Below are positions 1 to 64,000 of a stretch of DNA of 64,000 bases, in pieces. The DNA comes from Halorarum salinum (GTDB lineage Archaea; Halobacteriota; Halobacteria; Halobacteriales; Haloferacaceae). How positions within the stretch are numbered: position 1 is the first letter of the stretch; each line of letters opens with the position of its first letter. Both the position numbers and the translations under genes were made by a program. Location: the NCBI RefSeq assembly GCF_013402875.1, contig NZ_CP058579.1, positions 3,348,001 to 3,412,000 of the forward strand, read 5' to 3'. Below the pieces are notes generated by a model that saw only the letters and a program-made list of their open reading frames with translations, did not search any database and had not been told where the DNA came from.

Positions 1-79
1 AACCGATTGGTGGAAATCCAGAGGGAGGGTTCAGGACGAGTCTCTTAGAGATTCGATGTTCAAGACACCAAACTTTTAC

Positions 80-99
80 GTTGCTTGTTAACAAGTAAC
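80..99. repeat. 20-base imperfect palindrome
   Basis: A perfect 12-base core, CTTGTTAACAAG, sits at 84-95 and extends to 20 bases with one mismatched pair. Its symmetry suggests a site for a dimeric DNA-binding protein. No adjacent promoter or gene fixes its role. Confidence 0.5.
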
Positions 100-199
100 A
101 AAGTAAAAACTTCCTCTAGATACCCCTAATCCCCCCCTCCCCCCACCTTGGAAGCAGATTTGGTAGGGAGAAATCCCTATCCCTATGAATTCGGCAGAA

Positions 200-240
200 T
201 AAGGGGGGTCTGTAAGGGGTCTGTTCGGCACCCCCCCTTA
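200..240. repeat. G-run/C-run inverted repeat
   Basis: The left arm TAAGGGGGGT (200-209) pairs with the right arm ACCCCCCCTTA (230-240), apart from one bulged base. A 9-base direct repeat GGGGTCTGT (205-213 and 216-224) overlaps the left arm and the loop. It could be a hairpin or part of an origin-like region; function unknown. Confidence 0.4.
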
Positions 241-274
241 CCCCGGCATAGAAGGACTTAAGCAGTCGGAAGTC

Positions 275-388
275 TTACATATATTCGTTCAGAAACCGCC
301 ATCCTTCGTCGGGGTCGGCCATCTCTGGACGAGTCAATCTTGCTGGGAACCGGCGGGCGGGGAATCCCCGCTCGCTGCTCTCGTTCAC
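275..388 (-). CDS. possible 37-residue protein
   Basis: An open frame with a GTG start at 388 and TAA at 275-277 would encode 37 residues ending in a plausible coding-like tail (MADPDEGWRFLNEYM). The frame stays open upstream of 388 as far as a stop near 424, so the start is uncertain and this could also be the tail of a decayed gene. No family is recognised and no promoter decides the case. Low confidence. Confidence 0.3.
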   Translation of the reverse strand: MNESSERGFPARRFPARLTRPEMADPDEGWRFLNEYM

Positions 389-410
389 TTGCCTGAGCTG
401 TGGCTGCAGT

Positions 411-446
411 AGTACATCTGTGCGTCAGTACGCCAGTACATCTGTG
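411..446. repeat. pair of 12-base direct repeats
   Basis: AGTACATCTGTG occurs at 411-422 and again at 435-446, a spacing of 24 bases. Repeated sites at such spacing can be iterons or operator half-sites. Only two copies are seen, so the call is just a repeat. Confidence 0.45.
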
Positions 447-727
447 TGGTAATGCAGTTTACTGTCGAGGTGTCTATCCGGTAATCTTCCCAGCAATCCA
501 GTCAGACATACATCCAGATGTGCAGAAACAGAACCAGACAGAAGCAACGACGACAACCCGCGTGCAAGGATATCAGCAACGCACGCGGGCCAACAAGAAT
601 CCCAACCGAACGTGATGCAGTATCGACCAGGGCGGTCAATCGAGTGTGTTAGCTATCCTGTGTGCGACTCCCGGTGATGGGTCATCGCACGAGTATACCA
701 ACGCGGACTATCAGCATAAGCGGGGTC
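447..727. other. intergenic stretch, nothing recognised
   Basis: A plus-strand frame runs through 400-615 but has a weak GTG start, low-complexity threonine/asparagine content and no recognisable motif, so I do not call it. Otherwise no gene, RNA or clear structure is seen between the direct repeats and the small minus-strand gene that ends at 728. Confidence 0.4.
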
Positions 728-928
728 TCAACTCCCATCCTCATGCGGGATGACTAGGGCGTCTGTAGCCTCGTTCGTCGGTGTCCTCTGTAGCGAATCC
801 TTGAACTCTCGCCGCCGGAGGAACTCGTCAAAATCCTCTCCGAACACTTCCTCCACGTCCTCTTCGGTCGCTTCGCCTAGGCAGTACTGGCGGTACACCC
901 GTTCTTTCGCTTCCTCGTTGCCGGTCAT
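728..928 (-). CDS. small acidic protein of the mobile element
   Basis: A 66-residue protein, highly charged and predicted mostly helical in the first 45 residues (MTGNEEAKERVYRQYCLGEA...). The ATG at 928 is preferred over the longer frame up to 1102 because the extension has unlike composition and the sequence just upstream (TTTTACC about 22 bases ahead) can serve as a TATA element. The family is not recognised. A copy of the 16-base motif GTACATTTCCGCTGTA lies about 100 bases upstream on the same strand. Confidence 0.6.
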   Translation of the reverse strand: MTGNEEAKERVYRQYCLGEATEEDVEEVFGEDFDEFLRRREFKDSLQRTPTNEATDALVIPHEDGS

Positions 929-1026
929 GGCCAAGTCACTTGTTGGTAAAAGTGTTGACTCGTTCAAAGGCGTTTTGTCGGCTGTGAATAGAGGTATTCG
1001 AGTTCGAAACCAGTAGAGAATAGGCT

Positions 1027-1042
1027 TACAGCGGAAATGTAC
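1027..1042. promoter_or_regulatory. 16-base motif, copy 1
   Basis: TACAGCGGAAATGTAC on the plus strand, identical to 2252-2267 and close to 2274-2289. It lies in the divergent gap between the minus-strand gene starting at 928 and the plus-strand gene starting at 1126. A protein-binding site is the simplest reading; the binding protein is unknown. Confidence 0.5.
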
Positions 1043-1125
1043 GCTTGAACCGGTTCTGAGACCAGTATCTAACGAACACATGGTAAATCTGAAATATAAC
1101 AAGGACCGGTGAGTGGGTCGTCCTG

Positions 1126-1353
1126 ATGGAGCTTGATATCACCGGCGAGGGTGGATACTCCGACCTGACGATGGGACTCGATGCGACTACGACGCTGGCC
1201 ATCATCCCTACTGAGACGCAGGTCCGGGTGAGCCTCACATCACGTGCCGGTCACGGAGAGATGGGTCTTGGCGTCGGTCTCACTGCAGAGGAGGCGCGGG
1301 ACGTGGGCGAGCAACTCCTCGCTCACGCGACCCTTCTGAACGAGAACGATTAA
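1126..1353 (+). CDS. hypothetical 75-residue protein
   Basis: A short protein with a beta-rich first half (residues 1-40) and a helical end (TAEEARDVGEQLLAHATLL). The 'EEARDVGEQLL' segment resembles haloarchaeal small proteins in which a strand-rich part is followed by one long helix, but I cannot assign a family. It is 26 bases upstream of the HEPN-motif gene, same strand, so the two are probably co-transcribed. It could be a partner (for example an antitoxin) of that protein, which is inference only. Confidence 0.6.
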   Translation: MELDITGEGGYSDLTMGLDATTTLAIIPTETQVRVSLTSRAGHGEMGLGVGLTAEEARDVGEQLLAHATLLNEND

Positions 1354-1379
1354 ATAAATGACAACGCACTGGGCAGACA

Positions 1380-2084
1380 ATGAAAATGAAACTCAGCTTC
1401 TCACCTGTTCATCTTCACGCCGCGAAAGCTCTCTCTTTGGAGGTGGAGGAGATTGAAGCAGCGTTAGCCCAGGGGGAGGAAGATGAGTTCGCAAAAGGAG
1501 AGATACCCGTACGGATGATTCATGATGGCTATGCAGCTAATGCCATCATCAGTTCGACCGCGTTCTTGGAAGCCTCTGTCAACGAGGTCTTCGATTTAAT
1601 GATGACCGCAGCCGAAGGGTGGGAAAGAGCTGGAAAAGATTGGACCGGCACCATGGACGGGGAAGTAATCCTCTACCGTGTGTTACTCGGACTTCGTGAT
1701 GTTGACAAGTATTGGTTCAAGAACAAGAACTCGTTGAAGAAGTATCAACTCCTACTTGTTCACACCGGACGTGAACCCTTTGACACAGGGGAAGGGCTCT
1801 ACCAGCGCGTCAATACGGTCCGTAGATTGCGAAACGACCTCATTCACTTTGAGCCAGATTGGTATGACAGTAAGGAGGAAATCAGTCCACCTGGAAGCAT
1901 CCCGAATGGCTTGGATTTCAATCCATTCTATGAGACAACCCGTGACCCGAAATCCTTCCTTTCTCACGAGATTGTGGATTGGGCCATCGAATCCTGCGCA
2001 CTATTCGCTCTTGAGTTCCGCCGTCGATTGGACATTGAACATTCTGGCATGGAGGACTCGATAGAACAGCTACTGGCGGAGTAA
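1380..2084 (+). CDS. HEPN-motif protein, putative RNase
   Basis: A 234-residue helical protein. Residues 151-156 read RNDLIH, a match to the R-x4-6-H signature that forms the RNase active site of HEPN domains in toxins and defence proteins, and the following HFEPDW is typical of stand-alone HEPN proteins. Helices at about 45-80 and 95-130 fit the HEPN bundle. It belongs to a mobile element, follows a 75-residue ORF by 26 bases, and its 3' end faces a 33-residue ORF two bases away. A toxin or abortive-infection role is inferred from motif and context; substrate unknown. Confidence 0.6.
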   Translation: MKMKLSFSPVHLHAAKALSLEVEEIEAALAQGEEDEFAKGEIPVRMIHDGYAANAIISSTAFLEASVNEVFDLMMTAAEGWERAGKDWTGTMDGEVILYRVLLGLRDVDKYWFKNKNSLKKYQLLLVHTGREPFDTGEGLYQRVNTVRRLRNDLIHFEPDWYDSKEEISPPGSIPNGLDFNPFYETTRDPKSFLSHEIVDWAIESCALFALEFRRRLDIEHSGMEDSIEQLLAE

Positions 2085-2085
2085 C

Positions 2086-2187
2086 TCAGTCGTTACGGAG
2101 GTCACAGCCGCTGGAAGTGTGTGCATGGAGGTACTCTATCACGGTATCCACGGCGGAGTCCGGGGTGACAGTGATGTTCTCAGGCAT
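2086..2187 (-). CDS. possible 33-residue acidic protein, tail-to-tail with the HEPN-motif gene
   Basis: ATG at 2187 and TGA at 2086-2088 give MPENITVTPDSAVDTVIEYL plus 13 residues. A TATA-like CATATCA lies about 24 bases upstream, as for leaderless haloarchaeal genes, and two copies of the 16-base motif lie 65-100 bases upstream on the same strand. The arrangement repeats that of the gene starting at 928. It ends two bases past the HEPN-motif stop. No family is recognised. Confidence 0.35.
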   Translation of the reverse strand: MPENITVTPDSAVDTVIEYLHAHTSSGCDLRND

Positions 2188-2251
2188 GGACTGATGTCAC
2201 TCGGTGTTGATATGTGTTTTGTGGTCATTTGAACGAACGAAATGAATGCTA

Positions 2252-2267
2252 TACAGCGGAAATGTAC
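2252..2267. promoter_or_regulatory. 16-base motif, copy 2
   Basis: TACAGCGGAAATGTAC, identical over 16 bases to copy 1. It lies upstream of the 33-residue ORF and 22 bases from copy 3, about two helical turns, which suits binding of two protein units on one face of the DNA. Confidence 0.5.
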
Positions 2268-2273
2268 ACTCGT

Positions 2274-2289
2274 TACAGCAGAAACGTAC
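2274..2289. promoter_or_regulatory. 16-base motif, copy 3
   Basis: TACAGCAGAAACGTAC differs from copies 1 and 2 at two positions. It sits 22 bases from copy 2 and 14 bases past the stop of the minus-strand membrane-protein gene at 2303. Confidence 0.45.
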
Positions 2290-2302
2290 TCTTCGATTAC
2301 TG

Positions 2303-2602
2303 CTATGGGCGTAGACTCAGGTACGCCTCTTCGAGTTCGTCAATGATGTCGCCCATTGAGTAGTTCGTGTGATGGGCGACTTGAGCTATCCACATTACCG
2401 AAACGACGTACCAGACCCATAGTGGTAGCGATAGTGCAGGAGTGTGTGAGAGTGGGAGCGCGAAGATATTGAGTTTGATTGCAAGTACGATTTTAGCCAA
2501 TGTGAACATGTCCCCTCCAGCCGATATCATAGCGAGCAACCACGCGACCACGATGTTAGTTCCGGCGGGCGGCCCCGACCGCGCGTCTGACGTGCCCATC
2601 AA
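2303..2602 (-). CDS. small membrane protein
   Basis: A 99-residue protein with two or three hydrophobic segments (about residues 16-32, 34-52 and 59-77) and an acidic C-terminal helix (IIDELEEAYLSL). It belongs to a run of small membrane proteins of the element (2303-4876). No family recognised. A start at the second Met of the MM pair is equally possible. Confidence 0.5.
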   Translation of the reverse strand: MMGTSDARSGPPAGTNIVVAWLLAMISAGGDMFTLAKIVLAIKLNIFALPLSHTPALSLPLWVWYVVSVMWIAQVAHHTNYSMGDIIDELEEAYLSLRP

Positions 2603-2652
2603 CTACGCTCGTCGGTTCCTGGGCGACACGGATTCGGTTATAATCGGACAGA

Positions 2653-2985
2653 CTACTCCTCTTCTGACTCAGCCTCGGCTTCATTACTATACTCCACCGA
2701 TGCCTTTGCTACAGTCGGAGTAGCGGTCACATGTACTGTCTCGGCACTCACAGTAATACGTCTCCCAATTTCGACGAGAAGTAGGACGGTGATTGAAAAC
2801 CCGATGATGGGCAGACCGAACGGAATCCCAAGTGCGAATGCAATCACTCCGGCAAGCCCCAGCAGTAGGTCTGCGGCCACCAGCGCCTGTTTCGACCTCT
2901 TGAGCCGGCCATACCAAGGGTCGGGAACGACTACTATCGGTCTATACCCGTTGCGTTTGAATCCTACGCCGCCAATTCGGACCAT
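2653..2985 (-). CDS. small membrane protein with two membrane segments
   Basis: A 110-residue protein: a basic N-terminal part (residues 1-32), two membrane segments (about 34-54 and 56-76), a strand-like stretch and an acidic tail. The start at 2985 is chosen over a longer frame because the longer N-terminus overlaps the divergent gene. Its start codon lies inside the left arm of a perfect 12-base inverted repeat (2974-3015), so it may be controlled there. Function unknown; a virion or envelope protein is one possibility. Confidence 0.55.
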   Translation of the reverse strand: MVRIGGVGFKRNGYRPIVVVPDPWYGRLKRSKQALVAADLLLGLAGVIAFALGIPFGLPIIGFSITVLLLVEIGRRITVSAETVHVTATPTVAKASVEYSNEAEAESEEE

Positions 2986-3015
2986 TCTATTAGCACATAC
3001 TGGATGGTCCGAATT
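2974..3015. promoter_or_regulatory. perfect 12-base inverted repeat in a divergent promoter region
   Basis: AATTCGGACCAT (2974-2985) and ATGGTCCGAATT (3004-3015) are exact reverse complements with an 18-base spacer. The left arm includes the start codon of the minus-strand gene and the right arm abuts the TATA element of the plus-strand gene. This suits an operator that controls both genes. Confidence 0.6.
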
Positions 3016-3016
3016 C

Positions 3017-3024
3017 TTATTAAA
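3017..3024 (+). promoter_or_regulatory. TATA box of the 3046 gene
   Basis: TTATTAAA ends 22 bases ahead of the ATG at 3046, the spacing expected for a leaderless archaeal transcript. Because the element is nearly symmetric it could also serve the divergent gene. Confidence 0.55.
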
Positions 3025-3045
3025 TTCGAATAGGATGTTCCCACT

Positions 3046-3507
3046 ATGATACCGAATCCCGTTCAAGCGATTGCGGACTTTATCAACTCGGCCCTTGCTC
3101 CGATACCGGGCTTCGCCCGGGGGTATGTCGTTATCCTCGGGTTGGGGGCGGTTTTCTGGGCTCTCGGCGCGTTCACAGAGGAGTCCTCGGATGATGCAAT
3201 CGGCCAAATCAGACAGGGCATCAGTGTGTCAAGTTCCGGCCTGAATCGGTTTGCTGAAGTCTCTGCTCCGTTGGTTTCATCCGGGACGATGGTCGGCGGG
3301 AAGACGCTCGCCAGCGTGACTGGTTCCGTAGGGCGCGAGATGTGGAGACGGGGGAGTACCCTCGTTGAGGTAGAAGAGGCTCCCATCAAAGTTGGTCCCC
3401 TCGTGGAAATTTACGGAGTCAGAATCGGCCTGATTGGACTCTTGGTTGGTCTTCTCGGCTTCGGTGGTTTGGCGGCGTTAGCTGGTGGGATTCCGCTTGT
3501 ACCATAG
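3046..3507 (+). CDS. membrane protein with a soluble middle region
   Basis: A 153-residue protein with an amphipathic start (residues 1-22), a first membrane segment (about 26-44), a serine/glycine-rich middle (50-115) and a second membrane segment (about 125-148). The ATG is supported by the TATA box 22 bases upstream. It is 49 bases ahead of the next membrane-protein gene. No family recognised; function unknown. Confidence 0.6.
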   Translation: MIPNPVQAIADFINSALAPIPGFARGYVVILGLGAVFWALGAFTEESSDDAIGQIRQGISVSSSGLNRFAEVSAPLVSSGTMVGGKTLASVTGSVGREMWRRGSTLVEVEEAPIKVGPLVEIYGVRIGLIGLLVGLLGFGGLAALAGGIPLVP

Positions 3508-3528
3508 TGACGTACATCGGCATGAGAA

Positions 3529-3535
3529 CTATATG
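3529..3535 (+). promoter_or_regulatory. TATA box of the 3557 gene
   Basis: CTATATG lies 22-28 bases ahead of the ATG at 3557. An imperfect inverted repeat around ACTATATG and CATAGT (3528-3547) overlaps it and may be a control site. Confidence 0.45.
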
Positions 3536-3556
3536 TTGACTACATAGTGGGTTGAT

Positions 3557-4069
3557 ATGCTCACAGAATTCCTCGGCCAGCACGCCGGATACGTACTTCC
3601 GCAGCTCGCCCTCCTCCTCATCGGGTTCTTCGTCGAGAAGTATTACGTGAGCCGAGTGACGGTCTTGACCAACTCGACGGCGGTAGTTGTTCACGTCATA
3701 TCTCAACCGAACGCCGGTCCCATCTTGGGATTGTATGCGGACTTTGGGCTCGCTCTCGGCGTGTGGGGATTCGCTCATTACGTCCTCGAAGAGAGAAATG
3801 GGGACATCTTTCGGACACTCTCGTTCTTCCTCTACAGTTCTACCAACGTGGCCATCCTCATTCTGACCAGCTCGTTACTCTATGCGGTCGTTGGCGGTGC
3901 ACTCGTACAACTGGGGATGGTCCTTCTGGTCGGGGGCGGTACGCTCTCCTACTTCGGCCCGTACTCGTTTGATGTCCAGTACTTCATCAAGAACGAGTCA
4001 ATACCGTTGTACGACCCCACCAGCCAGCGAAACATCCGCGTCGGGTTGACCGATTACTTCGACACGTAG
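3557..4069 (+). CDS. multi-spanning membrane protein
   Basis: A 170-residue protein with about four hydrophobic segments (roughly residues 9-27, 53-73, 88-108 and 113-135) and a polar C-terminal 35 residues. Own promoter signals precede it. It looks like an integral membrane protein of the mobile element, but no transporter motif or known family is visible. Confidence 0.6.
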   Translation: MLTEFLGQHAGYVLPQLALLLIGFFVEKYYVSRVTVLTNSTAVVVHVISQPNAGPILGLYADFGLALGVWGFAHYVLEERNGDIFRTLSFFLYSSTNVAILILTSSLLYAVVGGALVQLGMVLLVGGGTLSYFGPYSFDVQYFIKNESIPLYDPTSQRNIRVGLTDYFDT

Positions 4070-4112
4070 GGCGGACCCAGATGGCCGATATGTGGAACTA
4101 ATTCGACCCGCG

Positions 4113-4436
4113 TCAGAGGTCGTCGGCGTCCTGATTCTCGTCGAGATACTCTTCCATCGGCGGTGTCTCAAATTCGTCGCCCTCGTCTCGCTCGGGAAGT
4201 TGCTCGCGTCCGAGGTCGTCCATATCTCCAAACAGCGCCTCGCCCGCGTCGAGATTCAGTGTCCCCTCCCAGTCGTCCCGACCTGTCGTAGAAGTGAGAC
4301 CGTCGTGGAACCGCCCCCACGCGCGCCGGAGTTCTCGACTATCTAACTCTGCGCCGACCTCGCACGTCTCCAGTGGCCCATTGGGGTCGGCATCGTCCAT
4401 ATCGAACACGTGAAGGCGAACTGTACGATACGTCAA
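4113..4436 (-). CDS. acidic hypothetical protein
   Basis: 107 residues, very acidic, starting with a strand-like TYRTVRLHVFD. The frame opens with TTG at 4436; an internal ATG at 4400 is the other candidate, but it would remove the only structured-looking segment. The C-terminal 40 residues look disordered (EQLPERDEGDEFETPPMEE). No family recognised. Confidence 0.5.
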   Translation of the reverse strand: MTYRTVRLHVFDMDDADPNGPLETCEVGAELDSRELRRAWGRFHDGLTSTTGRDDWEGTLNLDAGEALFGDMDDLGREQLPERDEGDEFETPPMEEYLDENQDADDL

Positions 4437-4494
4437 GTTTGTAGTCGGTCATAATCGCTTCAACGAGGAGCAAAGGCAAAAGAGCGCCGCGCGG

Positions 4495-4737
4495 TCAGAA
4501 GCCGTCTTGGAGACATGCGATGACAACGATTGCGGCCCCGAGAGCGCCGGGTACGAGCCACGGGAGGGTAGTCACCACCGTCTCAATGAGTTTCCCCTGG
4601 AGGGGATAGAACGGGTCGCCCGGTTGGAGGGCGGCGGACGAGGCGAGGAGCGTATCGAAGAAGGCGATAACGACCAACGCCATGATGGTAGTCCCAACCG
4701 CGCCGACGACGAACTGGATGATTCGGTCCCCGCTCAT
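4495..4737 (-). CDS. small protein with two membrane segments
   Basis: 80 residues from ATG at 4737. Membrane segments at about residues 8-29 and 56-76 are joined by a short proline-rich loop (ALQPGDPFYPLQG). The longer frame to 4857 is rejected because its added part has no membrane-protein character. Such two-helix proteins occur in archaeal viruses and conjugative elements, but no family is recognised here. Confidence 0.6.
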   Translation of the reverse strand: MSGDRIIQFVVGAVGTTIMALVVIAFFDTLLASSAALQPGDPFYPLQGKLIETVVTTLPWLVPGALGAAIVVIACLQDGF

Positions 4738-4807
4738 ACGCGGACCGAGTATGTTAGCTACTAAAACAGTACTGCGTGACGGTGTATCATCGGGATGCCC
4801 GCTAGAG

Positions 4808-4876
4808 TCAAAATGCCACGATGAGCGCGGCGGTCGAGATGACTGTGCCGAGTACAAGGTGGCCGACAGTCATCAT
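4808..4876 (-). CDS. possible 22-residue single-helix membrane peptide
   Basis: ATG-ATG at 4876 and TGA at 4808-4810 encode MMTVGHLVLGTVISTAALIV plus AF, a hydrophobic stretch of membrane-spanning length and nothing else. A short G-run lies just upstream. It is 70 bases ahead of the two-helix protein gene on the same strand. The bias towards a pure membrane helix argues for a real product, but the size leaves this uncertain. Confidence 0.3.
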   Translation of the reverse strand: MMTVGHLVLGTVISTAALIVAF

Positions 4877-4986
4877 TCAATCCCCTGAACCATCCGCAGG
4901 TGCCATTCGAAAACGGTCATGTCGACCCGTTCAAGGACGGAGGTCTGCACCGTGGGGATTTAGCCCAGGGATTCTGAAACCACAGT

Positions 4987-5217
4987 ATGCACCGCTTCGA
5001 CAAGGGCGACCGCGTCAGCATCGATATCCCTGATAAAACTGACCCTGATTTCGACCAGTGGCATGGGGAGACCGGTGAGGTCGTGGAGGTCATCGAAGAT
5101 GATGCGGGCGATTCCACGGGCGATGAACGGGACTCGGTGATACTCCGCGTTGAGCTTGATTCGGGCGAGAATGTGGACTTTCGATGGCGAGACCTTCGTC
5201 CTGCGGGGAGCGCCTGA
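4987..5217 (+). CDS. small SH3-like haloarchaeal protein
   Basis: 76 residues, FDKGDRVSIDIPDKTDPDFD followed by an acidic stretch and ending in DFRWRDLRP. The pattern G-D-x-V ... G-E-V-V-E-V ... V-E-L-D-S-G-E is that of a small SH3-like/KOW-type barrel. I recognise it as a widespread haloarchaeal family of unknown role, from memory rather than a search. It is 33 bases ahead of the methyltransferase gene on the same strand, so it may be co-expressed with the restriction-modification system. Confidence 0.65.
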   Translation: MHRFDKGDRVSIDIPDKTDPDFDQWHGETGEVVEVIEDDAGDSTGDERDSVILRVELDSGENVDFRWRDLRPAGSA

Positions 5218-5250
5218 TACACCGGGTATTTGTAGGACCAGATTCTCGGT

Positions 5251-6933
5251 ATGAGTAACGTGGCTTCGGAACGGAAACAACACGGACAGACCTACACTCC
5301 AGAACCCGTTTCGTCTTTCCTCGTAGAGTGGGCTGTCCGTGATTCGGGTGATACGGTACTGGAGCCCTCGGTCGGAGAGGGTCGGTTTGTATTCGATGCG
5401 TATGACCGCTTGCGAGACCTCGGGGCATCACAGGACGCCGCCCGGGAGCAAATCTATGGTACGGACATTGACGACGAGGCCGTAGAAATCCTACAGTCCT
5501 CGGCGCGTGAGAGTACCGGCGCAGAGTTCTCAAACGTCGGCGTCCAGAATATCTTTGAGACGGACTTCCCGGAGGCGACCGCCCTCGTCGGGAATCCACC
5601 GTATGTCATCCGACATCGATTCGAAAACGCGGAGGACACCATCGAACAGTTCGCTGACCGGTACGATTTTTCCGACCAGAGCGACCTCTACGTATACTTC
5701 TTGCTTCGAGCGGCGGAGTTCCTCGCCCCCGGTGGGAAGATGGCGATGATTGTGTCGAATTCGTGGATGAAGCGGAAGTACGGCGAGGAATTCAAGCGAT
5801 TCCTTCTCAACGAGTTCTACGTCCACGGACTCCTCGGATTCCGTGAGCGCGTTTTCGGAGACCTCGTGAATAGTGTCTGTATCCTTGCAGAGAGGAGAGA
5901 GAACACCATTCGGATGCCCGCCACGAACGACGTGCGGTTCGTGCAGGCTGACAGTACGGATATCTTCAACGGGGACGACGAGAAGACTCTTGATGACCTG
6001 ACCGATGCGGCTGTGCAGGCCGCCCAGGTTCCCCAGCGCGCGCTCGAACCGGAGGACTACTGGGACATCTGGCTCCGCGCCCCGGATGTGTTTGAGGCTA
6101 TCAAGGGGAGCGACGATTTCGTCCCGCTGGCGGAGTTCGCAACCCCGATGATTGGCGTCCAGACGCTTGCCAAGGATTTCTACATCATCGAAGAGGGTGA
6201 CCCCGCGCGGGACGACATCGAAGACGAATACCTCCGCCCGATTGCCTATTCGTCCCGTGACCACCAGACGCCTGTCGTACGGGCGGAGGACTGCCCTTAC
6301 CGCGTCTTCTGGTGCCCGAAGGCGAAGGAGGAACTGGAAGACACTGCCGCACTGGAGTACATTGAAGCGGCGGAGAATCGGACGGTGGAGAAGCGATACA
6401 GCGACGAGACGTACGATGGTCTCCACAACAAGACACGTATCCGCAGCGCCAGTCGTGACCCGTGGTACGATATGACCAGTGAGGCCGAGAGTCGTCTTCC
6501 TTCCGAGATTCTACTCCCTCGGCGTGTGTACGAGAATTACACCGCCGTCTGGAACGCAGATGCCGTGGTGCCGAACGAGAATTTCCTCGCCACGACCGTC
6601 AAAGACCTGCGTCACCTCAAGCCGCTTCTCGCCTACTTGAATTCCCATCTCGGGGAATTGAACCTCCGCCTCGCCGGGCAGGTCTACGGCGGCGGCGTGT
6701 GCGACTTGAACGTCTCCTCCTCGAAGACCATCCAGACGATTGACCTCGAAGCGCATTCCGATGCTGAGCTAGAGACGCTGGCCGAAGCGTTTGACGAGTT
6801 CATGGCGTCGGAGGACAGGGATGTCCTCGACGAAGCCGTATATACTGTTCTCGGCTTCAGCAACGTGGAGCGAAAAGAGATTCAGGAGGCGCTCGACCTT
6901 GCCATCGAAGATTCGCTCAGCAAAGGCAACTAG
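5251..6933 (+). CDS. type II N6-adenine DNA methyltransferase (TaqI-like)
   Basis: 560 residues. It transfers methyl groups from S-adenosylmethionine to adenine in a DNA recognition site. Motif I (EPSVGEG, residues 38-44) binds the cofactor, GTDID (70-74) is motif II and NPPY (115-118) is the catalytic motif IV, in the order of gamma-class N6-adenine methyltransferases. The C-terminal third, including HLKPLLAYLNSHLGELNLRL, resembles the TaqI-like target recognition domain. Its stop codon and that of the convergent nuclease share the CTAG at 6930-6933. Together they form a type II restriction-modification system; the recognition sequence cannot be read from the protein. Confidence 0.9.
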   Translation: MSNVASERKQHGQTYTPEPVSSFLVEWAVRDSGDTVLEPSVGEGRFVFDAYDRLRDLGASQDAAREQIYGTDIDDEAVEILQSSARESTGAEFSNVGVQNIFETDFPEATALVGNPPYVIRHRFENAEDTIEQFADRYDFSDQSDLYVYFLLRAAEFLAPGGKMAMIVSNSWMKRKYGEEFKRFLLNEFYVHGLLGFRERVFGDLVNSVCILAERRENTIRMPATNDVRFVQADSTDIFNGDDEKTLDDLTDAAVQAAQVPQRALEPEDYWDIWLRAPDVFEAIKGSDDFVPLAEFATPMIGVQTLAKDFYIIEEGDPARDDIEDEYLRPIAYSSRDHQTPVVRAEDCPYRVFWCPKAKEELEDTAALEYIEAAENRTVEKRYSDETYDGLHNKTRIRSASRDPWYDMTSEAESRLPSEILLPRRVYENYTAVWNADAVVPNENFLATTVKDLRHLKPLLAYLNSHLGELNLRLAGQVYGGGVCDLNVSSSKTIQTIDLEAHSDAELETLAEAFDEFMASEDRDVLDEAVYTVLGFSNVERKEIQEALDLAIEDSLSKGN

Positions 6934-7922
6934 AGTTCGGCCTCGTGCTGGTACACAAAGTTTTCTCCGGCTGTCGCACCGAAATCCGTATCAATTATCC
7001 CGATAGCGCGTAGGTCGCCCGGGTGGTCGGACAACCAGACATACGAACCGCCACCAATTTTCATCAAATGCGTTCGGAAGCGACCCACGTCGGGGAACAT
7101 CGTAATGAAGACCACTCGGGGGCTGTCGGGGCCAGCCGAACTGGCGCTCCAGCCGTCGATTCCTCGACGTGGTTCGCTCAGGTCAGCGAGGAGTGTCTCG
7201 ATGCGCTGGTCGGTGAACGGCCCACGGCTCGTCACGGATTCTAGCAGGTAGAGGACGCCGTTTGCCTCATCGTAGGCGATGGCGTCCGGGTACACCGAGA
7301 GCCGGAATGAGAGGCCGTCGAACTCGATAGGGAGGAGCTTCTCAGTGATGTCCTCTCGCTCGGACTTATCCAACCCCTCGTGAACGAGAACGGGCGATTC
7401 CGCCAGTCGGGGTACGAGGTCTCGTAGCCCGTCGGCAATTAGTTCCGCATGTTCCCCTGCCGCACGGTGGAGCTCCTCGTCGTGGTACGGAAGCGAGACG
7501 GTTCGGCTACCGTCTTCCACGGGGTCGGGCTGACTGATGGCCTCTTCCAATTCCGCGTTGTCGAGGTATTCACGAACTTCTTGTGCAAGGAAGTAGTGCG
7601 TCTTCGGACTGTTCGGCACCGGCTCGTCGTATCCGAGGATTCCCTTGTCCCGGAGTGGTTTCAGCGCGTCTTTGCGTACGCTCTCCCGCGTGTTCTCTCG
7701 GTATCCGCCAGCTTCAATGATGGTTGTCGGCTGAAAAGCGTAATCGGGGAGGTTATATCGAGTATCGTACTCTTCGTAGAACTTTCGGGACGTGATGAGG
7801 CGCATCACTTCGAGCATCATCCCGTTCATCTCGCTCTTCTGAACGCCAAACTCTCGTAGAACCTGTCGAATCTGAGCCTCAGATAAGTCGTAATCAATGT
7901 CGTCCGCAGACTCGCCTGACAT
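6930..7922 (-). CDS. BsuBI/PstI-type type II restriction endonuclease
   Basis: 330 residues. The N-terminal half (about 15-130) resembles a winged-helix region. The C-terminal half carries the BsuBI/PstI nuclease signature: YPDAIAYDEANGVLYLLESV (211-230) followed by TSRGP, where D213 and E228 fit the PD-(D/E)xK-type active site. It would cut unmethylated DNA at the site protected by the neighbouring methyltransferase. Convergent orientation with a 4-base overlap implies separate promoters, as in other systems where methylase and nuclease are timed differently. Known PstI-family enzymes cut CTGCAG, but the site here is unknown. Confidence 0.85.
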   Translation of the reverse strand: MSGESADDIDYDLSEAQIRQVLREFGVQKSEMNGMMLEVMRLITSRKFYEEYDTRYNLPDYAFQPTTIIEAGGYRENTRESVRKDALKPLRDKGILGYDEPVPNSPKTHYFLAQEVREYLDNAELEEAISQPDPVEDGSRTVSLPYHDEELHRAAGEHAELIADGLRDLVPRLAESPVLVHEGLDKSEREDITEKLLPIEFDGLSFRLSVYPDAIAYDEANGVLYLLESVTSRGPFTDQRIETLLADLSEPRRGIDGWSASSAGPDSPRVVFITMFPDVGRFRTHLMKIGGGSYVWLSDHPGDLRAIGIIDTDFGATAGENFVYQHEAEL

Positions 7923-8001
7923 ATGAGCACCACATCAGTGGCAGTGCATGAACTTACCGGACTATTCAAATTCGATATGACCAGATAGAGGATGGGCCGA
8001 A

Positions 8002-9114
8002 TCAGAACGTCTGTTCTTCTTCTGGTGTCGCTGTTCGGAATCGTTGCCTAGCAGTTTCCCAATCCCCCTTTACGTAATCGAGAGTCGTATCGAATTTGGC
8101 ATGTCCAGCCATCATGCGTAGCGAGTTCAAATCCATACCTTCGTCGTCGTTCGCGTCATTAGCAAGAAATGTGATTCGTGAGTGGCGGAGTCTGTGAGCG
8201 GTGTACAACCACTGTTTCACGTCATCCCCACTACCAACGAGGGGTTCTTGGACGCCTGCATTGTGAGCGGCTCGCTTGACGATGCGCGACATCTCACTGG
8301 GAGACATCCGGTACAAGTCCTTTTCCGACCCGTTCTGTGATGTGACGAATAGGTACGGGCTGTCTCCAGCATTTGGATTCATCTGCTCTCGATGTGATTC
8401 CTTCCATCGGTACATCAGGTAGTCCAAGTTCGGCTCCCACCAGACGTGCCTGTAGTAGAGGTCGGGGTGGTCTTCAGGGTTTAACTTGGCCGAGCGGAAT
8501 TCGATATCTCGTTTGTCCCAATCGATGTTGCCGTAACGGAATCGACTCAATTCGTCGCCTCTAACCGCCGTCTGCCAGAAGAGGCGGATGATGAGTTCGT
8601 TCCGCGTTCGGGTCGCCGGATTCGACCCCGGGATATTCTCGGGTTCAACGAGGGGCTTGATTTTGTCGGGGCCGAGGGCGATGATGTCCTTCCGACCTTC
8701 CCGATACAGAACGGTCACGTAGTCGGACGTATTCTTAATGTCGTAGTCCTTCCGCAGGTTGATGTCCGTCGTCGGATTCCGTTCCAGTTTCCACTCAGCC
8801 TCCGCGTTGTGTTTGAGACCGTGGTAGTACTTTGAGACCGAGGCGACGCGACGGGTTATCGTGGGGTTGGCGTAGTTGTCCCGCTGGAGGTGCTGGATGT
8901 ACAGACGCACGTCGTCCTCCTCCACCGTCAACGGGTCAACGTCTTGTTGTTCACACCAGTAGAGCCACGCGCGGACTCCCGCCTTCAGGCGGTCCTGAGT
9001 CGTTTCTTTATCCACATTGAGCAGCACCCACTCAGCGTACTGTTCGTAGTGGTCGGTATTCTCCTCCAGTCTGTATTTCGCCTCAAACTGCCCCTTGTCG
9101 TTCCGTTCCATCAT
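8002..9114 (-). CDS. tyrosine recombinase/integrase of the element
   Basis: 370 residues. An N-terminal SAM-like core-binding domain (about 22-115) is followed by the catalytic domain (about 140-360) with R185 in AVRGDELSRF, H307-R-L-R310, H338 in AGHAKFDTTLDY and the nucleophile Y347. All expected catalytic residues are present. It should integrate and excise the element by site-specific recombination. Its ATG overlaps the stop of the upstream gene (ATGA), so translation is coupled. It lies near the right junction with secY, the usual place for an integrase gene. Confidence 0.92.
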   Translation of the reverse strand: MMERNDKGQFEAKYRLEENTDHYEQYAEWVLLNVDKETTQDRLKAGVRAWLYWCEQQDVDPLTVEEDDVRLYIQHLQRDNYANPTITRRVASVSKYYHGLKHNAEAEWKLERNPTTDINLRKDYDIKNTSDYVTVLYREGRKDIIALGPDKIKPLVEPENIPGSNPATRTRNELIIRLFWQTAVRGDELSRFRYGNIDWDKRDIEFRSAKLNPEDHPDLYYRHVWWEPNLDYLMYRWKESHREQMNPNAGDSPYLFVTSQNGSEKDLYRMSPSEMSRIVKRAAHNAGVQEPLVGSGDDVKQWLYTAHRLRHSRITFLANDANDDEGMDLNSLRMMAGHAKFDTTLDYVKGDWETARQRFRTATPEEEQTF

Positions 9115-9731
9115 CTATTCGCCTCCGGCTTCAACTCGTACCAGCGGCGCTCACCCTCGTCGATGACGCTGTAGATGTTGAGGTCTTCCTTATGTTCGAG
9201 AAACAAGCATGCCTGCCAGACGCGTATTGGGTCTTCTTCGAGGTGTGCAGTGATGTCATCTACCGTGCCAGAGAGCTTCGCTCGCTCATTCTCGGGGAGT
9301 GTCACACCCGAGTTTTTCAGGTCTACCAGTTCATCCGTTCCGCTGACCAACGGAAGTGTGTCGTGGACCCTGGTGGCGAATTTCTGTAACTCGTTACCCC
9401 TCAGTCGTTCGGCGGATACGCCGCCACCGGAGAGGGTGTCCAACTGCTCTTGAATCGCCGCCAGTTGGTCGGTGATGCCGTCGATGTCCTCGTCTAGGCC
9501 CGAGAGGTTGACCTCCACCCCGTCGGTCTCCTCTTCTTCATCTTCTTTGAGAATCCACACCCCGCTGAGGGCCTTATCCACGGTTTCTTCTATGAACGCT
9601 GATAGGTTCCCCCGGTGGTGTTCCTCCGCTTGTTCGAGCCACACCTTCTTTTTTCGCTTACTGATAGTGAGATGGACGTGCCGAGATACCTCTTCTAAGT
9701 CGTCGTCCACCTCGTCTTTTCTCTTCGCCAT
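9111..9731 (-). CDS. ribbon-helix-helix-like protein coupled to the integrase
   Basis: 206 residues. Residues 17-55 (HVHLTISKRKKKVWLEQAEE then NLSAFIEETVDKAL) match the strand-helix-helix layout of a ribbon-helix-helix DNA-binding domain. A coiled-coil stretch follows (about 80-100) and the last 90 residues look like a helical, possibly winged-helix, domain. It overlaps the integrase start by 4 bases. A role in integrase regulation or excision is inferred from this coupling. Confidence 0.7.
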   Translation of the reverse strand: MAKRKDEVDDDLEEVSRHVHLTISKRKKKVWLEQAEEHHRGNLSAFIEETVDKALSGVWILKEDEEEETDGVEVNLSGLDEDIDGITDQLAAIQEQLDTLSGGGVSAERLRGNELQKFATRVHDTLPLVSGTDELVDLKNSGVTLPENERAKLSGTVDDITAHLEEDPIRVWQACLFLEHKEDLNIYSVIDEGERRWYELKPEANR

Positions 9732-9857
9732 AGGACGCGTAGTCTATCTCCGGTAATGAGTGTTATCATCTTGTTGACAGAATCTACCCACATTTGGTGA
9801 GATGGATTAATCTACACGGATTGAGGCGAAGAAAAGACCGTGTTACAGGATGTTGGT

Positions 9858-9885
9858 CAGATGTTCAATCTGAACCGAACATCTG
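9858..9885. repeat. 9-base inverted repeat across the secY stop codon
   Basis: CAGATGTTC (9858-9866) and GAACATCTG (9877-9885) are perfect reverse complements with a 10-base loop. The repeat spans the secY stop and lies next to the integrase module. It could be part of the attachment site, with arms bound by the recombinase, or a secY terminator hairpin. Confidence 0.45.
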
Positions 9886-11328
9886 GCGCATCATGGGGTG
9901 CATCTCCATGAGTTGCTCCTCGGCGATCTCCTCGTACAGCTTGTACGTGATGGAGACCGTGAGCAGCAGCCCCGTCCCGGAGACGCCCCCGAGCGTGCCG
10001 AGCATGTTCGCCAGCACGGCGAGCAGGCCGACGAGCGCGCCGCCGATGACGGTCACCTGCGGGATGTACCGCTCCATGACCTTCTCGATCACCTGCGGGT
10101 TGCGCCGGAACCCGGGGATCTGCATCCCGGAGTTCTGGATCTGCTGGGCGGTCGACTCGGGCCCCATGCCCGTGGTCTCGACCCAGAAGATCGCGAAGAC
10201 GGCCGACCCGACGATCGTCACGAACAGGTCGACGGCGACGCGCAGGGCGATCTCGGCCGGTTCGGCCGCCGGCGCGTAGATGAACCACATCCAGTCCTGG
10301 CGCGACTGGATCGGCGCCAGGTAGTAGAACACGCCGCCGGTCACCTGGCCGTCCGCGTACTGGCCGAGCCACGCCGGCATCGAGGCCAGCTGTGAGTGCA
10401 GGATCTGGCCCAGGAACTGGACGTTCGCCTGCAGCGCGCGGATGAGGATCATCGGCAGGACGCTGGCGTAGATGAGCTTCACGGGGAAGCGGCCGCGGGC
10501 GCCCTTCACGCGGGCGTGGCTAAGCGGGATCTCGACGCGCACGCTCTCGGCGTACACGACGATGGCGAAGATGAGCACCGTCGTGAACAGCGCGAGCAGG
10601 TTGCCCGGCTCGAACAGCAGCGCCTGGACGAGCGAGCCCTCCAGCTGGATGCTCCCGGTGACGATGCCGAACCACGCCGGGAAGAAGCCGGTGACGTTGC
10701 CGAGCGCCTCGGTGGCGAACAGCCCGGCGACGAGCTGCTGGCTCACGCTGGCGATGATGAACAGGCCGATCCCGGAGCCGACGCCCCACTTGGAGATGAC
10801 CTCGTCCATGAACAGGATGAGCACGCCGCCGACGAAGATCTGCGCGAAGATGAGGCTCTTCACGCCGAACGTCGCCGTCTGCGAGCCGAACAGTAGCTGG
10901 GCGACCGCGGGGTCCGCGGGCAGGAAGTCGCCCGCGAACACCATCGGAAGCCCCGTCAGGCAGATCATCACGACGACGAGCAGCTTCTGGAGGCCCTGGT
11001 ACAGCACCTGATCGCGCGGATCGTCGGTGTCCAGTCCCAGCAGGTTCGCCCCGCCGAGCAACTGTAGCACGATCGACGCCGTGACGATGGGACCGATGCC
11101 GAGTTGCATGATCGACCCCTGCTGTCCCGCGAGGATCGACCGGAACTGGCCGTAGAAGTCCCCGCTCGCGGTTCCCATCCCGAAGATCGTCACGTTCGTC
11201 AGGAAGAAGTACATCACCAGGATGCCGCCGGTCCACGCCAGCTTCCGCTTGAAGGGGACGTGCCCCTCCGGTCGCGTGACCGTGGGCATCCGTGTGAGCA
11301 CCGGTTCCGCGGCCTCCTTCCAACTCAT
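9865..11328 (-). CDS. secY: protein translocase subunit SecY
   Basis: 487 residues, a ten-helix membrane protein that forms the protein-conducting channel with SecE and SecG/Sbh. The start (PFKRKLAWTGGILVMYFFL) and internal segments such as GSGIGLFIIASVSQQ are typical of archaeal SecY. It is the last gene of the spc operon here, 3 bases after rpl15. The mobile element begins immediately downstream, and the last codons carry a 9-base inverted repeat. Confidence 0.97.
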   Translation of the reverse strand: MSWKEAAEPVLTRMPTVTRPEGHVPFKRKLAWTGGILVMYFFLTNVTIFGMGTASGDFYGQFRSILAGQQGSIMQLGIGPIVTASIVLQLLGGANLLGLDTDDPRDQVLYQGLQKLLVVVMICLTGLPMVFAGDFLPADPAVAQLLFGSQTATFGVKSLIFAQIFVGGVLILFMDEVISKWGVGSGIGLFIIASVSQQLVAGLFATEALGNVTGFFPAWFGIVTGSIQLEGSLVQALLFEPGNLLALFTTVLIFAIVVYAESVRVEIPLSHARVKGARGRFPVKLIYASVLPMILIRALQANVQFLGQILHSQLASMPAWLGQYADGQVTGGVFYYLAPIQSRQDWMWFIYAPAAEPAEIALRVAVDLFVTIVGSAVFAIFWVETTGMGPESTAQQIQNSGMQIPGFRRNPQVIEKVMERYIPQVTVIGGALVGLLAVLANMLGTLGGVSGTGLLLTVSITYKLYEEIAEEQLMEMHPMMRQMFGSD

Positions 11329-11331
11329 GGC

Positions 11332-11826
11332 TTACGCCTCTTCCTCGTCGGATTGAGTATCTTCCGCTTCCGCCTCGGCCTCCTCGGCGCGGTCGGTGAG
11401 GCCCGCGGAGCCGCCCGCCTCCTCGATGAGCGTCCGGGCCTCGGCGGTGAACGCGTCGGCCGTGACGTGGAGCTCGCCGCGCACGGTGCCGTTGCCGAGC
11501 ACCTTCACGACGTCGACGTCGTGGCCGTCCTCGGCCACGTCGCGCGCGTCGATGGCGTAGCCGTCGCCCTCCTCCTCGGCGAGGCCCTCCGCGGCCAGCA
11601 GCGCCGCGTCCTCGTCGAGCTTCTGGACGGTGACCTCGACGACCTCGTCCTGGGTCGTCGGCGGGCGCGTGAAGCCGTGCTTGCCGAGCGGTCCGTAGAG
11701 GTTCCGCTCGTGCTTCTTCCGGCCGGCCGCGCCGCGGCCGCCACGGTGGCCGGCGCCGCGCCGGTTCTTGTGGGAGCCGCCGCCGTGGGTCCGCGAGCCG
11801 CGCTGGCGTCGCTTCTTGTCCGTCAT
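11332..11826 (-). CDS. rpl15: ribosomal protein uL15
   Basis: 164 residues. The basic, glycine-rich N-terminus (RGSRTHGGGSHKNRRGAGHR) that threads into 23S rRNA is followed by the globular domain and an acidic tail of about 20 residues. The ATG at 11826 overlaps the stop of rpl30 by one base (TAATG), indicating coupled translation. Confidence 0.95.
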   Translation of the reverse strand: MTDKKRRQRGSRTHGGGSHKNRRGAGHRGGRGAAGRKKHERNLYGPLGKHGFTRPPTTQDEVVEVTVQKLDEDAALLAAEGLAEEEGDGYAIDARDVAEDGHDVDVVKVLGNGTVRGELHVTADAFTAEARTLIEEAGGSAGLTDRAEEAEAEAEDTQSDEEEA

Positions 11827-12284
11827 TATCGCATCGCCTCCAGGAGCGCGTCGATGTCCTCGTGGCGACCGAGTTCGCCGCCGTTCTTCTCCGCGTGCTT
11901 GATGCCGCGGTGTCCCTTGCGCGGGGGGTGCAGGCGGACGGCCGGGGAGAGCCCCTGCTCGCGCAGGGTCGTCTCCTCGGCGACGAGCCCCTCGGCGAGC
12001 GCGCCGAGGTCGTCGTAGTCGGTGTGCTCGCCGACCCACTCGTCGTCGACGTCGGCGTCGCCCTCGAGCGGCTCGCCGCGACGCTCGAGGAGCGCCGCGA
12101 CGACCTCCGCCGACGGCTCGCCGAACGCCACGTAGTCGTTCACCTTCGCGATCATCCCGCGGTAGGTGTCCTCCTCGGGGACGAACGTCGCGTGGTTCAC
12201 GGCGTGGAGGTTCAGCATCTTCAGGGTGTCGCGCTGTGCGGCCGAGGTGTCGACCTCGCCGCGCAGCTGGACGACCGCCTGCAT
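11826..12284 (-). CDS. rpl30: ribosomal protein uL30
   Basis: 152 residues, the archaeal long form of uL30, starting [18 protein letters not shown] at 12284 overlaps the rps5 stop by one base; a GTG one codon earlier (12287) is a less likely start. It binds 23S and 5S rRNA regions of the large subunit. Confidence 0.95.
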   Translation of the reverse strand: MQAVVQLRGEVDTSAAQRDTLKMLNLHAVNHATFVPEEDTYRGMIAKVNDYVAFGEPSAEVVAALLERRGEPLEGDADVDDEWVGEHTDYDDLGALAEGLVAEETTLREQGLSPAVRLHPPRKGHRGIKHAEKNGGELGRHEDIDALLEAMR

Positions 12285-12940
12285 CACCGGGCCTCCTCGC
12301 CGCTCGCCTCGCGCTGGACGCGTCGCGCCCGGTCGGGCGTGCGCGCCTGCGAGGCGTTGCGCAGCGCGTTGTACGTCGCCTTCGCGAGGTTCACTGTCGT
12401 GCGGGTGTTGCCGTCGGAACTGGTCCAGGCGTCCTGCACGCCGGCCAGTTCGAGGATGTTGCGCACCGTCTCCGCGGCCGCGAGCCCGAGCCCCTGCGGG
12501 GCCGGGCGGATCTCGACCGTGACGGAGCCGGCCTTGCCCGTCGCGGTCCGGGTGAGCGAGTTGACCCCGCCGGCGGAGTCCTCCCAGCTTCCCGAGCCGC
12601 GGTCGACCCTGATGATGTTCAGCTTCGCGACCTCGATCGCCTTCTGGATGGCGCCGCCGACCTGGTCGTCACGGGCCTCGGCGTAGCCCAGGTAGCCGTC
12701 GCGGTTCCCGATCGCACAGACGCAGCGGAACTTCACCCGACGTCCGGAGTCGGTCATCCGCTGGACCATGTTGATGTCGAGGACCTCGTCGTCCATGCTC
12801 CCGAGGAGCTGGTCGACGATCTCGGGCTCCTTCAGCGGGAGCCCCGAGGCGAGCGCCTGGTCCATCGAGGAGACCTCGCCGTCCTGTACCTTGCGGCCGA
12901 GGCGCGTTCGCGGCTCCCAGCCGTCGTTGTTTCTGCTCAT
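12284..12940 (-). CDS. rps5: ribosomal protein uS5
   Basis: 218 residues. The S5 N-terminal RNA-binding domain (about residues 50-115, including [20 protein letters not shown]) and the C-terminal domain (about 130-200, with [21 protein letters not shown]) are both complete. It acts in decoding accuracy in the small subunit. It starts directly after the rpl18 stop. Confidence 0.96.
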
Positions 12941-13498
12941 TTACTCGAATTCCTCCGTAAGCGTCTCCCGGACCTCGTCGAAGTGGTCCGGGAGTTCGGT
13001 GGCGTCGAACTCCCCCGAGTAGAGCGGCTCGTCGAGCGACTCCGCGTACTCGGCGATGTGCTCGCCGCGGTTGCGCGGCCACTCGGCCAGCACGTCCTCG
13101 TTGTGGGGGATCTCGAGCCCCGCGTCGATCGCACCTTCCTGTACAGCGAACGTCTTGTTGCCGGGGGTCGCCGTGTTGAGCCCGATGTCGAGCACGGCCT
13201 CGTCGAGGCCGGCGTCGACCGCGCGCAGGCCGGCGAGATAGCCCGTCAGGTACGCGCTGGGGAGATTGCCCGTGGGGGCCTCCCAGCCGTACTCCGACAG
13301 GTCCTCGCTGGACGCTGCGGCTCGGGTCTCGTCGCCGTTCGGACCGGGGGTAACCAGCTGCGCCCTGACGTGTCGGTTCGACAGGCGCGCGACGAGTCGC
13401 GGCTTGCCGGATTTCAGCAGGCGCAACCTCTGGTGGTAGTCGGTCCGAACCTCGCGGCGGCGCCGCATCGGCACCTTGTATCGTGGTCCGGTTGCCAT
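12941..13498 (-). CDS. rpl18: ribosomal protein uL18
   Basis: 185 residues, starting [20 protein letters not shown], the basic 5S rRNA-binding N-terminus. The end is acidic, as is common for halophilic versions. Its ATG overlaps the rpl19e stop by one base (TAATG). Confidence 0.95.
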   Translation of the reverse strand: MATGPRYKVPMRRRREVRTDYHQRLRLLKSGKPRLVARLSNRHVRAQLVTPGPNGDETRAAASSEDLSEYGWEAPTGNLPSAYLTGYLAGLRAVDAGLDEAVLDIGLNTATPGNKTFAVQEGAIDAGLEIPHNEDVLAEWPRNRGEHIAEYAESLDEPLYSGEFDATELPDHFDEVRETLTEEFE

Positions 13499-13959
13499 TA
13501 GTCGTCCTCCAGTGTCACGTCGTAGTTGGTCACGACGTACGATTCGAGCCGGCGCACGTCCTCGAACTCCCCGCCCGAGGCCTTGTCGTACAGCTCGCGG
13601 TACTGCGAGCGGTCGAGCGGGCCGTCGTCGCGGAGCTCCTTCAGGCGTGCACGCTGTGCGCGGATCCGGGAGATCCAGTCGGACTTCGCGTTCTGCCGAC
13701 CGCCGGCCTTCCCCTTCCGGGAGCCGGCGCCGGTGCGGTGCCCGTACGCGCGCTTCTCGTCGCGCTCGCGGGCGCGGCCGCGGGAGTTCGACTTCGCGTC
13801 CTCCGCGCGGACGTTGCCCTGCTGGATCTGCTCGCGGATGTCCTCGCGGGTGATCGCGTCCGCCAGCTCGGACTGTGCTTCCGGGTTGAACCAGACGCGG
13901 CTCTCGCCGACGTCGAGGACGTCGGCGGCGAGCCGTCGCTGTGCGCTCAGATCACTCAT
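13498..13959 (-). CDS. rpl19e: ribosomal protein eL19
   Basis: 153 residues, an archaeal/eukaryotic large-subunit protein. [20 protein letters not shown] and the basic middle ([16 protein letters not shown]) are diagnostic. The ATG at 13959 lies inside the end of rpl32e, an 8-base overlap. Confidence 0.95.
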
Positions 13960-14683
13960 CGTCGACCTCCACTTCCACGTACGTCGGGTTGAGGACGCGG
14001 ATCTCGCGGTCCTCGCAGACGTCCTCGATGCGTTCGCGCTTGCGAGCGCCGACGCCCGAGGCGATGCGCACCGCCTCGGCGTCCGCGTCGACGCCCTCGA
14101 GGTCGTCGGTGTTGTGGACGCGGACCTCGCTGAAGCCGCTCGGGTGCAGGCCGCGGGCCCCCTTCGGGGAGCCGTAGCCCGCGGCGACCTTCGGGCCCTT
14201 GCCCTTGATGCCGCGGCGCTGCTTCGAGAGCCCGCCGCGTGGGCGACGCCACGAGGTCGGCGTCCGCTTCTTCTTGTGGTAGTCCTGCCGGTTGAACTGG
14301 GGCATGCCCTCGCGGTGCTTCTGGGCGAGCGCACGCGCCGTCTCGTCGTCGAGGTCGGGCGTCTTGTCGGCGTGGCCGCGCGGGCGCAGCTCCGTCTCGA
14401 CGTCCTCCTCTTCGACCTCCTCCTCCGCGGCCTCGGATTCCTCCTCCTCGATCTCGGCCTCCGCGTCGGCCTCGACCTCGAGGCCGCCGACGTCTGCCTT
14501 GATGCGGGCCGCGAGGGCGTTACCGACGCCCTCGACGTCAGCCAGTTCCGACTGGGACGCCGCCTTCACGTCCTCGACGGTCTCGTAGCCGGCCTCGCGG
14601 AGCGCGTCCGCCTTCGAGGGGCCGACCCCCGAGATGTCCTCGAGGGACTCGACCGCCTCGGCCGACTCGTCGTCGTCGGCCAT
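13952..14683 (-). CDS. rpl32e: ribosomal protein eL32 with helix-hairpin-helix extension
   Basis: 243 residues. The eL32 domain is C-terminal (about 110-243, with [16 protein letters not shown]). It is preceded by a helix-hairpin-helix unit (about 15-68; [12 protein letters not shown] and [12 protein letters not shown]) and an acidic linker (about 70-95). This extended form is known in haloarchaea. The extension could contact rRNA or DNA; its role is not established here. Confidence 0.95.
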
Positions 14684-14686
14684 CGA

Positions 14687-15259
14687 TCAGGCACCCCCCG
14701 TCGGTTTCTGGGTGATGTACACGCCGTCCTGGAAGACGCGCGTGTCCTTGTCGGTCACGCGGGTGAGCTGCTCGATGTTGGCCGCCGTCTGCCCGACGTC
14801 CTCCTTCGAGGGACCCGTGAGGGTCAGCTCTTCCCCGTCGATCTGTACCTCTGTGTCGCCGCGGATCGCCGCACGGCGGGGAGCCTTCTCCCCGAGGAAG
14901 TTCGTGATGACGACGTCGTCACCCTCGACGGAGACGTCCATCGGGAAGTGGGCGTACAGGACTTCCATCCGGTACTCCCACCCGTCGGTGACGCCCTGAA
15001 CCATGTTCGACACGTGGCTCCGGAACGTCCCCACGGTGGCCGTGGTCTTGCGGTCGGCCTCGTCGTCGTACTCGATGGCGACCGCTTCGACGGTTTCACC
15101 GTCTCCGTCCGTCGAAGACGGAATATCCTCGACGGAGACGCTCACGTTCGGGTACCACAGGCGACGGGTCGTCGAGCCGTTCGGCCCCTCGATCGTGAGA
15201 TCGAGGTGGTCGAGTTCGGCCGACACGTCCTCGGGTAGTTCGATTTCTGTTCGTGCCAT
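14687..15259 (-). CDS. rpl6: ribosomal protein uL6
   Basis: 190 residues with both L6 repeats. A segment rich in acidic residues (about 45-75, SSTDGDGETVEAVAIEYDDE) enlarges the first repeat. ATG at 15259 is chosen because the longer frame reads through the rps8 gene. It sits near the factor-binding site of the large subunit. Confidence 0.94.
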   Translation of the reverse strand: MARTEIELPEDVSAELDHLDLTIEGPNGSTTRRLWYPNVSVSVEDIPSSTDGDGETVEAVAIEYDDEADRKTTATVGTFRSHVSNMVQGVTDGWEYRMEVLYAHFPMDVSVEGDDVVITNFLGEKAPRRAAIRGDTEVQIDGEELTLTGPSKEDVGQTAANIEQLTRVTDKDTRVFQDGVYITQKPTGGA

Positions 15260-15261
15260 TG

Positions 15262-15654
15262 TTAGTAGACGTAGGCGATTACCTGGCCACCGATGCCCTT
15301 CTCGCGGGCCTCGTAGTGGCTCATGACGCCGTGACTGGTGGTCACGATGAGCGCGCCGTAGTCGCGGGCGGGGAGGTACCGCTTCTCCCATCGTTCGTAG
15401 CCGTCCGCGCCCACGGAGTACCGCGGCTTCACCGCGCCACACTCGTTGATGGCGCCCTTCAGTTCGACCTCGAACCGGCCGGCCTTCCCGTCCTCGACGA
15501 ACTCGAAGCCGTCGACGTAGCCGCGGTCGTACAGCACTTCGAGGATGGAACCGACGATGTTCGAGGCGGGCTGGACCGTGTAATCCAAGTGGCCGACGCT
15601 CTCGGCGTTGTCGAGACCGCCGAGCGCGTCGGAGAGTGGGTCGTTACCTGCCAT
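15262..15654 (-). CDS. rps8: ribosomal protein uS8
   Basis: 130 residues, MAGNDPLSDALGGLDNAESV to the conserved end GGQVIAYVY. A primary 16S rRNA-binding protein. The gene lies 2 bases before rpl6 and 2 bases after rps14. Confidence 0.95.
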   Translation of the reverse strand: MAGNDPLSDALGGLDNAESVGHLDYTVQPASNIVGSILEVLYDRGYVDGFEFVEDGKAGRFEVELKGAINECGAVKPRYSVGADGYERWEKRYLPARDYGALIVTTSHGVMSHYEAREKGIGGQVIAYVY

Positions 15655-15656
15655 TG

Positions 15657-15848
15657 TTATCTGTACTTGCGGAAGCCCATGTCGCGGGCGACCTCGCGGA
15701 AGCACTGCCGGCAGAGGTTGATGTCGTACTTGCCGACGAGCCCCTGCTTGCGCTCACACCGGCGGCACTCGTGCCGCTGGCCCGTGCGCTTTTCCGCGTG
15801 TTCGCCCGTCTCCTCGGGCCCTTTCTCCTCGATGTCTGCCTCGCTCAT
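15657..15848 (-). CDS. rps14: ribosomal protein uS14, zinc type
   Basis: 63 residues. Cysteines C28, C31, C46 and C49 (CRRC...CRQC) form the zinc site of the archaeal S14 form, and the end is [10 protein letters not shown]. An acidic first 20 residues precede the finger. It overlaps the rpl5 stop by 4 bases (ATGA). Confidence 0.94.
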
Positions 15849-16375
15849 GCGTTCACCTCCACCTCGAACTCGCGTTCGAGGAACGTCACCGCGTCCTCGA
15901 CGGACATGCGGTGCTTGCTGGGGAGCGACCTGGTGACCTTGTCCCGCTTGGAGACGCGGTAGCCCGGGCGCGTCAGCGCGACCGTCACGTCGAGCCCGTA
16001 GATGCCGACGTTCGGGTCGTACTCCTGACTCGGGAACTCGGTGTGTTCCGCGACGCCGAAGCTCACGTTGCCGTTGTCGTCGAACTGGTCGGCCGAGAGG
16101 TCGACCAGTTCGAGCGCCGTCTCGAGGAACTCGCGGGCGTCCTCGCCGCGAAGGGTGACCTTCGCGCCGATGGGGTCGCCGGGGCGGATGTCGAACTCGG
16201 CGATGGCCCGCTCGGCCGTCGTGCGAACCGACTTGCCGCCGGTGATCGCCTCGAGGATGTCCTCGCCGTCCGCGAGCTCGCGGCCGCCGCGGCCGACGCC
16301 CATGTGGACGACGACCTTCTCGATGCGCGGTTCGCGCATCTCGTGGAACTCCTCGCTGGCCTCGCTTTCCGCCAT
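15845..16375 (-). CDS. rpl5: ribosomal protein uL5
   Basis: 176 residues; binds 5S rRNA at the central protuberance. The motifs [16 protein letters not shown] near the N-terminus and [12 protein letters not shown] near residue 140 are typical of archaeal L5. The start overlaps the rps4e stop by one base. Confidence 0.95.
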
Positions 16376-17079
16376 CAGTCCTCACCTCCGTCCGTGAAGT
16401 TCTCGTCGATGACGACGACGTACTCCTCGACGGTCTCGAACTCCTCGTCGTCCTCCCGGCTCACGGTGACGCCGTTGGCGCCCGAGCCGGGGGTGACGCT
16501 GATCTCCTCGAGGGTGCCGATCTCGCCGGAGTGTGCCCCGTCGACCGCGGTGACGAGCGCACCCTCCTCGTACGGGAAGTGCGCGACGACCTCCTTCGTC
16601 TCGTTGTCGACGACGAGCGAGTCCTTGCCCGCGTACTCGCCCTCGTCGGTCTGCAGGGTCGTCCCGTCGTGCAGCGTGTACTGGAAGCTGCCGCCGGAGA
16701 CCTGCGTCTTGCCGGCGACCTTCCCGAGCCGCGAGGAGGCGGACTCCTCGTCGATGGCGGTCAGCGCCAGCCGGCCGCCCTCGCCCGGGAACACGCGGAA
16801 GAACTCCTCGCGCTCGCGGAACGCCAGGATGTCGAACATCCCGACGGGACGGGCCTCGTCGGACTCGGCCACGCCGTTGACGAGCACGGAGTCGTTGTCG
16901 AGCGCGTAGCGCGCCTCCTTCTTCGAGTCGACGTACCCCAGCACGTCCCGGAGGACGATGAGCAGGGGGACGCCGGCCTCGCCGTGCGGGCCCGCGCCCG
17001 CCTTCACGGTGAACGTCGATTCCTTCCGTTCGATCGGCCACTCGTTCGGGGCCGACAGTCGTTTCTGGTGGTTACTCAT
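16375..17079 (-). CDS. rps4e: ribosomal protein eS4
   Basis: 234 residues, starting [20 protein letters not shown]. Contains the S4-type RNA-binding region (about 45-95) and the central and C-terminal KOW-like parts of eS4. It is a small-subunit protein found in archaea and eukaryotes. The start overlaps the rpl24 stop by one base. Confidence 0.95.
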
Positions 17080-17441
17080 TATGCAGCCTCCTCCCCGGAC
17101 TCGAGACGCGCCTCGCGGCGCTCGTCCTCGAGGTCGAGTCCGACGACGCGCACGTTCGAGGGCTCGAGGCGTCGGGGGACCTCCTCCCCGTCGGCGGACT
17201 CGAGCGTGACATCCTCGACCGTGATCGTCGCGTCGCGGAGGTCGACCTCCAGGACCTCGCCCTCCTCGCCGGCGAAGTCGCCGCGCATGACCTCGACGGT
17301 GTCGCCCGCGTTGACGCGGACGTTCCGCTGGCCGTACTCCTCGCGGAGGTCGGCCGAGAGGGTGGCGCGAACCTGCTTGTGTCGCTCGTGGAGTGGCGCG
17401 TCCCGCTGCCGGGTGCGCTGTTTGTGCGGTTGCTCGCTCAT
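17079..17441 (-). CDS. rpl24: ribosomal protein uL24
   Basis: 120 residues. A KOW motif lies at about 45-75 ([20 protein letters not shown]). The protein helps start large-subunit assembly. The C-terminus is acidic. ATG overlaps the rpl14 stop by 4 bases (ATGA). Confidence 0.95.
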
Positions 17442-17836
17442 ACGATCTGTGTCGCCGTCGATGCGATGCTCCCGAAGCGTTCGGCGACCTCGCGCGCGAT
17501 GGGACCCTTGATCTCGGTCCCGCGCGGCTCGCTCATGTCGTCGATGACGACCGCGGCGTTGTCCGCGAACTTCACGCGCGTGCCGTCGGGGCGACGGATG
17601 GGCTTGCGCTGGCGCACGATGACGGCCTCGAGGACCTGTCGTCGCATTTCAGGCGTGCCCTTGGTGACCGAGACGGTCACCTTGTCGCCCACTCCCGCTT
17701 TGGGGTGTCTGTTCTTGGTCCCGGTGTAGCCGGAGACGCTGATGACCTTCAGCTCTCGCGCGCCGGTGTTGTCCGCACACGCGATGAGCGACCCCTTCTC
17801 GAGGCCCTGCGTGACGTCGGCCTTGAGGGCTTCCAT
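17438..17836 (-). CDS. rpl14: ribosomal protein uL14
   Basis: 132 residues, [20 protein letters not shown] to a conserved core containing [12 protein letters not shown]. It sits at the intersubunit face of the large subunit. ATG at 17836 overlaps the rps17 stop by one base (TGATG). Confidence 0.96.
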
Positions 17837-18162
17837 CAGGAATCGCCCTCCCGGATCTCGACGACCACGTGGGATTTCGTCTTCGAGAGCGGTCGCGTCT
17901 CGGCGATGCGCACCTCGTCGCCCTCCTCGACGTCGAGGCAGGGCGAGCAGTGCGCGGGGACGCGGCTCCGTCGTTTCATGTAGCGGTCGTACTTCGGTAC
18001 GAAGACGTCGTACTCCCGCTCCACGACGACGGTCTTGTCCATCGCTGTGGAGGCGACCGTCCCCTCGAGCGTCCCCCCGCGCACGGACAGCGTCCCGTGG
18101 TACGGACAGTTCTCGTCGGAGCAGGCCTCCTCCGGTTCGTCTGTGTTCAGTCCTATTGCCAT
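17836..18162 (-). CDS. rps17: ribosomal protein uS17
   Basis: 108 residues. The OB-fold core (about 25-105; [20 protein letters not shown]) is preceded by the archaeal [10 protein letters not shown] segment, and a CSPC pair near residue 72 may complete a metal site. Its first 10 bases overlap the end of rnp1. Confidence 0.95.
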
Positions 18163-18671
18163 GTCGAATCACCCGCACGTTCCGTGCGGAAGGCGGGTCG
18201 TGAGAGCAGTCTGGCCCCATCCACCGTAACGTAGACCGCGTCCTCGCAACCGCCCGACTGACCGGCTGTGACCCCGGCAGTATCGTACTGCTCGTCGCCG
18301 ACGGCCAGGGTGTCGACGTTGAGCGACGGAAGTTCGCACGCGGACCCCGGGGGCTTGCGCGCCCCGGCGGCTTCATCTGTGGGCTCGGAGGTCCCGGCCT
18401 CGCGGGCCTCCGGTCGGACGGAATCGCGAGCCGAGGGGAGCGCGAACTCGAACGTCGCGCCCCGCTTGGGTACCACCTTGTCCCCCGAGGCTCCGGCGGC
18501 GTCGCCGCCTCGCCGAGACGCCTGCGGCGTCTCGCGGATAGATAGGGTCCGCTGGCTCTCCGACACGACGTGCCCGGCGATGCCCACGTGGGCGTCGCTG
18601 GCGGCGGCGGCCACCCGGACGGGCAGCCCGATGAGTTCGTGTCGCGTGAGCGTTTCGGGGGTCAGTGGCAT
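18153..18671 (-). CDS. rnp1: ribonuclease P protein component 1 (Rpp29/Pop4)
   Basis: 172 residues; a protein subunit of archaeal RNase P, which trims the 5' end of pre-tRNAs. Conserved parts are [14 protein letters not shown] (about 8-21), [14 protein letters not shown] (32-45), [11 protein letters not shown] (about 69-79) and the end [15 protein letters not shown]. Between the last two lies an insertion of about 65 residues, rich in small and acidic residues, which makes it much longer than the usual 95-130. The place between rpl29 and rps17 is the archaeal norm. Confidence 0.9.
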
Positions 18672-18672
18672 C

Positions 18673-18891
18673 CTACTCCTCGGTCTCGTCGATGTCGCCT
18701 TCCTCGCGCCGGATCGTCTTGATCCGCGCGATGGTCTTTCGCAGTTCGCCGACGCGGCCGGGGTTGTCCGGCGCGCCGCCCGCGGCCTGCACGGCCTTGG
18801 CGTTGAGCAGTTCCGTCTCGAGTTCCTCGAGTTCCGCCTCCCGCTCGGCGGGCGTCATGTCGCGGATCTCCGCGACGTGGAGGATCGCCAT
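18673..18891 (-). CDS. rpl29: ribosomal protein uL29
   Basis: 72 residues, a two-helix protein at the exit tunnel: MAILHVAEIRDMTPAEREAE and RVGELRKTIARIKTIRRE. The gene lies between rps3 (3 bases) and rnp1 (one base). The short acidic end is typical of halophiles. Confidence 0.95.
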   Translation of the reverse strand: MAILHVAEIRDMTPAEREAELEELETELLNAKAVQAAGGAPDNPGRVGELRKTIARIKTIRREEGDIDETEE

Positions 18892-18894
18892 CGG

Positions 18895-19914
18895 CTACTC
18901 CTCCTCCTCGTCGGCCCCGTCCGCCTCGTCGGCGTCCGCGGCCTCGGTCTCGTCCGGTTCGTCGCCCTCCTCGGCAGCCGCCTCGTCGGCGTCGGCCTCG
19001 GCTTCGGCGTCCTCCCCGGACTCCATCTCGGCGACGAGCTCCTCGGCCTCGGCCTCGACGTCCTCGTCGAGCGCCTCGAGCTCCTCGGTCGGCTCCTCGT
19101 CGGGCTCGCCGGACTCGGCGGCGCCCTCGCCGTCCTCGGTCTCGTCGGACTCGATGACCTCCTCGACGATCTCCTCGTCGATGACGTCCTCGGGCTCGTC
19201 GGTCGGCACGTCGACGTCCTCCTCCTCGTCGGACACGTCGGGGACCTCCTCGGGCTCCTCCTCGAGCAGGGCCTCGACGCCCTCCTCCTCGGCGGTCTGT
19301 TCGACCTCGGGCGCCTCGGCGTCGGCGTCGACCTCGAAGTCGTCGGGCAGCTCCGCGCCCGGCGGGATGATCTTCACCGTGACGCCGATGGTGCCGAGCT
19401 TCATGACGGCGACGCCCTGGCCCTCGTCGACGACGTCCTCCGCGGGCTCGCCGTTGTGCTTGACGTAGCCGCGGTTGAACTTCTCGACGCGCGAGCGGGC
19501 GCCGGTGACCTTCCCGCTCAGGACGATCTCGGCGCCCAGCGCGCCGGCGTCCATGATGCGGTCGATCGTCGTGTGGCCGGCCTTCCGGAAGTACCAGCCG
19601 CGCTCGAGCGCGTTGGCGAGCCGGTCCGCGACGATCTTCGCGTTGAGGTCGGGTTCCTCGACCTCCTGGACGTCGATCTGCGGGTCGTCCATGTCGAACC
19701 GCTCCTCGAGCTCGGTGGTCACCTTGCGGATGTTCTTCCCGCCCTTGCCGATGACCATGCCGGGCTTCTCGGCCTTGAGGACGATCTGGGTCCCCATCGG
19801 GGTCTTGGCGACGTCCATGCCGCCGTAGCCGGCGCGGCCGAGCTCCTCCTCGAAGAACTCGTTGATCCGACTCCGCTGGAGGCCATCCTCGATGAACTGG
19901 TGTTCGTCCGCCAT
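18895..19914 (-). CDS. rps3: ribosomal protein uS3 with a very long acidic tail
   Basis: 339 residues. The KH domain (GMVIGKGGKNIRKV, about 52-65) and the S3 C-terminal domain (to about residue 200) are complete. From about 205 to 339 the chain is nearly all Glu, Asp, Ala and Pro. The start at 19914 overlaps the rpl22 stop by one base, and the longer frame to 20175 is rejected. uS3 helps form the mRNA entry site; the tail is probably disordered and solvent-exposed. Confidence 0.95.
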   Translation of the reverse strand: MADEHQFIEDGLQRSRINEFFEEELGRAGYGGMDVAKTPMGTQIVLKAEKPGMVIGKGGKNIRKVTTELEERFDMDDPQIDVQEVEEPDLNAKIVADRLANALERGWYFRKAGHTTIDRIMDAGALGAEIVLSGKVTGARSRVEKFNRGYVKHNGEPAEDVVDEGQGVAVMKLGTIGVTVKIIPPGAELPDDFEVDADAEAPEVEQTAEEEGVEALLEEEPEEVPDVSDEEEDVDVPTDEPEDVIDEEIVEEVIESDETEDGEGAAESGEPDEEPTEELEALDEDVEAEAEELVAEMESGEDAEAEADADEAAAEEGDEPDETEAADADEADGADEEEE

Positions 19915-20399
19915 TACTCGGCCCCCTCCGAGGCGTCGAGCGCCTCGCTCTCCGTCACGATCATCTCGATGTCCACCTGCGTGGAGTTCCAGGGCGACGC
20001 GCGACCCATCGCGCGGGGCTTGCGACCCTGCTGCTCGCCGACCTTGTGAGCCGCGACGTGGTCGATGACCATCTCCTCGGGCTCGAAGCCGGCGCGGTCG
20101 GCGTTGTTCCTGACGTTCTCGAGGAGCTTCTGGAAGTCCTTGCTGGCCTTCTCCGGGTAGCGACCCGCGTCCCACCCGTCGATGTCCGAGCGGTGGCCGA
20201 CGCCGGCGTTGTGCTGCTTGAACGGGACGGACCGCTCGCCGGCGATCACCGCGTCGAGGTGCTCCTCGGCGTCGGCGACCGTCTCGCCCTTGATGGCGCG
20301 GGCGACGGCCTTGCTGTGCTTCAGGCTGAGGTGCCGTTCCCGGAGCATCCCCTTCGCGGAGGCGTCCGGGTCGGATTCGACGCTGTAGTTGATTCCCAT
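19914..20399 (-). CDS. rpl22: ribosomal protein uL22
   Basis: 161 residues, starting MGINYSVESDPDASAKGMLR with the conserved core KHSKAVARAIKG and the tunnel-reaching loop (GRKPRAMGRASPWNS). It follows rps19 by two bases. Confidence 0.96.
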   Translation of the reverse strand: MGINYSVESDPDASAKGMLRERHLSLKHSKAVARAIKGETVADAEEHLDAVIAGERSVPFKQHNAGVGHRSDIDGWDAGRYPEKASKDFQKLLENVRNNADRAGFEPEEMVIDHVAAHKVGEQQGRKPRAMGRASPWNSTQVDIEMIVTESEALDASEGAE

Positions 20400-20401
20400 G
20401 G

Positions 20402-20824
20402 TTACTTGAGGGGCACGAACTTCGAGGACCGGGTCGCGCCGAGACCGGCCTGACCGTGTTCGACGGAGTTCCGGGTGAGGTGGAACTCGCCCAGGTAGTG
20501 CCCGATCATCTCGGGCTCCACGCGGACGCGTTCGAACTCGTGTCCGTCGTAGACGGCGAACGTCAGCCCCACGAACTCCGGCAGCACGGGCATGTCGCGC
20601 ACGTGCGTGCGGAGCGGGTCGTTGGCCGTCTCCTCCTCGGTCGATTCTCGGGCGTCCTCGAGCAGCTTCAGCTGCTGGACGCCGAGTCCTCGGGTGATGG
20701 TTCGCCGCTGGCGAGCGGGCAGCAGTTCCGCGACGTCCTCCAGCTCCATCTCCTGCAGTTCGTCGAGCGTGTGGCCGCGGTAGGTGAACTCACCCTCGCG
20801 GCCGGTTCTGTACTCGGAGCTCAT
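20402..20824 (-). CDS. rps19: ribosomal protein uS19
   Basis: 140 residues. Starts [20 protein letters not shown] and ends [14 protein letters not shown], as in other archaea. It sits in the head of the small subunit. ATG at 20824 is chosen because the longer frame reads into rpl2. Confidence 0.95.
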
Positions 20825-20828
20825 TGGT

Positions 20829-21554
20829 CTAGTTGTCCCCCCCGCGACCGGTTCGCTTGGAGGCGATGTCGCCCACCTTCCGTCCCGGCGGCGCGTTCCG
20901 CGAGACGGACTTGGGCTGGCCGGGGTGCTGTCGGCCGCCGCCACCGAACGGGTGGTCGACGGCGTTCATGGCGACCCCTCGGACGCGCGGGTACTTCGTC
21001 CCGCGCGCTCTCATCTTGTGGTACTTGTTGCCGGCCTTCACGAACGGCTTCTCGGTGCGGCCGCCGCCGGCGACCACGCCGATGGTGGCGCGGGCGTCCG
21101 GGTTGAGCCGCTTGACCTCGCCGCTCGGCAGCTGCACGACCGCGACGTCGCGGTCGTGGGTGAGAAGCGTCGCGTTCACGCCCGAGGCGCGGGCGAACTT
21201 GCCCCCGTCGCCGGGCTTGGACTCGACGTTGCACACCGGAACCCCCTCGGGGATCTCCGCGAGCGGGAGCGTGTTGCCGGGCTTGATCTCGGCCGAGACG
21301 CCCACCTGGAGCGTCTCGCCGACCGCGACGCCCTCCGGGGCGAGCACGAGTCGGCGGTCGCCGTCCTCGAACTCCACGTCCGCGAGCGGCGCGGAGCGTG
21401 CCGGGTCGTGCTCGATGCCGACCACGGTGCCGGAGATCGTGGCGTCGTCGGCCTCGACCTTCTTGTGGTTCTTCTCGGACTTGTAGCGGTGCGAGGGCGC
21501 ACGGAACGTGGACCCGCCGCGACCGCGTCGTTGACCCTGAATCCTGCGTCCCAT
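20829..21554 (-). CDS. rpl2: ribosomal protein uL2
   Basis: 241 residues. [20 protein letters not shown] at the N-terminus and the [14 protein letters not shown] segment near the C-terminus, which reaches the peptidyl transferase region, are both intact. Confidence 0.97.
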
Positions 21555-21556
21555 GA

Positions 21557-21808
21557 TCAGAACACCCCGATCCGCGAGGCCACTTCCTGGGCGTCGTCGT
21601 CCTCGGAGAGGGCGACTGTGGCCTTCTTCTGCCCCTTCGGCGTGACCTGCGTGTTCACGTCCACGACGGTCACGTCGAACTGCGATTCGACCGCCTCGAC
21701 CACGTCGGGCTTGGCGGCGTCGACGTTCACGATGAACTGGAGCTTGTTGCTGAAGTCCATCTCGTCCATCGCCTTCTCCGTCACGAGCGGGTGCTGGATG
21801 ACCTTCAT
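21557..21808 (-). CDS. rpl23: ribosomal protein uL23
   Basis: 83 residues, [20 protein letters not shown]; a tunnel-exit protein that contacts signal recognition particle and the translocon. ATG overlaps the rpl4 stop by 4 bases. Confidence 0.96.
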
Positions 21809-22551
21809 CGGTCGGCCACCTCCTCCAGCGCGCTCTCGGTGAACAGCGTGAGTCGGCCGGCGTGGGTGCCGGGCGCGAGGTCCTCCGCGTTCACTTCCTC
21901 GGCGGTCGTCACGTCGACGCCCGCGAGGTTTCGGGCGGCCTTCGACGGCTCGCCGGCGGTCACGAAGAGGATCGACTTGGGCTGCTGGTACTTGCGCCCG
22001 CGGGTCTTGCCGCGGCCCGCGCGCACCGAGCGACCCTCGTCCGCGCGAACGACGTCGTCGTGGACGCCGAGCGCCTCGAGCAGTTCGACGACCTCCTTCG
22101 TCTTCACGAGGTCCTCGAAGTCGTCCGAGACGACGAGCGGGAGCTCGACGTCGTCGTCGAACGCGTGACCGCGCTCGGCGACGACCTCCGGGTCCGTGGC
22201 GGCCGCGAGCGCCGAGCGGACGGCGAGCTTTCGCTCCTTGTCGTTCACCTTCTTCGACTGGTCCTTCTCGGCCTTCGGCGGGTGCGCCTTTCGCCCCTTC
22301 ACCGTCTGGGGCACGCGCCGGCCCTGCCCGTTCTGTCGGGGCACGTGGGCCATCCCGCGGCCGGAGCCGAACGACTCGGCGGGCGTGCGGAGCCCGGCGT
22401 ACTCGTCGGCGCCGTAGGCCTGCTTCCGGTTTGCCTGCGCGGCGACCACGGCCCGCCGGATCAGGTCCGGTCGGTACTGGGTGTCGAAGACCTCCGGGAG
22501 GTCCACCTCACCCGCCTCGTCGCCGTTCAGGTCGTGTACTGTTGCCTTCAT
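21805..22551 (-). CDS. rpl4: ribosomal protein uL4
   Basis: 248 residues in the archaeal form. The basic tunnel loop lies at about 60-95 ([20 protein letters not shown]). It follows rpl3 by three bases. In bacteria L4 represses its own operon; whether the archaeal protein does so cannot be judged here. Confidence 0.96.
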
Positions 22552-22554
22552 GGG

Positions 22555-23571
22555 TTAGCCCTGGTTCGATGCGGTGGAGACGTAGCGCACCTCGGGATCG
22601 AGGCGCGGCTGGTCGTTCGGCCGGATGGCCGGGCGGAACCGCAGGAGCCGCTTGTCGGGACCCGGCAGGGAGCCCTTCACGAGCGCGTAGTGGCCGTCCA
22701 CCTCGCCGTAGCCCGGGAAGCCGCCCTCGACGGAGGCGTCGTCGCCCTCGCCGAAGTCGATGAGCCGCTTGTTGAGCTCGGTCCGCTGGTGGTAGCCGGT
22801 CTGACCCTGCTGGGGAACGGTCGAACGCACGCGCGAGGGGTTCCACGGGCCGAGGTTACCGATCCGGCGCCGCCAGCCCTGGCGTGCGTGCTTGCCCTTC
22901 CGCTTCTGGACGCCCCAGCGCTTGACGGGGCCCTGGGTGCCCTTGCCCTTCGTGACGCCGGAGACGTCCATGTACTCGCCGGCGCGGAACACGTCGCCGA
23001 ACTCGTGCTCGCCGCCCGTCTCGACGAGGTCGAGCGCGTAGTCGAGCCGGTCCGACAGCGAGTCCCCGCCCACGCGGGTCTCCATCACGTCGGGCTTCTT
23101 CTTCGGGACGTTCGCCATCGCCGCGGGCTCCGTGTGGGTGATGAGGCGCAGGTCGTCGACCGCGCCGTCGTCCACGAGTTCGCGGAGTTCGTCGGCGTCG
23201 TCCTCGAAGGTGTTCTCCGCCGGCAGGTCGAGCGCCCGGTCGAGTTCCTCGTGGAACTCGGACGACCAGGCCTCGGTGACCGGCTTCTGTCCGTACGGCG
23301 TGTCCTCGTACGCTCGAAGGGCGACCGCCCGCATCGGGGGCACCTCCACGACCGTCACGGGAACTGACTCCTCCATCCCCTCGCGCGGGGAGTCGGCTTC
23401 GTCGTTCACCATGACGACGTGGGTCATGCCCGCCTTGTAGCCCGCGAAGCCCTGAACGCCGGCCGCGCCGTCGTCCTCGGGCCACGAGCGAATGCGGGGG
23501 ACTTCGCTGCTCGCGCGCGTGCGCGGGCCGAAGCCCAACGAGCCCTTGCGTGGTCTGCTTGGTTGTGGCAT
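22555..23571 (-). CDS. rpl3: ribosomal protein uL3
   Basis: 338 residues, the archaeal form starting MPQPSRPRKGSLGFGPRTRA. The W-finger region (GVTKGKGTQGPVKRWGVQKR) that reaches the peptidyl transferase centre is intact. It is the first ribosomal protein gene of the superoperon, 9 bases after the SPOUT gene. Confidence 0.97.
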   Translation of the reverse strand: MPQPSRPRKGSLGFGPRTRASSEVPRIRSWPEDDGAAGVQGFAGYKAGMTHVVMVNDEADSPREGMEESVPVTVVEVPPMRAVALRAYEDTPYGQKPVTEAWSSEFHEELDRALDLPAENTFEDDADELRELVDDGAVDDLRLITHTEPAAMANVPKKKPDVMETRVGGDSLSDRLDYALDLVETGGEHEFGDVFRAGEYMDVSGVTKGKGTQGPVKRWGVQKRKGKHARQGWRRRIGNLGPWNPSRVRSTVPQQGQTGYHQRTELNKRLIDFGEGDDASVEGGFPGYGEVDGHYALVKGSLPGPDKRLLRFRPAIRPNDQPRLDPEVRYVSTASNQG

Positions 23572-23580
23572 GGTTGTGGC

Positions 23581-24414
23581 TTACTCCGTGAGCGTGAGGG
23601 GCGAGAGCGTGGCGAACACCGCTTCCTCCGTCCGCACGACCTCGCTCCCCTGTCGCGGAATCGTATTCAGCCAGAGGTCGAACCCCGAGTCGTCGATTGC
23701 CCCGGGTTCGACCGGCACCTCCTCGGGGTCCACCCCGAGGATGGCCGGAAGCCCTCTGCCGGGCGCGCCGAACGCGACCGCGACGTGTTCGTCGCGCAGT
23801 CGCGCGTGGAGGTCGCCCAGCCCGGACACGGACAGCGGCCGTCCGTGCCGCGAGGTGGCGACCGCCACGTCGGCGGCGGCGAGGGCGTCCGAGATGTCCT
23901 CGCCCGCGACGCGGAACCCCGGTGCGGGGTCGTCCACGACGCGGGCGCGGACGGGTTCTCGCGAAGAGACCCTGACGGTGACGCGCTCCCCCTCCGTCGC
24001 CTCCCGTCCGGGGGGCAGGCGAAGGGAGATCGGGTGTTGCAGTCCGCAATTGACCCGAACGCGGCCTTCAGGTCCGACCTCGGTCACGATTCCGTCTCGC
24101 AACTCCGACCCGTCGGGGCCGGAGGTGTCGGGCCGCATGGGTGGGAGCACGCCGACGTCCCGGAGTTCCTCGCGCATCCCCCACACCTCCTTCCGGAGGT
24201 AGGAGGGGGTCGCGCAGTACTCCAGCACGGTGCGGACGTACTCGCCGCCCCAGCGGCGTTCGCCTTCCCCGTCGGGGAAGACTACCAACCGGTCCGCCCG
24301 GAAGACCGTCGCCGCGCGGGCGACGTAGCCGAGTTTCCGCGTGGCCTCGCGGCCGTCCTCGGCCTCCCGGACGAGCGACGACGGCACGAGTACGTCGAGT
24401 CTCGTGCCATCCAT
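23581..24414 (-). CDS. SPOUT-class RNA methyltransferase (COG2106-type)
   Basis: 277 residues. The family (related to human SPOUT1/CENP-32) has a trefoil-knot SAM-binding fold: residues 1-75 and about 190-277 form the knot domain (AVAFGAPGRGLPAILG near 220) around an inserted OB-like region (about 105-160). It is predicted to methylate RNA, possibly rRNA. It heads the ribosomal operon, as in many archaea, which supports a link to ribosome maturation. Exact target not shown by the sequence. Confidence 0.85.
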   Translation of the reverse strand: MDGTRLDVLVPSSLVREAEDGREATRKLGYVARAATVFRADRLVVFPDGEGERRWGGEYVRTVLEYCATPSYLRKEVWGMREELRDVGVLPPMRPDTSGPDGSELRDGIVTEVGPEGRVRVNCGLQHPISLRLPPGREATEGERVTVRVSSREPVRARVVDDPAPGFRVAGEDISDALAAADVAVATSRHGRPLSVSGLGDLHARLRDEHVAVAFGAPGRGLPAILGVDPEEVPVEPGAIDDSGFDLWLNTIPRQGSEVVRTEEAVFATLSPLTLTE

Positions 24415-24455
24415 GTCGCTTCACCGGACTGTATTGCGTGTATCATCATCCGTCC

Positions 24456-24462
24456 CGTAAAA
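24456..24462 (-). promoter_or_regulatory. likely TATA box of the ribosomal superoperon
   Basis: Read on the minus strand the element is TTTTACG, 42-48 bases ahead of the SPOUT gene start at 24414, which would give a 5' leader of about 15-20 bases. It is the best TATA-like sequence in the gap; not decisive. Confidence 0.4.
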
Positions 24463-24665
24463 GAACATCGGAACGTCCTCGGGGGAGTGACGGCCTCACA
24501 CACTCGTTTACGGGGGATTTGTATGTCACGTGGTGTCGTGGGCCGTCGCGACGCGAGCGGCCGTCGGCGGCGAGTGTGTGATACGTCCCCACGCCCGCGT
24601 GCGGTTTCCCGGCTATCATCCGACAGCGTTAAGTCGGTCCCTCGGGAATCAGTGGTTGCAACAGG

Positions 24666-24736
24666 GCGCTGGTAGTGTAGTGGTATCACGTGACCTTGCC
24701 ATGGTCACAACCTGGGTTCAAATCCCAGCCAGCGCA
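24666..24736 (+). tRNA. tRNA-Gly (anticodon GCC)
   Basis: The acceptor arms GCGCTGG and CCAGCGC pair fully, the D arm is closed by GTG/CAC, the anticodon stem TGACC/GGTCA holds the loop TTGCCAT with anticodon GCC, and the T arm CTGGG-TTCAAAT-CCCAG is complete. The discriminator base is A and CCA is not encoded. No intron. A T-run (ATTTTTG) follows directly, a likely terminator. It lies between the superoperon promoter and an unrelated gene. Confidence 0.97.
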
Positions 24737-24741
24737 TTTTT
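24737..24741 (+). terminator. T-run after tRNA-Gly
   Basis: Five T residues directly after the tRNA 3' end match the oligo-T signals at which archaeal RNA polymerase stops. Confidence 0.5.
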
Positions 24742-24828
24742 GCCGACACGGTCGCTCTCGGAGCCACGGACTTTCACGCTCGGAATCGGCTCAGTGCACG
24801 AAACGCGGGCGGAGAAGACGACGTCGAT

Positions 24829-25830
24829 TTAGGTCGGCGGGTTCGACCGCTTCGGAACGCGAACGACGGTATACTCCGCGTTCTCCGGGTCCTCGACCCC
24901 GAACCGGGCGTTCACCGCGTAGAGGGCGCTCCCGAACTCCGCGATCGTGGTCGGCACGTCGAACCGCGGATCGGTGATTTCCCGCACCACTTCGCCCTCG
25001 GATGCGCCCGGTTCCAGTTCCACCACTGCGATGGCGTTGTTTCGGTTTCGGACGACGTACAGCGTGTTCCCGTCCAGTAGAATCCCGTCGCCCGCCGTCA
25101 GCGTCTCTCCGCCGAGGTCGATCTCGCTCGCGTCGCCCGAGTCCGGATCGACCCTGTAGAGCATACCAGTGGTCGAGTTCACGACGATCAGGTGGTTTCC
25201 GTCGGGTGGGGCGTCGATCCCGTTCGTATTGAACTCGTTCCGAACCGCCTCGAAATCACCGCCGAGAGAGAGTTCGTCGACCGCGCCTTGCTCGGGCAAC
25301 CGTCCGGAGGCACCCAGCGGCACCCGGTAGAGGACGGACCGGAACGAGTCAGTGAAAAACGCCGCCTCTGCGGTCACGACGACGTCGTTCACGAAGCTTC
25401 CGGGATCAGTGAGGGTGTAGTCGGCAGCCGTCTCGCCGGTCTCGGCATCGTACACGAACGCCCGTCCCGTCGGACCCCCGGCCACGAAGAGGTTGGTACC
25501 ACGGGGATCGTACGAAAGGCCGACCGCGACCCGGTCCTCGGCGGATCGTACGAGGACCTCCCCTTCTCCGGTACGTAGGTCTCCCCGGTAGATGGCTCCC
25601 CCTGCCAGCGAGCCCACGAAAAACGCCGATCCTCGTCCGGTGACGATTCCTTCCGGCTGAAATCCGGTGGGAAGTGGTAGCGTTTCCGGGGGCGTCGTAC
25701 CGGCCGAAGCCGTCCGACTACCGACCGCTGCTGCTCCAGTTAGCGGGATCGCTTTCAGGATCGTCCGCCGTGCGTACTTGGCGCGTTTGTGTCCGAGAGT
25801 CGGCTTGGTAATCAATGACATGATACGCAC
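24829..25830 (-). CDS. Tat-exported SMP-30/NHL-like beta-propeller protein
   Basis: 333 residues. YARRTILKAIPLTGAAAVG (about 19-37) is a twin-arginine-type signal ending near ASA, so export as a folded protein is expected. The rest repeats a blade-like pattern (VDPDSGDASEIDLGGETLTA, GDGILLDGNTLYVVRNRNNA), as in SMP-30/gluconolactonase-like six-blade propellers. The fold is supported by pattern only and the substrate is unknown. A start at the second Met (MSLITK) is also possible. Confidence 0.75.
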   Translation of the reverse strand: MRIMSLITKPTLGHKRAKYARRTILKAIPLTGAAAVGSRTASAGTTPPETLPLPTGFQPEGIVTGRGSAFFVGSLAGGAIYRGDLRTGEGEVLVRSAEDRVAVGLSYDPRGTNLFVAGGPTGRAFVYDAETGETAADYTLTDPGSFVNDVVVTAEAAFFTDSFRSVLYRVPLGASGRLPEQGAVDELSLGGDFEAVRNEFNTNGIDAPPDGNHLIVVNSTTGMLYRVDPDSGDASEIDLGGETLTAGDGILLDGNTLYVVRNRNNAIAVVELEPGASEGEVVREITDPRFDVPTTIAEFGSALYAVNARFGVEDPENAEYTVVRVPKRSNPPT

Positions 25831-26031
25831 AGGAACTAGCGTCGTATCGTCTTATAACCGGTGTCTGCTGCGAAGGACCACGTCCGGGAGTCGGCTCCCC
25901 GACTCGTCGCGCTCGCGGCGCGTGGTCACGGTGGGCGGTCGGTGACGAAACGTCGTCATCGATTCGTCGCTCGTCGTAGCCGGCGGCGACCCCGGCGTCC
26001 GCGGGGGCCCGTCCGGGAACCCGTTTCGACG

Positions 26032-26271
26032 TCACGATTCCACGTCCTCGCCCGCGTCCCCGCCGTACCCCACCGCGTTCGCGGTCTCGACTGCCGCCAG
26101 CCCGTCCAGTTCGCAGAACTCGTCGACGGCCTCCTGCGGCAATCGGGCCCGATACGAATCGAACGGCAGTTCGGCCTCCACCTCGCCGCCGAGCGACTCG
26201 ACGGTCGCGGTCAGTTCCTCGGCCGAACGGTCGCCGAGCTCGACGACGAGCGTCACGTCCTCGCCGGCCAT
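26032..26271 (-). CDS. small haloarchaeal protein, possibly an I9-like fold
   Basis: 79 residues from ATG at 26271 (MAGEDVTLVVELGDRSAEEL). The strand-helix-strand-strand-helix-strand pattern (VTLVVELG, helix to ESLG, EVEAELPF, YRARLPQEAVDEFCELDGLAAVE) resembles the subtilisin propeptide/I9 inhibitor fold. There is no protease gene next to it. Starts further upstream (26286 or 26313) are possible. Function unknown. Confidence 0.55.
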   Translation of the reverse strand: MAGEDVTLVVELGDRSAEELTATVESLGGEVEAELPFDSYRARLPQEAVDEFCELDGLAAVETANAVGYGGDAGEDVES

Positions 26272-26415
26272 CGGGTCCTCGCGCATCCGGCGGACGGGGT
26301 GGGAGAGGTACACGCTAAGGGATGCGGGCGGGCGGTGAAATCGGTTGCGTCCGGCCGCGGACGGGGCCGGTCGGGAACGGGGCGATCGCGGACGGCCGGT
26401 CGACCCCGCCCGGGG

Positions 26416-27117
26416 TCAGATGGCCGCCTTCTCGTCGGCGCTCTCGTCGTCGACCACCCGGACCCTGTCCATCCCGGCGTACGTCGTGCCGAAGATGTAG
26501 GCCGCCATGACCGAGGCGTAGAAGCCGATGAACGCGCCGGCGACGGTTCCCAGGAGCGGGACCGCGTTCAGGAGCCCGGAGAGGACGCCCGCCCCGAGCA
26601 GCACCACGAACGCGTAACCGAACGCCGTGGCGTACGCGCGGTCGGCCAGCGTGGCGTAGATCTCCCCGAACGCGAACCCGGCCCCGAGACGGTCCTCCTC
26701 GACGTAGTTCAGGAGCGCGGCCGGGACGACGTACGCGGCCGCGAGGCCGAGGAGGGCGGCGACGAGGCCGCCGACGAGGAGGACGAGTCCGCCGGTGAGC
26801 GCGCCCGCGTCGCTGCCCGAGGCGAACCCCGCGAACCCGAAGGCGAACGCGGCCGCCATGACGACCCCGGGGACGAAACCGTACGCCAGGGTGACGACGA
26901 ACGCCTTCAGACCGTCGACGGCCAGGTCGCCCCAGTCGTCGAAGACCGGCGGGTCCTCGTCCCCGCGCATCGTCGCGCGCAGGACGCGCATCAGGTAGCC
27001 CAGCACGAGGAACGCCGGGACGAGCAGTAAGCCGAACAGGCCGAGCACACCGCCGATGACGACGGTACGGATCCAGTCCTCCGTGTCGCGGAGGTAATCG
27101 AACGCGTTTGTGAGCAT
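26416..27117 (-). CDS. DUF4013 family membrane protein
   Basis: 233 residues, MLTNAFDYLRDTEDWIRTVV followed by five or six hydrophobic segments (about 20-43, 70-95, 100-125, 155-185 and 190-215). The first 60 residues with LGYLMRVLRATMRGDEDPP are characteristic of DUF4013. Function of the family is not known. The gap upstream to 27336 holds only promoter-like AT-rich sequence. Confidence 0.8.
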   Translation of the reverse strand: MLTNAFDYLRDTEDWIRTVVIGGVLGLFGLLLVPAFLVLGYLMRVLRATMRGDEDPPVFDDWGDLAVDGLKAFVVTLAYGFVPGVVMAAAFAFGFAGFASGSDAGALTGGLVLLVGGLVAALLGLAAAYVVPAALLNYVEEDRLGAGFAFGEIYATLADRAYATAFGYAFVVLLGAGVLSGLLNAVPLLGTVAGAFIGFYASVMAAYIFGTTYAGMDRVRVVDDESADEKAAI

Positions 27118-27336
27118 GGTAGTGGAGACGGGGCCGGTCGACCCCGAGTTTCAGTTTCATGATACGAACGAACGGGGGATAAGCGTTTCTGCGGTATCAG
27201 GCCCTCTAGCCCGAAATATCCCGCCTCACGTCCGTCCGAGCCGCGTCCGGGTCGCAACCGGTTCCGGGTTCGGGTGACCGGCATGGGCGGTCATACGAAC
27301 CCGACAGTTACGTGCTCCCGGACCGTACGATGGGGC

Positions 27337-27672
27337 ATGACAGTCGTCGCGCTCTTGAGCGTCGCACCGGTCGTCGAGGGAAGCATGGCCGGCGAGGTGG
27401 CGAAGGCCGTCGCCGCGCTGGACGACTTCGACGTGGAGTACGAGACGAACCCGATGGGGACCGTGATCGAGGCCGACTCCGTCGAGGAACTGATGGCCGC
27501 GGCCACCGCCGCACACGAGGCGGTCGACGGCGACCGCGTCAGCACGGTCCTGAAGATCGACGACAAGCGGACGAGCGACTCGCCCGCGAGCGAGAAGGTA
27601 GAGGCCGTCGAGCGCGAACTCGGCCGACCGGCGCGAAGCGGCGGCGGGGACGGGGGAACCGACGGCGGCTGA
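27337..27672 (+). CDS. MTH1187/YkoF-type thiamine-binding family protein
   Basis: 111 residues from ATG at 27337 (MTVVALLSVAPVVEGSMAGE). The ferredoxin-like pattern with YETNPMGTVIEADSVEELMA is that of the DUF77/MTH1187 family, which binds thiamine-like ligands in related proteins. A glycine-rich tail of about 12 residues ends the chain. It is 54 bases upstream of mch, same strand. Confidence 0.8.
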   Translation: MTVVALLSVAPVVEGSMAGEVAKAVAALDDFDVEYETNPMGTVIEADSVEELMAAATAAHEAVDGDRVSTVLKIDDKRTSDSPASEKVEAVERELGRPARSGGGDGGTDGG

Positions 27673-27726
27673 CCTCGAACCCGCGAACTGGCAAACTCTT
27701 TCCGTCGAACCGCACAACCCACCCGC

Positions 27727-28662
27727 ATGGACAGCCTCAATCGCATGGCGGTCGAGCTCGTCGACGAGGCGCTGGACTTCGCCGACGAACTGAACCTCGC
27801 CGGCTACGAACTCGACTCCGGCGCGACGGTCGTCGACTTCGGCGTCCAGGCCGACGGCGGGCTGGAGGCGGGCATGCTGCTCGCCGAGATCCAGACGGCC
27901 GGCCTCGCGACGGTCCAGTCGCGGATGGGGCGCGTGGCGGGCGCACCCGTCCCACACGTCGAACTGACGACCGACCACCCCGGCGTCGCCCTGCTCTGCT
28001 CGCAGAAGGCGGGCTGGGAGCTCGACATGGAGGGGTTCGACGGCCTCGGCTCGGGGCCGGCCCGCGCGCTCGTCGGCGAGGAGCGGGAGTTCGAGGCGGT
28101 CGGCTACTACGACGAGTTCGACCTCACCGTGCTCTGCGTCGAGAGCACGACCCTGCCCGACGAGGCGGTCGCCGCCCACGTCGCCGAACGGGCCGACGTG
28201 AACGAATCCGCGGTGTTCCTCCCGACGTGCGCGATCGGCTCCACGGCGGGGAGCGTGACGACCGCCGCGCGCGCCGCGGAACTCGCCGTCTTCCGCCTGT
28301 TCGAGCTGGGATACGACCCGCGAGACGTGCTCTCGGTCGCCGGCTCCGCGCCGGTCGCGCCCGTGAGCTACGACGAGACGGAGGCGATGGGCCGGACGAA
28401 CGACGCGCTGGCGTACGGGGGAGAGGTCCACCTCACCGTCGCGGAGGAGTTCGACCGGTTCGACGAACTCCCCTCCAGCGCCGCCGACGAGCACGGCACC
28501 CCGTTCGCCGACATCTTCGCGGACGCCGACTACGACTTCTACGAGGTCGACGAGTCGGTGTTCGCGCCCGCCAGCGTCACCGTCGACGTCGCGGACGGGC
28601 CGACGTACGCGTTCGGCGAGACGCGCGAGGACCTGCTCGCCGAGTCGTTCGGCCTCGCGTAG
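27727..28662 (+). CDS. mch: methenyltetrahydromethanopterin cyclohydrolase
   Basis: 311 residues, full length. It interconverts methenyl- and formyl-pterin one-carbon carriers; in haloarchaea, which lack methanogenesis, it is thought to act on folate-type carriers. The start MDSLNRMAVELVDEALDFAD and AIGSTAGSVTTAARAAELAV are typical of the family. The next gene follows after 4 bases. Confidence 0.92.
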   Translation: MDSLNRMAVELVDEALDFADELNLAGYELDSGATVVDFGVQADGGLEAGMLLAEIQTAGLATVQSRMGRVAGAPVPHVELTTDHPGVALLCSQKAGWELDMEGFDGLGSGPARALVGEEREFEAVGYYDEFDLTVLCVESTTLPDEAVAAHVAERADVNESAVFLPTCAIGSTAGSVTTAARAAELAVFRLFELGYDPRDVLSVAGSAPVAPVSYDETEAMGRTNDALAYGGEVHLTVAEEFDRFDELPSSAADEHGTPFADIFADADYDFYEVDESVFAPASVTVDVADGPTYAFGETREDLLAESFGLA

Positions 28663-28666
28663 ACCG

Positions 28667-29182
28667 GTGAAGTTCAAGCTGGTCCCGGAGCCGCCGGCCG
28701 ACCGGGCGGTCGTGGCCGACCTGCAGGCCGCGGTCCCGCTCGTCCCCGGGAGCGAGGACGACTGCTGTGCACGGCTGATGGACCGCCGCGGCCTCCGCTC
28801 GCGGGACGTCGCCCGGACGTGGCTCACCTTCCTCCGGGCGCTGGGGCTCACAGAGGAGACCCCCTCCGGGTTCAAACGCGTCCGGACGTCGCCCACGCTC
28901 GACGGCCTTCGCCGGGGGTTCCTCGACGGCGTCTACGGCGCCGCCGAGGTCGCCGCGGCCCTCCGCGACGCCGGCGAAGGGGACCCTCTCTCCGTTCGGG
29001 AGGCGTTCGACGCGCTCCGGGACGACGTGCCGAACTGGGAGCGGAACCGGACCGACGACTGGGAGGACGTCTGGACCGAGCGGGCGGCGAGGACGCTCGA
29101 CTGGTTCGTCCTCCTCGACCTGGCGGAGCGGCGCGGCGACGGCTACGTCGCGACCGACGCGCTGGAGGCCCATCCGGAATGA
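28667..29182 (+). CDS. conserved haloarchaeal protein of unknown function
   Basis: 171 residues from a GTG start 4 bases after mch. The chain is mostly helical and may contain a winged-helix unit (about 70-115; GFLDGVYGAAEVAAALRDAG). The stop overlaps the start of the HAD hydrolase gene (ATGA), so the three genes mch, this and the hydrolase are likely one operon. No function can be assigned. Confidence 0.75.
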   Translation: MKFKLVPEPPADRAVVADLQAAVPLVPGSEDDCCARLMDRRGLRSRDVARTWLTFLRALGLTEETPSGFKRVRTSPTLDGLRRGFLDGVYGAAEVAAALRDAGEGDPLSVREAFDALRDDVPNWERNRTDDWEDVWTERAARTLDWFVLLDLAERRGDGYVATDALEAHPE

Positions 29183-29850
29183 ACCCGAGCGCGGTCACCT
29201 TCGACCTCGACGACACGCTCGTCGACTACCGGCGGTCGCCCGGCGAGGTGCTCGCCGTCGCGTTCGAGGCGGCCGGCGTCGACCCGCTGTTCCCGGTCGG
29301 GGCGTACTACGACCGCTTCGACGAGTTCAACGAGCGGACCGACTCGATGGCCGAACTCCGGGCGTCCTGTTTCGCCGCGCTGTCGGAGGAGCGCGGCCAC
29401 GATCCGGCGCTCGGGAGGCGGGTCGCCGACGCCTTCGCGGCGTCGCGCGACCACCGGAACGTCGCGTGGCGCCCGGGTGCCGAGTCGCTGCTGGACGCGC
29501 TGGAGGCCGCGGGGGTTCCGACCGGCGTCGTCACGAACGGGCCGCGGGACGCCCAGTCGGCGAAGGTGGAGGCGGTCGGGCTGGACGGGCGGGTCGACCC
29601 GATCGTCTTCGCCGGCCACGACACGGCCCCGAAGCCGGACCCCGAACCGTTCGAGCGGGCGCTCGAACGACTCGGCGTCGACCCGGAGCGAGCGGTCCAC
29701 GTCGGCGACTCCCGCCGGACCGACGTGGCCGGCGCATGCGCCGCCGGGATGGGAACCGTCTGGGTCGGCGAGGGGGACGACCACGACGCCGACCGGGGAG
29801 TCCGGTCGTTGGCCGAGCTGCGGCGAACGGGATGGCTCCCGGGAACCTGA
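29179..29850 (+). CDS. HAD-superfamily hydrolase
   Basis: 223 residues. Motif I FDLDDTLVD (8-16, nucleophile D9 and D11), motif II VVTNGP, motif III lysine in KPDPEPF and motif IV GDSRRTD are all present, with a helical cap after motif I as in phosphoglycolate phosphatase-like enzymes. It should remove phosphate from a small molecule; substrate unknown. Translationally coupled to the previous gene. Confidence 0.9.
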   Translation: MNPSAVTFDLDDTLVDYRRSPGEVLAVAFEAAGVDPLFPVGAYYDRFDEFNERTDSMAELRASCFAALSEERGHDPALGRRVADAFAASRDHRNVAWRPGAESLLDALEAAGVPTGVVTNGPRDAQSAKVEAVGLDGRVDPIVFAGHDTAPKPDPEPFERALERLGVDPERAVHVGDSRRTDVAGACAAGMGTVWVGEGDDHDADRGVRSLAELRRTGWLPGT

Positions 29851-29871
29851 AGGGGGGCCAGTAAGGCGATC

Positions 29872-31497
29872 CTACTCGTCGGCGAAGTTCACGTCGGTGA
29901 CGGTTCCGACTCCCTTGCTCCGCCCCTCGCGGAAGACGAACCGCTGGCCCTCCTCGACCAGATACGGCCGGAACTTGAACTCGACGGCCGTCTCGCCGGT
30001 GTCGCCCGGGAGGAGCCTCCCCCCCTCGGGCCGGAACTCCGCCGCCTCGCTGACGGTCTCGAGGTGGATGACCGGTTCGTACCCCTCCTGGATGCGGGTC
30101 GGGTGGTTGAGCACCATCACCTCGGCCTCGAACGAGCGGACCGGACGGGCGTCCGCGGAGCGCGGGACGAGCGCCATCCCGCGCTGGAGTTCCTCCTCGC
30201 GGACGCCCTTCAGCGCGATGCCGACGATGCGGCCCGCCTTGGCCCTGTCGACGCGGTGGTAGTGCATTTCGATGGATCGGACCTCCACCTCGCGGAAGGA
30301 GCCGTCCGCCATCGGACCGAGCAGGAGTTCGTCGCCCGCCTCCACCGTCCCGGCCTGGACGGTGCCCGAGGCGACGGCGCCGACGCCCTTCACGTCGTAG
30401 CTCCGGTCGACGTACATCCGGAACGCCGCGTCGGCGTCGCTCGTCCGCTTCGGGAGCGCCTCCAGCAGTTCGTCGAGTTCGTCGAGCCCCTCGCGGGTCA
30501 CCGCCGAGGTGCCGAACACGGGGACGACGCCGTCGCCGACCTCCTCGACGGCCGTCCGGACGCCGTGGCGCTCGGCCCGGAGCGGCGTCTGGCCGACGTC
30601 CCGCAGCATCGACTCCACCTCGCGTTCGACCTCGGCGGCGCGCTCGTCGGACACCGCGTCGACCTTCGTCACCGCGACGAGCGTGGGGAGGTCCATCGCG
30701 AGCAGGATGCCGAGGTGCTCGCGGGTGGTCTTCGTCGGCCCGTCGTCCGCGGCGACGACGAGCAGGCCGTAGTCGAGCTTCTGGCCCACCAGCCCCCGGA
30801 TGGTCGTCCGGAGCCAGGGCTCGTGGCCGACGGTGTCGACGAACGAGACGAGCCTGTCGGCCTCCTGGACGACGCGTGCCCGGTCGGACTTCCGGTGGGG
30901 GTTGTCCATCCGCACCTGTCCGTCGTCGTCGAAGCCGTAGACCGCGTACGAGAGGTCCGCGGACAGGCCGCGCTCGACCTCGTGGGGCTGGACGTCGAGG
31001 AACGAGCGGGTGCCGCCCTCGCCGTCGTCGGCCTCGCCCGTCACGAGCGAGCCGACGAGCGTCGACTTGCCGTGGTCGACGTGGCCCGCCGTGCCGACGA
31101 CGATGTGCTCGTCGTCGGTCTCCAGCATCGCGCCCTGGCGGATCGTCGCCAGCCCGACCAGCCCCTCCTCGTCGGCCGGCCCCCGGCCCGCGCTCCACGT
31201 CTCGACCTCGTGGATGTGTGCCTCCGCCTCCTCGGCGAGCAGCGAGAGCACGTCCATGCTCTCGGAGAACTCCTCGGGCGAGATGCCCGCGATGCCGCCG
31301 TCGTCGGTGACGCCGACGACGTACAGCGCCTCGCCGTCGCCCGAGAGGACGCGGTGGCGCAGTTGCGCGGCGAGACTCTCGAGGCGGCCGTCCGCGAGGT
31401 GGACCGCCCGCGTGAGGCGGGTCTTGAACTCGATGTACCCGCCCTCCTCCTCGCCACGCTCGATGGCCCGCTCGAGCGCGGCGCGGTCAGCGCTCAT
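29872..31497 (-). CDS. GTPBP1-like translational GTPase
   Basis: 541 residues. An N-terminal domain (1-130) precedes the G domain with G1 GTAGHVDHGKS (135-145), G3 DTVGHE (about 213) and G4 TKVD, then two EF-Tu-like beta-barrel domains (about 370-541). The order matches archaeal and eukaryotic GTPBP1/GTPBP2, EF-1alpha relatives linked to mRNA surveillance or ribosome rescue. The start at 31497 is supported by the TATA box 24 bases upstream. Confidence 0.85.
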   Translation of the reverse strand: MSADRAALERAIERGEEEGGYIEFKTRLTRAVHLADGRLESLAAQLRHRVLSGDGEALYVVGVTDDGGIAGISPEEFSESMDVLSLLAEEAEAHIHEVETWSAGRGPADEEGLVGLATIRQGAMLETDDEHIVVGTAGHVDHGKSTLVGSLVTGEADDGEGGTRSFLDVQPHEVERGLSADLSYAVYGFDDDGQVRMDNPHRKSDRARVVQEADRLVSFVDTVGHEPWLRTTIRGLVGQKLDYGLLVVAADDGPTKTTREHLGILLAMDLPTLVAVTKVDAVSDERAAEVEREVESMLRDVGQTPLRAERHGVRTAVEEVGDGVVPVFGTSAVTREGLDELDELLEALPKRTSDADAAFRMYVDRSYDVKGVGAVASGTVQAGTVEAGDELLLGPMADGSFREVEVRSIEMHYHRVDRAKAGRIVGIALKGVREEELQRGMALVPRSADARPVRSFEAEVMVLNHPTRIQEGYEPVIHLETVSEAAEFRPEGGRLLPGDTGETAVEFKFRPYLVEEGQRFVFREGRSKGVGTVTDVNFADE

Positions 31498-31520
31498 GCC
31501 CCCGGGTCGGCGTTCGGCAT

Positions 31521-31527
31521 GTATAAC
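31521..31527 (-). promoter_or_regulatory. TATA box of the GTPase gene
   Basis: GTTATAC on the minus strand, 24-30 bases ahead of the start at 31497, as expected for a leaderless transcript. Confidence 0.6.
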
Positions 31528-31595
31528 GTTTTTCACGGATCGAACTCCTCGGCGGCCAACTTGGCCACGTCCCGGGAGCACCGGCGGTTCCTGAG

Positions 31596-31736
31596 GTGAG
31601 CCGACCGGGACGCGTCGACGGACGGTCGCGTGGACCGGCGGGCGTGTCGGTCGACGTCCCCGGCGTCGGAGCGTTCGACGCCGAGGCGATCCCGATGGAC
31701 GTGGACCGTTATCGGTCGGCGTTCCGGGACGACTGA
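31596..31736 (+). pseudogene. possible gene remnant, 46 codons
   Basis: A frame opening with GTG and ending in TGA has a coding-like tail (FDAEAIPMDVDRYRSAFRDD) but low-complexity Arg/Gly in its first half. It looks like the 3' end of a larger protein whose body has been lost. Family not recognised. Confidence 0.3.
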
Positions 31737-31774
31737 CAACGAACGACGGCGGCCTCGACCGCGTTCCTTCGACC

Positions 31775-32227
31775 GTGACGTCGTCAGGAGTCCTCGGCCC
31801 TGAGGCCGCAGTTCTCCTGGTCACCGCGGTCGTCACAGCCGTCGCGGTGGCTGGACCGCCTACCGGGGCCGCGCGGGCCGGGGGCGACGTGGAGGCAGCG
31901 ACGATCGACTCGCTGCCGTCCCGGACGACCGTCGGCGTCTCCGTGAACGCGTCGGCCCCGCTCTCGAACGTCACGGTTCGGAAGGTGACCGTCCCGGGAT
32001 GGTTCTCCGGGACCGTCTACGAGGACGTCTCCCACGTCGTCGTCCGGGACGGCCTCGCGACCGGGAACGGCGGAGGTGACTACGTCCTCGGCTCGCGCGA
32101 CGTCCGCCTGGAGAACGTCACGTCCACCGACAACGCGGTGGCCGGCGTCCGCGTCGAGTACTCCGGCGGGACCGCGACGAACGCCTCGACGTTCGGATGG
32201 CCGATCGACGCGACCCGTAGTCGGTCG
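31775..32227 (+). pseudogene. truncated secreted beta-helix-like protein
   Basis: From a weak GTG start the frame encodes a signal-peptide-like segment (AAVLLVTAVVTAVAVAGPP, about residues 11-29) and then strand-turn repeats (DVSHVVVRDGLATGNGG, DVRLENVTSTDNAVAGVRVE) as in parallel beta-helix surface proteins. After about residue 150 the frame turns into the antisense of the convergent surface-protein gene. The gene seems truncated or frameshifted at its 3' end. Confidence 0.45.
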
Positions 32228-32278
32228 GCGGGCGCCGTGTGGGCGAACCCGACGCGCCGGTCGACGTGGACGCGCCGA

Positions 32279-35200
32279 TCAGCGCCGGTCCCGGCGCTTC
32301 GACGCGACGAGGGCCGCGATCCCGACGAGTCCGAACGGGAACGACGGCGACCACGCGACCGATCCGAGCGCCGAGGCCAGCGCGAACATTTCGTCCGGTT
32401 CCTCCGTCTCGGTCGGCGTCTCGGTCGGCGTGTCAGTCGGCGTCTCGGTCGGCGTGTCAGTCGGCGTCTCGGTCGGCGTGTCAGTCGGGGTTTCAGTCTC
32501 CGTCGGCGTCGGGGACTCGGTCTCCGTCGGCGTCGGCGTGTCAGTCGGCGTCTCCGTCTCGGTCGGCGTCGGCGTCTCCTCGACGCCAGTACCCTCGAGC
32601 GTCACCTCGACGACCTCGTCGTCCGGGTCGTTCGTTTCGATCCCGAGCGTCGCCGCATGGTCGCCCGCTTCGGTCGGGGCGAACTCGACCTCGACGGTCG
32701 CCTCCTCGTCGGCCGGGACGTCCGACGGGACGTCGCTCACGACCGAGAACGCGTCCGAGTCGTCCACGGCCGCCGACGTGACCGAGAGCGGCGAGGTGCC
32801 GTCGTTGGCGATCTCCACCGTCAGCGTCTCGTCCGACCCGACGTCGACCTCGTCGTACTCGAGGTCGGTCGGGTCGACCGCCACCTCGGGTTCGCCGGCC
32901 GGGGTGGGCGAGGCGGTTTCAGCGGGCGTCGAGGGGGACGTCGTCGTCGCGTTCGGCGTTCCGGTCACGTCGGGCGTCCCTGTCGAGTCTGGCGTTCCGA
33001 TGACGTCGGGCGTCCCCGTGACGCCTGGCGTCCCGATCACGTCGGGCGTTCCGGTCACGTTCGGCGTTCCGATCCCGCCCGGCGTCCCGATCACGTCCGC
33101 CTCGGGCGAGAGCGTCCGGTTCGTCGACTCGTTCCGGGCCCGTCGCTCGATCTCCTCCGCGGACGCGCCGGCGTCCGCCGCCTGCACCCCCTGCTGGGAG
33201 CCCGAGAACGCGGCGGCCTGCAGGTCCGTCGCGTTCGACCCGTTCGAGACGGACGCGTTCGCGGCGCCGCGCGAGGAGCCGGCGGCCGCCGACTCGACGG
33301 ACGCGGCGTCGATGCCGGGCGTCGCGGCCGAGGCGTTGATCGCCCCCTCGGAGGCGCCCGAGGCCGCCACCTCGATCAACGCCACGTCGTCCACGTCCGG
33401 GTCGACGGCGGCGACGCCGACCGTGCCGTTGGCCGACCCGCTCGCGGCCGCCCGAACGATCTCGGGGGTCAGGTTCCGGACGTCAACGCCCTCGACGCTG
33501 TTGGCCCCCTGTGCCGCCCCCGAGGCCGCGGCCTCGATCACGGCCGGGCTGACCTCCGTGACGACGTCCTGGACGAGCGGGTCGCGGACGAGGGACCCGG
33601 AGATGGCCCCTACAGAGGCGCCGGACGACGCCGCCTCGACGAACACCACGCGGCTCGGGAACTCCCGTGAGGGCGCGGTGCCCACCGAGCCCCTGGCCGA
33701 CCCTCTCGCAGCCGACTGGACGATCTCGGGGCTCACGTCGACGGTGACGTCGCCCAGTTCGACGACGCCGTTCGCCGATCCCCTCGCGGCCGCCTGGACG
33801 ATCTCCGGGGTGACGTCGACGGTGACGTCGCCGACGTCGATCGCGCCGTTGGCGGCGCCCTCCGCGGCGTTCTGGATCACCTCCGGGCTGATGTTGACCT
33901 CGATGTCGCCGATCTCGATCGCCCCGTCCGACGCGCCGTAGGCCGCCGACTGGACGATCTCGGGGCTGATGTTGACGTCGATGTCCCCGATGTCGAGCGA
34001 GCCCGTGACCGCGCCCTCCGCGGCGTTCTGGACGAGCGTCGGGTCGATGTCGACGTCGATGTCGCCGATCTCGACGTCCGCCCTGTCGGTCGCCCCGTTC
34101 GACGCGCCGTAGGCCGCCGACTGGACGATCCTCGGGCTGACGTCGACGTTCACGTCCCCGACGTTGATCGCGCCGCGCGCGGACCCCTCGGCGGCGTTCT
34201 GGACGATCTCGGGGTTCACCTCCACGTTCACGTCCCCGACGCTGACGGAACCGCGCGCGGCGCCCAGGGCGGCGTTCTGGACGACCTCCGGACTGACGTC
34301 GACGGTGACGTCCCCGACGCTGATCGACCCCTTCGCCGCGCCGCGGGCGGCCCGCTGGGTGAGCTCGGGGTTCACCTCCACGTTCACGTCACCGACGCTG
34401 ATCGACCCCTTCGCCGCACCGTGGGCCGCGTTCTGCACGAGTTCCGGACTCACGTCCACCTCCACGTCCCCCACGTCGATCGCGCCCTCGGCCGCGCCCC
34501 GCGCGGCGTCCTGGACGATCCGGGGGTTCACCTCGACCTCGACGTCGTCGATCTCGAGCGACCCTTTCGCCGCGCCGCGGGCCGCGTTCTGGACGAGCTC
34601 CGGGCTCACCTCGACCTCGACGTCGTCGATCCCGATCGCGCCGCGCGCGGACCCCCACGCGGCACGCTGGACGAGGGTGGGGGTCACGTCGACCGCCACG
34701 TCGTCGACGCTGATCGCGCCGCGCGCGGAGCCCTCGGCGGCGTTCTGGACGAGCTCCGGGCTCACGTCGACCGCCACCTCGTCTATCTCGACCGCCCCGT
34801 AGGCGGCACCGAACGCCGAGTTCTGGACGATCTCCGGGCTCACCTCCACCGCCACGTCGTCGACCTCGATCGATCCCTTCGCGGCGCCCTCGGCGGCGTT
34901 CTGCACGATCTCCGGGCTCACCTCCACCGCCACGTCGTCGACGCTGATCGCGCCGACGACGGCGCCGCTACACGCGGCACGGAGCCGGTCGTGGGACGCC
35001 CCGAGCGTGACCGCCCCGGGGACCCTCGCGCGGGTCATACTCTCCTCCCAGGAGCCGACGAGCGACCCGTAGGCCGCGCCCTCGCCGGCCGCCTCGATCT
35101 GCTCCACGGTCGCGTTCTCGTTCCCGTACAGCGGGTGCGTGATGTTCAGCCCCTCGAGGACGCCCCCGATCACCGCCCGACGCTGCGCCGGCGTCACGTC

Positions 35201-35623
35201 CACGCCCGCGGCCGCCGCCCGTTCGATGCCGCGCCGGGCCCCTCGCCTCGCCGCCTCGGCTTCCTCCGGAGCCGGCTGCTCCCGGGTGACCGCGTTCGCG
35301 TTCAGCGGCGGCGGCGCCCCGGTCCGCGATTCGAACGCCGCGTCGACCGGGTCGAGGCCGCCGGCGACAGCGTCGAGGTCGGCGCTGGGGAGGGGAACGA
35401 CCGGGTCGAACTGCCGGACGTCGGCCGTAGTCGATCCGGCCACGGGATGTCGGTCGTCGACGGGATCCTCCCCCGGGGTCGCGGCCGGCGCCACGACGCC
35501 GGCGAGCGTGCTCGTCGCGACCAGCAGCACGACGCCGACGACCGTCAGCGACCCGGCGTCGACGGACGGTCCGCGCCGCGGGGTCGTCCCGTCGTCGTTC
35601 GGCGGTGATCGGTCGGGAATCAT
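32279..35623 (-). CDS. giant repeat-rich surface protein
   Basis: 1,114 residues. A signal or anchor helix (about 26-47) is followed by a helical region (85-220), then a tandem array of 26-residue repeats (224-644, 16 well-kept copies; consensus about GAIDVGDVTVDVSPEIVQNA then AxGAAx), degenerate copies (to about 833), GTPDV-type repeats (about 845-890), an Ig-like domain of the choice-of-anchor-D type (about 915-1010), a Thr/Glu/Pro stalk (1013-1075) and a C-terminal membrane helix with basic end (FGLVGIAALVASKRRDRR). The layout is that of a cell-surface protein anchored at its C-terminus. The repeat itself is not known to me. Confidence 0.85.
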   Translation of the reverse strand: MIPDRSPPNDDGTTPRRGPSVDAGSLTVVGVVLLVATSTLAGVVAPAATPGEDPVDDRHPVAGSTTADVRQFDPVVPLPSADLDAVAGGLDPVDAAFESRTGAPPPLNANAVTREQPAPEEAEAARRGARRGIERAAAAGVDVTPAQRRAVIGGVLEGLNITHPLYGNENATVEQIEAAGEGAAYGSLVGSWEESMTRARVPGAVTLGASHDRLRAACSGAVVGAISVDDVAVEVSPEIVQNAAEGAAKGSIEVDDVAVEVSPEIVQNSAFGAAYGAVEIDEVAVDVSPELVQNAAEGSARGAISVDDVAVDVTPTLVQRAAWGSARGAIGIDDVEVEVSPELVQNAARGAAKGSLEIDDVEVEVNPRIVQDAARGAAEGAIDVGDVEVDVSPELVQNAAHGAAKGSISVGDVNVEVNPELTQRAARGAAKGSISVGDVTVDVSPEVVQNAALGAARGSVSVGDVNVEVNPEIVQNAAEGSARGAINVGDVNVDVSPRIVQSAAYGASNGATDRADVEIGDIDVDIDPTLVQNAAEGAVTGSLDIGDIDVNISPEIVQSAAYGASDGAIEIGDIEVNISPEVIQNAAEGAANGAIDVGDVTVDVTPEIVQAAARGSANGVVELGDVTVDVSPEIVQSAARGSARGSVGTAPSREFPSRVVFVEAASSGASVGAISGSLVRDPLVQDVVTEVSPAVIEAAASGAAQGANSVEGVDVRNLTPEIVRAAASGSANGTVGVAAVDPDVDDVALIEVAASGASEGAINASAATPGIDAASVESAAAGSSRGAANASVSNGSNATDLQAAAFSGSQQGVQAADAGASAEEIERRARNESTNRTLSPEADVIGTPGGIGTPNVTGTPDVIGTPGVTGTPDVIGTPDSTGTPDVTGTPNATTTSPSTPAETASPTPAGEPEVAVDPTDLEYDEVDVGSDETLTVEIANDGTSPLSVTSAAVDDSDAFSVVSDVPSDVPADEEATVEVEFAPTEAGDHAATLGIETNDPDDEVVEVTLEGTGVEETPTPTETETPTDTPTPTETESPTPTETETPTDTPTETPTDTPTETPTDTPTETPTETEEPDEMFALASALGSVAWSPSFPFGLVGIAALVASKRRDRR
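33692..34954 (-). repeat. tandem array of 78-base coding repeats
   Basis: Sixteen tandem copies of a 26-codon unit, one of them lengthened to 31 codons. Each unit has alternating hydrophobic residues (strand-like, DVxVDV) followed by PE(I/L)VQNAAxGAA (helix-like). DNA identity between copies is high enough for slipped-strand or homologous changes in copy number. Confidence 0.85.
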
Positions 35624-36042
35624 ACGTCCCGAACGCCCGATTCGCGTTTCAACCCGCGACACCGTTTCGGACGGGTAAGCGAGGTCCAAACGTCCCGTCG
35701 AAACGTAGTCCAGCGATACGGCGTGTAGCCGGGAACGAGGGGGAACGGGGAGTCCGTCAACGGACCGTATTCCGGCCGTACGTGGTCGACACGTGCGGGT
35801 ACGGGCCGGTGTTCGGCTACCGTCCCCGGGCATCCGTACGTATCGTCGACTGATCCGGTCGACACGCCGTCGATATCGGACCCCGTTCGTCGGCTCACGC
35901 CGGATTACCGTCGTCAGTGACGGCGGCCGTGGCGCGTCCCCGATGCCGGGGGTGAGGCGTCCGGCGGTAATCGGAAGTGAATCGCGGGAGGGCGGGCGTA
36001 GGGGTAGTTTATACACGCGCCGCCGAGCGCCCGTCCCCCGAA
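35624..36042. other. 419-base intergenic region, no gene seen
   Basis: Frames on both strands (35605-35853 plus and 35620-35898 minus) are open only because the DNA is G/C-rich and show no protein-like pattern. A TATA-like TTTATAC lies at 36009-36015 without a matching gene start. The promoter of the surface-protein gene should lie just above 35623, where no strong TATA box is visible. Confidence 0.5.
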
Positions 36043-36585
36043 TCAGTCGTCCCGGAGGGCGTCGTATGCCCGGTTCACCCGTTTGAACGCCTCCTCGTCG
36101 CCGCCCGAGTCCGGGTGGGTCTCCTTCACGCGCTCGCGGTAGGCCCGCTTCACGTCCCCCCGGGAGGCCCCCGGGGAGAGGCCCAGTTCCCGGTATGCCT
36201 CCCGCACCGGCATCCCGGTCCCCGCCGCCGGCGATCCTCTCGTGTCGCCGGGACCGGCCCGGGCGTTCGCCGTCCCGCCCGCACGCCGACCCCCACGTGC
36301 TCGCCGGCCCGCCTCCGCGCGTCGCCGCGCCTCGCGCCCGAGTCGCGACCGGGAGGCGCCGGGGCCCGCCTCCGCGTCCGCGGTCGTCCGCCGGCCCGCC
36401 TCGCGCTCGCGAAGCCGGCGTGCGAGCCGACCGGTCGCGTGTTCCCACATGAGATACGCCGTGACGCCGAACGGGAGCGAGACGAGAAGCAGGAAGAGCG
36501 AGTCGGTGAACGCCAGCACGCCCATGAGCGCGGCGATGCCGGCGAAGACGGCGGCGAGCCCCAGCAGCAGCGTGTCGCGGTCCAC
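36043..36585 (-). CDS. membrane-anchored J-domain protein
   Basis: 180 residues from GTG at 36585. Two membrane segments (about 4-24 and 26-46) are followed by an Arg/Ala-rich linker (50-115) and a C-terminal J domain (about 122-180; YRELGLSPGASRGDVKRAYR) with the HPD motif needed to stimulate Hsp70/DnaK. It could recruit DnaK to the membrane. It is distinct from the canonical DnaJ, which has a different layout. Confidence 0.8.
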   Translation of the reverse strand: MDRDTLLLGLAAVFAGIAALMGVLAFTDSLFLLLVSLPFGVTAYLMWEHATGRLARRLREREAGRRTTADAEAGPGASRSRLGREARRRAEAGRRARGGRRAGGTANARAGPGDTRGSPAAGTGMPVREAYRELGLSPGASRGDVKRAYRERVKETHPDSGGDEEAFKRVNRAYDALRDD

Positions 36586-36697
36586 GTCCGGACTCGGGCC
36601 GCAGCCACCGTAAACCCCTCGTCGCTCGTCACGGGGGCGCGCCTGCCGGCCGAGCCCTGAAGGTCCCGCGCGTGCAACGCCCACCCGGTATCCACCA

Positions 36698-36865
36698 ATG
36701 AGCGTCGGCGGACTCTGCCAGATCTGTGAGGCGAAGGAGGGCCGGTTCACGTGTGACAACTGCGGCGCGCTGGTCTGTGCGGACCACTACGACGAGTCGG
36801 AGGGGTTCTGCGCCCGGTGTGCGGGCACGATCGAGGAGGGCGGCCCCGGTCGGACCCTCGAGTAA
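36698..36865 (+). CDS. 55-residue HIT-like zinc finger protein
   Basis: MSVGGLCQICEAKEGRFTCD begins a chain with C7, C10, C19, C22, C27, H30, C38 and C41: two interleaved zinc sites in the order of HIT-type/treble-clef fingers (CxxC, CxxC, CxxH, CxxC). Such single-finger proteins are common in haloarchaea and are thought to mediate protein or nucleic acid contacts; the role of this one is unknown. It is convergent with pyrF. Confidence 0.8.
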   Translation: MSVGGLCQICEAKEGRFTCDNCGALVCADHYDESEGFCARCAGTIEEGGPGRTLE

Positions 36866-36924
36866 CGCGACCCCGGTCGCGGCTCCGAGCGGCGGGACCC
36901 GGACGCCGACCGCCCGTTCGACCC

Positions 36925-37734
36925 CTACCGGTGGCGGTTCAGCCGGTCGCGGAGCCGCTTTGCCGCCCGTCCCGCGGCGGTCGCGAACCCGTCGCTCCCC
37001 TCGACGTCCGCGAAGATGATGCCCCGCGAGGAGTTGACGAGGCCGACCCCGTGGGCCAGGCCGAACTCGACGGCCGCCTCGGCGTCCCCGCCCTGCGCGC
37101 CGACGCCGGGGACGAGGAACGGGAGGTCGGGGACCTCGCCGCGGAGCTCCTCCAGTTCGTCGGGCGTCGTCGCGCCGACGACGAGGCCGACGTTGCCCGC
37201 GTCGTTCCACAGGTCCGCGAGCGCCGCCACGCGGCGGTACAGCGGCTCCCCCGACTCGAGTTCGAGGTCCTGCAGGTCCGCGCCGCCGGGGTTGGAGGTG
37301 CGACAGAGCACGAACACGCCCTTCTCGCGCCGCGAGAGGAACGGCGAGAGCGAGTCGCGGCCCATGTACGGGTTCACCGTGATGGCGTCGGCGTACTCCA
37401 GGAGCTCGGCGTACTTGCGCGCGGTGTTGCCGATGTCCGCGCGCTTGGCGTCGAGCAGGATCGGCACGTCCTTCCCGTGGGCGTACGCGACCGTCTCTCG
37501 GAGCGAGCGCCAGCCGTCGGCGTCCTCGTAGAAGGCGACGTTCGGCTTGTAGCAGGCGGCGTACTCGTGGGTCGCGTCGATGATGCGGCGGTTGAACGCC
37601 CAGCGCGGGAGGTCCCTCTCGAGCAGGTGCTCGGGGATGCGGTCGAGGTCGGCGTCGAGGCCGACCGAGACGACGGTGTCTCTCGCCTCGATCCGGTCGC
37701 GGAGGTCCGAGAAGAAGGGGTTGAACTCGGGCAT
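36925..37734 (-). CDS. pyrF: orotidine 5'-phosphate decarboxylase
   Basis: 269 residues of the longer 'type 2' form. It converts OMP to UMP, the last step of pyrimidine synthesis. The catalytic D-x-K-x-x-D is D95, K97 and D100 in LLDAKRADIGNT, with K63 in CYKPN. No other pyr gene lies near. It diverges from the MFS carrier gene at 37878. Confidence 0.95.
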   Translation of the reverse strand: MPEFNPFFSDLRDRIEARDTVVSVGLDADLDRIPEHLLERDLPRWAFNRRIIDATHEYAACYKPNVAFYEDADGWRSLRETVAYAHGKDVPILLDAKRADIGNTARKYAELLEYADAITVNPYMGRDSLSPFLSRREKGVFVLCRTSNPGGADLQDLELESGEPLYRRVAALADLWNDAGNVGLVVGATTPDELEELRGEVPDLPFLVPGVGAQGGDAEAAVEFGLAHGVGLVNSSRGIIFADVEGSDGFATAAGRAAKRLRDRLNRHR

Positions 37735-37877
37735 CGTGGTCGTTGAATTCGGTTCCGCGCGGCGAGGCTAAGTGTTCCTGTTTTCCCCGGCTGAACGCCG
37801 GGTCGCCCACGGGGGATCCGTCCCGGAACGGCGTGCCCGCGATGCCGATGGGTTCATTGTCGAGTCCCCCGATCACG

Positions 37878-39059
37878 ATGGAGATGCGGGAGCGCCGTCT
37901 GGTCCTCGTCGTGACGTCGGTCGCGCTGTTCCTCTCGGTGCTGGTGTGGTTCAACTACTCCGCGGTGCTCCCCCTCGTCGTCGCCGAGTGGGGGCTCTCC
38001 GGGACCGAGGCCGGGATCGTCTTCGGCGCGTTCCAGGCGGGCTACCTCCTCGCCATCCTCCCCGCGGGCTGGCTGGCGGACCGCTACTCGCCGCGGTGGG
38101 TGATCGCCGTCGGCGCGACCGGCACCGCGGTGCCGAGCCTCGCGTTCGCGGGCGTCGCCGACGGCTTCCTCCTCGGGACGCTGCTGCGCTTCCTCTCGGG
38201 GCTGTTCGTCGCCGGCGTCTACGTCCCGGGGATGCGCTTCGTCAGCGACTGGTTCCCGGGGCCCGTCCGCGGGAAGGCGCTCGGGCTCTACATCGGCACG
38301 TTCTCGCTGGGCGCGGGCCTCTCGTTCGTGTTCTCGACGATGGCCGCGGAGGCGGTCGACTGGCGGCTGGCGATCGCGGTCACGAGCGTCGGCGCGCTGT
38401 TCGTCGCGCCGCCGATGCTGTTGCTGACCCGCGACAACCCGGAACGGACCCGGTCGACGGGCGGCGGCCTCGACTACTCGATCCTCCGGAATCGGGAGTA
38501 CCTCTCGGCGGTGTGCGTCTACTCCTTCCACAACTGGGAGCTGTTCGGCGTCCGCAACTGGCTGCTCGCGTTCCTCGTCGCGGCGCCGGCGTTCGCGTCA
38601 GTCGAGTCGGCGGTGCTGCCCGGCCTCGTCGTGGGCGGGATGATCGTCGCGAGCGGGTTCGGCAACGTCGCCGGGGGGTGGCTGAGCGACCGGGTCGGCC
38701 GCCCCCGGACCATCGCCGCGGCGCTCGGCGCCAGCACCCTCGTCAGCGCGGTTTTCGGGCTGCTCGGTCGACTCCCGCTGGCGGCGCTGGTCGCGATCAC
38801 CGTCGGGTACGGCTTCGTCCTCGCGATGGACAGCGCGCCGACCTCGACGCTGGTGACGGAGGTGGTCGCCGACGAACACGTCGGCACCGCGCTTTCGGTC
38901 CAGTCGCTCGCCGGCTTCTCGACGACGGTGGTCTCGCCGGTCGTGTTCGGCCTCGCGCTCGACCGGGCCGGCTACGCGGCCGCGTTCCCGACGCTCGCGG
39001 CCGGCGGGTTCGTCGGGTTGCTCTCGGTCGGCGTGCTCGTCAGGGCTCGCGGGGAGTGA
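37878..39059 (+). CDS. MFS transporter
   Basis: 393 residues with 12 predicted membrane helices. The loop after helix 2 (GWLADRYSPR) and the equivalent GWLSDRVGRPR after helix 8 match the MFS signature. ATG at 37878 (MEMRERRLVLVV) is preferred because upstream codons are not protein-like; starts at 37842 or 37848 are possible. Substrate not predictable. Confidence 0.85.
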   Translation: MEMRERRLVLVVTSVALFLSVLVWFNYSAVLPLVVAEWGLSGTEAGIVFGAFQAGYLLAILPAGWLADRYSPRWVIAVGATGTAVPSLAFAGVADGFLLGTLLRFLSGLFVAGVYVPGMRFVSDWFPGPVRGKALGLYIGTFSLGAGLSFVFSTMAAEAVDWRLAIAVTSVGALFVAPPMLLLTRDNPERTRSTGGGLDYSILRNREYLSAVCVYSFHNWELFGVRNWLLAFLVAAPAFASVESAVLPGLVVGGMIVASGFGNVAGGWLSDRVGRPRTIAAALGASTLVSAVFGLLGRLPLAALVAITVGYGFVLAMDSAPTSTLVTEVVADEHVGTALSVQSLAGFSTTVVSPVVFGLALDRAGYAAAFPTLAAGGFVGLLSVGVLVRARGE

Positions 39060-39161
39060 GGGAAGTGAGGGGTGTGGACCCGCTCGACCGTTCGGGCCGC
39101 TGCCCTCCGTTGTTACGACGGTAGTGAACGCCGTCGTGTTCCGATCGTACTCTCAATCTCC

Positions 39162-39167
39162 TTATAC
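39162..39167 (+). promoter_or_regulatory. TATA box of the DUF7344 gene
   Basis: TTATAC, 25-30 bases ahead of the ATG at 39192, the spacing for leaderless transcription. Confidence 0.6.
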
Positions 39168-39191
39168 GTTCGGCGCTCCTGGGTTCGGACG

Positions 39192-39566
39192 ATGGCGGAC
39201 TCCAAATCCAACGAGAGTAGCACTCCGGTTCGACGCTCGCGGACGACCCCCGAAGCGGTTTCGCCCGGCGAAGCGTTCGACCTCCTCGCGAGCCAGCGGC
39301 GTCGGTACGTCCTCGACTGCCTCCGCGAGCGGGGGGCGCCGATGACGCTCGCCGGGTTGGCGGACGAAGTCGCGGCGCGCGAGCGGGACGTTTCGGTCCC
39401 CGACGTTCCGGCCGAGGAGGGAGAGCGGGTCCACGTCTCGCTGTACCACTCGCACGTCCCGAAACTGGCGAACGCGGGCGTCGTCGAGTACGACCGGGAG
39501 CGGGACACGGTGACGCTTTCGGCGGCCCGCGAGCACGTCGAACCGTACCTGGAACTCGTGGCGTAG
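39192..39566 (+). CDS. DUF7344-type winged-helix regulator
   Basis: 124 residues. The pattern AFDLLASQRRRYVLDCLRER, then a helix pair (MTLAGLADEVAARE), then VHVSLYHSHVPKLANAGVVE is a winged-helix domain of a haloarchaea-wide family. It probably binds DNA. Two further members lie at 57226 and 58669. It is 46 bases upstream of the TrmB-type gene. Confidence 0.8.
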   Translation: MADSKSNESSTPVRRSRTTPEAVSPGEAFDLLASQRRRYVLDCLRERGAPMTLAGLADEVAARERDVSVPDVPAEEGERVHVSLYHSHVPKLANAGVVEYDRERDTVTLSAAREHVEPYLELVA

Positions 39567-39612
39567 GAATCGCCTCCGACGGGTTAAGTGCCCGTGTGGC
39601 GTTTGCTCCCCC

Positions 39613-40401
39613 ATGCCCGACGAACGGTCTGCCGTCGAAGCGCTGGGCCAGCTCGGATTGACCGAGTACGAGGCGAAGTGCTTCGTCGCGCTCACCCGAA
39701 TTGCCCGGGGGACCGCCAAGGAGATCAGTCAACTGTCCGGCGTCCCCCGGTCGCGGGTCTACGACACCGTCGACGGTCTCAACGAACGCGGACTGGTGGA
39801 CGTCCAGGAGTCCGACCCGCGGGAGTATCGGGCCGTCTCGAAGGACGAAGCGTTCGACGTCCTGCGTCGGGACTTCGACTCCAGCATCGAGGCGGCGGAC
39901 GCCGCGTTGGAGGACCTCGAGTCGGCAAAGACCGAGGAGGAGAAGGGCGTGTGGGCGATCGCGAACGCCGACCACGTGAGCGGCCGGATGAAGACGCTCC
40001 TCGACGACGCGAACGAGCACGTCCACTTCGTCGTCGCCGACGAGACGGTGGTGAAATCGGAGGTCCTCGACCGTCTCGCGGCGGCGACCGACCGCGGCGT
40101 CACGGTCGTCGTGGAGGTGCCCTCGGAGCCGGTGCGGGACCGCATCGAGGAGGCCGTTCCCGACGCCCGTATCGTGGTGTCGGCCGACCTCGGCGAGACG
40201 AGCCGAGTGGCGAAGAAGTGGCCGGGGCAGTTGATACTGGTCGACCATCACCACGTCCTGGCCAGCGGCGTCGAGGAGGGCGACCTCCCGGACCTCCCGA
40301 AGGAGACGGCGGTGTGGACGCACGGCCACGACCACGGGTTCGCGGCGTGGATGCGGGAACTCGTCGACGACCGGACGCGGGACGTCGAATCCGCGGGCTG
40401 A
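39613..40401 (+). CDS. TrmB-family transcriptional regulator
   Basis: 262 residues. The N-terminal winged helix (about 8-80; LGLTEYEAKCFVALTRIARG and VPRSRVYDTVDGLNERGLVD) is typical of TrmB. The C-terminal part (about 115-255) resembles the effector/phospholipase-D-like domain that often senses sugars or metabolites. The effector is unknown. It lies directly upstream of a HalOD1 gene. Confidence 0.88.
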   Translation: MPDERSAVEALGQLGLTEYEAKCFVALTRIARGTAKEISQLSGVPRSRVYDTVDGLNERGLVDVQESDPREYRAVSKDEAFDVLRRDFDSSIEAADAALEDLESAKTEEEKGVWAIANADHVSGRMKTLLDDANEHVHFVVADETVVKSEVLDRLAAATDRGVTVVVEVPSEPVRDRIEEAVPDARIVVSADLGETSRVAKKWPGQLILVDHHHVLASGVEEGDLPDLPKETAVWTHGHDHGFAAWMRELVDDRTRDVESAG

Positions 40402-40475
40402 GAGCCGAGGGACGGTACGGGTATCGGGAACGAACCGAACGACGAATCGAACGTCCAACCGGGAGAGAACGACGG

Positions 40476-40820
40476 ATGGAGCGACGAACCGACGACGGCA
40501 ACCGAGAGCACGAGATGCGAAACGACGACACGCGAAACGACGAGAAGCGGGACGACGTGGTCCGGGACGCGTACACGACCGACCAGGACCGGTCGCTGAC
40601 CGACGCGATGCTCGGCGCCATCGAGCGGTGCAAGGGTGACGACCTCACCCGCGACGACTTCGTCCTCTACGAGGACGTGAACCCGGACGCCCTCGACTCG
40701 CTCTTCCGCCACGACGCGGAACCGAGGACGGAGGTGACGTTCGCGACCGACGGCGTGGAAGTCGAACTGTGGGGCGACGGCGGGGTCGAGATCCGAGTCG
40801 GGGACGCGACGGCCGAGTAG
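40476..40820 (+). CDS. HalOD1 output-domain protein
   Basis: 114 residues. The last 65 residues (FVLYEDVNPDALDSLFRHDA and VTFATDGVEVELWGDGGVEI) match the halobacterial output domain HalOD1, a small domain of signalling proteins found only in haloarchaea. The first 40 residues are a charged, low-complexity lead (NDDTRNDEKRDD), so a start at the internal ATG 40515 is possible. Confidence 0.7.
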   Translation: MERRTDDGNREHEMRNDDTRNDEKRDDVVRDAYTTDQDRSLTDAMLGAIERCKGDDLTRDDFVLYEDVNPDALDSLFRHDAEPRTEVTFATDGVEVELWGDGGVEIRVGDATAE

Positions 40821-40993
40821 GTGGTCGTGGCCGGTCCGGAGGGCGGCGGGGCGGACGGCTGATGCGGCCGACGTTTCCGGCACACCGCGTAGCTCTCTCC
40901 TCCAGACCGACGAGTGGGCCCGCGCTCCGGAGGGGTTCGCGAACCGCGGCCACGTCGACCTCGACTACGCGTACAGCCGGGGAGCCGGGCGCC

Positions 40994-43900
40994 TCAGTCG
41001 TCGCCGCTCACCGCGCCGCGCTCGAAGCCGGAGACCGTCCCCTCGCCGCCGGCCGCCTCGGGGAGGTCCTCGCGGACGTCCTCGCCGCGACCCTCCGCGA
41101 TGACCTCGGCGTAGGCGTCGGGCAGCACGCGGACGAACTCGCTCACGGCCTCCGACCAGTTCTCCAGCAGTTCGGCCGCCCGGTCGCTCCCGGTGCGGGC
41201 GAGGTGGTTCTCGACCAGCCGGCGGAGCATCGCCCCGTCCGCGTCGGTCAGCTCCCGGGAGAGCGACACCATCCCGCGGTTCACCTTCGCCCCGAACTCG
41301 TCGTCCGGGTCGTACACGTACGCGACGCCGCCGGACATGCCGGCGCCGAAGTTCCGGCCCGTGTCGCCGAGCACGGCGACGACGCCGCCGGTCATGTACT
41401 CGCAGCCGTGGTCGCCGACGCCCTCGACGACCGCCTTCGCTCCCGAGTTGCGGACCGCGAAGCGCTCGCCCGCGACGCCGTTGACGTACGCCTCGCCGCT
41501 CGTCGCGCCGTAGAGCGCGACGTTGCCGACGACGACGTTCCCGGTCGGGTCGAACGCGGCGTCGGCGGGCGTCTCGACGGCGACCGTCCCGCCCGAGAGC
41601 CCCTTGCCGACGTAGTCGTTCGCGGCGCCCGTGAGGCGGGCGCTGACCCCGGGCGCGAGGAACGCGCCGAACGACTGGCCCGCCGTCCCGTCGAAGTCCA
41701 GCCTGACGGTGTCGCGCGGGAGCCCGTCGCCGCCGTGCTCGTTCGCGATGCGGTTCGACAGCGTCGCGCCGACCGCGCGGTCCGTGTTGGCGAGGGTGTG
41801 CGAGAGCGAGACCGGTTCGCCGGTCGCGAGGGCGTCGGCCGCCTCCTCGAGGAGGTCCCAGTCGACGCCCTCGGCGACGTCGCGGTGATCCTGCTCGCGC
41901 ACCTTCGTCCGGTCGCCCGGCGCGGGCTCGGCGAGCACGGTCGAGAGGTCGAGTCGGGCCGGCTTCCCCTCGAGGTCGTCGCGCTGGGCCAGGAACTCGG
42001 GGCGGCCGACCATCTCCTCGACGGTGCGGAAGCCGAGTTCCGCCATGAGTTCGCGCAGCTCCTGCGCGATGAACGTCATGTAGTTCACGACGTGCTCGGG
42101 TTCGCCGGGGAAGCGCTCGCGGAGGTCCTCACGCTGGGTCGCGACGCCGACCGGGCAGGTGTTCTGGTGGCACTGTCGGGCCATCACACAGCCCGACGAG
42201 ACCAGCGACGCGGTGCCGAAGGAGAACTCCTCGGCGCCCAGCAGCGCGGCGACCGCGACGTCGCGGCCGGTCTTCATCCCGCCGTCCGCACAGACGCGAA
42301 CCCGGTCGCGCAGCCCCGTCGCGCGGAGCATCTGGTTCGTCTCCGCGAGGCCGAGTTCCCACGGGAGGCCCGCGTTCTTGATGCTCGTCTTCGGCGACGC
42401 GCCCGTGCCGCCGGAGTGACCGGACACGTGTACTACGTCGGCCTCGGCCTTCGCGACGCCCGCCGCGATGGTGCCGATGCCCGCCTCCGAGACGAGCTTC
42501 ACGTTGATGTCGGCCTCCGGGTTCGCGGACTTCAGGTCGTGGATGAGCTGCTTCAGGTCCTCGATGGAGTAGATGTCGTGCTGGGGCGGCGGCGAGATGA
42601 GCCCGACGCCCGGGGTCGAACAGCGCACGTGGGCGATGTACTCGTTCACCTTCGCGCCGGGGAGGTGCCCGCCCTCGCCGGGCTTGGAGCCCTGCGCCAT
42701 CTTGATCTGGAGCTCGTCGGCGCTCGCGAGGTACTCCGCGGTGACGCCGAACCGGCCGGAGGCGACCTGCTTCACGTCGCACTCCCGCTCGGTGCCGAAG
42801 CGCTCGGGCGGCTCCCCGCCCTCGCCGGTGTTCGACTTGCCGCCGAGCCGCCGCATGGCGATCGAGTTGTTCTCGTGGGCCTCCGGCGAGAGGCTCCCGA
42901 GGCTCATCGCGGCCGTCGAGAAGCGCGTCGCGATCTCGCCCACGGGTTCGACCTCCTCCAGCGGGACCGGGTCCCGGTCCGAGTCGAACGCGAGGAGGTT
43001 CCGGAGTTCGGCGGGTTCCTCGGCGTCGTTCACCTGCTCGGCGAACGAGTCCCAGGACTCGCGGTCGTTCCCGCGGACCGCGGCGTGGAGGTCCCGCACC
43101 GAGTGGGGGTTCCAGCCGTGGTGGAGCCCCGACGAGCGGTTCTCGTACTCGCCGTGGGTCTCCAGTTCGGGGTCCGCGCCGAAGCCGACGGCGTGGCGCT
43201 CGCGGACGTCGGCCGCGAGTTCCTCGATGCCGATCCCCTCCGTCCGGATCTCCGTCCCCTCGAAGTACTCGCGGACGAACCCGGAGTCGAGCCCGACGGC
43301 CTCGAAGATCTGGGCGCCGCGGTACGACTCCACCGTCGAGATTCCCATCTTCGCCATCGTCTTGAGCAGCCCCTGTTCGAGCGCGGCGCGGAACGTCGCG
43401 AGCGCCTCCGCCTCGTCGGCGCCGTCGGGGCCCGCGACGAGATCGCGCACCGTCTCGTAGGCGAGGTACGGGCACACCGCGCCGGCGCCGTAGCCGACGA
43501 GGGTCGCGACGTGGTGGACCTCGCGCGGGTCGCCGGACTCGACGACCAGTCCGCACCGTGCGCGCAGGCCCTCACGGACGAGCGCGTGGTGGACCGCCGC
43601 CGTCGCGAGCAGGCTGGGGATCGGTGCGGCGTCCGGGCCGACCGACCGGTCCGAGAGCACGAGCACGTCGACGTCGTCGCGGACGGCCGCGACCGCCTCC
43701 TCGCGGAGCGTCCCGACCGCGCGTTCCAGGTCGCCGTCGGGGTCCCACGTCGTCGCCAGCGTCCTCGCGGCGAGGTCGCCGTCGGTCCGGGCGTCGAGGT
43801 CGCGGATCCCCGCCGCCTCAGCCTCGGAGAGGATCGGCGAGTCACAGATCACCTGCCGCGCGTGCTCGGGCGACTCGCCCAGCAGGTTCCGCTGGGGGCC

Positions 43901-45526
43901 GAGCCGGGCCTCCAGCGAGGTGACGAGCTCCTCCCGGATGTAGTCGATGGGCGGGTTCGACACCTGCGCGAACAGCTGTTTGAAGTAGGTGAACAGCGGC
44001 CGGTTGTGCTCGGAGAGCACCGACAGCGGCGTGTCGTCGCCCATCGAGCCGACCGGGTCCTTCCCCTCCTTGGCCATCGGCTCGATGAGGTGGTTCAGCT
44101 GGTCGGTCGTGTAGCCGAAGGCGGCCTGCAGCCCGCGCAGGTCGCCGGTCACCTCCGGGTCGGTCGCGGCCGCGACGTCCGGGAGGCCGCGCGCCTCGGC
44201 GTCGACCCACTCGCCGTACTTCCCGTCGGTCAGGTCCTCGAACACCGCCTCGTCCGGGACGACCTCGCCCCGCTCGCGGTCCGCGACGAACACCTCGCCG
44301 GGCCGGAGGCGTCCGCGCTCCTTCACCTCGCTCGGGTCGTGTTCGAGCGCGCCGACCTCGCTGGCCATCACCAGCCGGTCGTCGGCCGTCACGTCGTACC
44401 TGCAGGGGCGCAGGCCGTTGCGGTCGAGCACGCCCGCGACGCGGTCGCCGTCGAAGCCGATGACCAAGGCCGGCCCGTCCCACGGTTCGACGAGCGAGGT
44501 GTGGAAGTCGTAGAACTCGCGGCGCCGCTCGCCCATCGCGTCGTCCCCGCGGTACGCCTCCGGGATGAGCATCCGGAGCGCGTGCGGCAACTCGCGCCCG
44601 CCATGGAGCAGCAGGTCGAGCGTCTCGTCGAGCGAGGCCGTGTCGGACTGGTCGGGGTCGGAGACCACCGGGGTCACCGTCTCCAGTTCCTCGTCGGTGA
44701 ACCCGCCGCCGGCGAGGTCGGCCTCGCGGGCGCGCATCCAGTTCACGTTGCCCCGGATGGTGTTGAACTCGCCGTTGTGGACGACGTTCCGGTACGGGTG
44801 CGCGAGGTGCCAGGCGCCGAGCGTGTTCGTCGAGAACCGGGCGTGGACGATGGCGACGCCGGATTCGAGCCGCTCGTCGCGGAGGTCCGGGTAGTACGCC
44901 GGCAGCTGGCTCGCCTTCAGCAGCCCCTTGTAGACGAGCCGCTCGCGGTCTAGCGAGCAGACGTAGAAGCGCCCGGCGCCGTCGACGTCGGCGGCCGCCT
45001 TCTCCACGGCACGCCGCGCGACGTAGAGCCGGCGGTCGAACTCCTCGTTCGAGATCCCGTCCGCCGGCGCGACGAACGCCTGCCACACCGACGGCTCCGA
45101 GTCCAGCGCCGTCTCGCCGAGGTCCGCCCCCTCGGCGTCCGTGGGGACCTCGCGCCAGGCGACCGTCTCGACGTCGTGCTCCTCGAGGATCGACTCGAAG
45201 CGGTCCTTCAGGTCCGCTCGAACGTCCCCGTCCGTGGGCATGAACAGCGACCCGACGGCGTAGGTGTCGGGCAGGTCGCCGACGACGGCCTCGAAGAAGC
45301 CGTCCGGCCGCTGGAGCATGACCCCCGCCCCGTCGCCCGTGTTCGGTTCCGCCCCGGTCGCCCCCCGATGTTCGAGGTTCTCGAGCAGTTCGATGCCATC
45401 CCGTACTACCGCGTGTGAACGCCCGCCGTCGAGGTCGACGACGGCGCCCACGCCACAGTTCGAGCGCTCGTCCGCGGGATCCGCCAGGCCCGCGGCCGAC
45501 CGCTCCGACGCGTCCGGCTCGGTCAT
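40994..45526 (-). CDS. gltB: glutamate synthase, large subunit
   Basis: 1,510 residues. After a 23-residue propeptide, C24 (SNCGVGAVVD) is the N-terminal nucleophile of the glutamine amidotransferase domain (about 24-420). The central and FMN-binding synthase domains follow, with the iron-sulfur segment CHQNTCPVGVATQ, and the C-terminal beta-helix GXGXG domain ends the chain. It makes glutamate from glutamine and 2-oxoglutarate. No gltD is next to it, so ferredoxin may donate electrons or the small subunit lies elsewhere. Confidence 0.95.
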   Translation of the reverse strand: MTEPDASERSAAGLADPADERSNCGVGAVVDLDGGRSHAVVRDGIELLENLEHRGATGAEPNTGDGAGVMLQRPDGFFEAVVGDLPDTYAVGSLFMPTDGDVRADLKDRFESILEEHDVETVAWREVPTDAEGADLGETALDSEPSVWQAFVAPADGISNEEFDRRLYVARRAVEKAAADVDGAGRFYVCSLDRERLVYKGLLKASQLPAYYPDLRDERLESGVAIVHARFSTNTLGAWHLAHPYRNVVHNGEFNTIRGNVNWMRAREADLAGGGFTDEELETVTPVVSDPDQSDTASLDETLDLLLHGGRELPHALRMLIPEAYRGDDAMGERRREFYDFHTSLVEPWDGPALVIGFDGDRVAGVLDRNGLRPCRYDVTADDRLVMASEVGALEHDPSEVKERGRLRPGEVFVADRERGEVVPDEAVFEDLTDGKYGEWVDAEARGLPDVAAATDPEVTGDLRGLQAAFGYTTDQLNHLIEPMAKEGKDPVGSMGDDTPLSVLSEHNRPLFTYFKQLFAQVSNPPIDYIREELVTSLEARLGPQRNLLGESPEHARQVICDSPILSEAEAAGIRDLDARTDGDLAARTLATTWDPDGDLERAVGTLREEAVAAVRDDVDVLVLSDRSVGPDAAPIPSLLATAAVHHALVREGLRARCGLVVESGDPREVHHVATLVGYGAGAVCPYLAYETVRDLVAGPDGADEAEALATFRAALEQGLLKTMAKMGISTVESYRGAQIFEAVGLDSGFVREYFEGTEIRTEGIGIEELAADVRERHAVGFGADPELETHGEYENRSSGLHHGWNPHSVRDLHAAVRGNDRESWDSFAEQVNDAEEPAELRNLLAFDSDRDPVPLEEVEPVGEIATRFSTAAMSLGSLSPEAHENNSIAMRRLGGKSNTGEGGEPPERFGTERECDVKQVASGRFGVTAEYLASADELQIKMAQGSKPGEGGHLPGAKVNEYIAHVRCSTPGVGLISPPPQHDIYSIEDLKQLIHDLKSANPEADINVKLVSEAGIGTIAAGVAKAEADVVHVSGHSGGTGASPKTSIKNAGLPWELGLAETNQMLRATGLRDRVRVCADGGMKTGRDVAVAALLGAEEFSFGTASLVSSGCVMARQCHQNTCPVGVATQREDLRERFPGEPEHVVNYMTFIAQELRELMAELGFRTVEEMVGRPEFLAQRDDLEGKPARLDLSTVLAEPAPGDRTKVREQDHRDVAEGVDWDLLEEAADALATGEPVSLSHTLANTDRAVGATLSNRIANEHGGDGLPRDTVRLDFDGTAGQSFGAFLAPGVSARLTGAANDYVGKGLSGGTVAVETPADAAFDPTGNVVVGNVALYGATSGEAYVNGVAGERFAVRNSGAKAVVEGVGDHGCEYMTGGVVAVLGDTGRNFGAGMSGGVAYVYDPDDEFGAKVNRGMVSLSRELTDADGAMLRRLVENHLARTGSDRAAELLENWSEAVSEFVRVLPDAYAEVIAEGRGEDVREDLPEAAGGEGTVSGFERGAVSGDD

Positions 45527-45762
45527 GCGTACCGGTCCGAGCGACCCGCATAAAGCCGTGACCCTGAAGGACTAAGGGCGTACCAATACCATACAAGGGA
45601 ATATTAGGTCAATGGTATCCGGAACCGAGTACCCGATCCACCCTCGACGAGGCGAAGCGGAAGAAACGGCCCGATCAGCAACGGATTTCTTTTCGTCCGT
45701 CCATCCGTTTTCGAATCAGAATCGTCGTTTCCCGTTCGTCCACTTATTACGGGAATTTGTGA

Positions 45763-47247
45763 TCAGTACGACTTGGCGAAGTACGCCGTCCGTTCGGCGG
45801 CCTCGCCGCAGATCGCGCAGGTCTCGTCGTGGTCGGCGTCGACGAGGTCGTCCTCGTCCTCGAACGGGACCATGACGATCTCTGCGGCGATCTGCTCCTT
45901 GATCTCGCCCTCGCAGGCCTCCTCGCCGCACCAGGGCGCCCGGACGTAGCCGCCGTGCTGGCCGATGGTGCCGAGGATGCCCGCGCGGTCGTCGGCGTCC
46001 CGAACCCCGCCCTCGAGGTTCTCCTCCGCGGCGGCGTACAGCTTGGCGAACACCTCGTCGAGGTGGACCTGTGCGGCGTCGGCGATCCCCTCGCGGGCGA
46101 CCGTCGACTGCTCGCCGTCGGGGCGGTGGACGACGGTCACCTCGCGGTCCTCGACCTCGTGGGGGCCGATCTCGAACCTGACGGGGACGCCGTGGAGCTC
46201 GTGTTCGTTGAACTTGAAGCCGGGGTTGCGCGTGTCGCGGTCGTCCAGTTCCACGCGGACGCCCGCCTCCCGGAGCTCCTCCGCGACGCCCTCGGCGTAC
46301 TCCAGGACCTCGTCCCTGGTGTCCTCCTGCCAGATGGGGACCACGACGACCTGCTCGGGCGCGACCGTGGGCGGGAGGACGAGCCCCTGGTCGTCCGAGT
46401 GGGTCATGATGAGCGCCCCGAGCGCGCGCCAGGAGAGCCCCCAGGAGGTCGTGTGCGCGAGGGTCTCCTCCTCGGCCTCGTCGCTGTAGGTGATGCCGAA
46501 CGCCTCCGCGAAGCTCGTGCCGAGGTGGTGGGAGGTCCCCCCCTGCACGGACTTCCCGTCGGGCATCAGCGCCTCCACGGTGGTGGTCGTGTCCGCGCCA
46601 GGGAACTTGTCGTGGTCGGGCTTTCGCCCGCGCAGGACCGGCACCGCGAGGAAGTCCTCGTAGGTCGACTCGTACTGGTCGAGCCTGAGCATCGTCTCCT
46701 CCCACGCGTCCTCGTGGGTGGCGTGGGCGGTGTGGCCCTCCTGCCAGAGGAACTCCTTCGTGCGGAAGAACGGCTTCGTCTCGGTCGCCTCCCAGCGGAC
46801 GACCGAACACCACTGGTTCACCCGCAGGGGGAGGTCGCGGTGGCTCCGGACCCACCGGGCGATGTAGGGCGTGATGATGGACTCGGAGGTGGGTCGCACC
46901 GCGAGCCGTTCCTCGAGTTCGTCGTGGCCGGCGTGGGTCACCCACGCCACCTCGGGGTCGAACCCCTCGACGATGTCCTTCTCGCGCTCGAGGTACGACT
47001 CAGGGATGAACATGGGGAAGTAGGCGTTCCGCACGCCCGTCTCCTTGAACTTCGCGTCGAGGAACCCCTGCATGCGCTCCCACAGTTCGTAGGCGCGCGG
47101 TCGGGTGACGATGAACCCCGACATCCCCTCGGGCGCGTAGTTCGCCAGGCCGGCCTTCCGGACGACCTCGGCGTACCACTCGCCGGTCTCGTACTCCTTC
47201 GATTTCGTGACGCCGAGTTCCTGCTCGGCGTCGTCGGTGTCGCTCAT
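45763..47247 (-). CDS. proS: prolyl-tRNA synthetase, archaeal/eukaryotic type
   Basis: 494 residues. Class II motifs: motif 2 near VVRWEATETKPFFRTKEFLW and motif 3 near the end of the catalytic core (TSWGLSWRALGALIMTHSDD), an anticodon-binding domain (about 300-400) and a C-terminal zinc-binding domain with CGEEAC and CAICG, ending in the typical AYFAKSY. No editing insertion, as expected for this type. Full length. Confidence 0.96.
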   Translation of the reverse strand: MSDTDDAEQELGVTKSKEYETGEWYAEVVRKAGLANYAPEGMSGFIVTRPRAYELWERMQGFLDAKFKETGVRNAYFPMFIPESYLEREKDIVEGFDPEVAWVTHAGHDELEERLAVRPTSESIITPYIARWVRSHRDLPLRVNQWCSVVRWEATETKPFFRTKEFLWQEGHTAHATHEDAWEETMLRLDQYESTYEDFLAVPVLRGRKPDHDKFPGADTTTTVEALMPDGKSVQGGTSHHLGTSFAEAFGITYSDEAEEETLAHTTSWGLSWRALGALIMTHSDDQGLVLPPTVAPEQVVVVPIWQEDTRDEVLEYAEGVAEELREAGVRVELDDRDTRNPGFKFNEHELHGVPVRFEIGPHEVEDREVTVVHRPDGEQSTVAREGIADAAQVHLDEVFAKLYAAAEENLEGGVRDADDRAGILGTIGQHGGYVRAPWCGEEACEGEIKEQIAAEIVMVPFEDEDDLVDADHDETCAICGEAAERTAYFAKSY

Positions 47248-47506
47248 ACTCGTTGGTTTCGGACTGCGCTCTTAAACTCGGTGCGTTTCGGTCGCCGGGG
47301 AGAAGTGGGGGCGGTGGGTGGGCTAGGCGCCACCCGGCGGGCGCGGGATGGGGCCGACGCGTCGGACGGCGTCACGTGACTGTCCCGGGCGTCGCGTCAT
47401 ACCGCCCAGTCGGGGGGCGTCCGCCAAGAACGTACCGGAGGAGCGTGACGCGGTGACACAGATGGCGGACGTCGCGGCGGAAACGGGACCGAGGCGGGAA
47501 CGGGGG

Positions 47507-47962
47507 CTAGTCGACCCGCACGCCCGTCTCGAGCTCCACCACCCGCGGGTCCCCCTCGTGGTAGACGAACCGGCCGCGGAACGTCCCCCCGTCCAGAACC
47601 GTCGGCAGCCAGTCGCGATCAGTCGCCCACATCTCCCCGAACGGGAGGTCCCCGACCGGGAACCACTCGGGGATCGCCTCGTCGCTCTCGCTCGGCGTTC
47701 CCTCGTACTCGGTCGCGCGGTACACGTGGACGAGCGCGTCCCAGTCCTCGGAGTAGTACTCGAACTCGCCGACCTTCTCGGGGTCGTGGACGCGGACGCC
47801 GACCTCCTCTTCCACCTCGCGGACGACGCACTCGCTTGGCGTCTCGCCCGGTTCGACCTTCCCGCCCGGACCGACGTACCGGTCGCTGCCGACGCCCCGC
47901 TTCTTGTGTATCAGGAGGGTTTCGTCGTCGGTGACCAGGTGACACAGCGTCGCGTCGCGCAT
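47507..47962 (-). CDS. NUDIX hydrolase, MutT-like
   Basis: 151 residues. The NUDIX box GGKVEPGETPSECVVREVEE followed by EVGV (about 33-56) is complete. The protein resembles 8-oxo-dGTP diphosphatases (DDETLLIHKKRGVGSDRYVG), which clean the nucleotide pool, but other nucleoside diphosphate derivatives are possible. ATG at 47962 is preferred over 48034. Confidence 0.88.
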   Translation of the reverse strand: MRDATLCHLVTDDETLLIHKKRGVGSDRYVGPGGKVEPGETPSECVVREVEEEVGVRVHDPEKVGEFEYYSEDWDALVHVYRATEYEGTPSESDEAIPEWFPVGDLPFGEMWATDRDWLPTVLDGGTFRGRFVYHEGDPRVVELETGVRVD

Positions 47963-48448
47963 TCGCCTAGATCCGGTGTCGGAGGGGTGTGGGTAAACGA
48001 TGTCGCTCTTTCGTGGCAGAGGGACCGGATCCATTCACCTGTTCGGGACGCCTCCCTCGAAAGCCCCCGCGGCGCTCGGCCCGGTGGGGCCGCTGTCGTT
48101 CGATAATCGAAGATTTTCGTGATGACGAGACGTCGAAGGCGTCTCGAACCACGCTCCTCGTCACTCGGCCTTCGGCCTCGTTCCTGCGGTGCTTGACGGT
48201 CCGCGCCTGCGCCGACCGCCGCGGCCCCTTTCAGTCCCACCCACCGCACCGCAGCCTCGCCCTCCCCAGCCTCCTGCGCTCCTCGGCCTTCGCGAGACTC
48301 ACTTCGTTCGACTCGCGTGCTCTCGTTCGCTTCGCTCACGAGAACTCCGGCCTGCGGTGCTCGTCCCTCGCGCGCGTCCGCTCGCCCCTCCGGGGCTCGC
48401 CGTCACGTGCCACCGCCACCGGCTCCGTTTCACCGCGCAGTCCCCGAC
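47963..48448. ncRNA. structured intergenic segment, possible RNA or dispersed repeat
   Basis: No real gene is seen in 486 bases although several frames are open. On the minus strand the part from about 48,245 down to 48,095 starts with GGTGGGACTGAAAGGGGC and contains hairpins such as GAGGCCGAAGGCC and CGAGACG/CGTCTCG (48126-48146), ending at a near palindrome TTCGATAATCGAA (48099-48111). The part 48,270-48,420 is rich in CTCGTTCG/CGCTCACGAG-type complementary words. From memory such segments recur in haloarchaeal genomes. Confidence 0.35.
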
Positions 48449-48943
48449 TCACTCCCGCGTCGGTTCCACCGCGAACGGACTCTCCCCCTCCCGCCACTCC
48501 CAGCCCGGTAGCCTGGTCTGGAACCCCGCGGCGAGCGCCGCGTCGAGGTCGTCCGCGCCCGCCGTCTCGCCGTCCTCCCCGTGCGTGTGGACGTCCGCGA
48601 AGTGGAACGTCGCCTCCGCGAGCAGCGCGAGGGGCTGTTCGCCCGCGATCGTCGCCGCGAGCTGGCGGCCGAGCAGTTCGTCGACGACGAACCCCGGGTA
48701 GTCGCCCTCCACGTCGAGTTCGCGGAGGAGGCCGCAGAGGGCGGCGACGTTCACCGCGCGGTCACCGTCCGCGAACACGGCGTCCACCTCCGCGCGGTAC
48801 CGCTCGACCGAGACGGTTCCGACGTCGGTTCCGAACAGGTCGCCGAGCGCGTCGCGCGTGTCGTCGATGAGGGGGACGATCCCGTCGGCCCCGTCGCGCA
48901 GGCGGTCGCGCTCCGCGCGGACGCGGGCGGGCGTGAGTCGCAT
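48449..48943 (-). CDS. conserved haloarchaeal protein of unknown function
   Basis: 164 residues, MRLTPARVRAERDRLRDGAD, largely helical with no transmembrane or catalytic motif visible. It is divergent from fttA and shares the AT-rich promoter region at about 48,986. Coding-like codon use and the good start support a real gene. Confidence 0.7.
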   Translation of the reverse strand: MRLTPARVRAERDRLRDGADGIVPLIDDTRDALGDLFGTDVGTVSVERYRAEVDAVFADGDRAVNVAALCGLLRELDVEGDYPGFVVDELLGRQLAATIAGEQPLALLAEATFHFADVHTHGEDGETAGADDLDAALAAGFQTRLPGWEWREGESPFAVEPTRE

Positions 48944-48985
48944 GACGTGTGGGTGGGTCGCCCCCGCCTTGCGCTTTGCGAAGGC

Positions 48986-48993
48986 TTTTATAA
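48986..48993. promoter_or_regulatory. bidirectional TATA element between fttA and the 48943 gene
   Basis: TTTTATAA is nearly symmetric and the only AT-rich stretch in the gap. It lies 43-50 bases ahead of the minus-strand gene start. For fttA it would imply a leader of about 130 bases, long for a haloarchaeon. Confidence 0.5.
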
Positions 48994-49071
48994 CCCGGAC
49001 CGGATACGTCGTAGTAAGCGGGTTTTCGCCACCCCACCGTGGGGCCGAACCTCGACAGAGAGTCCCGTATC

Positions 49072-49155
49072 ATGCGATCTTTCACGTCCAGTCAGACTGG
49101 CGGCACCGCCCCGGTTCGGAGCGGCGCCCCGCGTTCGACGTCCCTGCAGTCATGA
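49072..49155 (+). CDS. possible 27-residue upstream ORF of fttA
   Basis: ATG at 49072 opens a frame that ends in TGA at 49153-49155, overlapping the fttA ATG (ATGA). The peptide MRSFTSSQTGGTAPVRSGAP plus 7 residues is Ser/Thr-rich with no known motif. Its stop-start overlap suggests that translation of fttA could depend on this leader ORF. Whether it is translated is unproven. Confidence 0.35.
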   Translation: MRSFTSSQTGGTAPVRSGAPRSTSLQS

Positions 49156-51077
49156 GTCAAGTCGACACCCAACTCGAAGAGACGAAAGCACAGATCGAAG
49201 CCGAAATCCCCGACGACATCTCCGTCACCGACGTCAAGTACGAGGGGCCGGAACTCGTCATCTACACGCGCCACCCGAAGGCGTTCGCGGGCGACGGCGA
49301 CCTCGTCCGCAGGCTGGCCTCGAAGCTCCGCAAGCGCATCACCATCCGCCCGCACCCGGACGTGCTCTCGGACCCGCGGGAGGCGGAGGACCGCGTGCTC
49401 GCGGTCATCCCCGAGGATGCGGGCGTCACCGACCTGGACTTCCACCAGGACACCGGCGAGGTCGTCATCGAGGCCGAGAAGCCCGGCCTCGTCATCGGCC
49501 GCCACGGCTCGACGCTCCGGGAGATCACCCAGGAGGTCGGCTGGACCCCCGAGGTCGTCCGCACGCCGCCGATCGAGTCATCGACGGTCTCGAACGTCCG
49601 CAACTTCCTGAAACAGGAGCGCGACGAGCGCCGCGACGTCCTCGAACGCGTCGGCCGGCAGATCCACCGCGAGGAGATGGCCGACGAGCAGTGGGTCCGC
49701 ATCACGACGCTCGGCTGCTGTCGCGAGGTCGGGCGCGCGTCGTTCATCCTCAACACCGCCGAGACGCGCATCCTCGTCGACTGCGGCGACAAGCCGGGCG
49801 CGGAGGGCGAGGTCCCGTACCTCCAGGTGCCGGAGGCGCTCGGCGCGGGCGCACAGAACCTCGACGCGGTCGTGCTCACCCACGCCCACCTCGACCACTC
49901 GGCGCTGCTCCCGCTGCTCTTCAAGTACGGCTACGACGGCCCCATCTACACGACCGAGCCGACCCGCGACCTGATGGGTCTGCTCACGCTCGACTACCTC
50001 GACGTCGCGAACAAGGAGGGACGCACCCCGCCGTACGAGTCCGAGCAGGTGCGCGAGGCCATCAAGCATACCATCCCGCTCGAGTACGGCGACGTCACCG
50101 ACATCGCCCCGGACGTGAAGCTCACGTTCCACAACGCGGGCCACATCCTGGGCTCGGCGGTGTCGCACTTCCACATCGGGGACGGCCTCTACAACGTCTG
50201 CTTCTCGGGCGACATCCACTACGAGGACACGCGGCTGTTCAACGGCGCCGTCAACGACTTCCCGCGCGTCGAGACGCTCGTGCTCGAGTCGACCTACGGC
50301 GGGCGTAACGACTACCAGACCGACCAGGAGGACTCCGAGGAGCGGCTCATCGAGGTCATCAACGAGACGTACGAGCGGGACGGGAAGGTGCTCATCCCGG
50401 CGTTCGCCGTCGGGCGGTCACAGGAGATGATGCTCGTCATCGAGGAGGCGATGCGCTCGGGGAAGATTCCCGAGATGCCGGTCCACCTTGACGGGATGAT
50501 CTGGGAGGCGACCGCCATCCACACGACCTACCCCGAGTACATGCGCGACGAACTGCGCGACCGCATCTTCCACGAGGACGAGAACCCGTTCCTCGCGGAC
50601 CAGTTCAACCACATCGACGGCGGCGAGGAGGAGCGCCAGGAGGTCGCCGACGGCGGCCCCTGCATCGTCCTCACGACCTCCGGGATGGTCACTGGCGGGC
50701 CCATCATGTCCTGGCTGCGCCACCTCGGGAGCGAGGAGGAGTCCACGCTCACGTTCGTCGGCTACCAGGCCCAGGGGACGCTCGGACGCCGCATCCAGAA
50801 CGGCTGGGAGGAGATCCCCATCCGGGAGCGCGGCGGGTCGGGCAGGACGAGCACGCTCACCCTGAAGATGGACGTCGAGACCGTCGACGGCTTCTCCGGG
50901 CACGCCGACCGGCAGGGGCTCGAGAACTTCGTGAAGACGATGAACCCCCGCCCGGAGAAGGTGCTGTGCGTCCACGGCGACGAGCGCTCGGTGCAGGACC
51001 TCTCCTCGTCGCTGTATCACGACTACAACATGCGGACGTTCGCGCCGAAGAACCTGGAGACGTTCCGATTTAAATAG
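49152..51077 (+). CDS. fttA: transcription termination factor FttA (aCPSF1)
   Basis: 641 residues. Two KH-type domains (about 1-70 and 75-145, with VIGRHGS at 114-120) precede a metallo-beta-lactamase domain with the zinc motif HAHLDH (244-249) and a beta-CASP domain; the final SGHADRQGL and CVHGDE are also typical. In archaea this nuclease cleaves nascent RNA at U-rich sites and terminates transcription by RNA polymerase. Full length. The longer frame upstream (48858) is rejected. Confidence 0.95.
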   Translation: MSQVDTQLEETKAQIEAEIPDDISVTDVKYEGPELVIYTRHPKAFAGDGDLVRRLASKLRKRITIRPHPDVLSDPREAEDRVLAVIPEDAGVTDLDFHQDTGEVVIEAEKPGLVIGRHGSTLREITQEVGWTPEVVRTPPIESSTVSNVRNFLKQERDERRDVLERVGRQIHREEMADEQWVRITTLGCCREVGRASFILNTAETRILVDCGDKPGAEGEVPYLQVPEALGAGAQNLDAVVLTHAHLDHSALLPLLFKYGYDGPIYTTEPTRDLMGLLTLDYLDVANKEGRTPPYESEQVREAIKHTIPLEYGDVTDIAPDVKLTFHNAGHILGSAVSHFHIGDGLYNVCFSGDIHYEDTRLFNGAVNDFPRVETLVLESTYGGRNDYQTDQEDSEERLIEVINETYERDGKVLIPAFAVGRSQEMMLVIEEAMRSGKIPEMPVHLDGMIWEATAIHTTYPEYMRDELRDRIFHEDENPFLADQFNHIDGGEEERQEVADGGPCIVLTTSGMVTGGPIMSWLRHLGSEEESTLTFVGYQAQGTLGRRIQNGWEEIPIRERGGSGRTSTLTLKMDVETVDGFSGHADRQGLENFVKTMNPRPEKVLCVHGDERSVQDLSSSLYHDYNMRTFAPKNLETFRFK

Positions 51078-51152
51078 GACCAACGCGGTTCGGGTTCCCA
51101 CCCGACGTGACGGTTTTTGAGAGGGGATTCGAGGAATCGTGAGCGGCCCGCG

Positions 51153-51986
51153 TCAGCGCTTGGCGAGCAGGTCGACCCTCGTGAGCCAGACGGCGACGAG
51201 CACCATCGACACCGCCACGAGCAGGAAGACGACGCTGATGACGTTCACCTCCGGCGTGACGTCGTACCGGATCTGGTTCCAGATGTACACCGGCAGCGTC
51301 GGGTCGCCCGACCCCTTCACGAAGTAGGTGTAGACGAACTCGTTGAACGACAGGGTAAAGGCGAGCAGGCCGCCGGCGACGACGCCCGGGAAGACGTTCG
51401 GCAGGGTGACCTGCCGGAACGTCCGGAGTTCGTCCGCGCCCAGGTCCTTCGAGGCCTCCTCGAGCCCCCGGTCGAACGTGAGGAACGTCGGGAGGATCAC
51501 CAGCGTCGCGAACGGGATGGTGCGGATCACGTGCGCGATCACCACCGACACGTAGTCGGGCAGACCGAGGGTGCCGTTGAAGAACAGCACCATCGCGACC
51601 CCCGTCACCACGAGCGGGACGATGATCGGCAGGGTCGCGAGCAGTTGCAGCCAGTCGCGCCCCCGGAAGACGTACCGGTCGACCGCGTAGGCGATCATCG
51701 TCGAGAGGACGACGCTGATCGCCGTCGCGGGGATCGAGATGGTGAGCGTCGTCACGATGGCGTCGATGGCGGCGTCGTTCGAGAGGAACACGCGGTACCA
51801 CCGCAGGGTGAGTTCGTCCGGCGGGAACGACAGCACGCCGCCCGCGGCGAACGACATGAAGACGAGCACGGCGATCGGCACCCAGAGGAACGCCATCACC
51901 AGGACGACGACGGCCGCGGCCATGCGGGCGGCGTGGGTCTGGACGGCCCGCTCGACGGCGCCCCCGAGCCGACCGGTCACGCTCAC
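51153..51986 (-). CDS. ABC transporter permease, PotC-type
   Basis: 277 residues from GTG at 51986, which overlaps the stop of the previous permease by 4 bases (GTGA). Six membrane helices; the EAA loop reads EEASKDLGADELRTFRQVTL, which docks to the ATPase. It is the last gene of the operon and forms the membrane channel with the PotB-type subunit. Confidence 0.88.
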   Translation of the reverse strand: MSVTGRLGGAVERAVQTHAARMAAAVVVLVMAFLWVPIAVLVFMSFAAGGVLSFPPDELTLRWYRVFLSNDAAIDAIVTTLTISIPATAISVVLSTMIAYAVDRYVFRGRDWLQLLATLPIIVPLVVTGVAMVLFFNGTLGLPDYVSVVIAHVIRTIPFATLVILPTFLTFDRGLEEASKDLGADELRTFRQVTLPNVFPGVVAGGLLAFTLSFNEFVYTYFVKGSGDPTLPVYIWNQIRYDVTPEVNVISVVFLLVAVSMVLVAVWLTRVDLLAKR

Positions 51987-52930
51987 GCCTCCCCACCCCC
52001 GGTGTCGAAGAGTCCGCCCCCGAGCCGCGTGCCGAGGACGAGCAGCGCCACGACGACGACCGAGATGACCATCCCGATGGCGGCGCCGAACGGCCAGTTG
52101 AACGCGCTCTTGAACTGGTTCTCGATTACCATGCCGATCATGATGTTGTTCGTCCCGCCGAGCAGCCGCGGCGTGATGAACGAGCCGAACGTCGGGATGA
52201 ACACGAGCACGACTCCGGTGACGACGCCGTTGATCGTCGTCGGCAGGGTCACGGACGCGAACGTCCGCACCGGCCCCGCGCCGAGGTCCTTCGAGGCCTC
52301 GATGAGGTCCGGGTCCATGTTGGTCAGCGACGCGTAGAACGGCAGCACGGCGAGCGGCAACCAGACGTAGGTGAAGCCGATCAGCACGGCCGGTCCGCTG
52401 TACAGGAGGCCCAGCGCGGGGAGTCCGACCGCGTTCAGCGTCGAGTCGAGCACCCCGTCGCTCTGGAGGATGTTGATCCAGGCATACATCCGGATGATGT
52501 AACTGGTCCAGAACGGCAGGATGACGAGCAGGAGCAGGAGCGTCGTCCGCCGGGAGAAGCGGACGATGCTGTACGCCAGCGCGTAGCCGACGATCGACAC
52601 GATGGCGGTCACCTGTAGGCTGACGAGCAGCGTCCGCCACACCACCGTGAGGTAGATCTCCGACCCGAGGAACTCCGCGTAGTTCGACAGCGTCCACGGG
52701 CCGCCGATCGAACCCGTCTGGAACGAGACGACGAGCATCGCCAGCAGCGGGACGGCGAAGAACAGCACGAGCGTCGCGTACGGCGGGCCGGCGACCGCGA
52801 GCGTCCGCAGCCGCGGGCGCTCCCGGAAGTACGCCGCGAGGTCGTCGAGGCGGCCGCCGGCGGACTCGACTAGCGCGTCGACCCGGCCCGTCGCCGCCGA
52901 CTCGCCCGTGGCGTCCGAGCGCCCCGCCAT
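51983..52930 (-). CDS. ABC transporter permease, PotB-type
   Basis: 315 residues with about six membrane helices and the EAA loop IEASKDLGAGPVRTFASVTL. An N-terminal soluble stretch of about 45 residues precedes the first helix. The start at 52930 overlaps the ATPase stop by one base (TGATG). Confidence 0.88.
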   Translation of the reverse strand: MAGRSDATGESAATGRVDALVESAGGRLDDLAAYFRERPRLRTLAVAGPPYATLVLFFAVPLLAMLVVSFQTGSIGGPWTLSNYAEFLGSEIYLTVVWRTLLVSLQVTAIVSIVGYALAYSIVRFSRRTTLLLLLVILPFWTSYIIRMYAWINILQSDGVLDSTLNAVGLPALGLLYSGPAVLIGFTYVWLPLAVLPFYASLTNMDPDLIEASKDLGAGPVRTFASVTLPTTINGVVTGVVLVFIPTFGSFITPRLLGGTNNIMIGMVIENQFKSAFNWPFGAAIGMVISVVVVALLVLGTRLGGGLFDTGGGEA

Positions 52931-54036
52931 CAGGCCCCCTCCGCCCCCTCGTCCGTGGTCGGCTCGCGCCGGTAGAGGTGGACGTCGGCGGCGTCCCACG
53001 CGACGGCGACCGAGTCGCCGACATCGAACGAGGTCCCCCGGACCTCGGCGGACAGGCGACCCCACGCGTCCGTCTCGACCTCGTACAGCGAGTCGCTCCC
53101 CTGATAGCTCCGGCTCCGCACCACGCCGGCGGTCGAGAAGCTCCCGTCGCCGGCCGCCGCCGCGTCGTCCGCGAGGCGGACCTGGTACGGGCGCACGCAG
53201 ACGTCGACCGCGTCGCCCGCGTCGACGCCGTCGGCGGCCTCGCGCGGAATCGCGACCGACCCGTCGCCGGCGTCGACGACCGCGCGGTCGCGCTCGACCG
53301 CGGTGACGCGCCCCTCGACGGCGTTGACGTCGCCGATGAAGTCCGCGACGAACTTGCTCTCCGGGGCCTCGTACAGCTCCTCGACCGTTCCGACCTGCTG
53401 GATCTCGCCGTCGTCGAGCACGACGAGGCGGTCCGAGACGGCGAGCGCGACCTCCTGGTCGTGCGTGACGTAGAGGAACGTCGTGTCCGTCTCCGCCTGG
53501 ATCCGCTGGAGTTCCGCCTGCATGTGCTGGCGGAGCTTGCGGTCGAGCGAGGAGAGCGGCTCGTCGAACAGCACGAGCGCCGGCTCGTTCACCAGCGCCC
53601 GCGCGAGCGCGACGCGCTGCTGCTCGCCGCCCGAGAGCTCCGCGGGAGTGCGGTCGCCGTACCCCCCGAGCCGGACCATCCCCAGCATGCGCTCGGTCCG
53701 CTCGCGGCGCTCGGCGGCCGGGACGCCCTTCTGTTTGAGCCCGTAGCCGATGTTCTCGGCGACGGTGAGGTGCGGGAACAGCGCGAGGTCCTGGAACACC
53801 ATGTTCACGTCCCGCTCGAACGGGGGCGACCCGACCACGCTCTCGCCGTCGAGGGTGATCTCCCCCGCAGTCGGCTCCTCGAACCCGGCGACCATCCGGA
53901 GGACCGTCGACTTCCCCGAGCCGCTCGGGCCGAGGATGGAGACGAACTCCCCGTCCTCGACGTCGAAGTCCACGTCGTCGACGGCCGTGAGGTCGCCGAA
54001 CTCCTTGGTGAGCCCGCGGACGCTCAGCAGGGACAT
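52930..54036 (-). CDS. ABC transporter ATPase, PotA-type
   Basis: 368 residues. Walker A GPSGSGKS (about 36-43), Q-loop in MVFQDLALFPHL, signature LSGGEQQR, Walker B LVLFDEP and the H-loop THDQEVAL are all present; the last 130 residues are a TOBE-type regulatory domain. It powers uptake with the two permeases. It starts one base after the binding-protein stop. Confidence 0.93.
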   Translation of the reverse strand: MSLLSVRGLTKEFGDLTAVDDVDFDVEDGEFVSILGPSGSGKSTVLRMVAGFEEPTAGEITLDGESVVGSPPFERDVNMVFQDLALFPHLTVAENIGYGLKQKGVPAAERRERTERMLGMVRLGGYGDRTPAELSGGEQQRVALARALVNEPALVLFDEPLSSLDRKLRQHMQAELQRIQAETDTTFLYVTHDQEVALAVSDRLVVLDDGEIQQVGTVEELYEAPESKFVADFIGDVNAVEGRVTAVERDRAVVDAGDGSVAIPREAADGVDAGDAVDVCVRPYQVRLADDAAAAGDGSFSTAGVVRSRSYQGSDSLYEVETDAWGRLSAEVRGTSFDVGDSVAVAWDAADVHLYRREPTTDEGAEGA

Positions 54037-54037
54037 C

Positions 54038-55159
54038 CTAGGCGGCCTTCACTGCCGTCCAGATCTCGTCGTACCGGGACCGGACCTCGTCCGAGAGCGT
54101 CTCGGAGAAGACCAGGTTCCAGTCGTCCGGCCAGTTCGTGAACTCGGCGTCCTCCTCGGAGAGCTCGTCGCTGATGTCGACGGCGGGCTGATAGCCCATC
54201 GTCTCGAACAGCTTCGCCGCGTTCTCCGTCTCGCTGGCCCAGTTGGTGAACTGGAGGCTCGCCATGGGGTTCGGCGACCCCTTCGGGATGACGAAGAGGT
54301 CGCTCGTGTACATCGCGCCCTCGTCCGGCGCCGTGTAGTGGACGGGCGCGCCCTCCTGGAACCGTGCCGAGTAGGTGCGGCCCATCGTGAGCGGCCCCGC
54401 CACGACGTCCTCGTTGACGAAGAGGCTCATTCCCTGCTGGTAGTCGCCCCAGTACGTCTGGAGGAGCGGTTTCTGCTGGACGAGCACCTCCTGGATCTCG
54501 TCGAAGTCGTCGGGCTGGATCGGGTCCTGTCCCGTGTACATCGCGGCGATCTGGCAGGAGACGGTCGCGTTGTCCCACATGCAGAGGTCGCCCTCGTGTT
54601 CGTCGTCCCAGAGGACGCCCCACGAACCGGGCGCCTCGTCGAAGTACTCGTCGTTGTAGGTGAGCGGGTACAGCACGAGCGCCTCAGGGACGGCGTAGAC
54701 GCTGCCGTCCTGCTGGAAGGAGCTTGCCTCCTTGATGCGGTCGCTGATGTTCTCCCAGTTGGGCATGACGTCGACCGGAAGCTCGTGCAGGTAGTCGTTC
54801 TCGATGGAGCGCTCGACCCAGTTCGTGGTGGCGGCGACGTTGTCGATCTCGCTGTTGTCCGCCTCGAGCTGGGAGTACCACTGGTCCGGCGACGAGAACC
54901 CGGTGTTGCTCACCTGCACGTCGAACTCGTCCCCGAAGGCGTCGATCGCCCAGTCGGCCCAGCTGTCGTACCAGTTCCACATGTTCAGGTTCGACTCGAG
55001 ATCCTCGGGCGGCCACTCCTCGACGTCCATGGGAGCCCGATCGCTGCCGCTGCCGCCGCCGCCGAGACAGCCGGCCGCGGCGGTGATTCCGGCCGCGGTC
55101 GCTCCCTGCACGAACCGCCGACGGTTCACCGTCGGCCGTCCGTCGTCGAACTCACGCAT
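54038..55159 (-). CDS. extracellular binding lipoprotein, PotD-type
   Basis: 373 residues. NRRRFVQGA (12-20) is a Tat motif and AAGC (28-31) a lipobox, so the protein should be exported folded and held by a lipid at C31. The mature part matches the family-1 polyamine/thiamine/iron binding proteins (VYAVPEALVLYPLTYNDEYF, SLQFTNWASETENAAKLFET). Polyamine-type ligands are the best guess from the Pot-like gene order; the ligand is not certain. Confidence 0.88.
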   Translation of the reverse strand: MREFDDGRPTVNRRRFVQGATAAGITAAAGCLGGGGSGSDRAPMDVEEWPPEDLESNLNMWNWYDSWADWAIDAFGDEFDVQVSNTGFSSPDQWYSQLEADNSEIDNVAATTNWVERSIENDYLHELPVDVMPNWENISDRIKEASSFQQDGSVYAVPEALVLYPLTYNDEYFDEAPGSWGVLWDDEHEGDLCMWDNATVSCQIAAMYTGQDPIQPDDFDEIQEVLVQQKPLLQTYWGDYQQGMSLFVNEDVVAGPLTMGRTYSARFQEGAPVHYTAPDEGAMYTSDLFVIPKGSPNPMASLQFTNWASETENAAKLFETMGYQPAVDISDELSEEDAEFTNWPDDWNLVFSETLSDEVRSRYDEIWTAVKAA

Positions 55160-55467
55160 CGAACCCCTCGCCGGGGCTACCCGTCCCGCAGTCTCGTCCG
55201 TCAGCGTATACCATGGGATACCAACTCGAGCTTTCGTAAATAAGAGTGTCGGATGTTTCTAGCTGACAGTACGTCGGTTACCGGAATTCGACCCGGTCAC
55301 GTCAATCGGTTCCTCGATCAGGTGTCGGTAAAAATGAATGTTCTGCGATGTTTTAGTCGCTCCGACTCGCCGGCGCCGGATTTCGCCTCCTGAACGCCGG
55401 ACGAAAGCGGACGCGACGGCCGGGGGCGGAGGTGACCGTCACCTGGAGGGGCGAGCGCGAGGGGTGG
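55160..55467. other. 308-base intergenic region with the operon promoter
   Basis: The minus-strand TATA-like TTATTTACG (55235-55243) would start transcription near 55,210. A 16-base near palindrome at 55206-55221 (GTATACCATGGGATAC, 7 of 8 pairs) lies at that place and could be an operator for the transporter operon. The rest, to 55,467, is AT-rich in parts and holds no gene. Confidence 0.45.
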
Positions 55468-56739
55468 TCAAGAGAGGAGTCGACGCGCGGCGTCGGTGAT
55501 GATCTCGCCCGCGGCGAGGACGTCGTCCCAGCGGATCGACTCGTTCGGGAAGTGCGCCTCGTCGACGTTCCCGGGGCCGAAGACGACGGCGGGGATCCCC
55601 GCGCGGACGAAGTGGCGCGAGTCGGCGCCGTACGTCTCCCCGACCGGCGCCGTCTCCGCGAGTCCGGCGGCCGTCATCGCGTCCCGGAGCGCCGTCACGA
55701 CCGCCGCGTCGGGGTCCGTCTCCGCCGCCGAGAACTGGACGGAGAACCGCTCGAACGTCGGCGGGTGCGCCGAGAGCCACTCGCTGTCCTCGACCACCTC
55801 GCGGAGCCGGGCGGCGAACTCCGCCTCCGCCTCCTCGATCGTCTCCCCCGGCGCGACGCCGATGCGGACCTCGGCGTCGAGCGACGCCGGCACCGACGAC
55901 GCCCACGAGCCCGCGCGGACGGTGCCGACGTTGACCGGCCACGGGTTCGCGAACCGCTCGTACAGCGGGTGCGCGACCCGCTCGGCCCGCTCGGCCTCCA
56001 GGTCCTCGAACGCCCGGCGGATCCGCTCGAAGTGGGGTAGCACCGACTCGCCGTTCCAGCGCCGCGCGGCGTGGGCCGACCGGCCGTCGACGTGGAGCCG
56101 CTTCATGACGCTCCCCTCCGTCGCGGTGACGGGGACGAGGTCGGTCGGTTCGGCGACGATCGCCGCGTCGCGTTCGAAGGGGTACGGCGAGTCGAGCGCG
56201 GCCGCGGCGGCGCCGATGCCGCCCTCCTCCTCGCCGGCGACGCTCTCGACGACGACCCGGCCGTTCAGGTCGCGGTCGTCGGCCGCGTCGGCGAGCGCCC
56301 GCCCGGCGAAGACGCACGTCGCGGTCCCGACCTTCATGTCGGCGGCGCCGCGCGCGGTGAGCGTCTCGGCCCCGTCGTCGGCTTCGCCCCAGACCGGCTC
56401 GAACGGGTCGGTCTCCCACAGCGTCCCGTCGGCGGGGACCACGTCCACGTGGCCGTTCAGGACGACCGTCGGGCCGGCCTCGGGGTCACCGAACTCGGCC
56501 ACGCCGGCGACGCTCGGTCGGTCCGCAGCCGGAATCTCCCCCGGGTCGTCCGGGAACTCCGGGTGGGTCGCGAGCCGCTCGGCGTCGGCCGTCCACTCGT
56601 AGGTCTCGAACCCGTACGAGTCGAGGCGGTCGAGCACCCACTCCTGGGCGTCCCGCTCCCCGCCCTCCGTCGTGTCGTATCGGAGGAGCGACTCCACGAA
56701 TCCCCGCAGTTCCCCGTTGTAGGCCGTGAATCGGTTCAT
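55468..56739 (-). CDS. M20-family metallopeptidase/deacylase (ArgE/DapE type)
   Basis: 423 residues. Zinc ligands H97 (NGHVDVVP, with D99), the Asp in RGAADMK, the GEEE pair and the late His in DEAHFPNE are present, and a dimerisation domain is inserted (about 195-310; VMKRLHVDGRSAHAARRWNG). The family removes acyl groups from amino acids or cuts dipeptides; this one's substrate is open. No arg or dap genes lie near, so a role in acetylornithine or diaminopimelate metabolism is not supported by context. Confidence 0.88.
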   Translation of the reverse strand: MNRFTAYNGELRGFVESLLRYDTTEGGERDAQEWVLDRLDSYGFETYEWTADAERLATHPEFPDDPGEIPAADRPSVAGVAEFGDPEAGPTVVLNGHVDVVPADGTLWETDPFEPVWGEADDGAETLTARGAADMKVGTATCVFAGRALADAADDRDLNGRVVVESVAGEEEGGIGAAAAALDSPYPFERDAAIVAEPTDLVPVTATEGSVMKRLHVDGRSAHAARRWNGESVLPHFERIRRAFEDLEAERAERVAHPLYERFANPWPVNVGTVRAGSWASSVPASLDAEVRIGVAPGETIEEAEAEFAARLREVVEDSEWLSAHPPTFERFSVQFSAAETDPDAAVVTALRDAMTAAGLAETAPVGETYGADSRHFVRAGIPAVVFGPGNVDEAHFPNESIRWDDVLAAGEIITDAARRLLS

Positions 56740-56842
56740 TCGGACGGTTCAACGACGGCGAACCGCCCCGAAAGCGTTGTCGGGTTCCGCTGCGCGGACG
56801 CCATCCGAGGAGTTATGTCCGTTTCAGCCGCCTCGAGAAACG

Positions 56843-57286
56843 ATGCGGTGCAACGCACGCGCGCTCGCCCTCGCCGCCCTCCTGCTCGTCGCGGCCATCG
56901 CGGTCCCGGTCGCGCCGGCCGCCGCCGACCCCGCCGACTGCTTCGGCTCGGGCGAGGACCTCCGGATCGGGAGCGAGGGACCGGCGATCGACGCCTCGCT
57001 GTACGCCTCGCTGTTCACGAACCTGCCGGGCGAGGGGGCGTTCGGCGTCTCGCTCGTGGGAACGACCGGCGACCATCGGATCGTCACGCTCCGGACGGGC
57101 GTCGTCTTCGCGGGCGTCGGCGACGCGGGCGAGTTCCTCTCGGACCCGTTCTCGCGCTTCGGGCTGGCGTTCGACTACCGGTTCGAGCTCCCGTTGCTGA
57201 GCGCCGCGACGGACGGGGGCTTCGCCTACGAGTCGTCCGACCCGCCCGTCGACGGCGTGTCCGAGGCCGAGTGCTCCGTCGCGTAG
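56843..57286 (+). CDS. secreted haloarchaeal protein (DUF7332-like)
   Basis: 147 residues. A signal peptide (residues 1-28, LAALLLVAAIAVPVAPAAA) precedes a strand-rich domain with one cysteine near each end (ADCFGSG and AECSVA), which may form a disulfide. ATG at 56843 gives the proper signal length. Its last 61 bases overlap the convergent DUF7344 gene. Function unknown. Confidence 0.75.
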   Translation: MRCNARALALAALLLVAAIAVPVAPAAADPADCFGSGEDLRIGSEGPAIDASLYASLFTNLPGEGAFGVSLVGTTGDHRIVTLRTGVVFAGVGDAGEFLSDPFSRFGLAFDYRFELPLLSAATDGGFAYESSDPPVDGVSEAECSVA

Positions 57287-57663
57287 GTCGACCGTCCGTC
57301 CGTCGGCTCGTCGAACTCGAGCAGCCGCGCGACGAGCCGTTCGGCCTCGCTCACGAGCGCGACGACGTCCCGCTCCTGGCTGTACGCGACGAGGCCGGCG
57401 TCCGCCATCCGGGGGACGTGGTCGTGGTACAGCGAGACGTAGATGCGTTTCACCGCCGCCGGCGGGATCTCCGGGAGGCGAGCGTCGAACTCCGCGACCG
57501 CGAGTTCGTCCGCGAGGTCCGCGAGCGCGATCGAGTCGTGCTCGACGAGCAACGAGAGCGCCTCGCGTCGACGCCGGTCGCGGAGAACCGCGAACAGCGC
57601 GTCGACCGTGATCGAGTCGGTCGGGTCGGTGCGGGAGACGACGTGGTCCGGATTGCTACTCAC
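57226..57663 (-). CDS. DUF7344-type winged-helix regulator
   Basis: 145 residues. The winged-helix core (ALFAVLRDRRRREALSLLVE, then VKRIYVSLYHDHVPRMADAG) matches the 39192 and 58669 genes. The last 25 residues are Ser/Thr-rich and lie in the 61-base overlap with the convergent secreted-protein gene. A DNA-binding role is likely; the target is unknown. Confidence 0.8.
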   Translation of the reverse strand: MSSNPDHVVSRTDPTDSITVDALFAVLRDRRRREALSLLVEHDSIALADLADELAVAEFDARLPEIPPAAVKRIYVSLYHDHVPRMADAGLVAYSQERDVVALVSEAERLVARLLEFDEPTDGRSTYATEHSASDTPSTGGSDDS

Positions 57664-57718
57664 ACGTTCCCGTATCGGCGGAAGGGGGAACAGCGAAGTG
57701 GCTCACCAGTAATGGTCT

Positions 57719-58444
57719 TTAAACGGGGGGCTCTGTCGACCCGGCGTCGGTCCCAGGGACGGCGTCGCCCTCGTCGCCGGCGTCGCGCCCGCGGTCGGCC
57801 CCTTCGATGGTGACCGTGTTCTCGAGGAGCGACTGGCAGCCGCGGCGAAGCCGCTGGGAGGCGGCGTTCGCGGAGACGCCGAGCCGGTCGCCGAGTTCCT
57901 CGACGCTCGTCCCGCGCGGCACCTCGAAGTAGCCATCCTCGAGCGCGGCCAGGAGCGTCTCGTACTGTTCGGCCGTGAGGTCGAACTCGCGCTGGCGCGC
58001 CTCAGTCGGGTGGTAGATGCGGAGTACCTCGAACGAGTGGCCCGTCTCCGCGAAGTGCGTCCGGAACGTCGACACCTGGTGGTCCTCGACGAACCTGAGT
58101 TTGAGCCGCCACCGGCCGTCGCGTCCCCTGGCGTCGACGACCGCCGCGTGGTGGTTGGCGACGTCGTCGATCAGTTCGGTGAACGACTCGCTCCACCCGA
58201 ACTTGTAGAGAACCGCGTCGCCGGTCTCCTCGACGACGGTCACGTCCTCGACGGTCGGGTCGGCCCGTAGCGCCCGACCGAACGCCTCGAAGTCGCCGCC
58301 CGACGCCCACAGGAACGGGAACACCCCCATCGTGCTGTGGGTCGCCATCTGGTCGCCCCTGACCGTCATCTCCGGCACTGACGCCAGCGCGTCGGCGAGC
58401 ACGAACTCGGACGCTGGCACCGTGAAATCCCCGATTACGCTCAC
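57719..58444 (-). CDS. Bat-type HTH regulator
   Basis: 241 residues from GTG at 58444. A sensing region of about 170 residues precedes a C-terminal HTH-10 domain (FDLTAEQYETLLAALEDGYF and GTSVEELGDRLGVSANAASQ) as in bacterio-opsin activator homologues. The longer frame to 58603 has unlike composition. The signal it senses is unknown. Confidence 0.85.
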   Translation of the reverse strand: MSVIGDFTVPASEFVLADALASVPEMTVRGDQMATHSTMGVFPFLWASGGDFEAFGRALRADPTVEDVTVVEETGDAVLYKFGWSESFTELIDDVANHHAAVVDARGRDGRWRLKLRFVEDHQVSTFRTHFAETGHSFEVLRIYHPTEARQREFDLTAEQYETLLAALEDGYFEVPRGTSVEELGDRLGVSANAASQRLRRGCQSLLENTVTIEGADRGRDAGDEGDAVPGTDAGSTEPPV

Positions 58445-58668
58445 GACGTCGGTTCGTGGCCGGCGGGGAAAAGGGACTCGTCCCGGCACGCCGTCGGGCC
58501 GGTCGGCCGGCCCCGACGGGCCGGACGCCGTCGACGACCGCCTCCCGGATCCCGTCCGGACGGAACCCCTACCGGGCGGTTCGTTCGACCTTTCGAACTC
58601 CACCCCCGAGTACCGTCCCGCTACTAACGTCGCCGTGGCTCGTATCGCCGATCAGCGAGGACGCCTCG

Positions 58669-59055
58669 ATGGGACGAGACGAGGACTGCCGAACCGGACC
58701 GGGCGAGGACGACCCCGCCGACAGCGACGGTGCGAGCGCCGCCCCCTCACGGGATGACCTGTTCAGGGCGCTCGCCAGTTCGCCGAGGCGACGGGTCCTC
58801 TTCGTACTCCTCGAGTGGCGGGAGTCGTCGGTCGAGGAGCTCTCCGACGCCCTCGCCGGCTGGCGGGCGGCGACGCGGGACGAGCCGGTCGGCCTGGACG
58901 AACGCGACCGGATCCGGACGCGACTCGTCCACGTCGAACTCCCGACGCTGGAGGAGTGCGGGCTCGTCACCGTCGGCGACGACGGCGACGTGACGCTCGT
59001 CGACGCGGGGGCGTCGGCGCGCAGGATGATCAGGCTCGGGGTCGAACTGGAATGA
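58669..59055 (+). CDS. DUF7344-type winged-helix regulator
   Basis: 128 residues from ATG at 58669. DDLFRALASSPRRRVLFVLL and a second half (RIRTRLVHVELPTLEECGLV) give the family's winged-helix pattern. An acidic 25-residue lead precedes it. The DICT-domain gene follows after 166 bases on the same strand, so the two may act together. Confidence 0.78.
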   Translation: MGRDEDCRTGPGEDDPADSDGASAAPSRDDLFRALASSPRRRVLFVLLEWRESSVEELSDALAGWRAATRDEPVGLDERDRIRTRLVHVELPTLEECGLVTVGDDGDVTLVDAGASARRMIRLGVELE

Positions 59056-59221
59056 CCGGGCGCTCGCCCCGACCCGGAGCGTCCGCCCGTTCGGCTCGTA
59101 CGGGACCGACGCCGCGTCCGCCCCGACCCGGACCGACCGAGGGGAGCCGATCCGGCTGGACCGCCCTGTCCGACCCGCGGACCGGAGTTCGGCCGCGCCC
59201 GGTCGCCGTGGAGGTGGGACC

Positions 59222-59926
59222 GTGACGCTCGGGTCGCTGCTCGAGGACGCCGAACGGAGGCGGCTATCGGTGATCGCGTACGGCGCCAGCGCCGCGGCGG
59301 TCGCCGACCGGTTCGAGACGCGCAACGCGACCGTCGAGCGCCGTCCGCTCCCGGCGGACGCGCCCGCGGAGTTCGTCGTCGTCCGCGACGCCGGGTTCCG
59401 CGGCGCGATCGGAAGCGAGACCCTCGAGACGTTCCTCTCGCCGCCGATCCGCCGCCCCTGGGACCTCGATTCGCTGTCACCCGCCTACCGGGCGCTGTTC
59501 GACCTCCTCGACGACGCCGTGTTCGCGTCGCTGAACCGGCGCCAGTTGCTCGCGACCGCCCGGGAGTTCGAGGACCGGGCCTACCGGGTCGGCCACGGGA
59601 CGCTCCGCGTGGGGTTCCAGTCCGCGTCAGCGTTCCGCGCACAGGAGGAGGTGTACCGGTGGCTCGTCGCGGAGACCGACCTCGACGTCCACGTCTACGT
59701 CGCGCCCGAGGACGCGAGAGGCGTCGACCGCGACCGATGGCCCGTGACGTTCCACACGGAACCGGCCGAGGAGATCGGGCGGTACTGGTTCCTCGTGTTC
59801 GACGGCGCCGGCGACGACGAGCGGACGTTCTCCCTGGTCGCCGAGGAGCACGAGGACGGGAAGTACTACGGGTTCTGGACGTACGACCCCGCCACGGTGG
59901 AGCGTGCCATCGAGGCGCTGATCTGA
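59222..59926 (+). CDS. DICT-domain sensory protein
   Basis: 234 residues from GTG at 59222. The whole chain looks like the haloarchaeal DICT sensory domain: LLEDAERRRLSVIAYGASAA, a central 'REFEDRAYRVGHGTLRVGFQ' segment and EEHEDGKYYGFWTYDP near the end. DICT domains are linked to light or nucleotide signalling in haloarchaea and cyanobacteria; the ligand is unknown. Confidence 0.82.
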   Translation: MTLGSLLEDAERRRLSVIAYGASAAAVADRFETRNATVERRPLPADAPAEFVVVRDAGFRGAIGSETLETFLSPPIRRPWDLDSLSPAYRALFDLLDDAVFASLNRRQLLATAREFEDRAYRVGHGTLRVGFQSASAFRAQEEVYRWLVAETDLDVHVYVAPEDARGVDRDRWPVTFHTEPAEEIGRYWFLVFDGAGDDERTFSLVAEEHEDGKYYGFWTYDPATVERAIEALI

Positions 59927-60028
59927 GGCGGCGCGCTCGCCGTCCCCGAACGGCGTCGTCTCCCAACGCCGACGCCACCTCCGCCGGGCGCGTCTCGCGA
60001 ACGGCCTCGCTCCGTTCGCTCCGCCCGC

Positions 60029-60862
60029 TCAGGACCCCGACGCGGCCTCGGCGGGGTCCACCGTCTCGCCGGCGAGTTCGTCGACGCCGACGCGGTCACA
60101 CAGGTCGTACAGCGGGCACGCCTCCGGTCCGTCCAGGCAGGCCGGCTTCCGTGCCGTGCAGTACTCGCGCCCGAACTGGATCATCGCCGTGTGCCCGAAG
60201 CCGCACTTCTCCGGGGGCACGGCCGCTTCGATCCGTTCCCGTACGGTCTCGTGGTCCGCGTCCGGGGGTGCGAGGCCCATCCTGCGAGCGATGCGGTGGA
60301 CGTGCGTGTCGACCGGGAACACCCCGCCGCGACCCCCCGCGAACAGGAGGACGCAGTCGGCAGTCTTCGGGCCGACGCCCGTCATGTCGAGCAGTTCCGC
60401 CCGCACCTCGGCGGGGTCGCTCCCGGTCACGAACTCGTCGAACCCCGTTGCGCCGCCATACTCCTCGACGACCCGCCCGGCGAGACGGATCATCGTCTCG
60501 GACTTCTGGTTGTAGAGGCCGGCAGAGGCGATGGTCTCGGCGAGGTCGTCCTGCGGGGCCTTCGCGAGCGTCCTCGCGAGGTCCGGGCCGGCGTTCGGGG
60601 CGGTCCCGCCGGGCCCGTAGCGGGCCATCAGGTCGTCGTGGGCCGGCTGGCTCGCCACGTCGCTCGTGTTCTGTGAGAGGATCGTCCGGACGAGACACTC
60701 GAAGGCGTCCTGGCCGCCGTACGCCTTCCGCCAGTACAGGTCGCCCAGTTCGTCGACGACGGCCTCGGCGCGCGTTTCGGCCTCGCCCGCGTCGAACGCC
60801 GCGAACGCGCCCCCGCCGTCGGCGCCCCCGCTGATGTTCACGTCGGGTTCGTCCTCGCTCAT
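60029..60862 (-). CDS. nth: endonuclease III (DNA glycosylase/AP lyase)
   Basis: 277 residues. The helix-hairpin-helix MTGVGPKTADCVLLF carries the catalytic Lys, VDTHVHRIARRM the catalytic Asp, and four C-terminal cysteines can bind a 4Fe-4S cluster, though the spacing is C-x6-C-x6-C-x5-C rather than the usual C-x6-C-x2-C-x5-C. An acidic 35-residue lead is typical of halophiles. It removes oxidised pyrimidines in base excision repair. Confidence 0.92.
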   Translation of the reverse strand: MSEDEPDVNISGGADGGGAFAAFDAGEAETRAEAVVDELGDLYWRKAYGGQDAFECLVRTILSQNTSDVASQPAHDDLMARYGPGGTAPNAGPDLARTLAKAPQDDLAETIASAGLYNQKSETMIRLAGRVVEEYGGATGFDEFVTGSDPAEVRAELLDMTGVGPKTADCVLLFAGGRGGVFPVDTHVHRIARRMGLAPPDADHETVRERIEAAVPPEKCGFGHTAMIQFGREYCTARKPACLDGPEACPLYDLCDRVGVDELAGETVDPAEAASGS

Positions 60863-61032
60863 CGTCGTGACGTGGGTCGTCTTGCTACAAGAACCGTTGG
60901 GACAGTCGGCGAACGGGGTCGTCCCCGGTGCTGTGCCGACTGGACGCAGACGGCAATCGGAGGCCTCACCGGGTCGTCGTCGAAGTGGGGACGACAGGCG
61001 ACAGGTCAGGTCGTAATCGACCTGTGTCGGAC

Positions 61033-62364
61033 TCACACGTCGGGCTCGACCGTCGACGGGGCTCGATAGACGCGCGAGCTGTAGAGGATTCCGATCGCCG
61101 CCATCGCGCCGAACGTGCCGAGCGCGAGGTACGCGAAACTGGACTGGATGCCGATGGTGTCCCCGAGATAGCCGATGAGGACCGGATACCCGGAACTCCC
61201 GACGAGTGCGATCGTCCAGACGTAGCCGAACGTCCGCCCCTCGTACTCGGGGGGCGTGATGTCGGTGATGAGCGTGTCCCGAACCGGGTTCACGCCGAAC
61301 AGACAACTCCCGAGGAGCGCGAACGTGACCAGCAGGGTGACCGGGGTCAGCCTGACCAGCGAGAGGACGAGGAGGCCGAGCGTCGAAGCGGCGAGCAGGC
61401 CGAGAAGTACCGACCGGGGGTCGTACAGGTCCGAGAGCGTGCCCGTGAGGATCTGTGAGACTGCACCGCTCACCAGCAACACGGCGAAGTAGAAGTTCGC
61501 GACCGACTCCGGCCGGAGCGTCACGCCGGCGAGCGAGAACGAGTAGCCGTACACGTCGGCGACGAACACCGGCGTGAACGTCTGGATGCCGTTGCCGGTG
61601 AAGAGGATGAAGAAGAAGAACACCACGACGACGGCGATGGGGAACAGGAACTCCCGGGGGTTGCGTCGCCACTCCGCGACCGCGTCCGAGGGGGCTTCCT
61701 CGTCCGGGCCGGTGTCGGCGGGTTCCGTCTCGTAGCCCCCGTACCGAAAGAGGGCGAACAGTCCGGCGGCGTAGACGAGTCCGAGCAGGCTGATGCCCAG
61801 CAGGATCCCCTCCCACGGGAGAACCAGGATGAACACGCCGACGAGCAGTGGCGCCGACGCGTCGCCGAGTTTCGACGCACTTCCCCACATGCCGAGCACC
61901 TTCCCCCTGTTGTCGGCCGTCACGTTCCGCGTGATGAGCGGGTAGCCGACGGGGTGGACCGCGCTGTAGCCGATCCCGGCCACGAACATGCCGAGCGCCA
62001 TCACCTGGAACTCCCCCGTGAACGCCTCACCGCGGAGGGTGAACGCGGGCAGTGCCGCCCCCGCGGTCGGGGCCGCGAGCAGGATCAGGTAGCCGACCGA
62101 CATCGCGACGAACGCCGGCACCAGCAGGTGGAGACGATCGGTCCGATCAGAGAGGATACCGAGTGGCGCCTGGAACAACCCGCCGGCGAAGAGGTAGACG
62201 CTCACGAGCAGGCCGAGTTGCCAGAGCGTCGCGTTCAGGTCGACGACGAGAATGGGGATGAGCGGCGGGAGCAACCTGAGGAACACGTGCTGGCCGCCGT
62301 GTACCGAGGAGATGAGCAGGCCGAAGAGCCACTCGCGTCTCCCCATCCCGAACGAGTATCCCAT
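61033..62364 (-). CDS. MFS transporter
   Basis: 443 residues with 12 predicted membrane helices and a charged central loop (EPADTGPDEEAPSDAVAEWR, about 220-240). LGILSDRTDRL after helix 2 and GTLSDLYDPRS later are MFS-type loops. It resembles drug or fosmidomycin-type exporters, without enough signal to name a substrate. A TATA box lies 24 bases upstream. Confidence 0.88.
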   Translation of the reverse strand: MGYSFGMGRREWLFGLLISSVHGGQHVFLRLLPPLIPILVVDLNATLWQLGLLVSVYLFAGGLFQAPLGILSDRTDRLHLLVPAFVAMSVGYLILLAAPTAGAALPAFTLRGEAFTGEFQVMALGMFVAGIGYSAVHPVGYPLITRNVTADNRGKVLGMWGSASKLGDASAPLLVGVFILVLPWEGILLGISLLGLVYAAGLFALFRYGGYETEPADTGPDEEAPSDAVAEWRRNPREFLFPIAVVVVFFFFILFTGNGIQTFTPVFVADVYGYSFSLAGVTLRPESVANFYFAVLLVSGAVSQILTGTLSDLYDPRSVLLGLLAASTLGLLVLSLVRLTPVTLLVTFALLGSCLFGVNPVRDTLITDITPPEYEGRTFGYVWTIALVGSSGYPVLIGYLGDTIGIQSSFAYLALGTFGAMAAIGILYSSRVYRAPSTVEPDV

Positions 62365-62387
62365 TGTGGGTCCGCTTCAACGGGACA

Positions 62388-62395
62388 ATATTTAA
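62388..62395 (-). promoter_or_regulatory. TATA box of the 62364 MFS gene
   Basis: TTAAATAT on the minus strand, 24-31 bases ahead of the ATG at 62364. It adjoins the palindrome ACGTACGT, which could be a regulator site. Confidence 0.6.
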
Positions 62396-62456
62396 CGTAC
62401 GTATTGGAACAATGGAAACCGGGAGTTGGGAATTCGGCCGGAGATGGGGTTCGGCC

Positions 62457-62882
62457 CTAGTCGACGCGGAACGTCACGGTCAGCGGTGCGCCGCGCGCGA
62501 GCGCCGTCACGAGTTTCCGATCGAGGTCCGCGGCCGCCTTGTTCGCGTTGATCAGTACGGTCCGCTCGTCCACGTAGTCGCTCGTCCGCCCGACGAGACT
62601 CCGGTCGTCGGCGAACGTGAGGTCCGGGTGGCCTCGCCCCTCCACCACATCCTCGACGCCTGCCGCCTCGAACGTGACTGTGATGTGCGCGTCGGCGTCC
62701 TGGCAGGCCGTAACGAATGCCTCGTCGAAGTCTGCGGGGGTCCGGTCGGCCTCCACCGCGAGGATACAGTCGCCCGCGGGGGTGAGCCAGTCGTCGCTCG
62801 TGAGTTCGAACGTGCTCGCGTGCTCGGCACTGACGTGTTCGTGTCCCCGAGCCTGGACGACCTGCTCGCACTCGTGCGTCAC
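62457..62882 (-). CDS. DUF371 family protein
   Basis: 141 residues. ARGHEHVSAEHASTFELTSD, DWLTPAGDCILAVEADRTPA and the ending TVLINANKAAADLDRKLV are the conserved blocks of DUF371, an archaeal family of unknown function. Full length. Confidence 0.82.
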   Translation of the reverse strand: MTHECEQVVQARGHEHVSAEHASTFELTSDDWLTPAGDCILAVEADRTPADFDEAFVTACQDADAHITVTFEAAGVEDVVEGRGHPDLTFADDRSLVGRTSDYVDERTVLINANKAAADLDRKLVTALARGAPLTVTFRVD

Positions 62883-62961
62883 GGCCGGGGGAACGTCACC
62901 CCCCGGGAAAGCCCCGACGATTCGGGATTTGGGTTGCGTCGCACGGAAGCGACGCCTACCT

Positions 62962-63276
62962 CTAACGCTCTTCCGAGCCGTTTTTGTCCTCGAGAACGTG
63001 CTTCGCGACGTCCGTCACGTGTTGCCGGTGAGACGCTGACGTCTGCACGCTTTGGGCGGCTTCGAGTTGGTCGTTGACGACAGCGTTCTGTTGTGGCCCC
63101 CAGGTCTCGGGTAGTTTCGACTTGATATAGTCGATCCACCGCTTGATCGCCTCGATGCGTTGCTCTCGGTCGCGTTCGTGCCCGCGAATATCGCGTTGAG
63201 AACCGCGCAACAGCACGGCGAGCCAATACAACAGCACGTTCGACGAATCGGAGGAGTCGTGACTTCGGGAGGGCAT
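62962..63276 (-). CDS. hypothetical protein of the low-GC right edge
   Basis: 104 residues, MPSRSHDSSDSSNVLLYWLA..., with a short hydrophobic piece (about 14-24) and a helical, charged remainder (RIEAIKRWIDYIKSKLPETW). Base composition is lower in GC than the preceding genes. No family recognised, and it may be a remnant. Confidence 0.45.
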   Translation of the reverse strand: MPSRSHDSSDSSNVLLYWLAVLLRGSQRDIRGHERDREQRIEAIKRWIDYIKSKLPETWGPQQNAVVNDQLEAAQSVQTSASHRQHVTDVAKHVLEDKNGSEER

Positions 63277-63531
63277 CCATCGTGGCCGAAGCTATTCTGT
63301 AGTCTTGTTAGTCAGAAAGGGTTTCAACAGGGCCATCTTTTCCTGTGAGGTGAAACGGATATTGCTGCGATAGAGGTACACTGACAAGCGAGTAGTGTCG
63401 TGTTTCCTTGACTGCACCTCGCATACTTGGATTCGACAGGTGGCTCGGCGACTCTACGATCGAGCGCCGCGTGAGCGGACATAATCGTTTTCTCGTTCCG
63501 TAGCATACCTCGATTATTGGGTCTTGTTACC
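63277..63531. other. lower-GC intergenic stretch, nothing recognised
   Basis: 255 bases of mixed composition with no convincing gene on either strand. A TATA-like GATTATT at about 63,512 lies ahead of the winged-helix gene at 63532. Confidence 0.4.
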
Positions 63532-63819
63532 ATGAACCACCGTAATGGGAGCTCGGCGATCGTCGACATAGCGTATCTCACGCGGTCCGAACATCGCGTC
63601 CCGACGCTCGTCGCACTGACGGAGCGTCCCCGTAGCCGCGCCGAACTCTGCGAGTTGACCGGGGTTTCGTCTTCCACGATGCGCCGAACGTTGGACGAAT
63701 TCGGCGACCGACGCTGGATCCGCAAAGAGGAATACCAGTACGTGGCGACACGACTTGGCGAGGCGATCGCCTCCGGGATGGAGGTCTACCGTTCGATGAT
63801 GGCTCGTTCGACGCGGTGA
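63532..63819 (+). CDS. winged-helix regulator fragment
   Basis: 95 residues. The winged-helix core (VDIAYLTRSEHRVPTLVALT, RAELCELTGVSSSTMRRTLD, RRWIRKEEYQYVATRLGEAI) matches the N-terminal domain of haloarchaeal regulators that normally continue with an effector domain of about 170 residues. Here the chain stops after 95 residues, at the point where a methyltransferase frame takes over. It may still bind DNA as a truncated protein. Confidence 0.65.
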   Translation: MNHRNGSSAIVDIAYLTRSEHRVPTLVALTERPRSRAELCELTGVSSSTMRRTLDEFGDRRWIRKEEYQYVATRLGEAIASGMEVYRSMMARSTR

Positions 63820-64000
63820 TCTCGAACGGCGTGATCAACCTCTCGGCGGAGAAGGATCGTGTCTTCGAAGAGGCGAGCCGCGTGCTCAAGCCCGATGGTC
63901 GGTTAGCACTCTCGGATATCATCAGCGAGCGACGACTATCAGAGAGCATCAAAACCAACGCAGATCTCTGGGCGGCCTGTATCGGTGGCGCCGAACAGGT
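63783..64000 (+). pseudogene. truncated SAM-dependent methyltransferase
   Basis: In a frame shifted by two relative to the winged-helix gene, GLPFDDGSFDAVISNGVINL and RVFEEASRVLKPDGRLALSD are the middle and later motifs of class I methyltransferases similar to arsenite methyltransferases. The N-terminal motif I region is absent; the reading continues past the window edge. It looks like the 3' part of a gene left by a deletion or recombination. Confidence 0.7.

What the first reader, a model, noticed from the sequence alone, without database searches (positions are those of the whole stretch)
2303..4876. Cluster of five or six very small membrane proteins, including a 22-residue peptide
Five unrelated-looking proteins of 80-170 residues with one to four membrane segments, and a 22-codon ORF coding for a bare membrane helix, are packed in 2.6 kb. 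This could be an envelope or virion module of a virus-like element, or a membrane-acting defence module. No member matches a family I know.
Basis: inference. Interest (0 to 1): 0.6.

Follow-up and report, generated by a model that had tools for sequence, protein, structure and literature searches.

The report
Membrane-gene cargo of secY-inserted archaeal element
A stretch of DNA rich in small membrane-protein genes is accessory cargo of a 16-kb mobile element inserted at the end of a salt-loving archaeon's secY gene; one of the genes comes from a family otherwise found only beside the structural genes of membrane-enveloped (pleolipovirus-type) viruses, but the element itself is not such a virus.

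Summary
The ORFs exist, but two starts and one claim need correcting. Five small membrane proteins (98, 110, 153, 170 and 80 aa) lie on both strands with one soluble acidic ORF among them. The 22-codon ORF has no support beyond chance. They sit in a 16,165-bp, 54% GC element inserted in a 70% GC contig, flanked by 19-bp repeats formed from the 3' end of secY. It encodes a tyrosine integrase, a partner protein, an MCM helicase and a type II restriction-modification pair. Related secY-inserted elements occur in seven other genomes with different cargo, so these genes are cargo rather than one conserved module. Their histories differ. The 98-aa protein belongs to a family whose ten other loci all lie within about 6 kb of pleolipovirus-type genes, often directly after the virion ATPase. 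The 80-aa protein is a two-helix family of plasmids and islands. The 170-aa protein occurs alone on haloarchaeal plasmids. The 110-aa protein has weak relatives, the 153-aa protein none. The element has no spike, VP3-like protein or packaging-type ATPase. Best reading: accessory, probably anti-virus or superinfection-exclusion cargo; mechanism unproven.

The parts
1..9893 (.). Right part of a 16,165-bp integrated element (left end at L011:13710, i.e. about 6,290 bases left of the window), ending in the 19-bp att copy at 9875-9893 inside the secY 3' end
   Evidence: 19-bp direct repeat CCGAACATCTGGCGCATCA at both ends, both restoring ...MRQMFGSD*; 54% GC against about 70% outside
9865..11328 (-). 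secY (host preprotein translocase), 3' end is the integration site
   Evidence: translation; att
9111..9731 (-). 206-aa protein paired with the integrase in all eight elements
   Evidence: tblastn 33-38% identity next to the integrase in the seven other secY elements
8002..9114 (-). tyrosine integrase of the secY-targeting family
   Evidence: PF00589 E 1.2e-10; relatives 53-67% identical in seven genomes, with the secY-end att sequence recognised next to it in six of them
6930..7922 (-). BsuBI/PstI-type restriction endonuclease
   Evidence: PF06616 E 1.1e-13
5251..6933 (+). Eco57I-like N6 adenine methyltransferase
   Evidence: PF07669 E 1.3e-20
4987..5217 (+). p76, small soluble protein recurring beside the 80-aa family and in other secY elements
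   Evidence: tblastn hits in L051, L083, L094, L095 and in the G104 and G096 loci
4808..4876 (-). 22-codon hydrophobic ORF (not supported as a gene)
   Evidence: 0.25 expected by chance in the element, one found
4495..4737 (-). tm80: 80-aa protein with two membrane helices and a conserved PGDPFY loop
   Evidence: family in 13 of 391 class genomes; alignment A2; purifying selection
4113..4400 (-). p95, soluble acidic protein
   Evidence: short conserved matches in several haloarchaeal genomes, including the G020 secY element
3557..4069 (+). tm170: hydrophobic 170-aa membrane protein
   Evidence: relatives 33-44% identical on 8 haloarchaeal plasmids; the four contexts read are host-like plasmid genes
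3046..3507 (+). tm153: membrane protein without relatives
   Evidence: two hydropathy segments; no relative in two searches of about 290 haloarchaeal genomes each or in viral contigs
2653..2985 (-). tm110: 110-aa protein with a membrane hairpin
   Evidence: weak relatives, 33-34% identity, with longer soluble C-termini
2303..2599 (-). tm99: 98-aa membrane protein of a pleolipovirus-linked family (motif LAIKLNVFALPL)
   Evidence: ten other loci, all beside pleolipovirus-type genes; dN 0.21, dS 2.5
1380..2084 (+). 234-aa protein with an RNDLIH (Rx4H) HEPN-like motif
   Evidence: sequence; weak HEPN_RiboL-PSP hit E 0.17

Best explanation
The cluster is accessory cargo of an integrative, plasmid-like element that inserts into the 3' end of secY by a tyrosine integrase acting with a small partner protein, and probably replicates with its own MCM helicase. 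The membrane genes were collected one by one rather than inherited as one module. The 98-aa gene (tm99) belongs to a family otherwise found in pleolipovirus-type proviruses. Shown: the element, its ends, the element family, different relatives for each gene, tm99's link to pleolipovirus-type structural genes, and absence of spike and packaging-type ATPase from the genome. Inferred: the cargo sits in the host membrane and acts against competing elements. For tm99 the most likely mode is superinfection exclusion: a lone copy of a virus-linked membrane protein that interferes with entry, fusion or assembly of related pleolipoviruses, alongside the restriction-modification pair, which attacks incoming DNA. 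Probability of the cargo reading is about 0.8; of the superinfection-exclusion step about 0.3. The confidence given is for the reading as a whole.
For: 19-bp att repeats in secY with both copies restoring the stop, and a sharp GC step. Same-genus secY ends run into other DNA. Seven further genomes carry the integrase plus partner, most shown to lie right after secY, and three have the second att copy (G104 15.7 kb, G292 22.2 kb, G020 24 kb), with cargo that differs between elements. tm99: all ten other loci within about 6 kb of pleolipovirus-type genes, in several directly after the ATPase; no spike or ATPase in this genome. A decayed fragment of the same ATPase lies in the G020 secY element, so these elements do exchange DNA with pleolipoviruses. 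tm80 is also near the integrase in the G312 secY element. tm170 is a stand-alone plasmid gene. MCM (PF00493 E 3.9e-57) and restriction-modification genes.
Against: No function of any of the five proteins is known. PADLOC found no defence family for them, only a weak 4TM effector match (E 0.026) for tm99. The clustering of five membrane genes is more than chance would give at usual background rates, which could point to a joint function. The predicted structures are of low confidence and gave no clue.
Confidence: 0.55

Rival explanations
1. Envelope or virion module of a virus-like element: the small membrane proteins build the particle in which the element travels.
For: tm99's family lies next to pleolipovirus structural genes, in several provirus loci directly after the ATPase; deposited pleolipoviruses encode several small membrane proteins in that block (annotations).
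Against: No spike or ATPase in the whole genome; pleolipovirus structural proteins do not convincingly match the element; the related secY elements lack these genes, with no tm99 match and tm80 only in G312; the other four proteins have unrelated contexts.
Confidence: 0.1
2. Satellite of pleolipoviruses: the element lacks its own particle genes and uses tm99 to be packaged into envelopes made by a co-resident pleolipovirus.
For: tm99 is the one structural-neighbourhood gene kept, under purifying selection; the G020 element holds an ATPase fragment; five of eight genomes with secY elements carry a spike gene elsewhere.
Against: No helper in this genome; tm99 is absent from the other secY elements; no packaging signal was sought.
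Confidence: 0.08
3. Neutral pick-up: the genes are transient hitch-hikers with no role in the element or host.
For: Cargo differs between relatives; tm153 has no relatives.
Against: tm99 and tm80 are under purifying selection between distant relatives, and the frames are intact here.
Confidence: 0.2

Closest known systems
Betapleolipoviruses (SNJ2, HGPV-1) and related pleolipoviruses such as Harhisp1 (Pleolipoviridae)
   Same: tm99's relatives lie beside the same VP3 - spike - ORF6 - ORF7 - ATPase block; some members are integrated haloarchaeal elements of similar size with a tyrosine integrase
   Different: This element has no spike, VP3-like protein or ATPase; it carries MCM and inserts in secY rather than the tRNA site reported for SNJ2 (PMC8371274); tm99 has no match in deposited phage genomes
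pR1SE-like plasmids (apHPVs, plasmid vesicles)
   Same: Haloarchaeal element with MCM (20 of 41 apHPVs have MCM; PMC10818511) and integrase
   Different: No S8 protease match among the proteins scanned here (pR1SE itself was not held)
Archaeal dark-matter islands (PMC4158269)
   Same: Fast-evolving mobile DNA rich in small membrane proteins near restriction-modification genes
   Different: This one is delimited to the base and belongs to a defined integrase/secY family

Membership tests
Pleolipoviridae | spike protein (phrog_2231) | tested here: not met
   no match in the genome or element
Pleolipoviridae | VP8-like ATPase (phrog_1979) | tested here: not met
   no match in the genome
Pleolipoviridae | VP3-like internal membrane protein | tested here: not met
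   VP3-type proteins of two proviruses do not match the element (best E 0.11); no significant PHROG family for the small membrane proteins
Pleolipoviridae | membrane-vesicle-like infectious particle | not testable with these tools
   needs particles
secY-integrating integrase elements (defined here) | integrase of this family plus its 206-aa-type partner next to the secY 3' end | tested here: met
secY-integrating integrase elements (defined here) | direct att repeats of the secY 3' end at both ends | tested here: met
[quoted passage not shown]
   no S8 protease match among the proteins scanned against Pfam; apHPV profiles were not available
known anti-phage membrane effectors | match to a PADLOC effector model | tested here: not met
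   only PDLC00720 4TM at E 0.026 for tm99

The most novel reading that the evidence does not exclude
secY-inserted elements are satellites or competitors of pleolipoviruses that carry a single envelope-neighbourhood gene (tm99) to exploit or block their particles, a relation not known to me for enveloped archaeal viruses.
Probability: 0.12. Interest if true: 0.75.

Novelty: new variant of a known kind. Interest (0 to 1): 0.36.

Why it matters
It defines a family of haloarchaeal integrative elements that use the 3' end of secY, a protein-coding gene, as their site; two searches of the paper library and a look for secY in the review of archaeal recombinases held there gave no report of it. It also gives a named, conserved small membrane protein tied to pleolipovirus structural genes that has no match in deposited phage genomes, which makes its role in envelope formation or superinfection exclusion testable.

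Tried and rejected
Virion module (no structural genes). 22-aa peptide as a gene (chance rate; no convincing likeness to the small two-helix partner proteins). The same-position gene of known pleolipoviruses as a relative of tm99: those after the ATPase in SNJ2, Harhisp1 and HGPV-1 are soluble and unlike it. tm80 in viral contigs: two hits covering only 33 residues in contigs without recognisable archaeal-virus context, discounted. Structure prediction of tm153 and tm99: mean pLDDT 59 and 57, too low, no fold search run.

Full report
What is there. The window starts inside a mobile element. GC is 52-59% up to about 9.9 kb and about 70% beyond. Its right end is a 19-bp sequence, CCGAACATCTGGCGCATCA, at 9875-9893 inside the 3' end of secY; the same 19 bp lies 16,165 bp to the left (L011:13710-13728), and each copy encodes the last residues of SecY followed by a stop. 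Integration therefore leaves secY intact. In the two same-genus genomes the secY end runs into other DNA and neither the element nor its integrase is found.

The element. From right to left it carries a 206-aa integrase partner and a tyrosine integrase, a BsuBI/PstI-type endonuclease, an Eco57I-like methyltransferase, the reported cluster, a 234-aa protein with a HEPN-like RNDLIH motif (weak profile match only), an MCM helicase, and two further membrane proteins of 190 and 574 aa. Seven other genomes have an integrase 53-67% identical together with its partner; the secY-end att sequence was recognised next to it in six of them (not in the G200 locus), and the second att copy was found in G104, G292 and G020, whose elements are 15.7, 22.2 and 24 kb long. 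Outside the integrase end their cargo varies and includes restriction- and helicase-like genes (read from sequence, not profile-tested). So the cluster is cargo.

The five membrane proteins. tm99 (98 aa): a profile search of 381 class genomes and a scan of the genome collection gave, with earlier hits, ten other loci; every one has pleolipovirus-type genes (VP3-like, spike, ORF6, ORF7 or ATPase) within about 6 kb, and in L052-L055 and L132 tm99 follows the ATPase on the same strand. It has no match in deposited phages, plasmids or viral contigs at the sensitivities used. Against its closest relative dN is 0.21 and dS 2.5. tm80: a family with two helices joined by a PGDPFY-type loop, found in 13 of 391 genomes, on a Halobacterium hubeiense plasmid that also has MCM, in the G312 secY element near the integrase, and in chromosomal islets; in five loci it is adjacent to a second small two-helix protein, but those partners are mostly not detectably related to each other. 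tm170: on haloarchaeal plasmids, stand-alone. tm110: weak relatives with extra soluble domains. tm153: none found.

Is it a virus? The genome has no match to the pleolipovirus ATPase or spike families. Five of the eight genomes with secY elements have a spike, but at other places. A decayed ATPase fragment in the G020 element shows that secY elements meet pleolipoviruses. I therefore read tm99 as a gene taken from a pleolipovirus-type provirus (inference).

How it probably works. Shown: the element, its site, its family, the gene relations above and selection on tm99 and tm80. Inferred: these proteins sit in the host membrane; with the restriction-modification pair they favour the carrier cell against other elements; tm99, as a lone copy of a protein tied to virus structural genes, would most simply act by superinfection exclusion. 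I give that step about 0.3. A satellite relation is possible but has no helper in this genome.

Limits. Gene starts follow homologs where available, otherwise the first reasonable ATG. Gene calls in related loci were made by a simple composition-based script. Membrane segments rest on hydropathy, not on a topology predictor. The paper library holds only open-licence papers, so 'not reported' is provisional.

Noticed in passing
window 1380-2084 (+): 234-aa protein with RNDLIH (Rx4H) as in HEPN ribonucleases; preceded by a 75-aa ORF that could be its partner.
   Followed up: partly
window 4113-4400 (-), L056:17566-17658, L093:2345-2410: Small acidic protein p95 with a short conserved stretch (GRDDWEGTLNLDAGEALFG) that recurs in several haloarchaeal genomes, including another secY element.
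   Followed up: partly
window 4987-5217 (+); L051, L083, L094, L095, and the G104 and G096 loci: p76, a small protein recurring in secY elements and beside the two-helix family; weak likeness to ribosomal protein L21e.
   Followed up: partly
L057:3203-5036 and L057:11482-14559: An element with a VP3-like gene and tm99 where spike and ATPase were not found, with an MCM match about 8 kb away and an integrase-like ORF between; looks like a reduced pleolipovirus-type element.
   Followed up: partly
L053:12745-15588, L052:5402-8314: Unusually long proteins (947 and 970 aa) in the spike position of pleolipovirus-type proviruses that carry tm99.
   Followed up: no
L011:13930-15654 (-): 574-aa protein with about 12 membrane segments at the left end of the element; no family match.
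   Followed up: partly

Follow-up and report, generated by a model that had tools for sequence, protein, structure and literature searches.

The window, a 64,000-nucleotide stretch of Halorarum salinum DNA, carries at 32279..35623 on the minus strand an intact open reading frame that starts with an ATG at 35623 and encodes 1114 amino acids plus stop. The GC contents at the three codon positions of this frame are 0.72/0.53/0.94 (GC3 0.94), a pattern that is expected, of course, for a coding frame in GC-rich DNA. All features described here lie on the same strand.

The protein begins with a hydrophobic stretch that resembles a signal, as read from the translation (about residues 1-50; 35474..35623). 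Further on comes a leader or cap with weak units (about residues 120-220; 34964..35266), a segment common to certain relatives (the Gln-type proteins and L020, below). The regular array is built from 26-amino-acid units. Eleven of these are found at residues 227-512 (34088..34945) and, after a five-residue insert, five more at residues 518-647 (33683..34072). Two or three weak copies precede the array, and five or six degenerate copies follow it (about residues 648-805; 33209..33682), this last region aligning with a relative, L022, at E 1e-13. A C-terminal cap closes the repeat domain (about residues 805-833; 33125..33211) and also aligns with L022 GAQEGVQAAATGASLQEIQQAAEQEA.

Three further segments lead to the C-terminus. 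The first is a linker of GTPDV(T/I) hexamers (32950..33097), a 6-amino-acid repeat that appears in the DNA as an 18-bp array. The second is an Ig-like domain of the ASH or choice-of-anchor D type (residues 911-1011; 32591..32893), recognized by PF15780 (E 1.2e-9, 38.6 bits against a cut-off of 27) and by NF012200 (E 2.8e-14, 53.5 bits against a cut-off of 45). The third is a Thr/Pro/Glu stalk (32375..32584), placed by the translation and a repeat scan. The chain then ends in a hydrophobic segment, FALASALGSVAWSPSFPFGLVGIAALVASKRRDRR (32282..32386), which, by the translation, the NCBIfam scan and a scan of the organism's own genome, is not a PGF-CTERM. Choice-of-anchor D proteins have the Ig-like domain in common with the window protein, but not its repeat domain.

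Much of this layout had been proposed in a first-pass annotation made from the sequence alone. Its GTPDV repeats after the 26-residue units are the 18-bp array, and its Ig-like domain is the one that both models place over their cut-offs. It had also counted sixteen well-kept units and several degenerate ones, and here the periodicity is unmistakable: at a lag of 26, identity across residues 227-647 reaches 0.61, and none of 1000 shuffles exceeds 0.15. The sixteen units average 60% pairwise identity as protein and 70% as DNA.

A repeat family in haloarchaea

Family libraries were consulted for the repeat. Pfam gave no family at E <= 1 on the repeat region of the window protein, and the two NCBIfam models that appeared on it were both below cut-off (ribosomal L10, 23.6 bits against 341; CotG, 20.7 against 28). 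Seven relatives, all run against Pfam and three also against NCBIfam, gave no model over cut-off on their repeats. Sequences from the PDB gave nothing over cut-off on the repeat, where a single row stands at E 0.8; the rows for AaBgIC and a pectate lyase are located on the stalk, and another on the hexamer linker. Rows obtained with a repeat profile (A2) for UipA (E 0.055) and DnaA (E 0.47) were rejected. A phage or virus origin was rejected as well: the phage collection held no match, none of 46 pattern matches in viral contigs was confirmed, and PHROGs gave no match on the repeat, its three rows lying on the Ig domain, the stalk and the linker. In the literature, as represented by titles and the openings of abstracts, no entry naming this repeat was found. 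As judged by sequence comparison, the unit holds as a member of a repeat family absent from the tested family libraries.

The first-pass annotation had called the repeat not known. This stands for the Pfam, NCBIfam, PDB and PHROGs searches. It does not stand if taken to mean that the repeat is unique to this protein, for relatives exist in other haloarchaea. The search of other genomes that the annotation had suggested finds them in 54 of the 392 genomes sampled from the order (about one in seven, the organism's own included), with homologs spread over several families of the order. A match in genome G035 from an earlier scan is absent from this survey, and the locus of that match, L017, was left out for having too few core matches.

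The relatives are of two types. A Gln type is represented by a paralog in the same genome (L007), with VTVEQIQxAAxGAAxGALxQxQ repeats. An Asn type is represented by Haladaptatus proteins, with NQNVNVNVVQNAAxGAAxG repeats. The sixteen window units score 49-154 bits with each of the 32 Gln-type relatives tested and 181-221 bits with each of the five Asn-type relatives tested, while reversed and shuffled copies reach at most 4.2 bits. Reversal or shuffling of the relatives abolishes the score, so the similarity does not come from composition. The three types thus make up a GAAxG-repeat family, in which every one of the 37 real relatives tested (49-221 bits) has repeats similar beyond composition. 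A comparison by hhalign of a profile built from the window alone (A3) with a profile of relatives (A5; 35 rows that represent 32 genes, since L033/L051, L034/L053 and L048/L052 are duplicate places) gives probability 98.5 and E 2e-15. This and the bit-score test are cleaner than a comparison of A2 with A5, which is circular through common rows.

The similarity extends beyond the regular units, to a common leader and tail, though unevenly among the types. By BLASTP, the leader matches L020 (E 6e-11), L029 (E 5e-7) and L007 (E 2e-6). It scores 16.9-63 bits with all 32 Gln-type relatives, against at most 2.6 bits for reversed or shuffled copies; for the five Asn-type members the median is -1.7 bits, the leader being clear in L020 but not in all five. 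The tail behaves in the opposite way, scoring 34-93 bits with the Asn type and, more weakly, 0-45 bits with the Gln type. One result speaks against the grouping: when the whole window protein was compared with L007 by BLASTP, the Thr/Pro stalk alone was aligned (E 0.001).

The Gln-type proteins L007, L015 and L016, uncurated haloarchaeal proteins with VTVEQIQxAAxGAAxGA units, resemble the window protein in repeat helix, leader, N-terminal hydrophobic stretch and multi-domain layout. They differ in having Gln-rich linkers, units of mostly 21-27 residues, and DUF7282 where the window protein has its ASH domain. The closest type is that of the Haladaptatus hypothetical proteins (for example, WP_227378599.1), which have the VQNAAxGAAxG helix and the C-terminal cap; their linkers, however, are Asn-rich and uncharged, their units are 21-26 residues long, and the hydrophobic C-terminus is absent from the five Asn-type members read by eye. 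The Haladaptatus proteins are 35-37% identical to plasmid copies.

The fold of the unit

The second half of the unit is the part about which most can be said. Over positions 11-26 of the window units, with all sixteen taken in fixed register, hydrophobicity has its maximum at helical angles (P 0.001 when shuffled columns serve as reference; at strand angles, P 0.97), and variability gives P 0.014 at helical angles against 0.39 at strand angles. When the columns are placed on a helical wheel by arithmetic, the variable polar ones (-5, -1, +2 and +6) fall together on a single face. An AlphaFold2 model of L029, a relative whose linkers are shorter than those of the window protein, shows residues 1-190 as nothing but helices, one per repeat (block mean pLDDT 70-95), with pLDDT of 70 or more in only 177 of its 425 residues. 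The relatives give a weaker helical signal in hydrophobicity (P 0.03, Asn type; 0.07, Gln type), and their variability leans to the strand angle (P 0.05 for the Asn type and 0.13 for the Gln type; at the helical angle, 0.34 and 0.30); here, however, the units were picked by a pattern that fixes several columns, and the tests are biased for that reason. In each unit the second half probably forms a helix, with GxxxG on one face.

A helix stack can be proposed from this with fair support. Residues 11-25 of each unit would form the helix, with S, T, N or D as N-cap followed by P, and would present one exposed variable strip as well as the GxxxG face. That face would allow neighboring helices to pack closely, and the domain would therefore be an elongated stack of helices. 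A valine-rich segment, extended or strand-like, would join each helix to the next.

Other folds must be weighed against this stack. The first-pass annotation had suggested that the unit could build an alpha/beta solenoid. In a true one, each unit would be a full turn, the DVxVDV segments would form a parallel sheet, and parallel helices would pack on its other side. This is rather unlikely, yet it has several points in its favor. Hydrophobic and polar residues alternate at unit positions 1-10, and a linker of about 11 residues should suffice to reach from one end of a 15-residue helix to the other. Further, the window shows no signal of two-unit (up-down) periodicity; even and odd units are alike there (even minus odd identity -0.012, P 0.82), as units that each complete a turn should be. 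(Among 13 relatives, two-unit periodicity is nominally positive only in L007, P 0.044, and in L016, P 0.032 with six units.) Against the solenoid, strand periodicity by itself is not significant (P 0.20 in the window units in fixed register; 0.06 in the units picked by the biased pattern). The confident part of the L029 model contains no strands, and the loops between its helices, 5-8 residues long, would in most cases fail to reach back to the start of a 17-residue helix. The helix half of the original structural claim is supported, by periodicity and the L029 model, while its strand half and the alpha/beta solenoid stay conjectural. A bolder suggestion, and an unlikely one, is that the family is a new natural class of solenoid, in which GxxxG Ala/Gly helices match the spacing of parallel beta-strands and so produce an alpha/beta rod that is almost straight and adapted to high salt; its linker would be acidic in some haloarchaea and Asn-rich or Gln-rich in others.

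Prediction on consecutive units, which the first-pass annotation had recommended, gave answers that differ between proteins. For window units 1-8, AlphaFold2 returned a beta-solenoid of mean pLDDT 53 (53 to 24.5 across five models), and for L029, helices that are confident in part. The former would make each 26-residue unit, VQNAA stretch included, one coil of a beta-helix, whether of the curlin type or another. Columns read in all three unit types do alternate over about 12 positions, and the lean of variability to strand angles in the relatives, from their biased unit set, points the same way. This reading is nevertheless quite improbable, given the low pLDDT of its model, the helical periodicity that the window units show in their GAAxG half, and the confident helices of L029. 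Foldseek gave no match at E <= 0.001 for either model. On an LRR-like alpha/beta horseshoe, in which every turn has a parallel strand and a helix, the two models also disagree, the one for the window units being of low confidence.

The arrangement nearest to the confident part of L029 is that of designed helical repeats (FD15, 8ugc; DHR5/8/10/18). Among these, 8ugc, with Z 9.6, is an artificial protein that superimposes with an rmsd of 7.3 over 193 residues at 17% identity; the likeness is one of common arrangement, not kinship. Rows from VIA, including ammonium channels, at Z of about 4-7 were likewise taken as common helical arrangements.

Probable surface location and proposed anchoring and role

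A surface location is probable from the sequence features, since it fits the N-terminal hydrophobic stretch, the Ig domain, the stalk, the hydrophobic C-terminus and 14 N-glycosylation sequons. The C-terminus resembles those of PGF-CTERM substrates of archaeosortase A (ArtA), with a stalk, then a hydrophobic segment and a basic end. It differs from them in having SFPFGL where PGF would be, as the first-pass annotation had noticed, and the absence is confirmed by TIGR04126, which places no row at E <= 1 on this gene, whether in the protein scan or in that of the own genome. This is so in a genome that has ArtA and in which nine of the 13 listed PGF-CTERM places are over cut-off. At E <= 1 the model also gives rows in 11 of 14 control genomes (over cut-off in two), so only rows over cut-off count.

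Eleven other members, among 40 open reading frames, have a complete C-terminus. Read by eye, only two of these end hydrophobic, both from the same genus, and like the window protein they have a basic terminus. The hydrophobic end being confined to that genus, anchoring is not general in the family. Eight of the remaining nine have low-complexity tails; the ninth, L035, has an odd tail that may reflect a frameshift.

The gene is best read as accessory. In two congeners its flanking genes are conserved, but this gene is absent between them. No conserved partner genes are common between genera, across four 15-kb loci and window positions 24000-46000.

These observations can be assembled into a proposal whose chances we put at about even: an accessory haloarchaeal surface protein with a helix-stack rod, a membrane anchor independent of ArtA, and a role as spacer or adhesive. 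The chain would be exported, and its hydrophobic C-terminal end might hold it in the membrane without the aid of archaeosortase A. The stalk, Ig domain and GTPDV linker might then lift the repeat rod off the membrane and let it project through the S-layer. The role as surface rod or adhesin is, of course, our inference from sequence.

Instead of a single-molecule rod, the protein might be secreted and assemble with itself into a matrix, or into a polymer associated with the S-layer; members that lack a hydrophobic C-terminus would then be the typical ones. The nine members that lack such an end would suit this, as would the Asn- and Gln-rich linkers of the relatives. It is improbable for all that, because the C-termini of the window protein and of two relatives from its genus are indeed hydrophobic, with a basic end, and because there is no sign of assembly. 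Least of all is the tandem array likely to be a slippage-prone repeat that expanded recently and serves phase or antigenic variation. Its units have diverged to an average DNA identity of 70%, and the sharing of codons between identical residues, at 0.65, is close to the 0.61 predicted from codon usage. Among the relatives, the units of eight ortholog pairs (106 pairs of units) keep their own residues, for example 0.65 against 0.16 at +2.

With the protein taken as a surface rod, two lines of interest follow. With archaeosortase A present in the genome, the non-PGF C-terminus makes it possible to test whether a surface protein is anchored in some other way. The repeat domain, in turn, belongs to a family missing from the tested libraries, though relatives turn up in roughly one of every seven genomes sampled from the order; uncatalogued, yet with relatives in other halophilic archaea, it is worth naming. 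Because its helix stays the same and its linker varies, being acidic in one form and rich in Asn or Gln in others, this family offers a simple system for studying the means by which long surface rods keep their fold in strong salt.

A repeat family in halophilic archaea

The repeat lies in a protein of 1114 amino acids, counted from ATG, encoded on the minus strand (window 32279-35623) with a G+C content at third codon positions of 0.94. Eleven regular units (residues 227-512) are separated by a 5-residue insert from five more (residues 518-647), each exactly 26 amino acids long. Two or three weak copies precede them, in the leader, and five or six degenerate copies follow, in the tail. V7, P11, Q15, A18, G20 and G24 are invariant, and mean identity among the 16 units is 60% in protein and 70% in DNA. 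The first-pass annotation, which described 16 well-kept copies, was sound here: identity at a lag of 26 is 0.61 in the repeat region, and 1000 shuffles never exceeded 0.15. Where units have the same residue, they use the same codon at a frequency of 0.65, whereas codon usage alone would give 0.61; the sequence therefore shows no sign of recent expansion of the array.

This repeat is not catalogued in the Pfam, NCBIfam, PHROGs or PDB sequences tested. Pfam at E <= 1 gave no row on it, NCBIfam gave two rows, both below cut-off, and neither PHROGs nor the PDB sequences gave a convincing match; the repeats of seven relatives, all scanned with Pfam and three also with NCBIfam, returned nothing over cut-off. 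Thus, the earlier description of the repeat as not known holds for these libraries, but the repeat is part of a wider family and less singular than was thought.

A search of other genomes, proposed at the same time, does find the repeat beyond this protein. Within the order, it matches at E <= 0.001 in at least 54 of the 392 genomes sampled and in at least 19 of 95 genera. Profile A2, a repeat profile, matches at least 20 of 392 genomes of the phylum sample at E <= 1e-6, and all 20, among the matches listed, come from the same order or closer. A longer query matches at least 9 of 391 genomes of the class at E <= 1e-20. These counts, all lower bounds, include the window's own genome.

The same genome holds a paralog (L007, 1219 amino acids) with two DUF7282 domains and units such as VTVEQIQxAAxGAAxGALxQxQ, the Gln type; a Halobaculum plasmid also matches the Gln-type query. 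A third unit type, NQNVNVNVVQNAAxGAAxGA (the Asn type), is present in relatives L020, L022, L023, L026 and L027, and on four Haladaptatus plasmid records (35-37% identity), three annotated as hypothetical protein and one as procyclic acidic repetitive family protein. The Haladaptatus halobius member (L060:7593-9431, plus strand) sits on an 816-kb plasmid. In a congener, the 1886-residue frame L015:2839-8496 (minus strand) has three DUF7282 stretches and, after its repeat domain, a NosD-type right-handed beta-helix; the repeat is therefore combined with varied surface domains.

BLASTP gave E 4e-31, 5e-24 and 5e-20 against relatives L015, L016 and L018. With the paralog, the whole window protein aligned through its stalk alone (E 0.001), which weakens the case for a family. 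For this reason, the 16 window units were scored against 37 relatives and, as controls, against reversed versions and five shuffles of each. The 32 Gln-type relatives scored 49-154 bits and the five Asn-type relatives 181-221 bits; the reversed and shuffled sequences reached at most 4.2 bits, which strengthens the case. With Gln-type relatives, the leader scored 16.9-63 bits and the tail 0-45; with Asn-type relatives, the leader had a median of -1.7 bits (maximum 33.4) and the tail scored 34-93. By BLASTP, the leader matched L020 (E 6e-11), L029 (E 5e-7) and the paralog (E 2e-6), and the tail matched L022 (E 1e-13). The window-only profile A3 matched A5, made from the relatives' units, with probability 98.5 and E 2e-15. 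On these grounds, the window units and the Gln-type and Asn-type repeats are, judged by sequence, a real family, with the Asn type the closer of the two to the window protein.

Helix or strand

Over positions 11-26 of the window units, hydrophobicity follows the period of a helix (P 0.001) but not that of a strand (P 0.97). The alternation across positions 1-11 resembles a strand without reaching significance (P 0.20). On a helical wheel with Ala at unit position 17 set to 0, and angles from our own arithmetic, the variable polar positions -5, -1, +2 and +6 fall inside 60 degrees, and the Gly pair +3/+7 makes a GxxxG face. Before the invariant Pro, position -7 holds S, N, T or D, as in a classical helix N-cap. 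Positions 13, 25 and 26 vary too, conservatively (I/L/V, A/S/V and I/V/L/T). The relatives' units often shift in length by 3-5 residues, and several gain xGAA-like residues, which would fit helices lengthening by one turn. Among relatives' units picked with a biased pattern, the signal for a helix is weaker, and their variability leans to strand angles.

The AlphaFold2 models contradict each other. For relative L029, the model consists only of helices, a single one in each repeat; pLDDT is at least 90 for 93 of its 425 residues, and the second half is poor. For window units 1-8 (18 rows), it is a beta-solenoid with mean pLDDT 53, the five models running from 53 to 24.5. We give more weight to the confident helical model, although L029 has a shorter linker than the window protein. 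Foldseek found no match to either at E <= 0.001. By VIA, the nearest arrangement to the helical part of the L029 model is 8ugc, a designed protein with a flat helical repeat. The rmsd is 7.3 across 193 residues, and Z is 9.6, below the level of about 13 that VIA gives for helical repeats.

An accessory gene and its surroundings

The repeat gene neighbors genes for an EF-Tu-like GTPase and a DnaJ-domain protein, and pyrF. Two congeners examined keep the GTPase region (about 90% DNA identity) and pyrF (88 and 90% protein identity), and both lack the repeat gene in the DnaJ-to-GTPase interval; in one, the interval holds an unrelated ORF, presumably DoxX-like. Since these flanks are kept without the gene, and since no close ortholog was found among sampled genomes (relatives' aligned stretches are about 30-48% identical), the repeat gene is, by sequence comparison, an accessory member of its family.

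One congener has, between its pyrF and DnaJ genes, a large ORF (L066 2845-4602, minus strand) that contains membrane segments and by eye resembles a sensor kinase; the neighborhood therefore varies at more than one place. A convergent frame (window 31775-32233, plus strand), without a Pfam match at E <= 0.001, has a signal-like start, then VSHVVVRDGLATGNGGGDYVLGSRDVRLENVT, and possibly encodes a small exported protein. Elsewhere, window 1-9800 has a G+C content of 0.52-0.58, against about 0.65-0.73 across most of the remainder, and includes, beside secY, genes for an Eco57I/N6 methylase (window 5251-6933, plus strand) and a tyrosine recombinase (window 8002-9114, minus strand). It is probably an integrated island carrying a restriction-modification-like gene.

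Anchoring and a possible role

C-terminal of the repeats come GTPDV hexamers, an ASH/choice-of-anchor-D domain (residues 911-1011, with matches over curated cut-offs), a Thr/Pro/Glu stalk and a hydrophobic C-terminus. The protein has 14 N-glycosylation sequons, and its N-terminal hydrophobic stretch, read by eye, looks like a signal peptide. By eye, relatives L022, L023 and L026 have a twin-arginine stretch at the start (RRTVLSG or RRTILSG), which suggests Tat export; here, the window protein has RRGPSV instead. An archaeosortase A gene is present in the genome (E 3.5e-95), where the PGF-CTERM model finds 13 places at E <= 1, nine over cut-off. None of the 13 is the window protein, and a direct scan of it gave no match; the earlier remark that it carries SFPFGL instead of PGF therefore stands.

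Of 40 relative ORFs, 11 have a complete C-terminus, and by eye only two of these, both from the genus of the genome studied here, end in a hydrophobic segment. Other family members may, therefore, be secreted, with a possible role in a matrix.

For the window protein itself, a surface rod is the simplest account. Here, helices packed through GxxxG faces, stacked and joined by valine-rich acidic linkers, would form the rod; the hexamer linker, Ig domain and stalk would raise it, and the C-terminal hydrophobic segment would hold it at the cell. Such a layout suggests that the protein may serve as a spacer or an adhesive.
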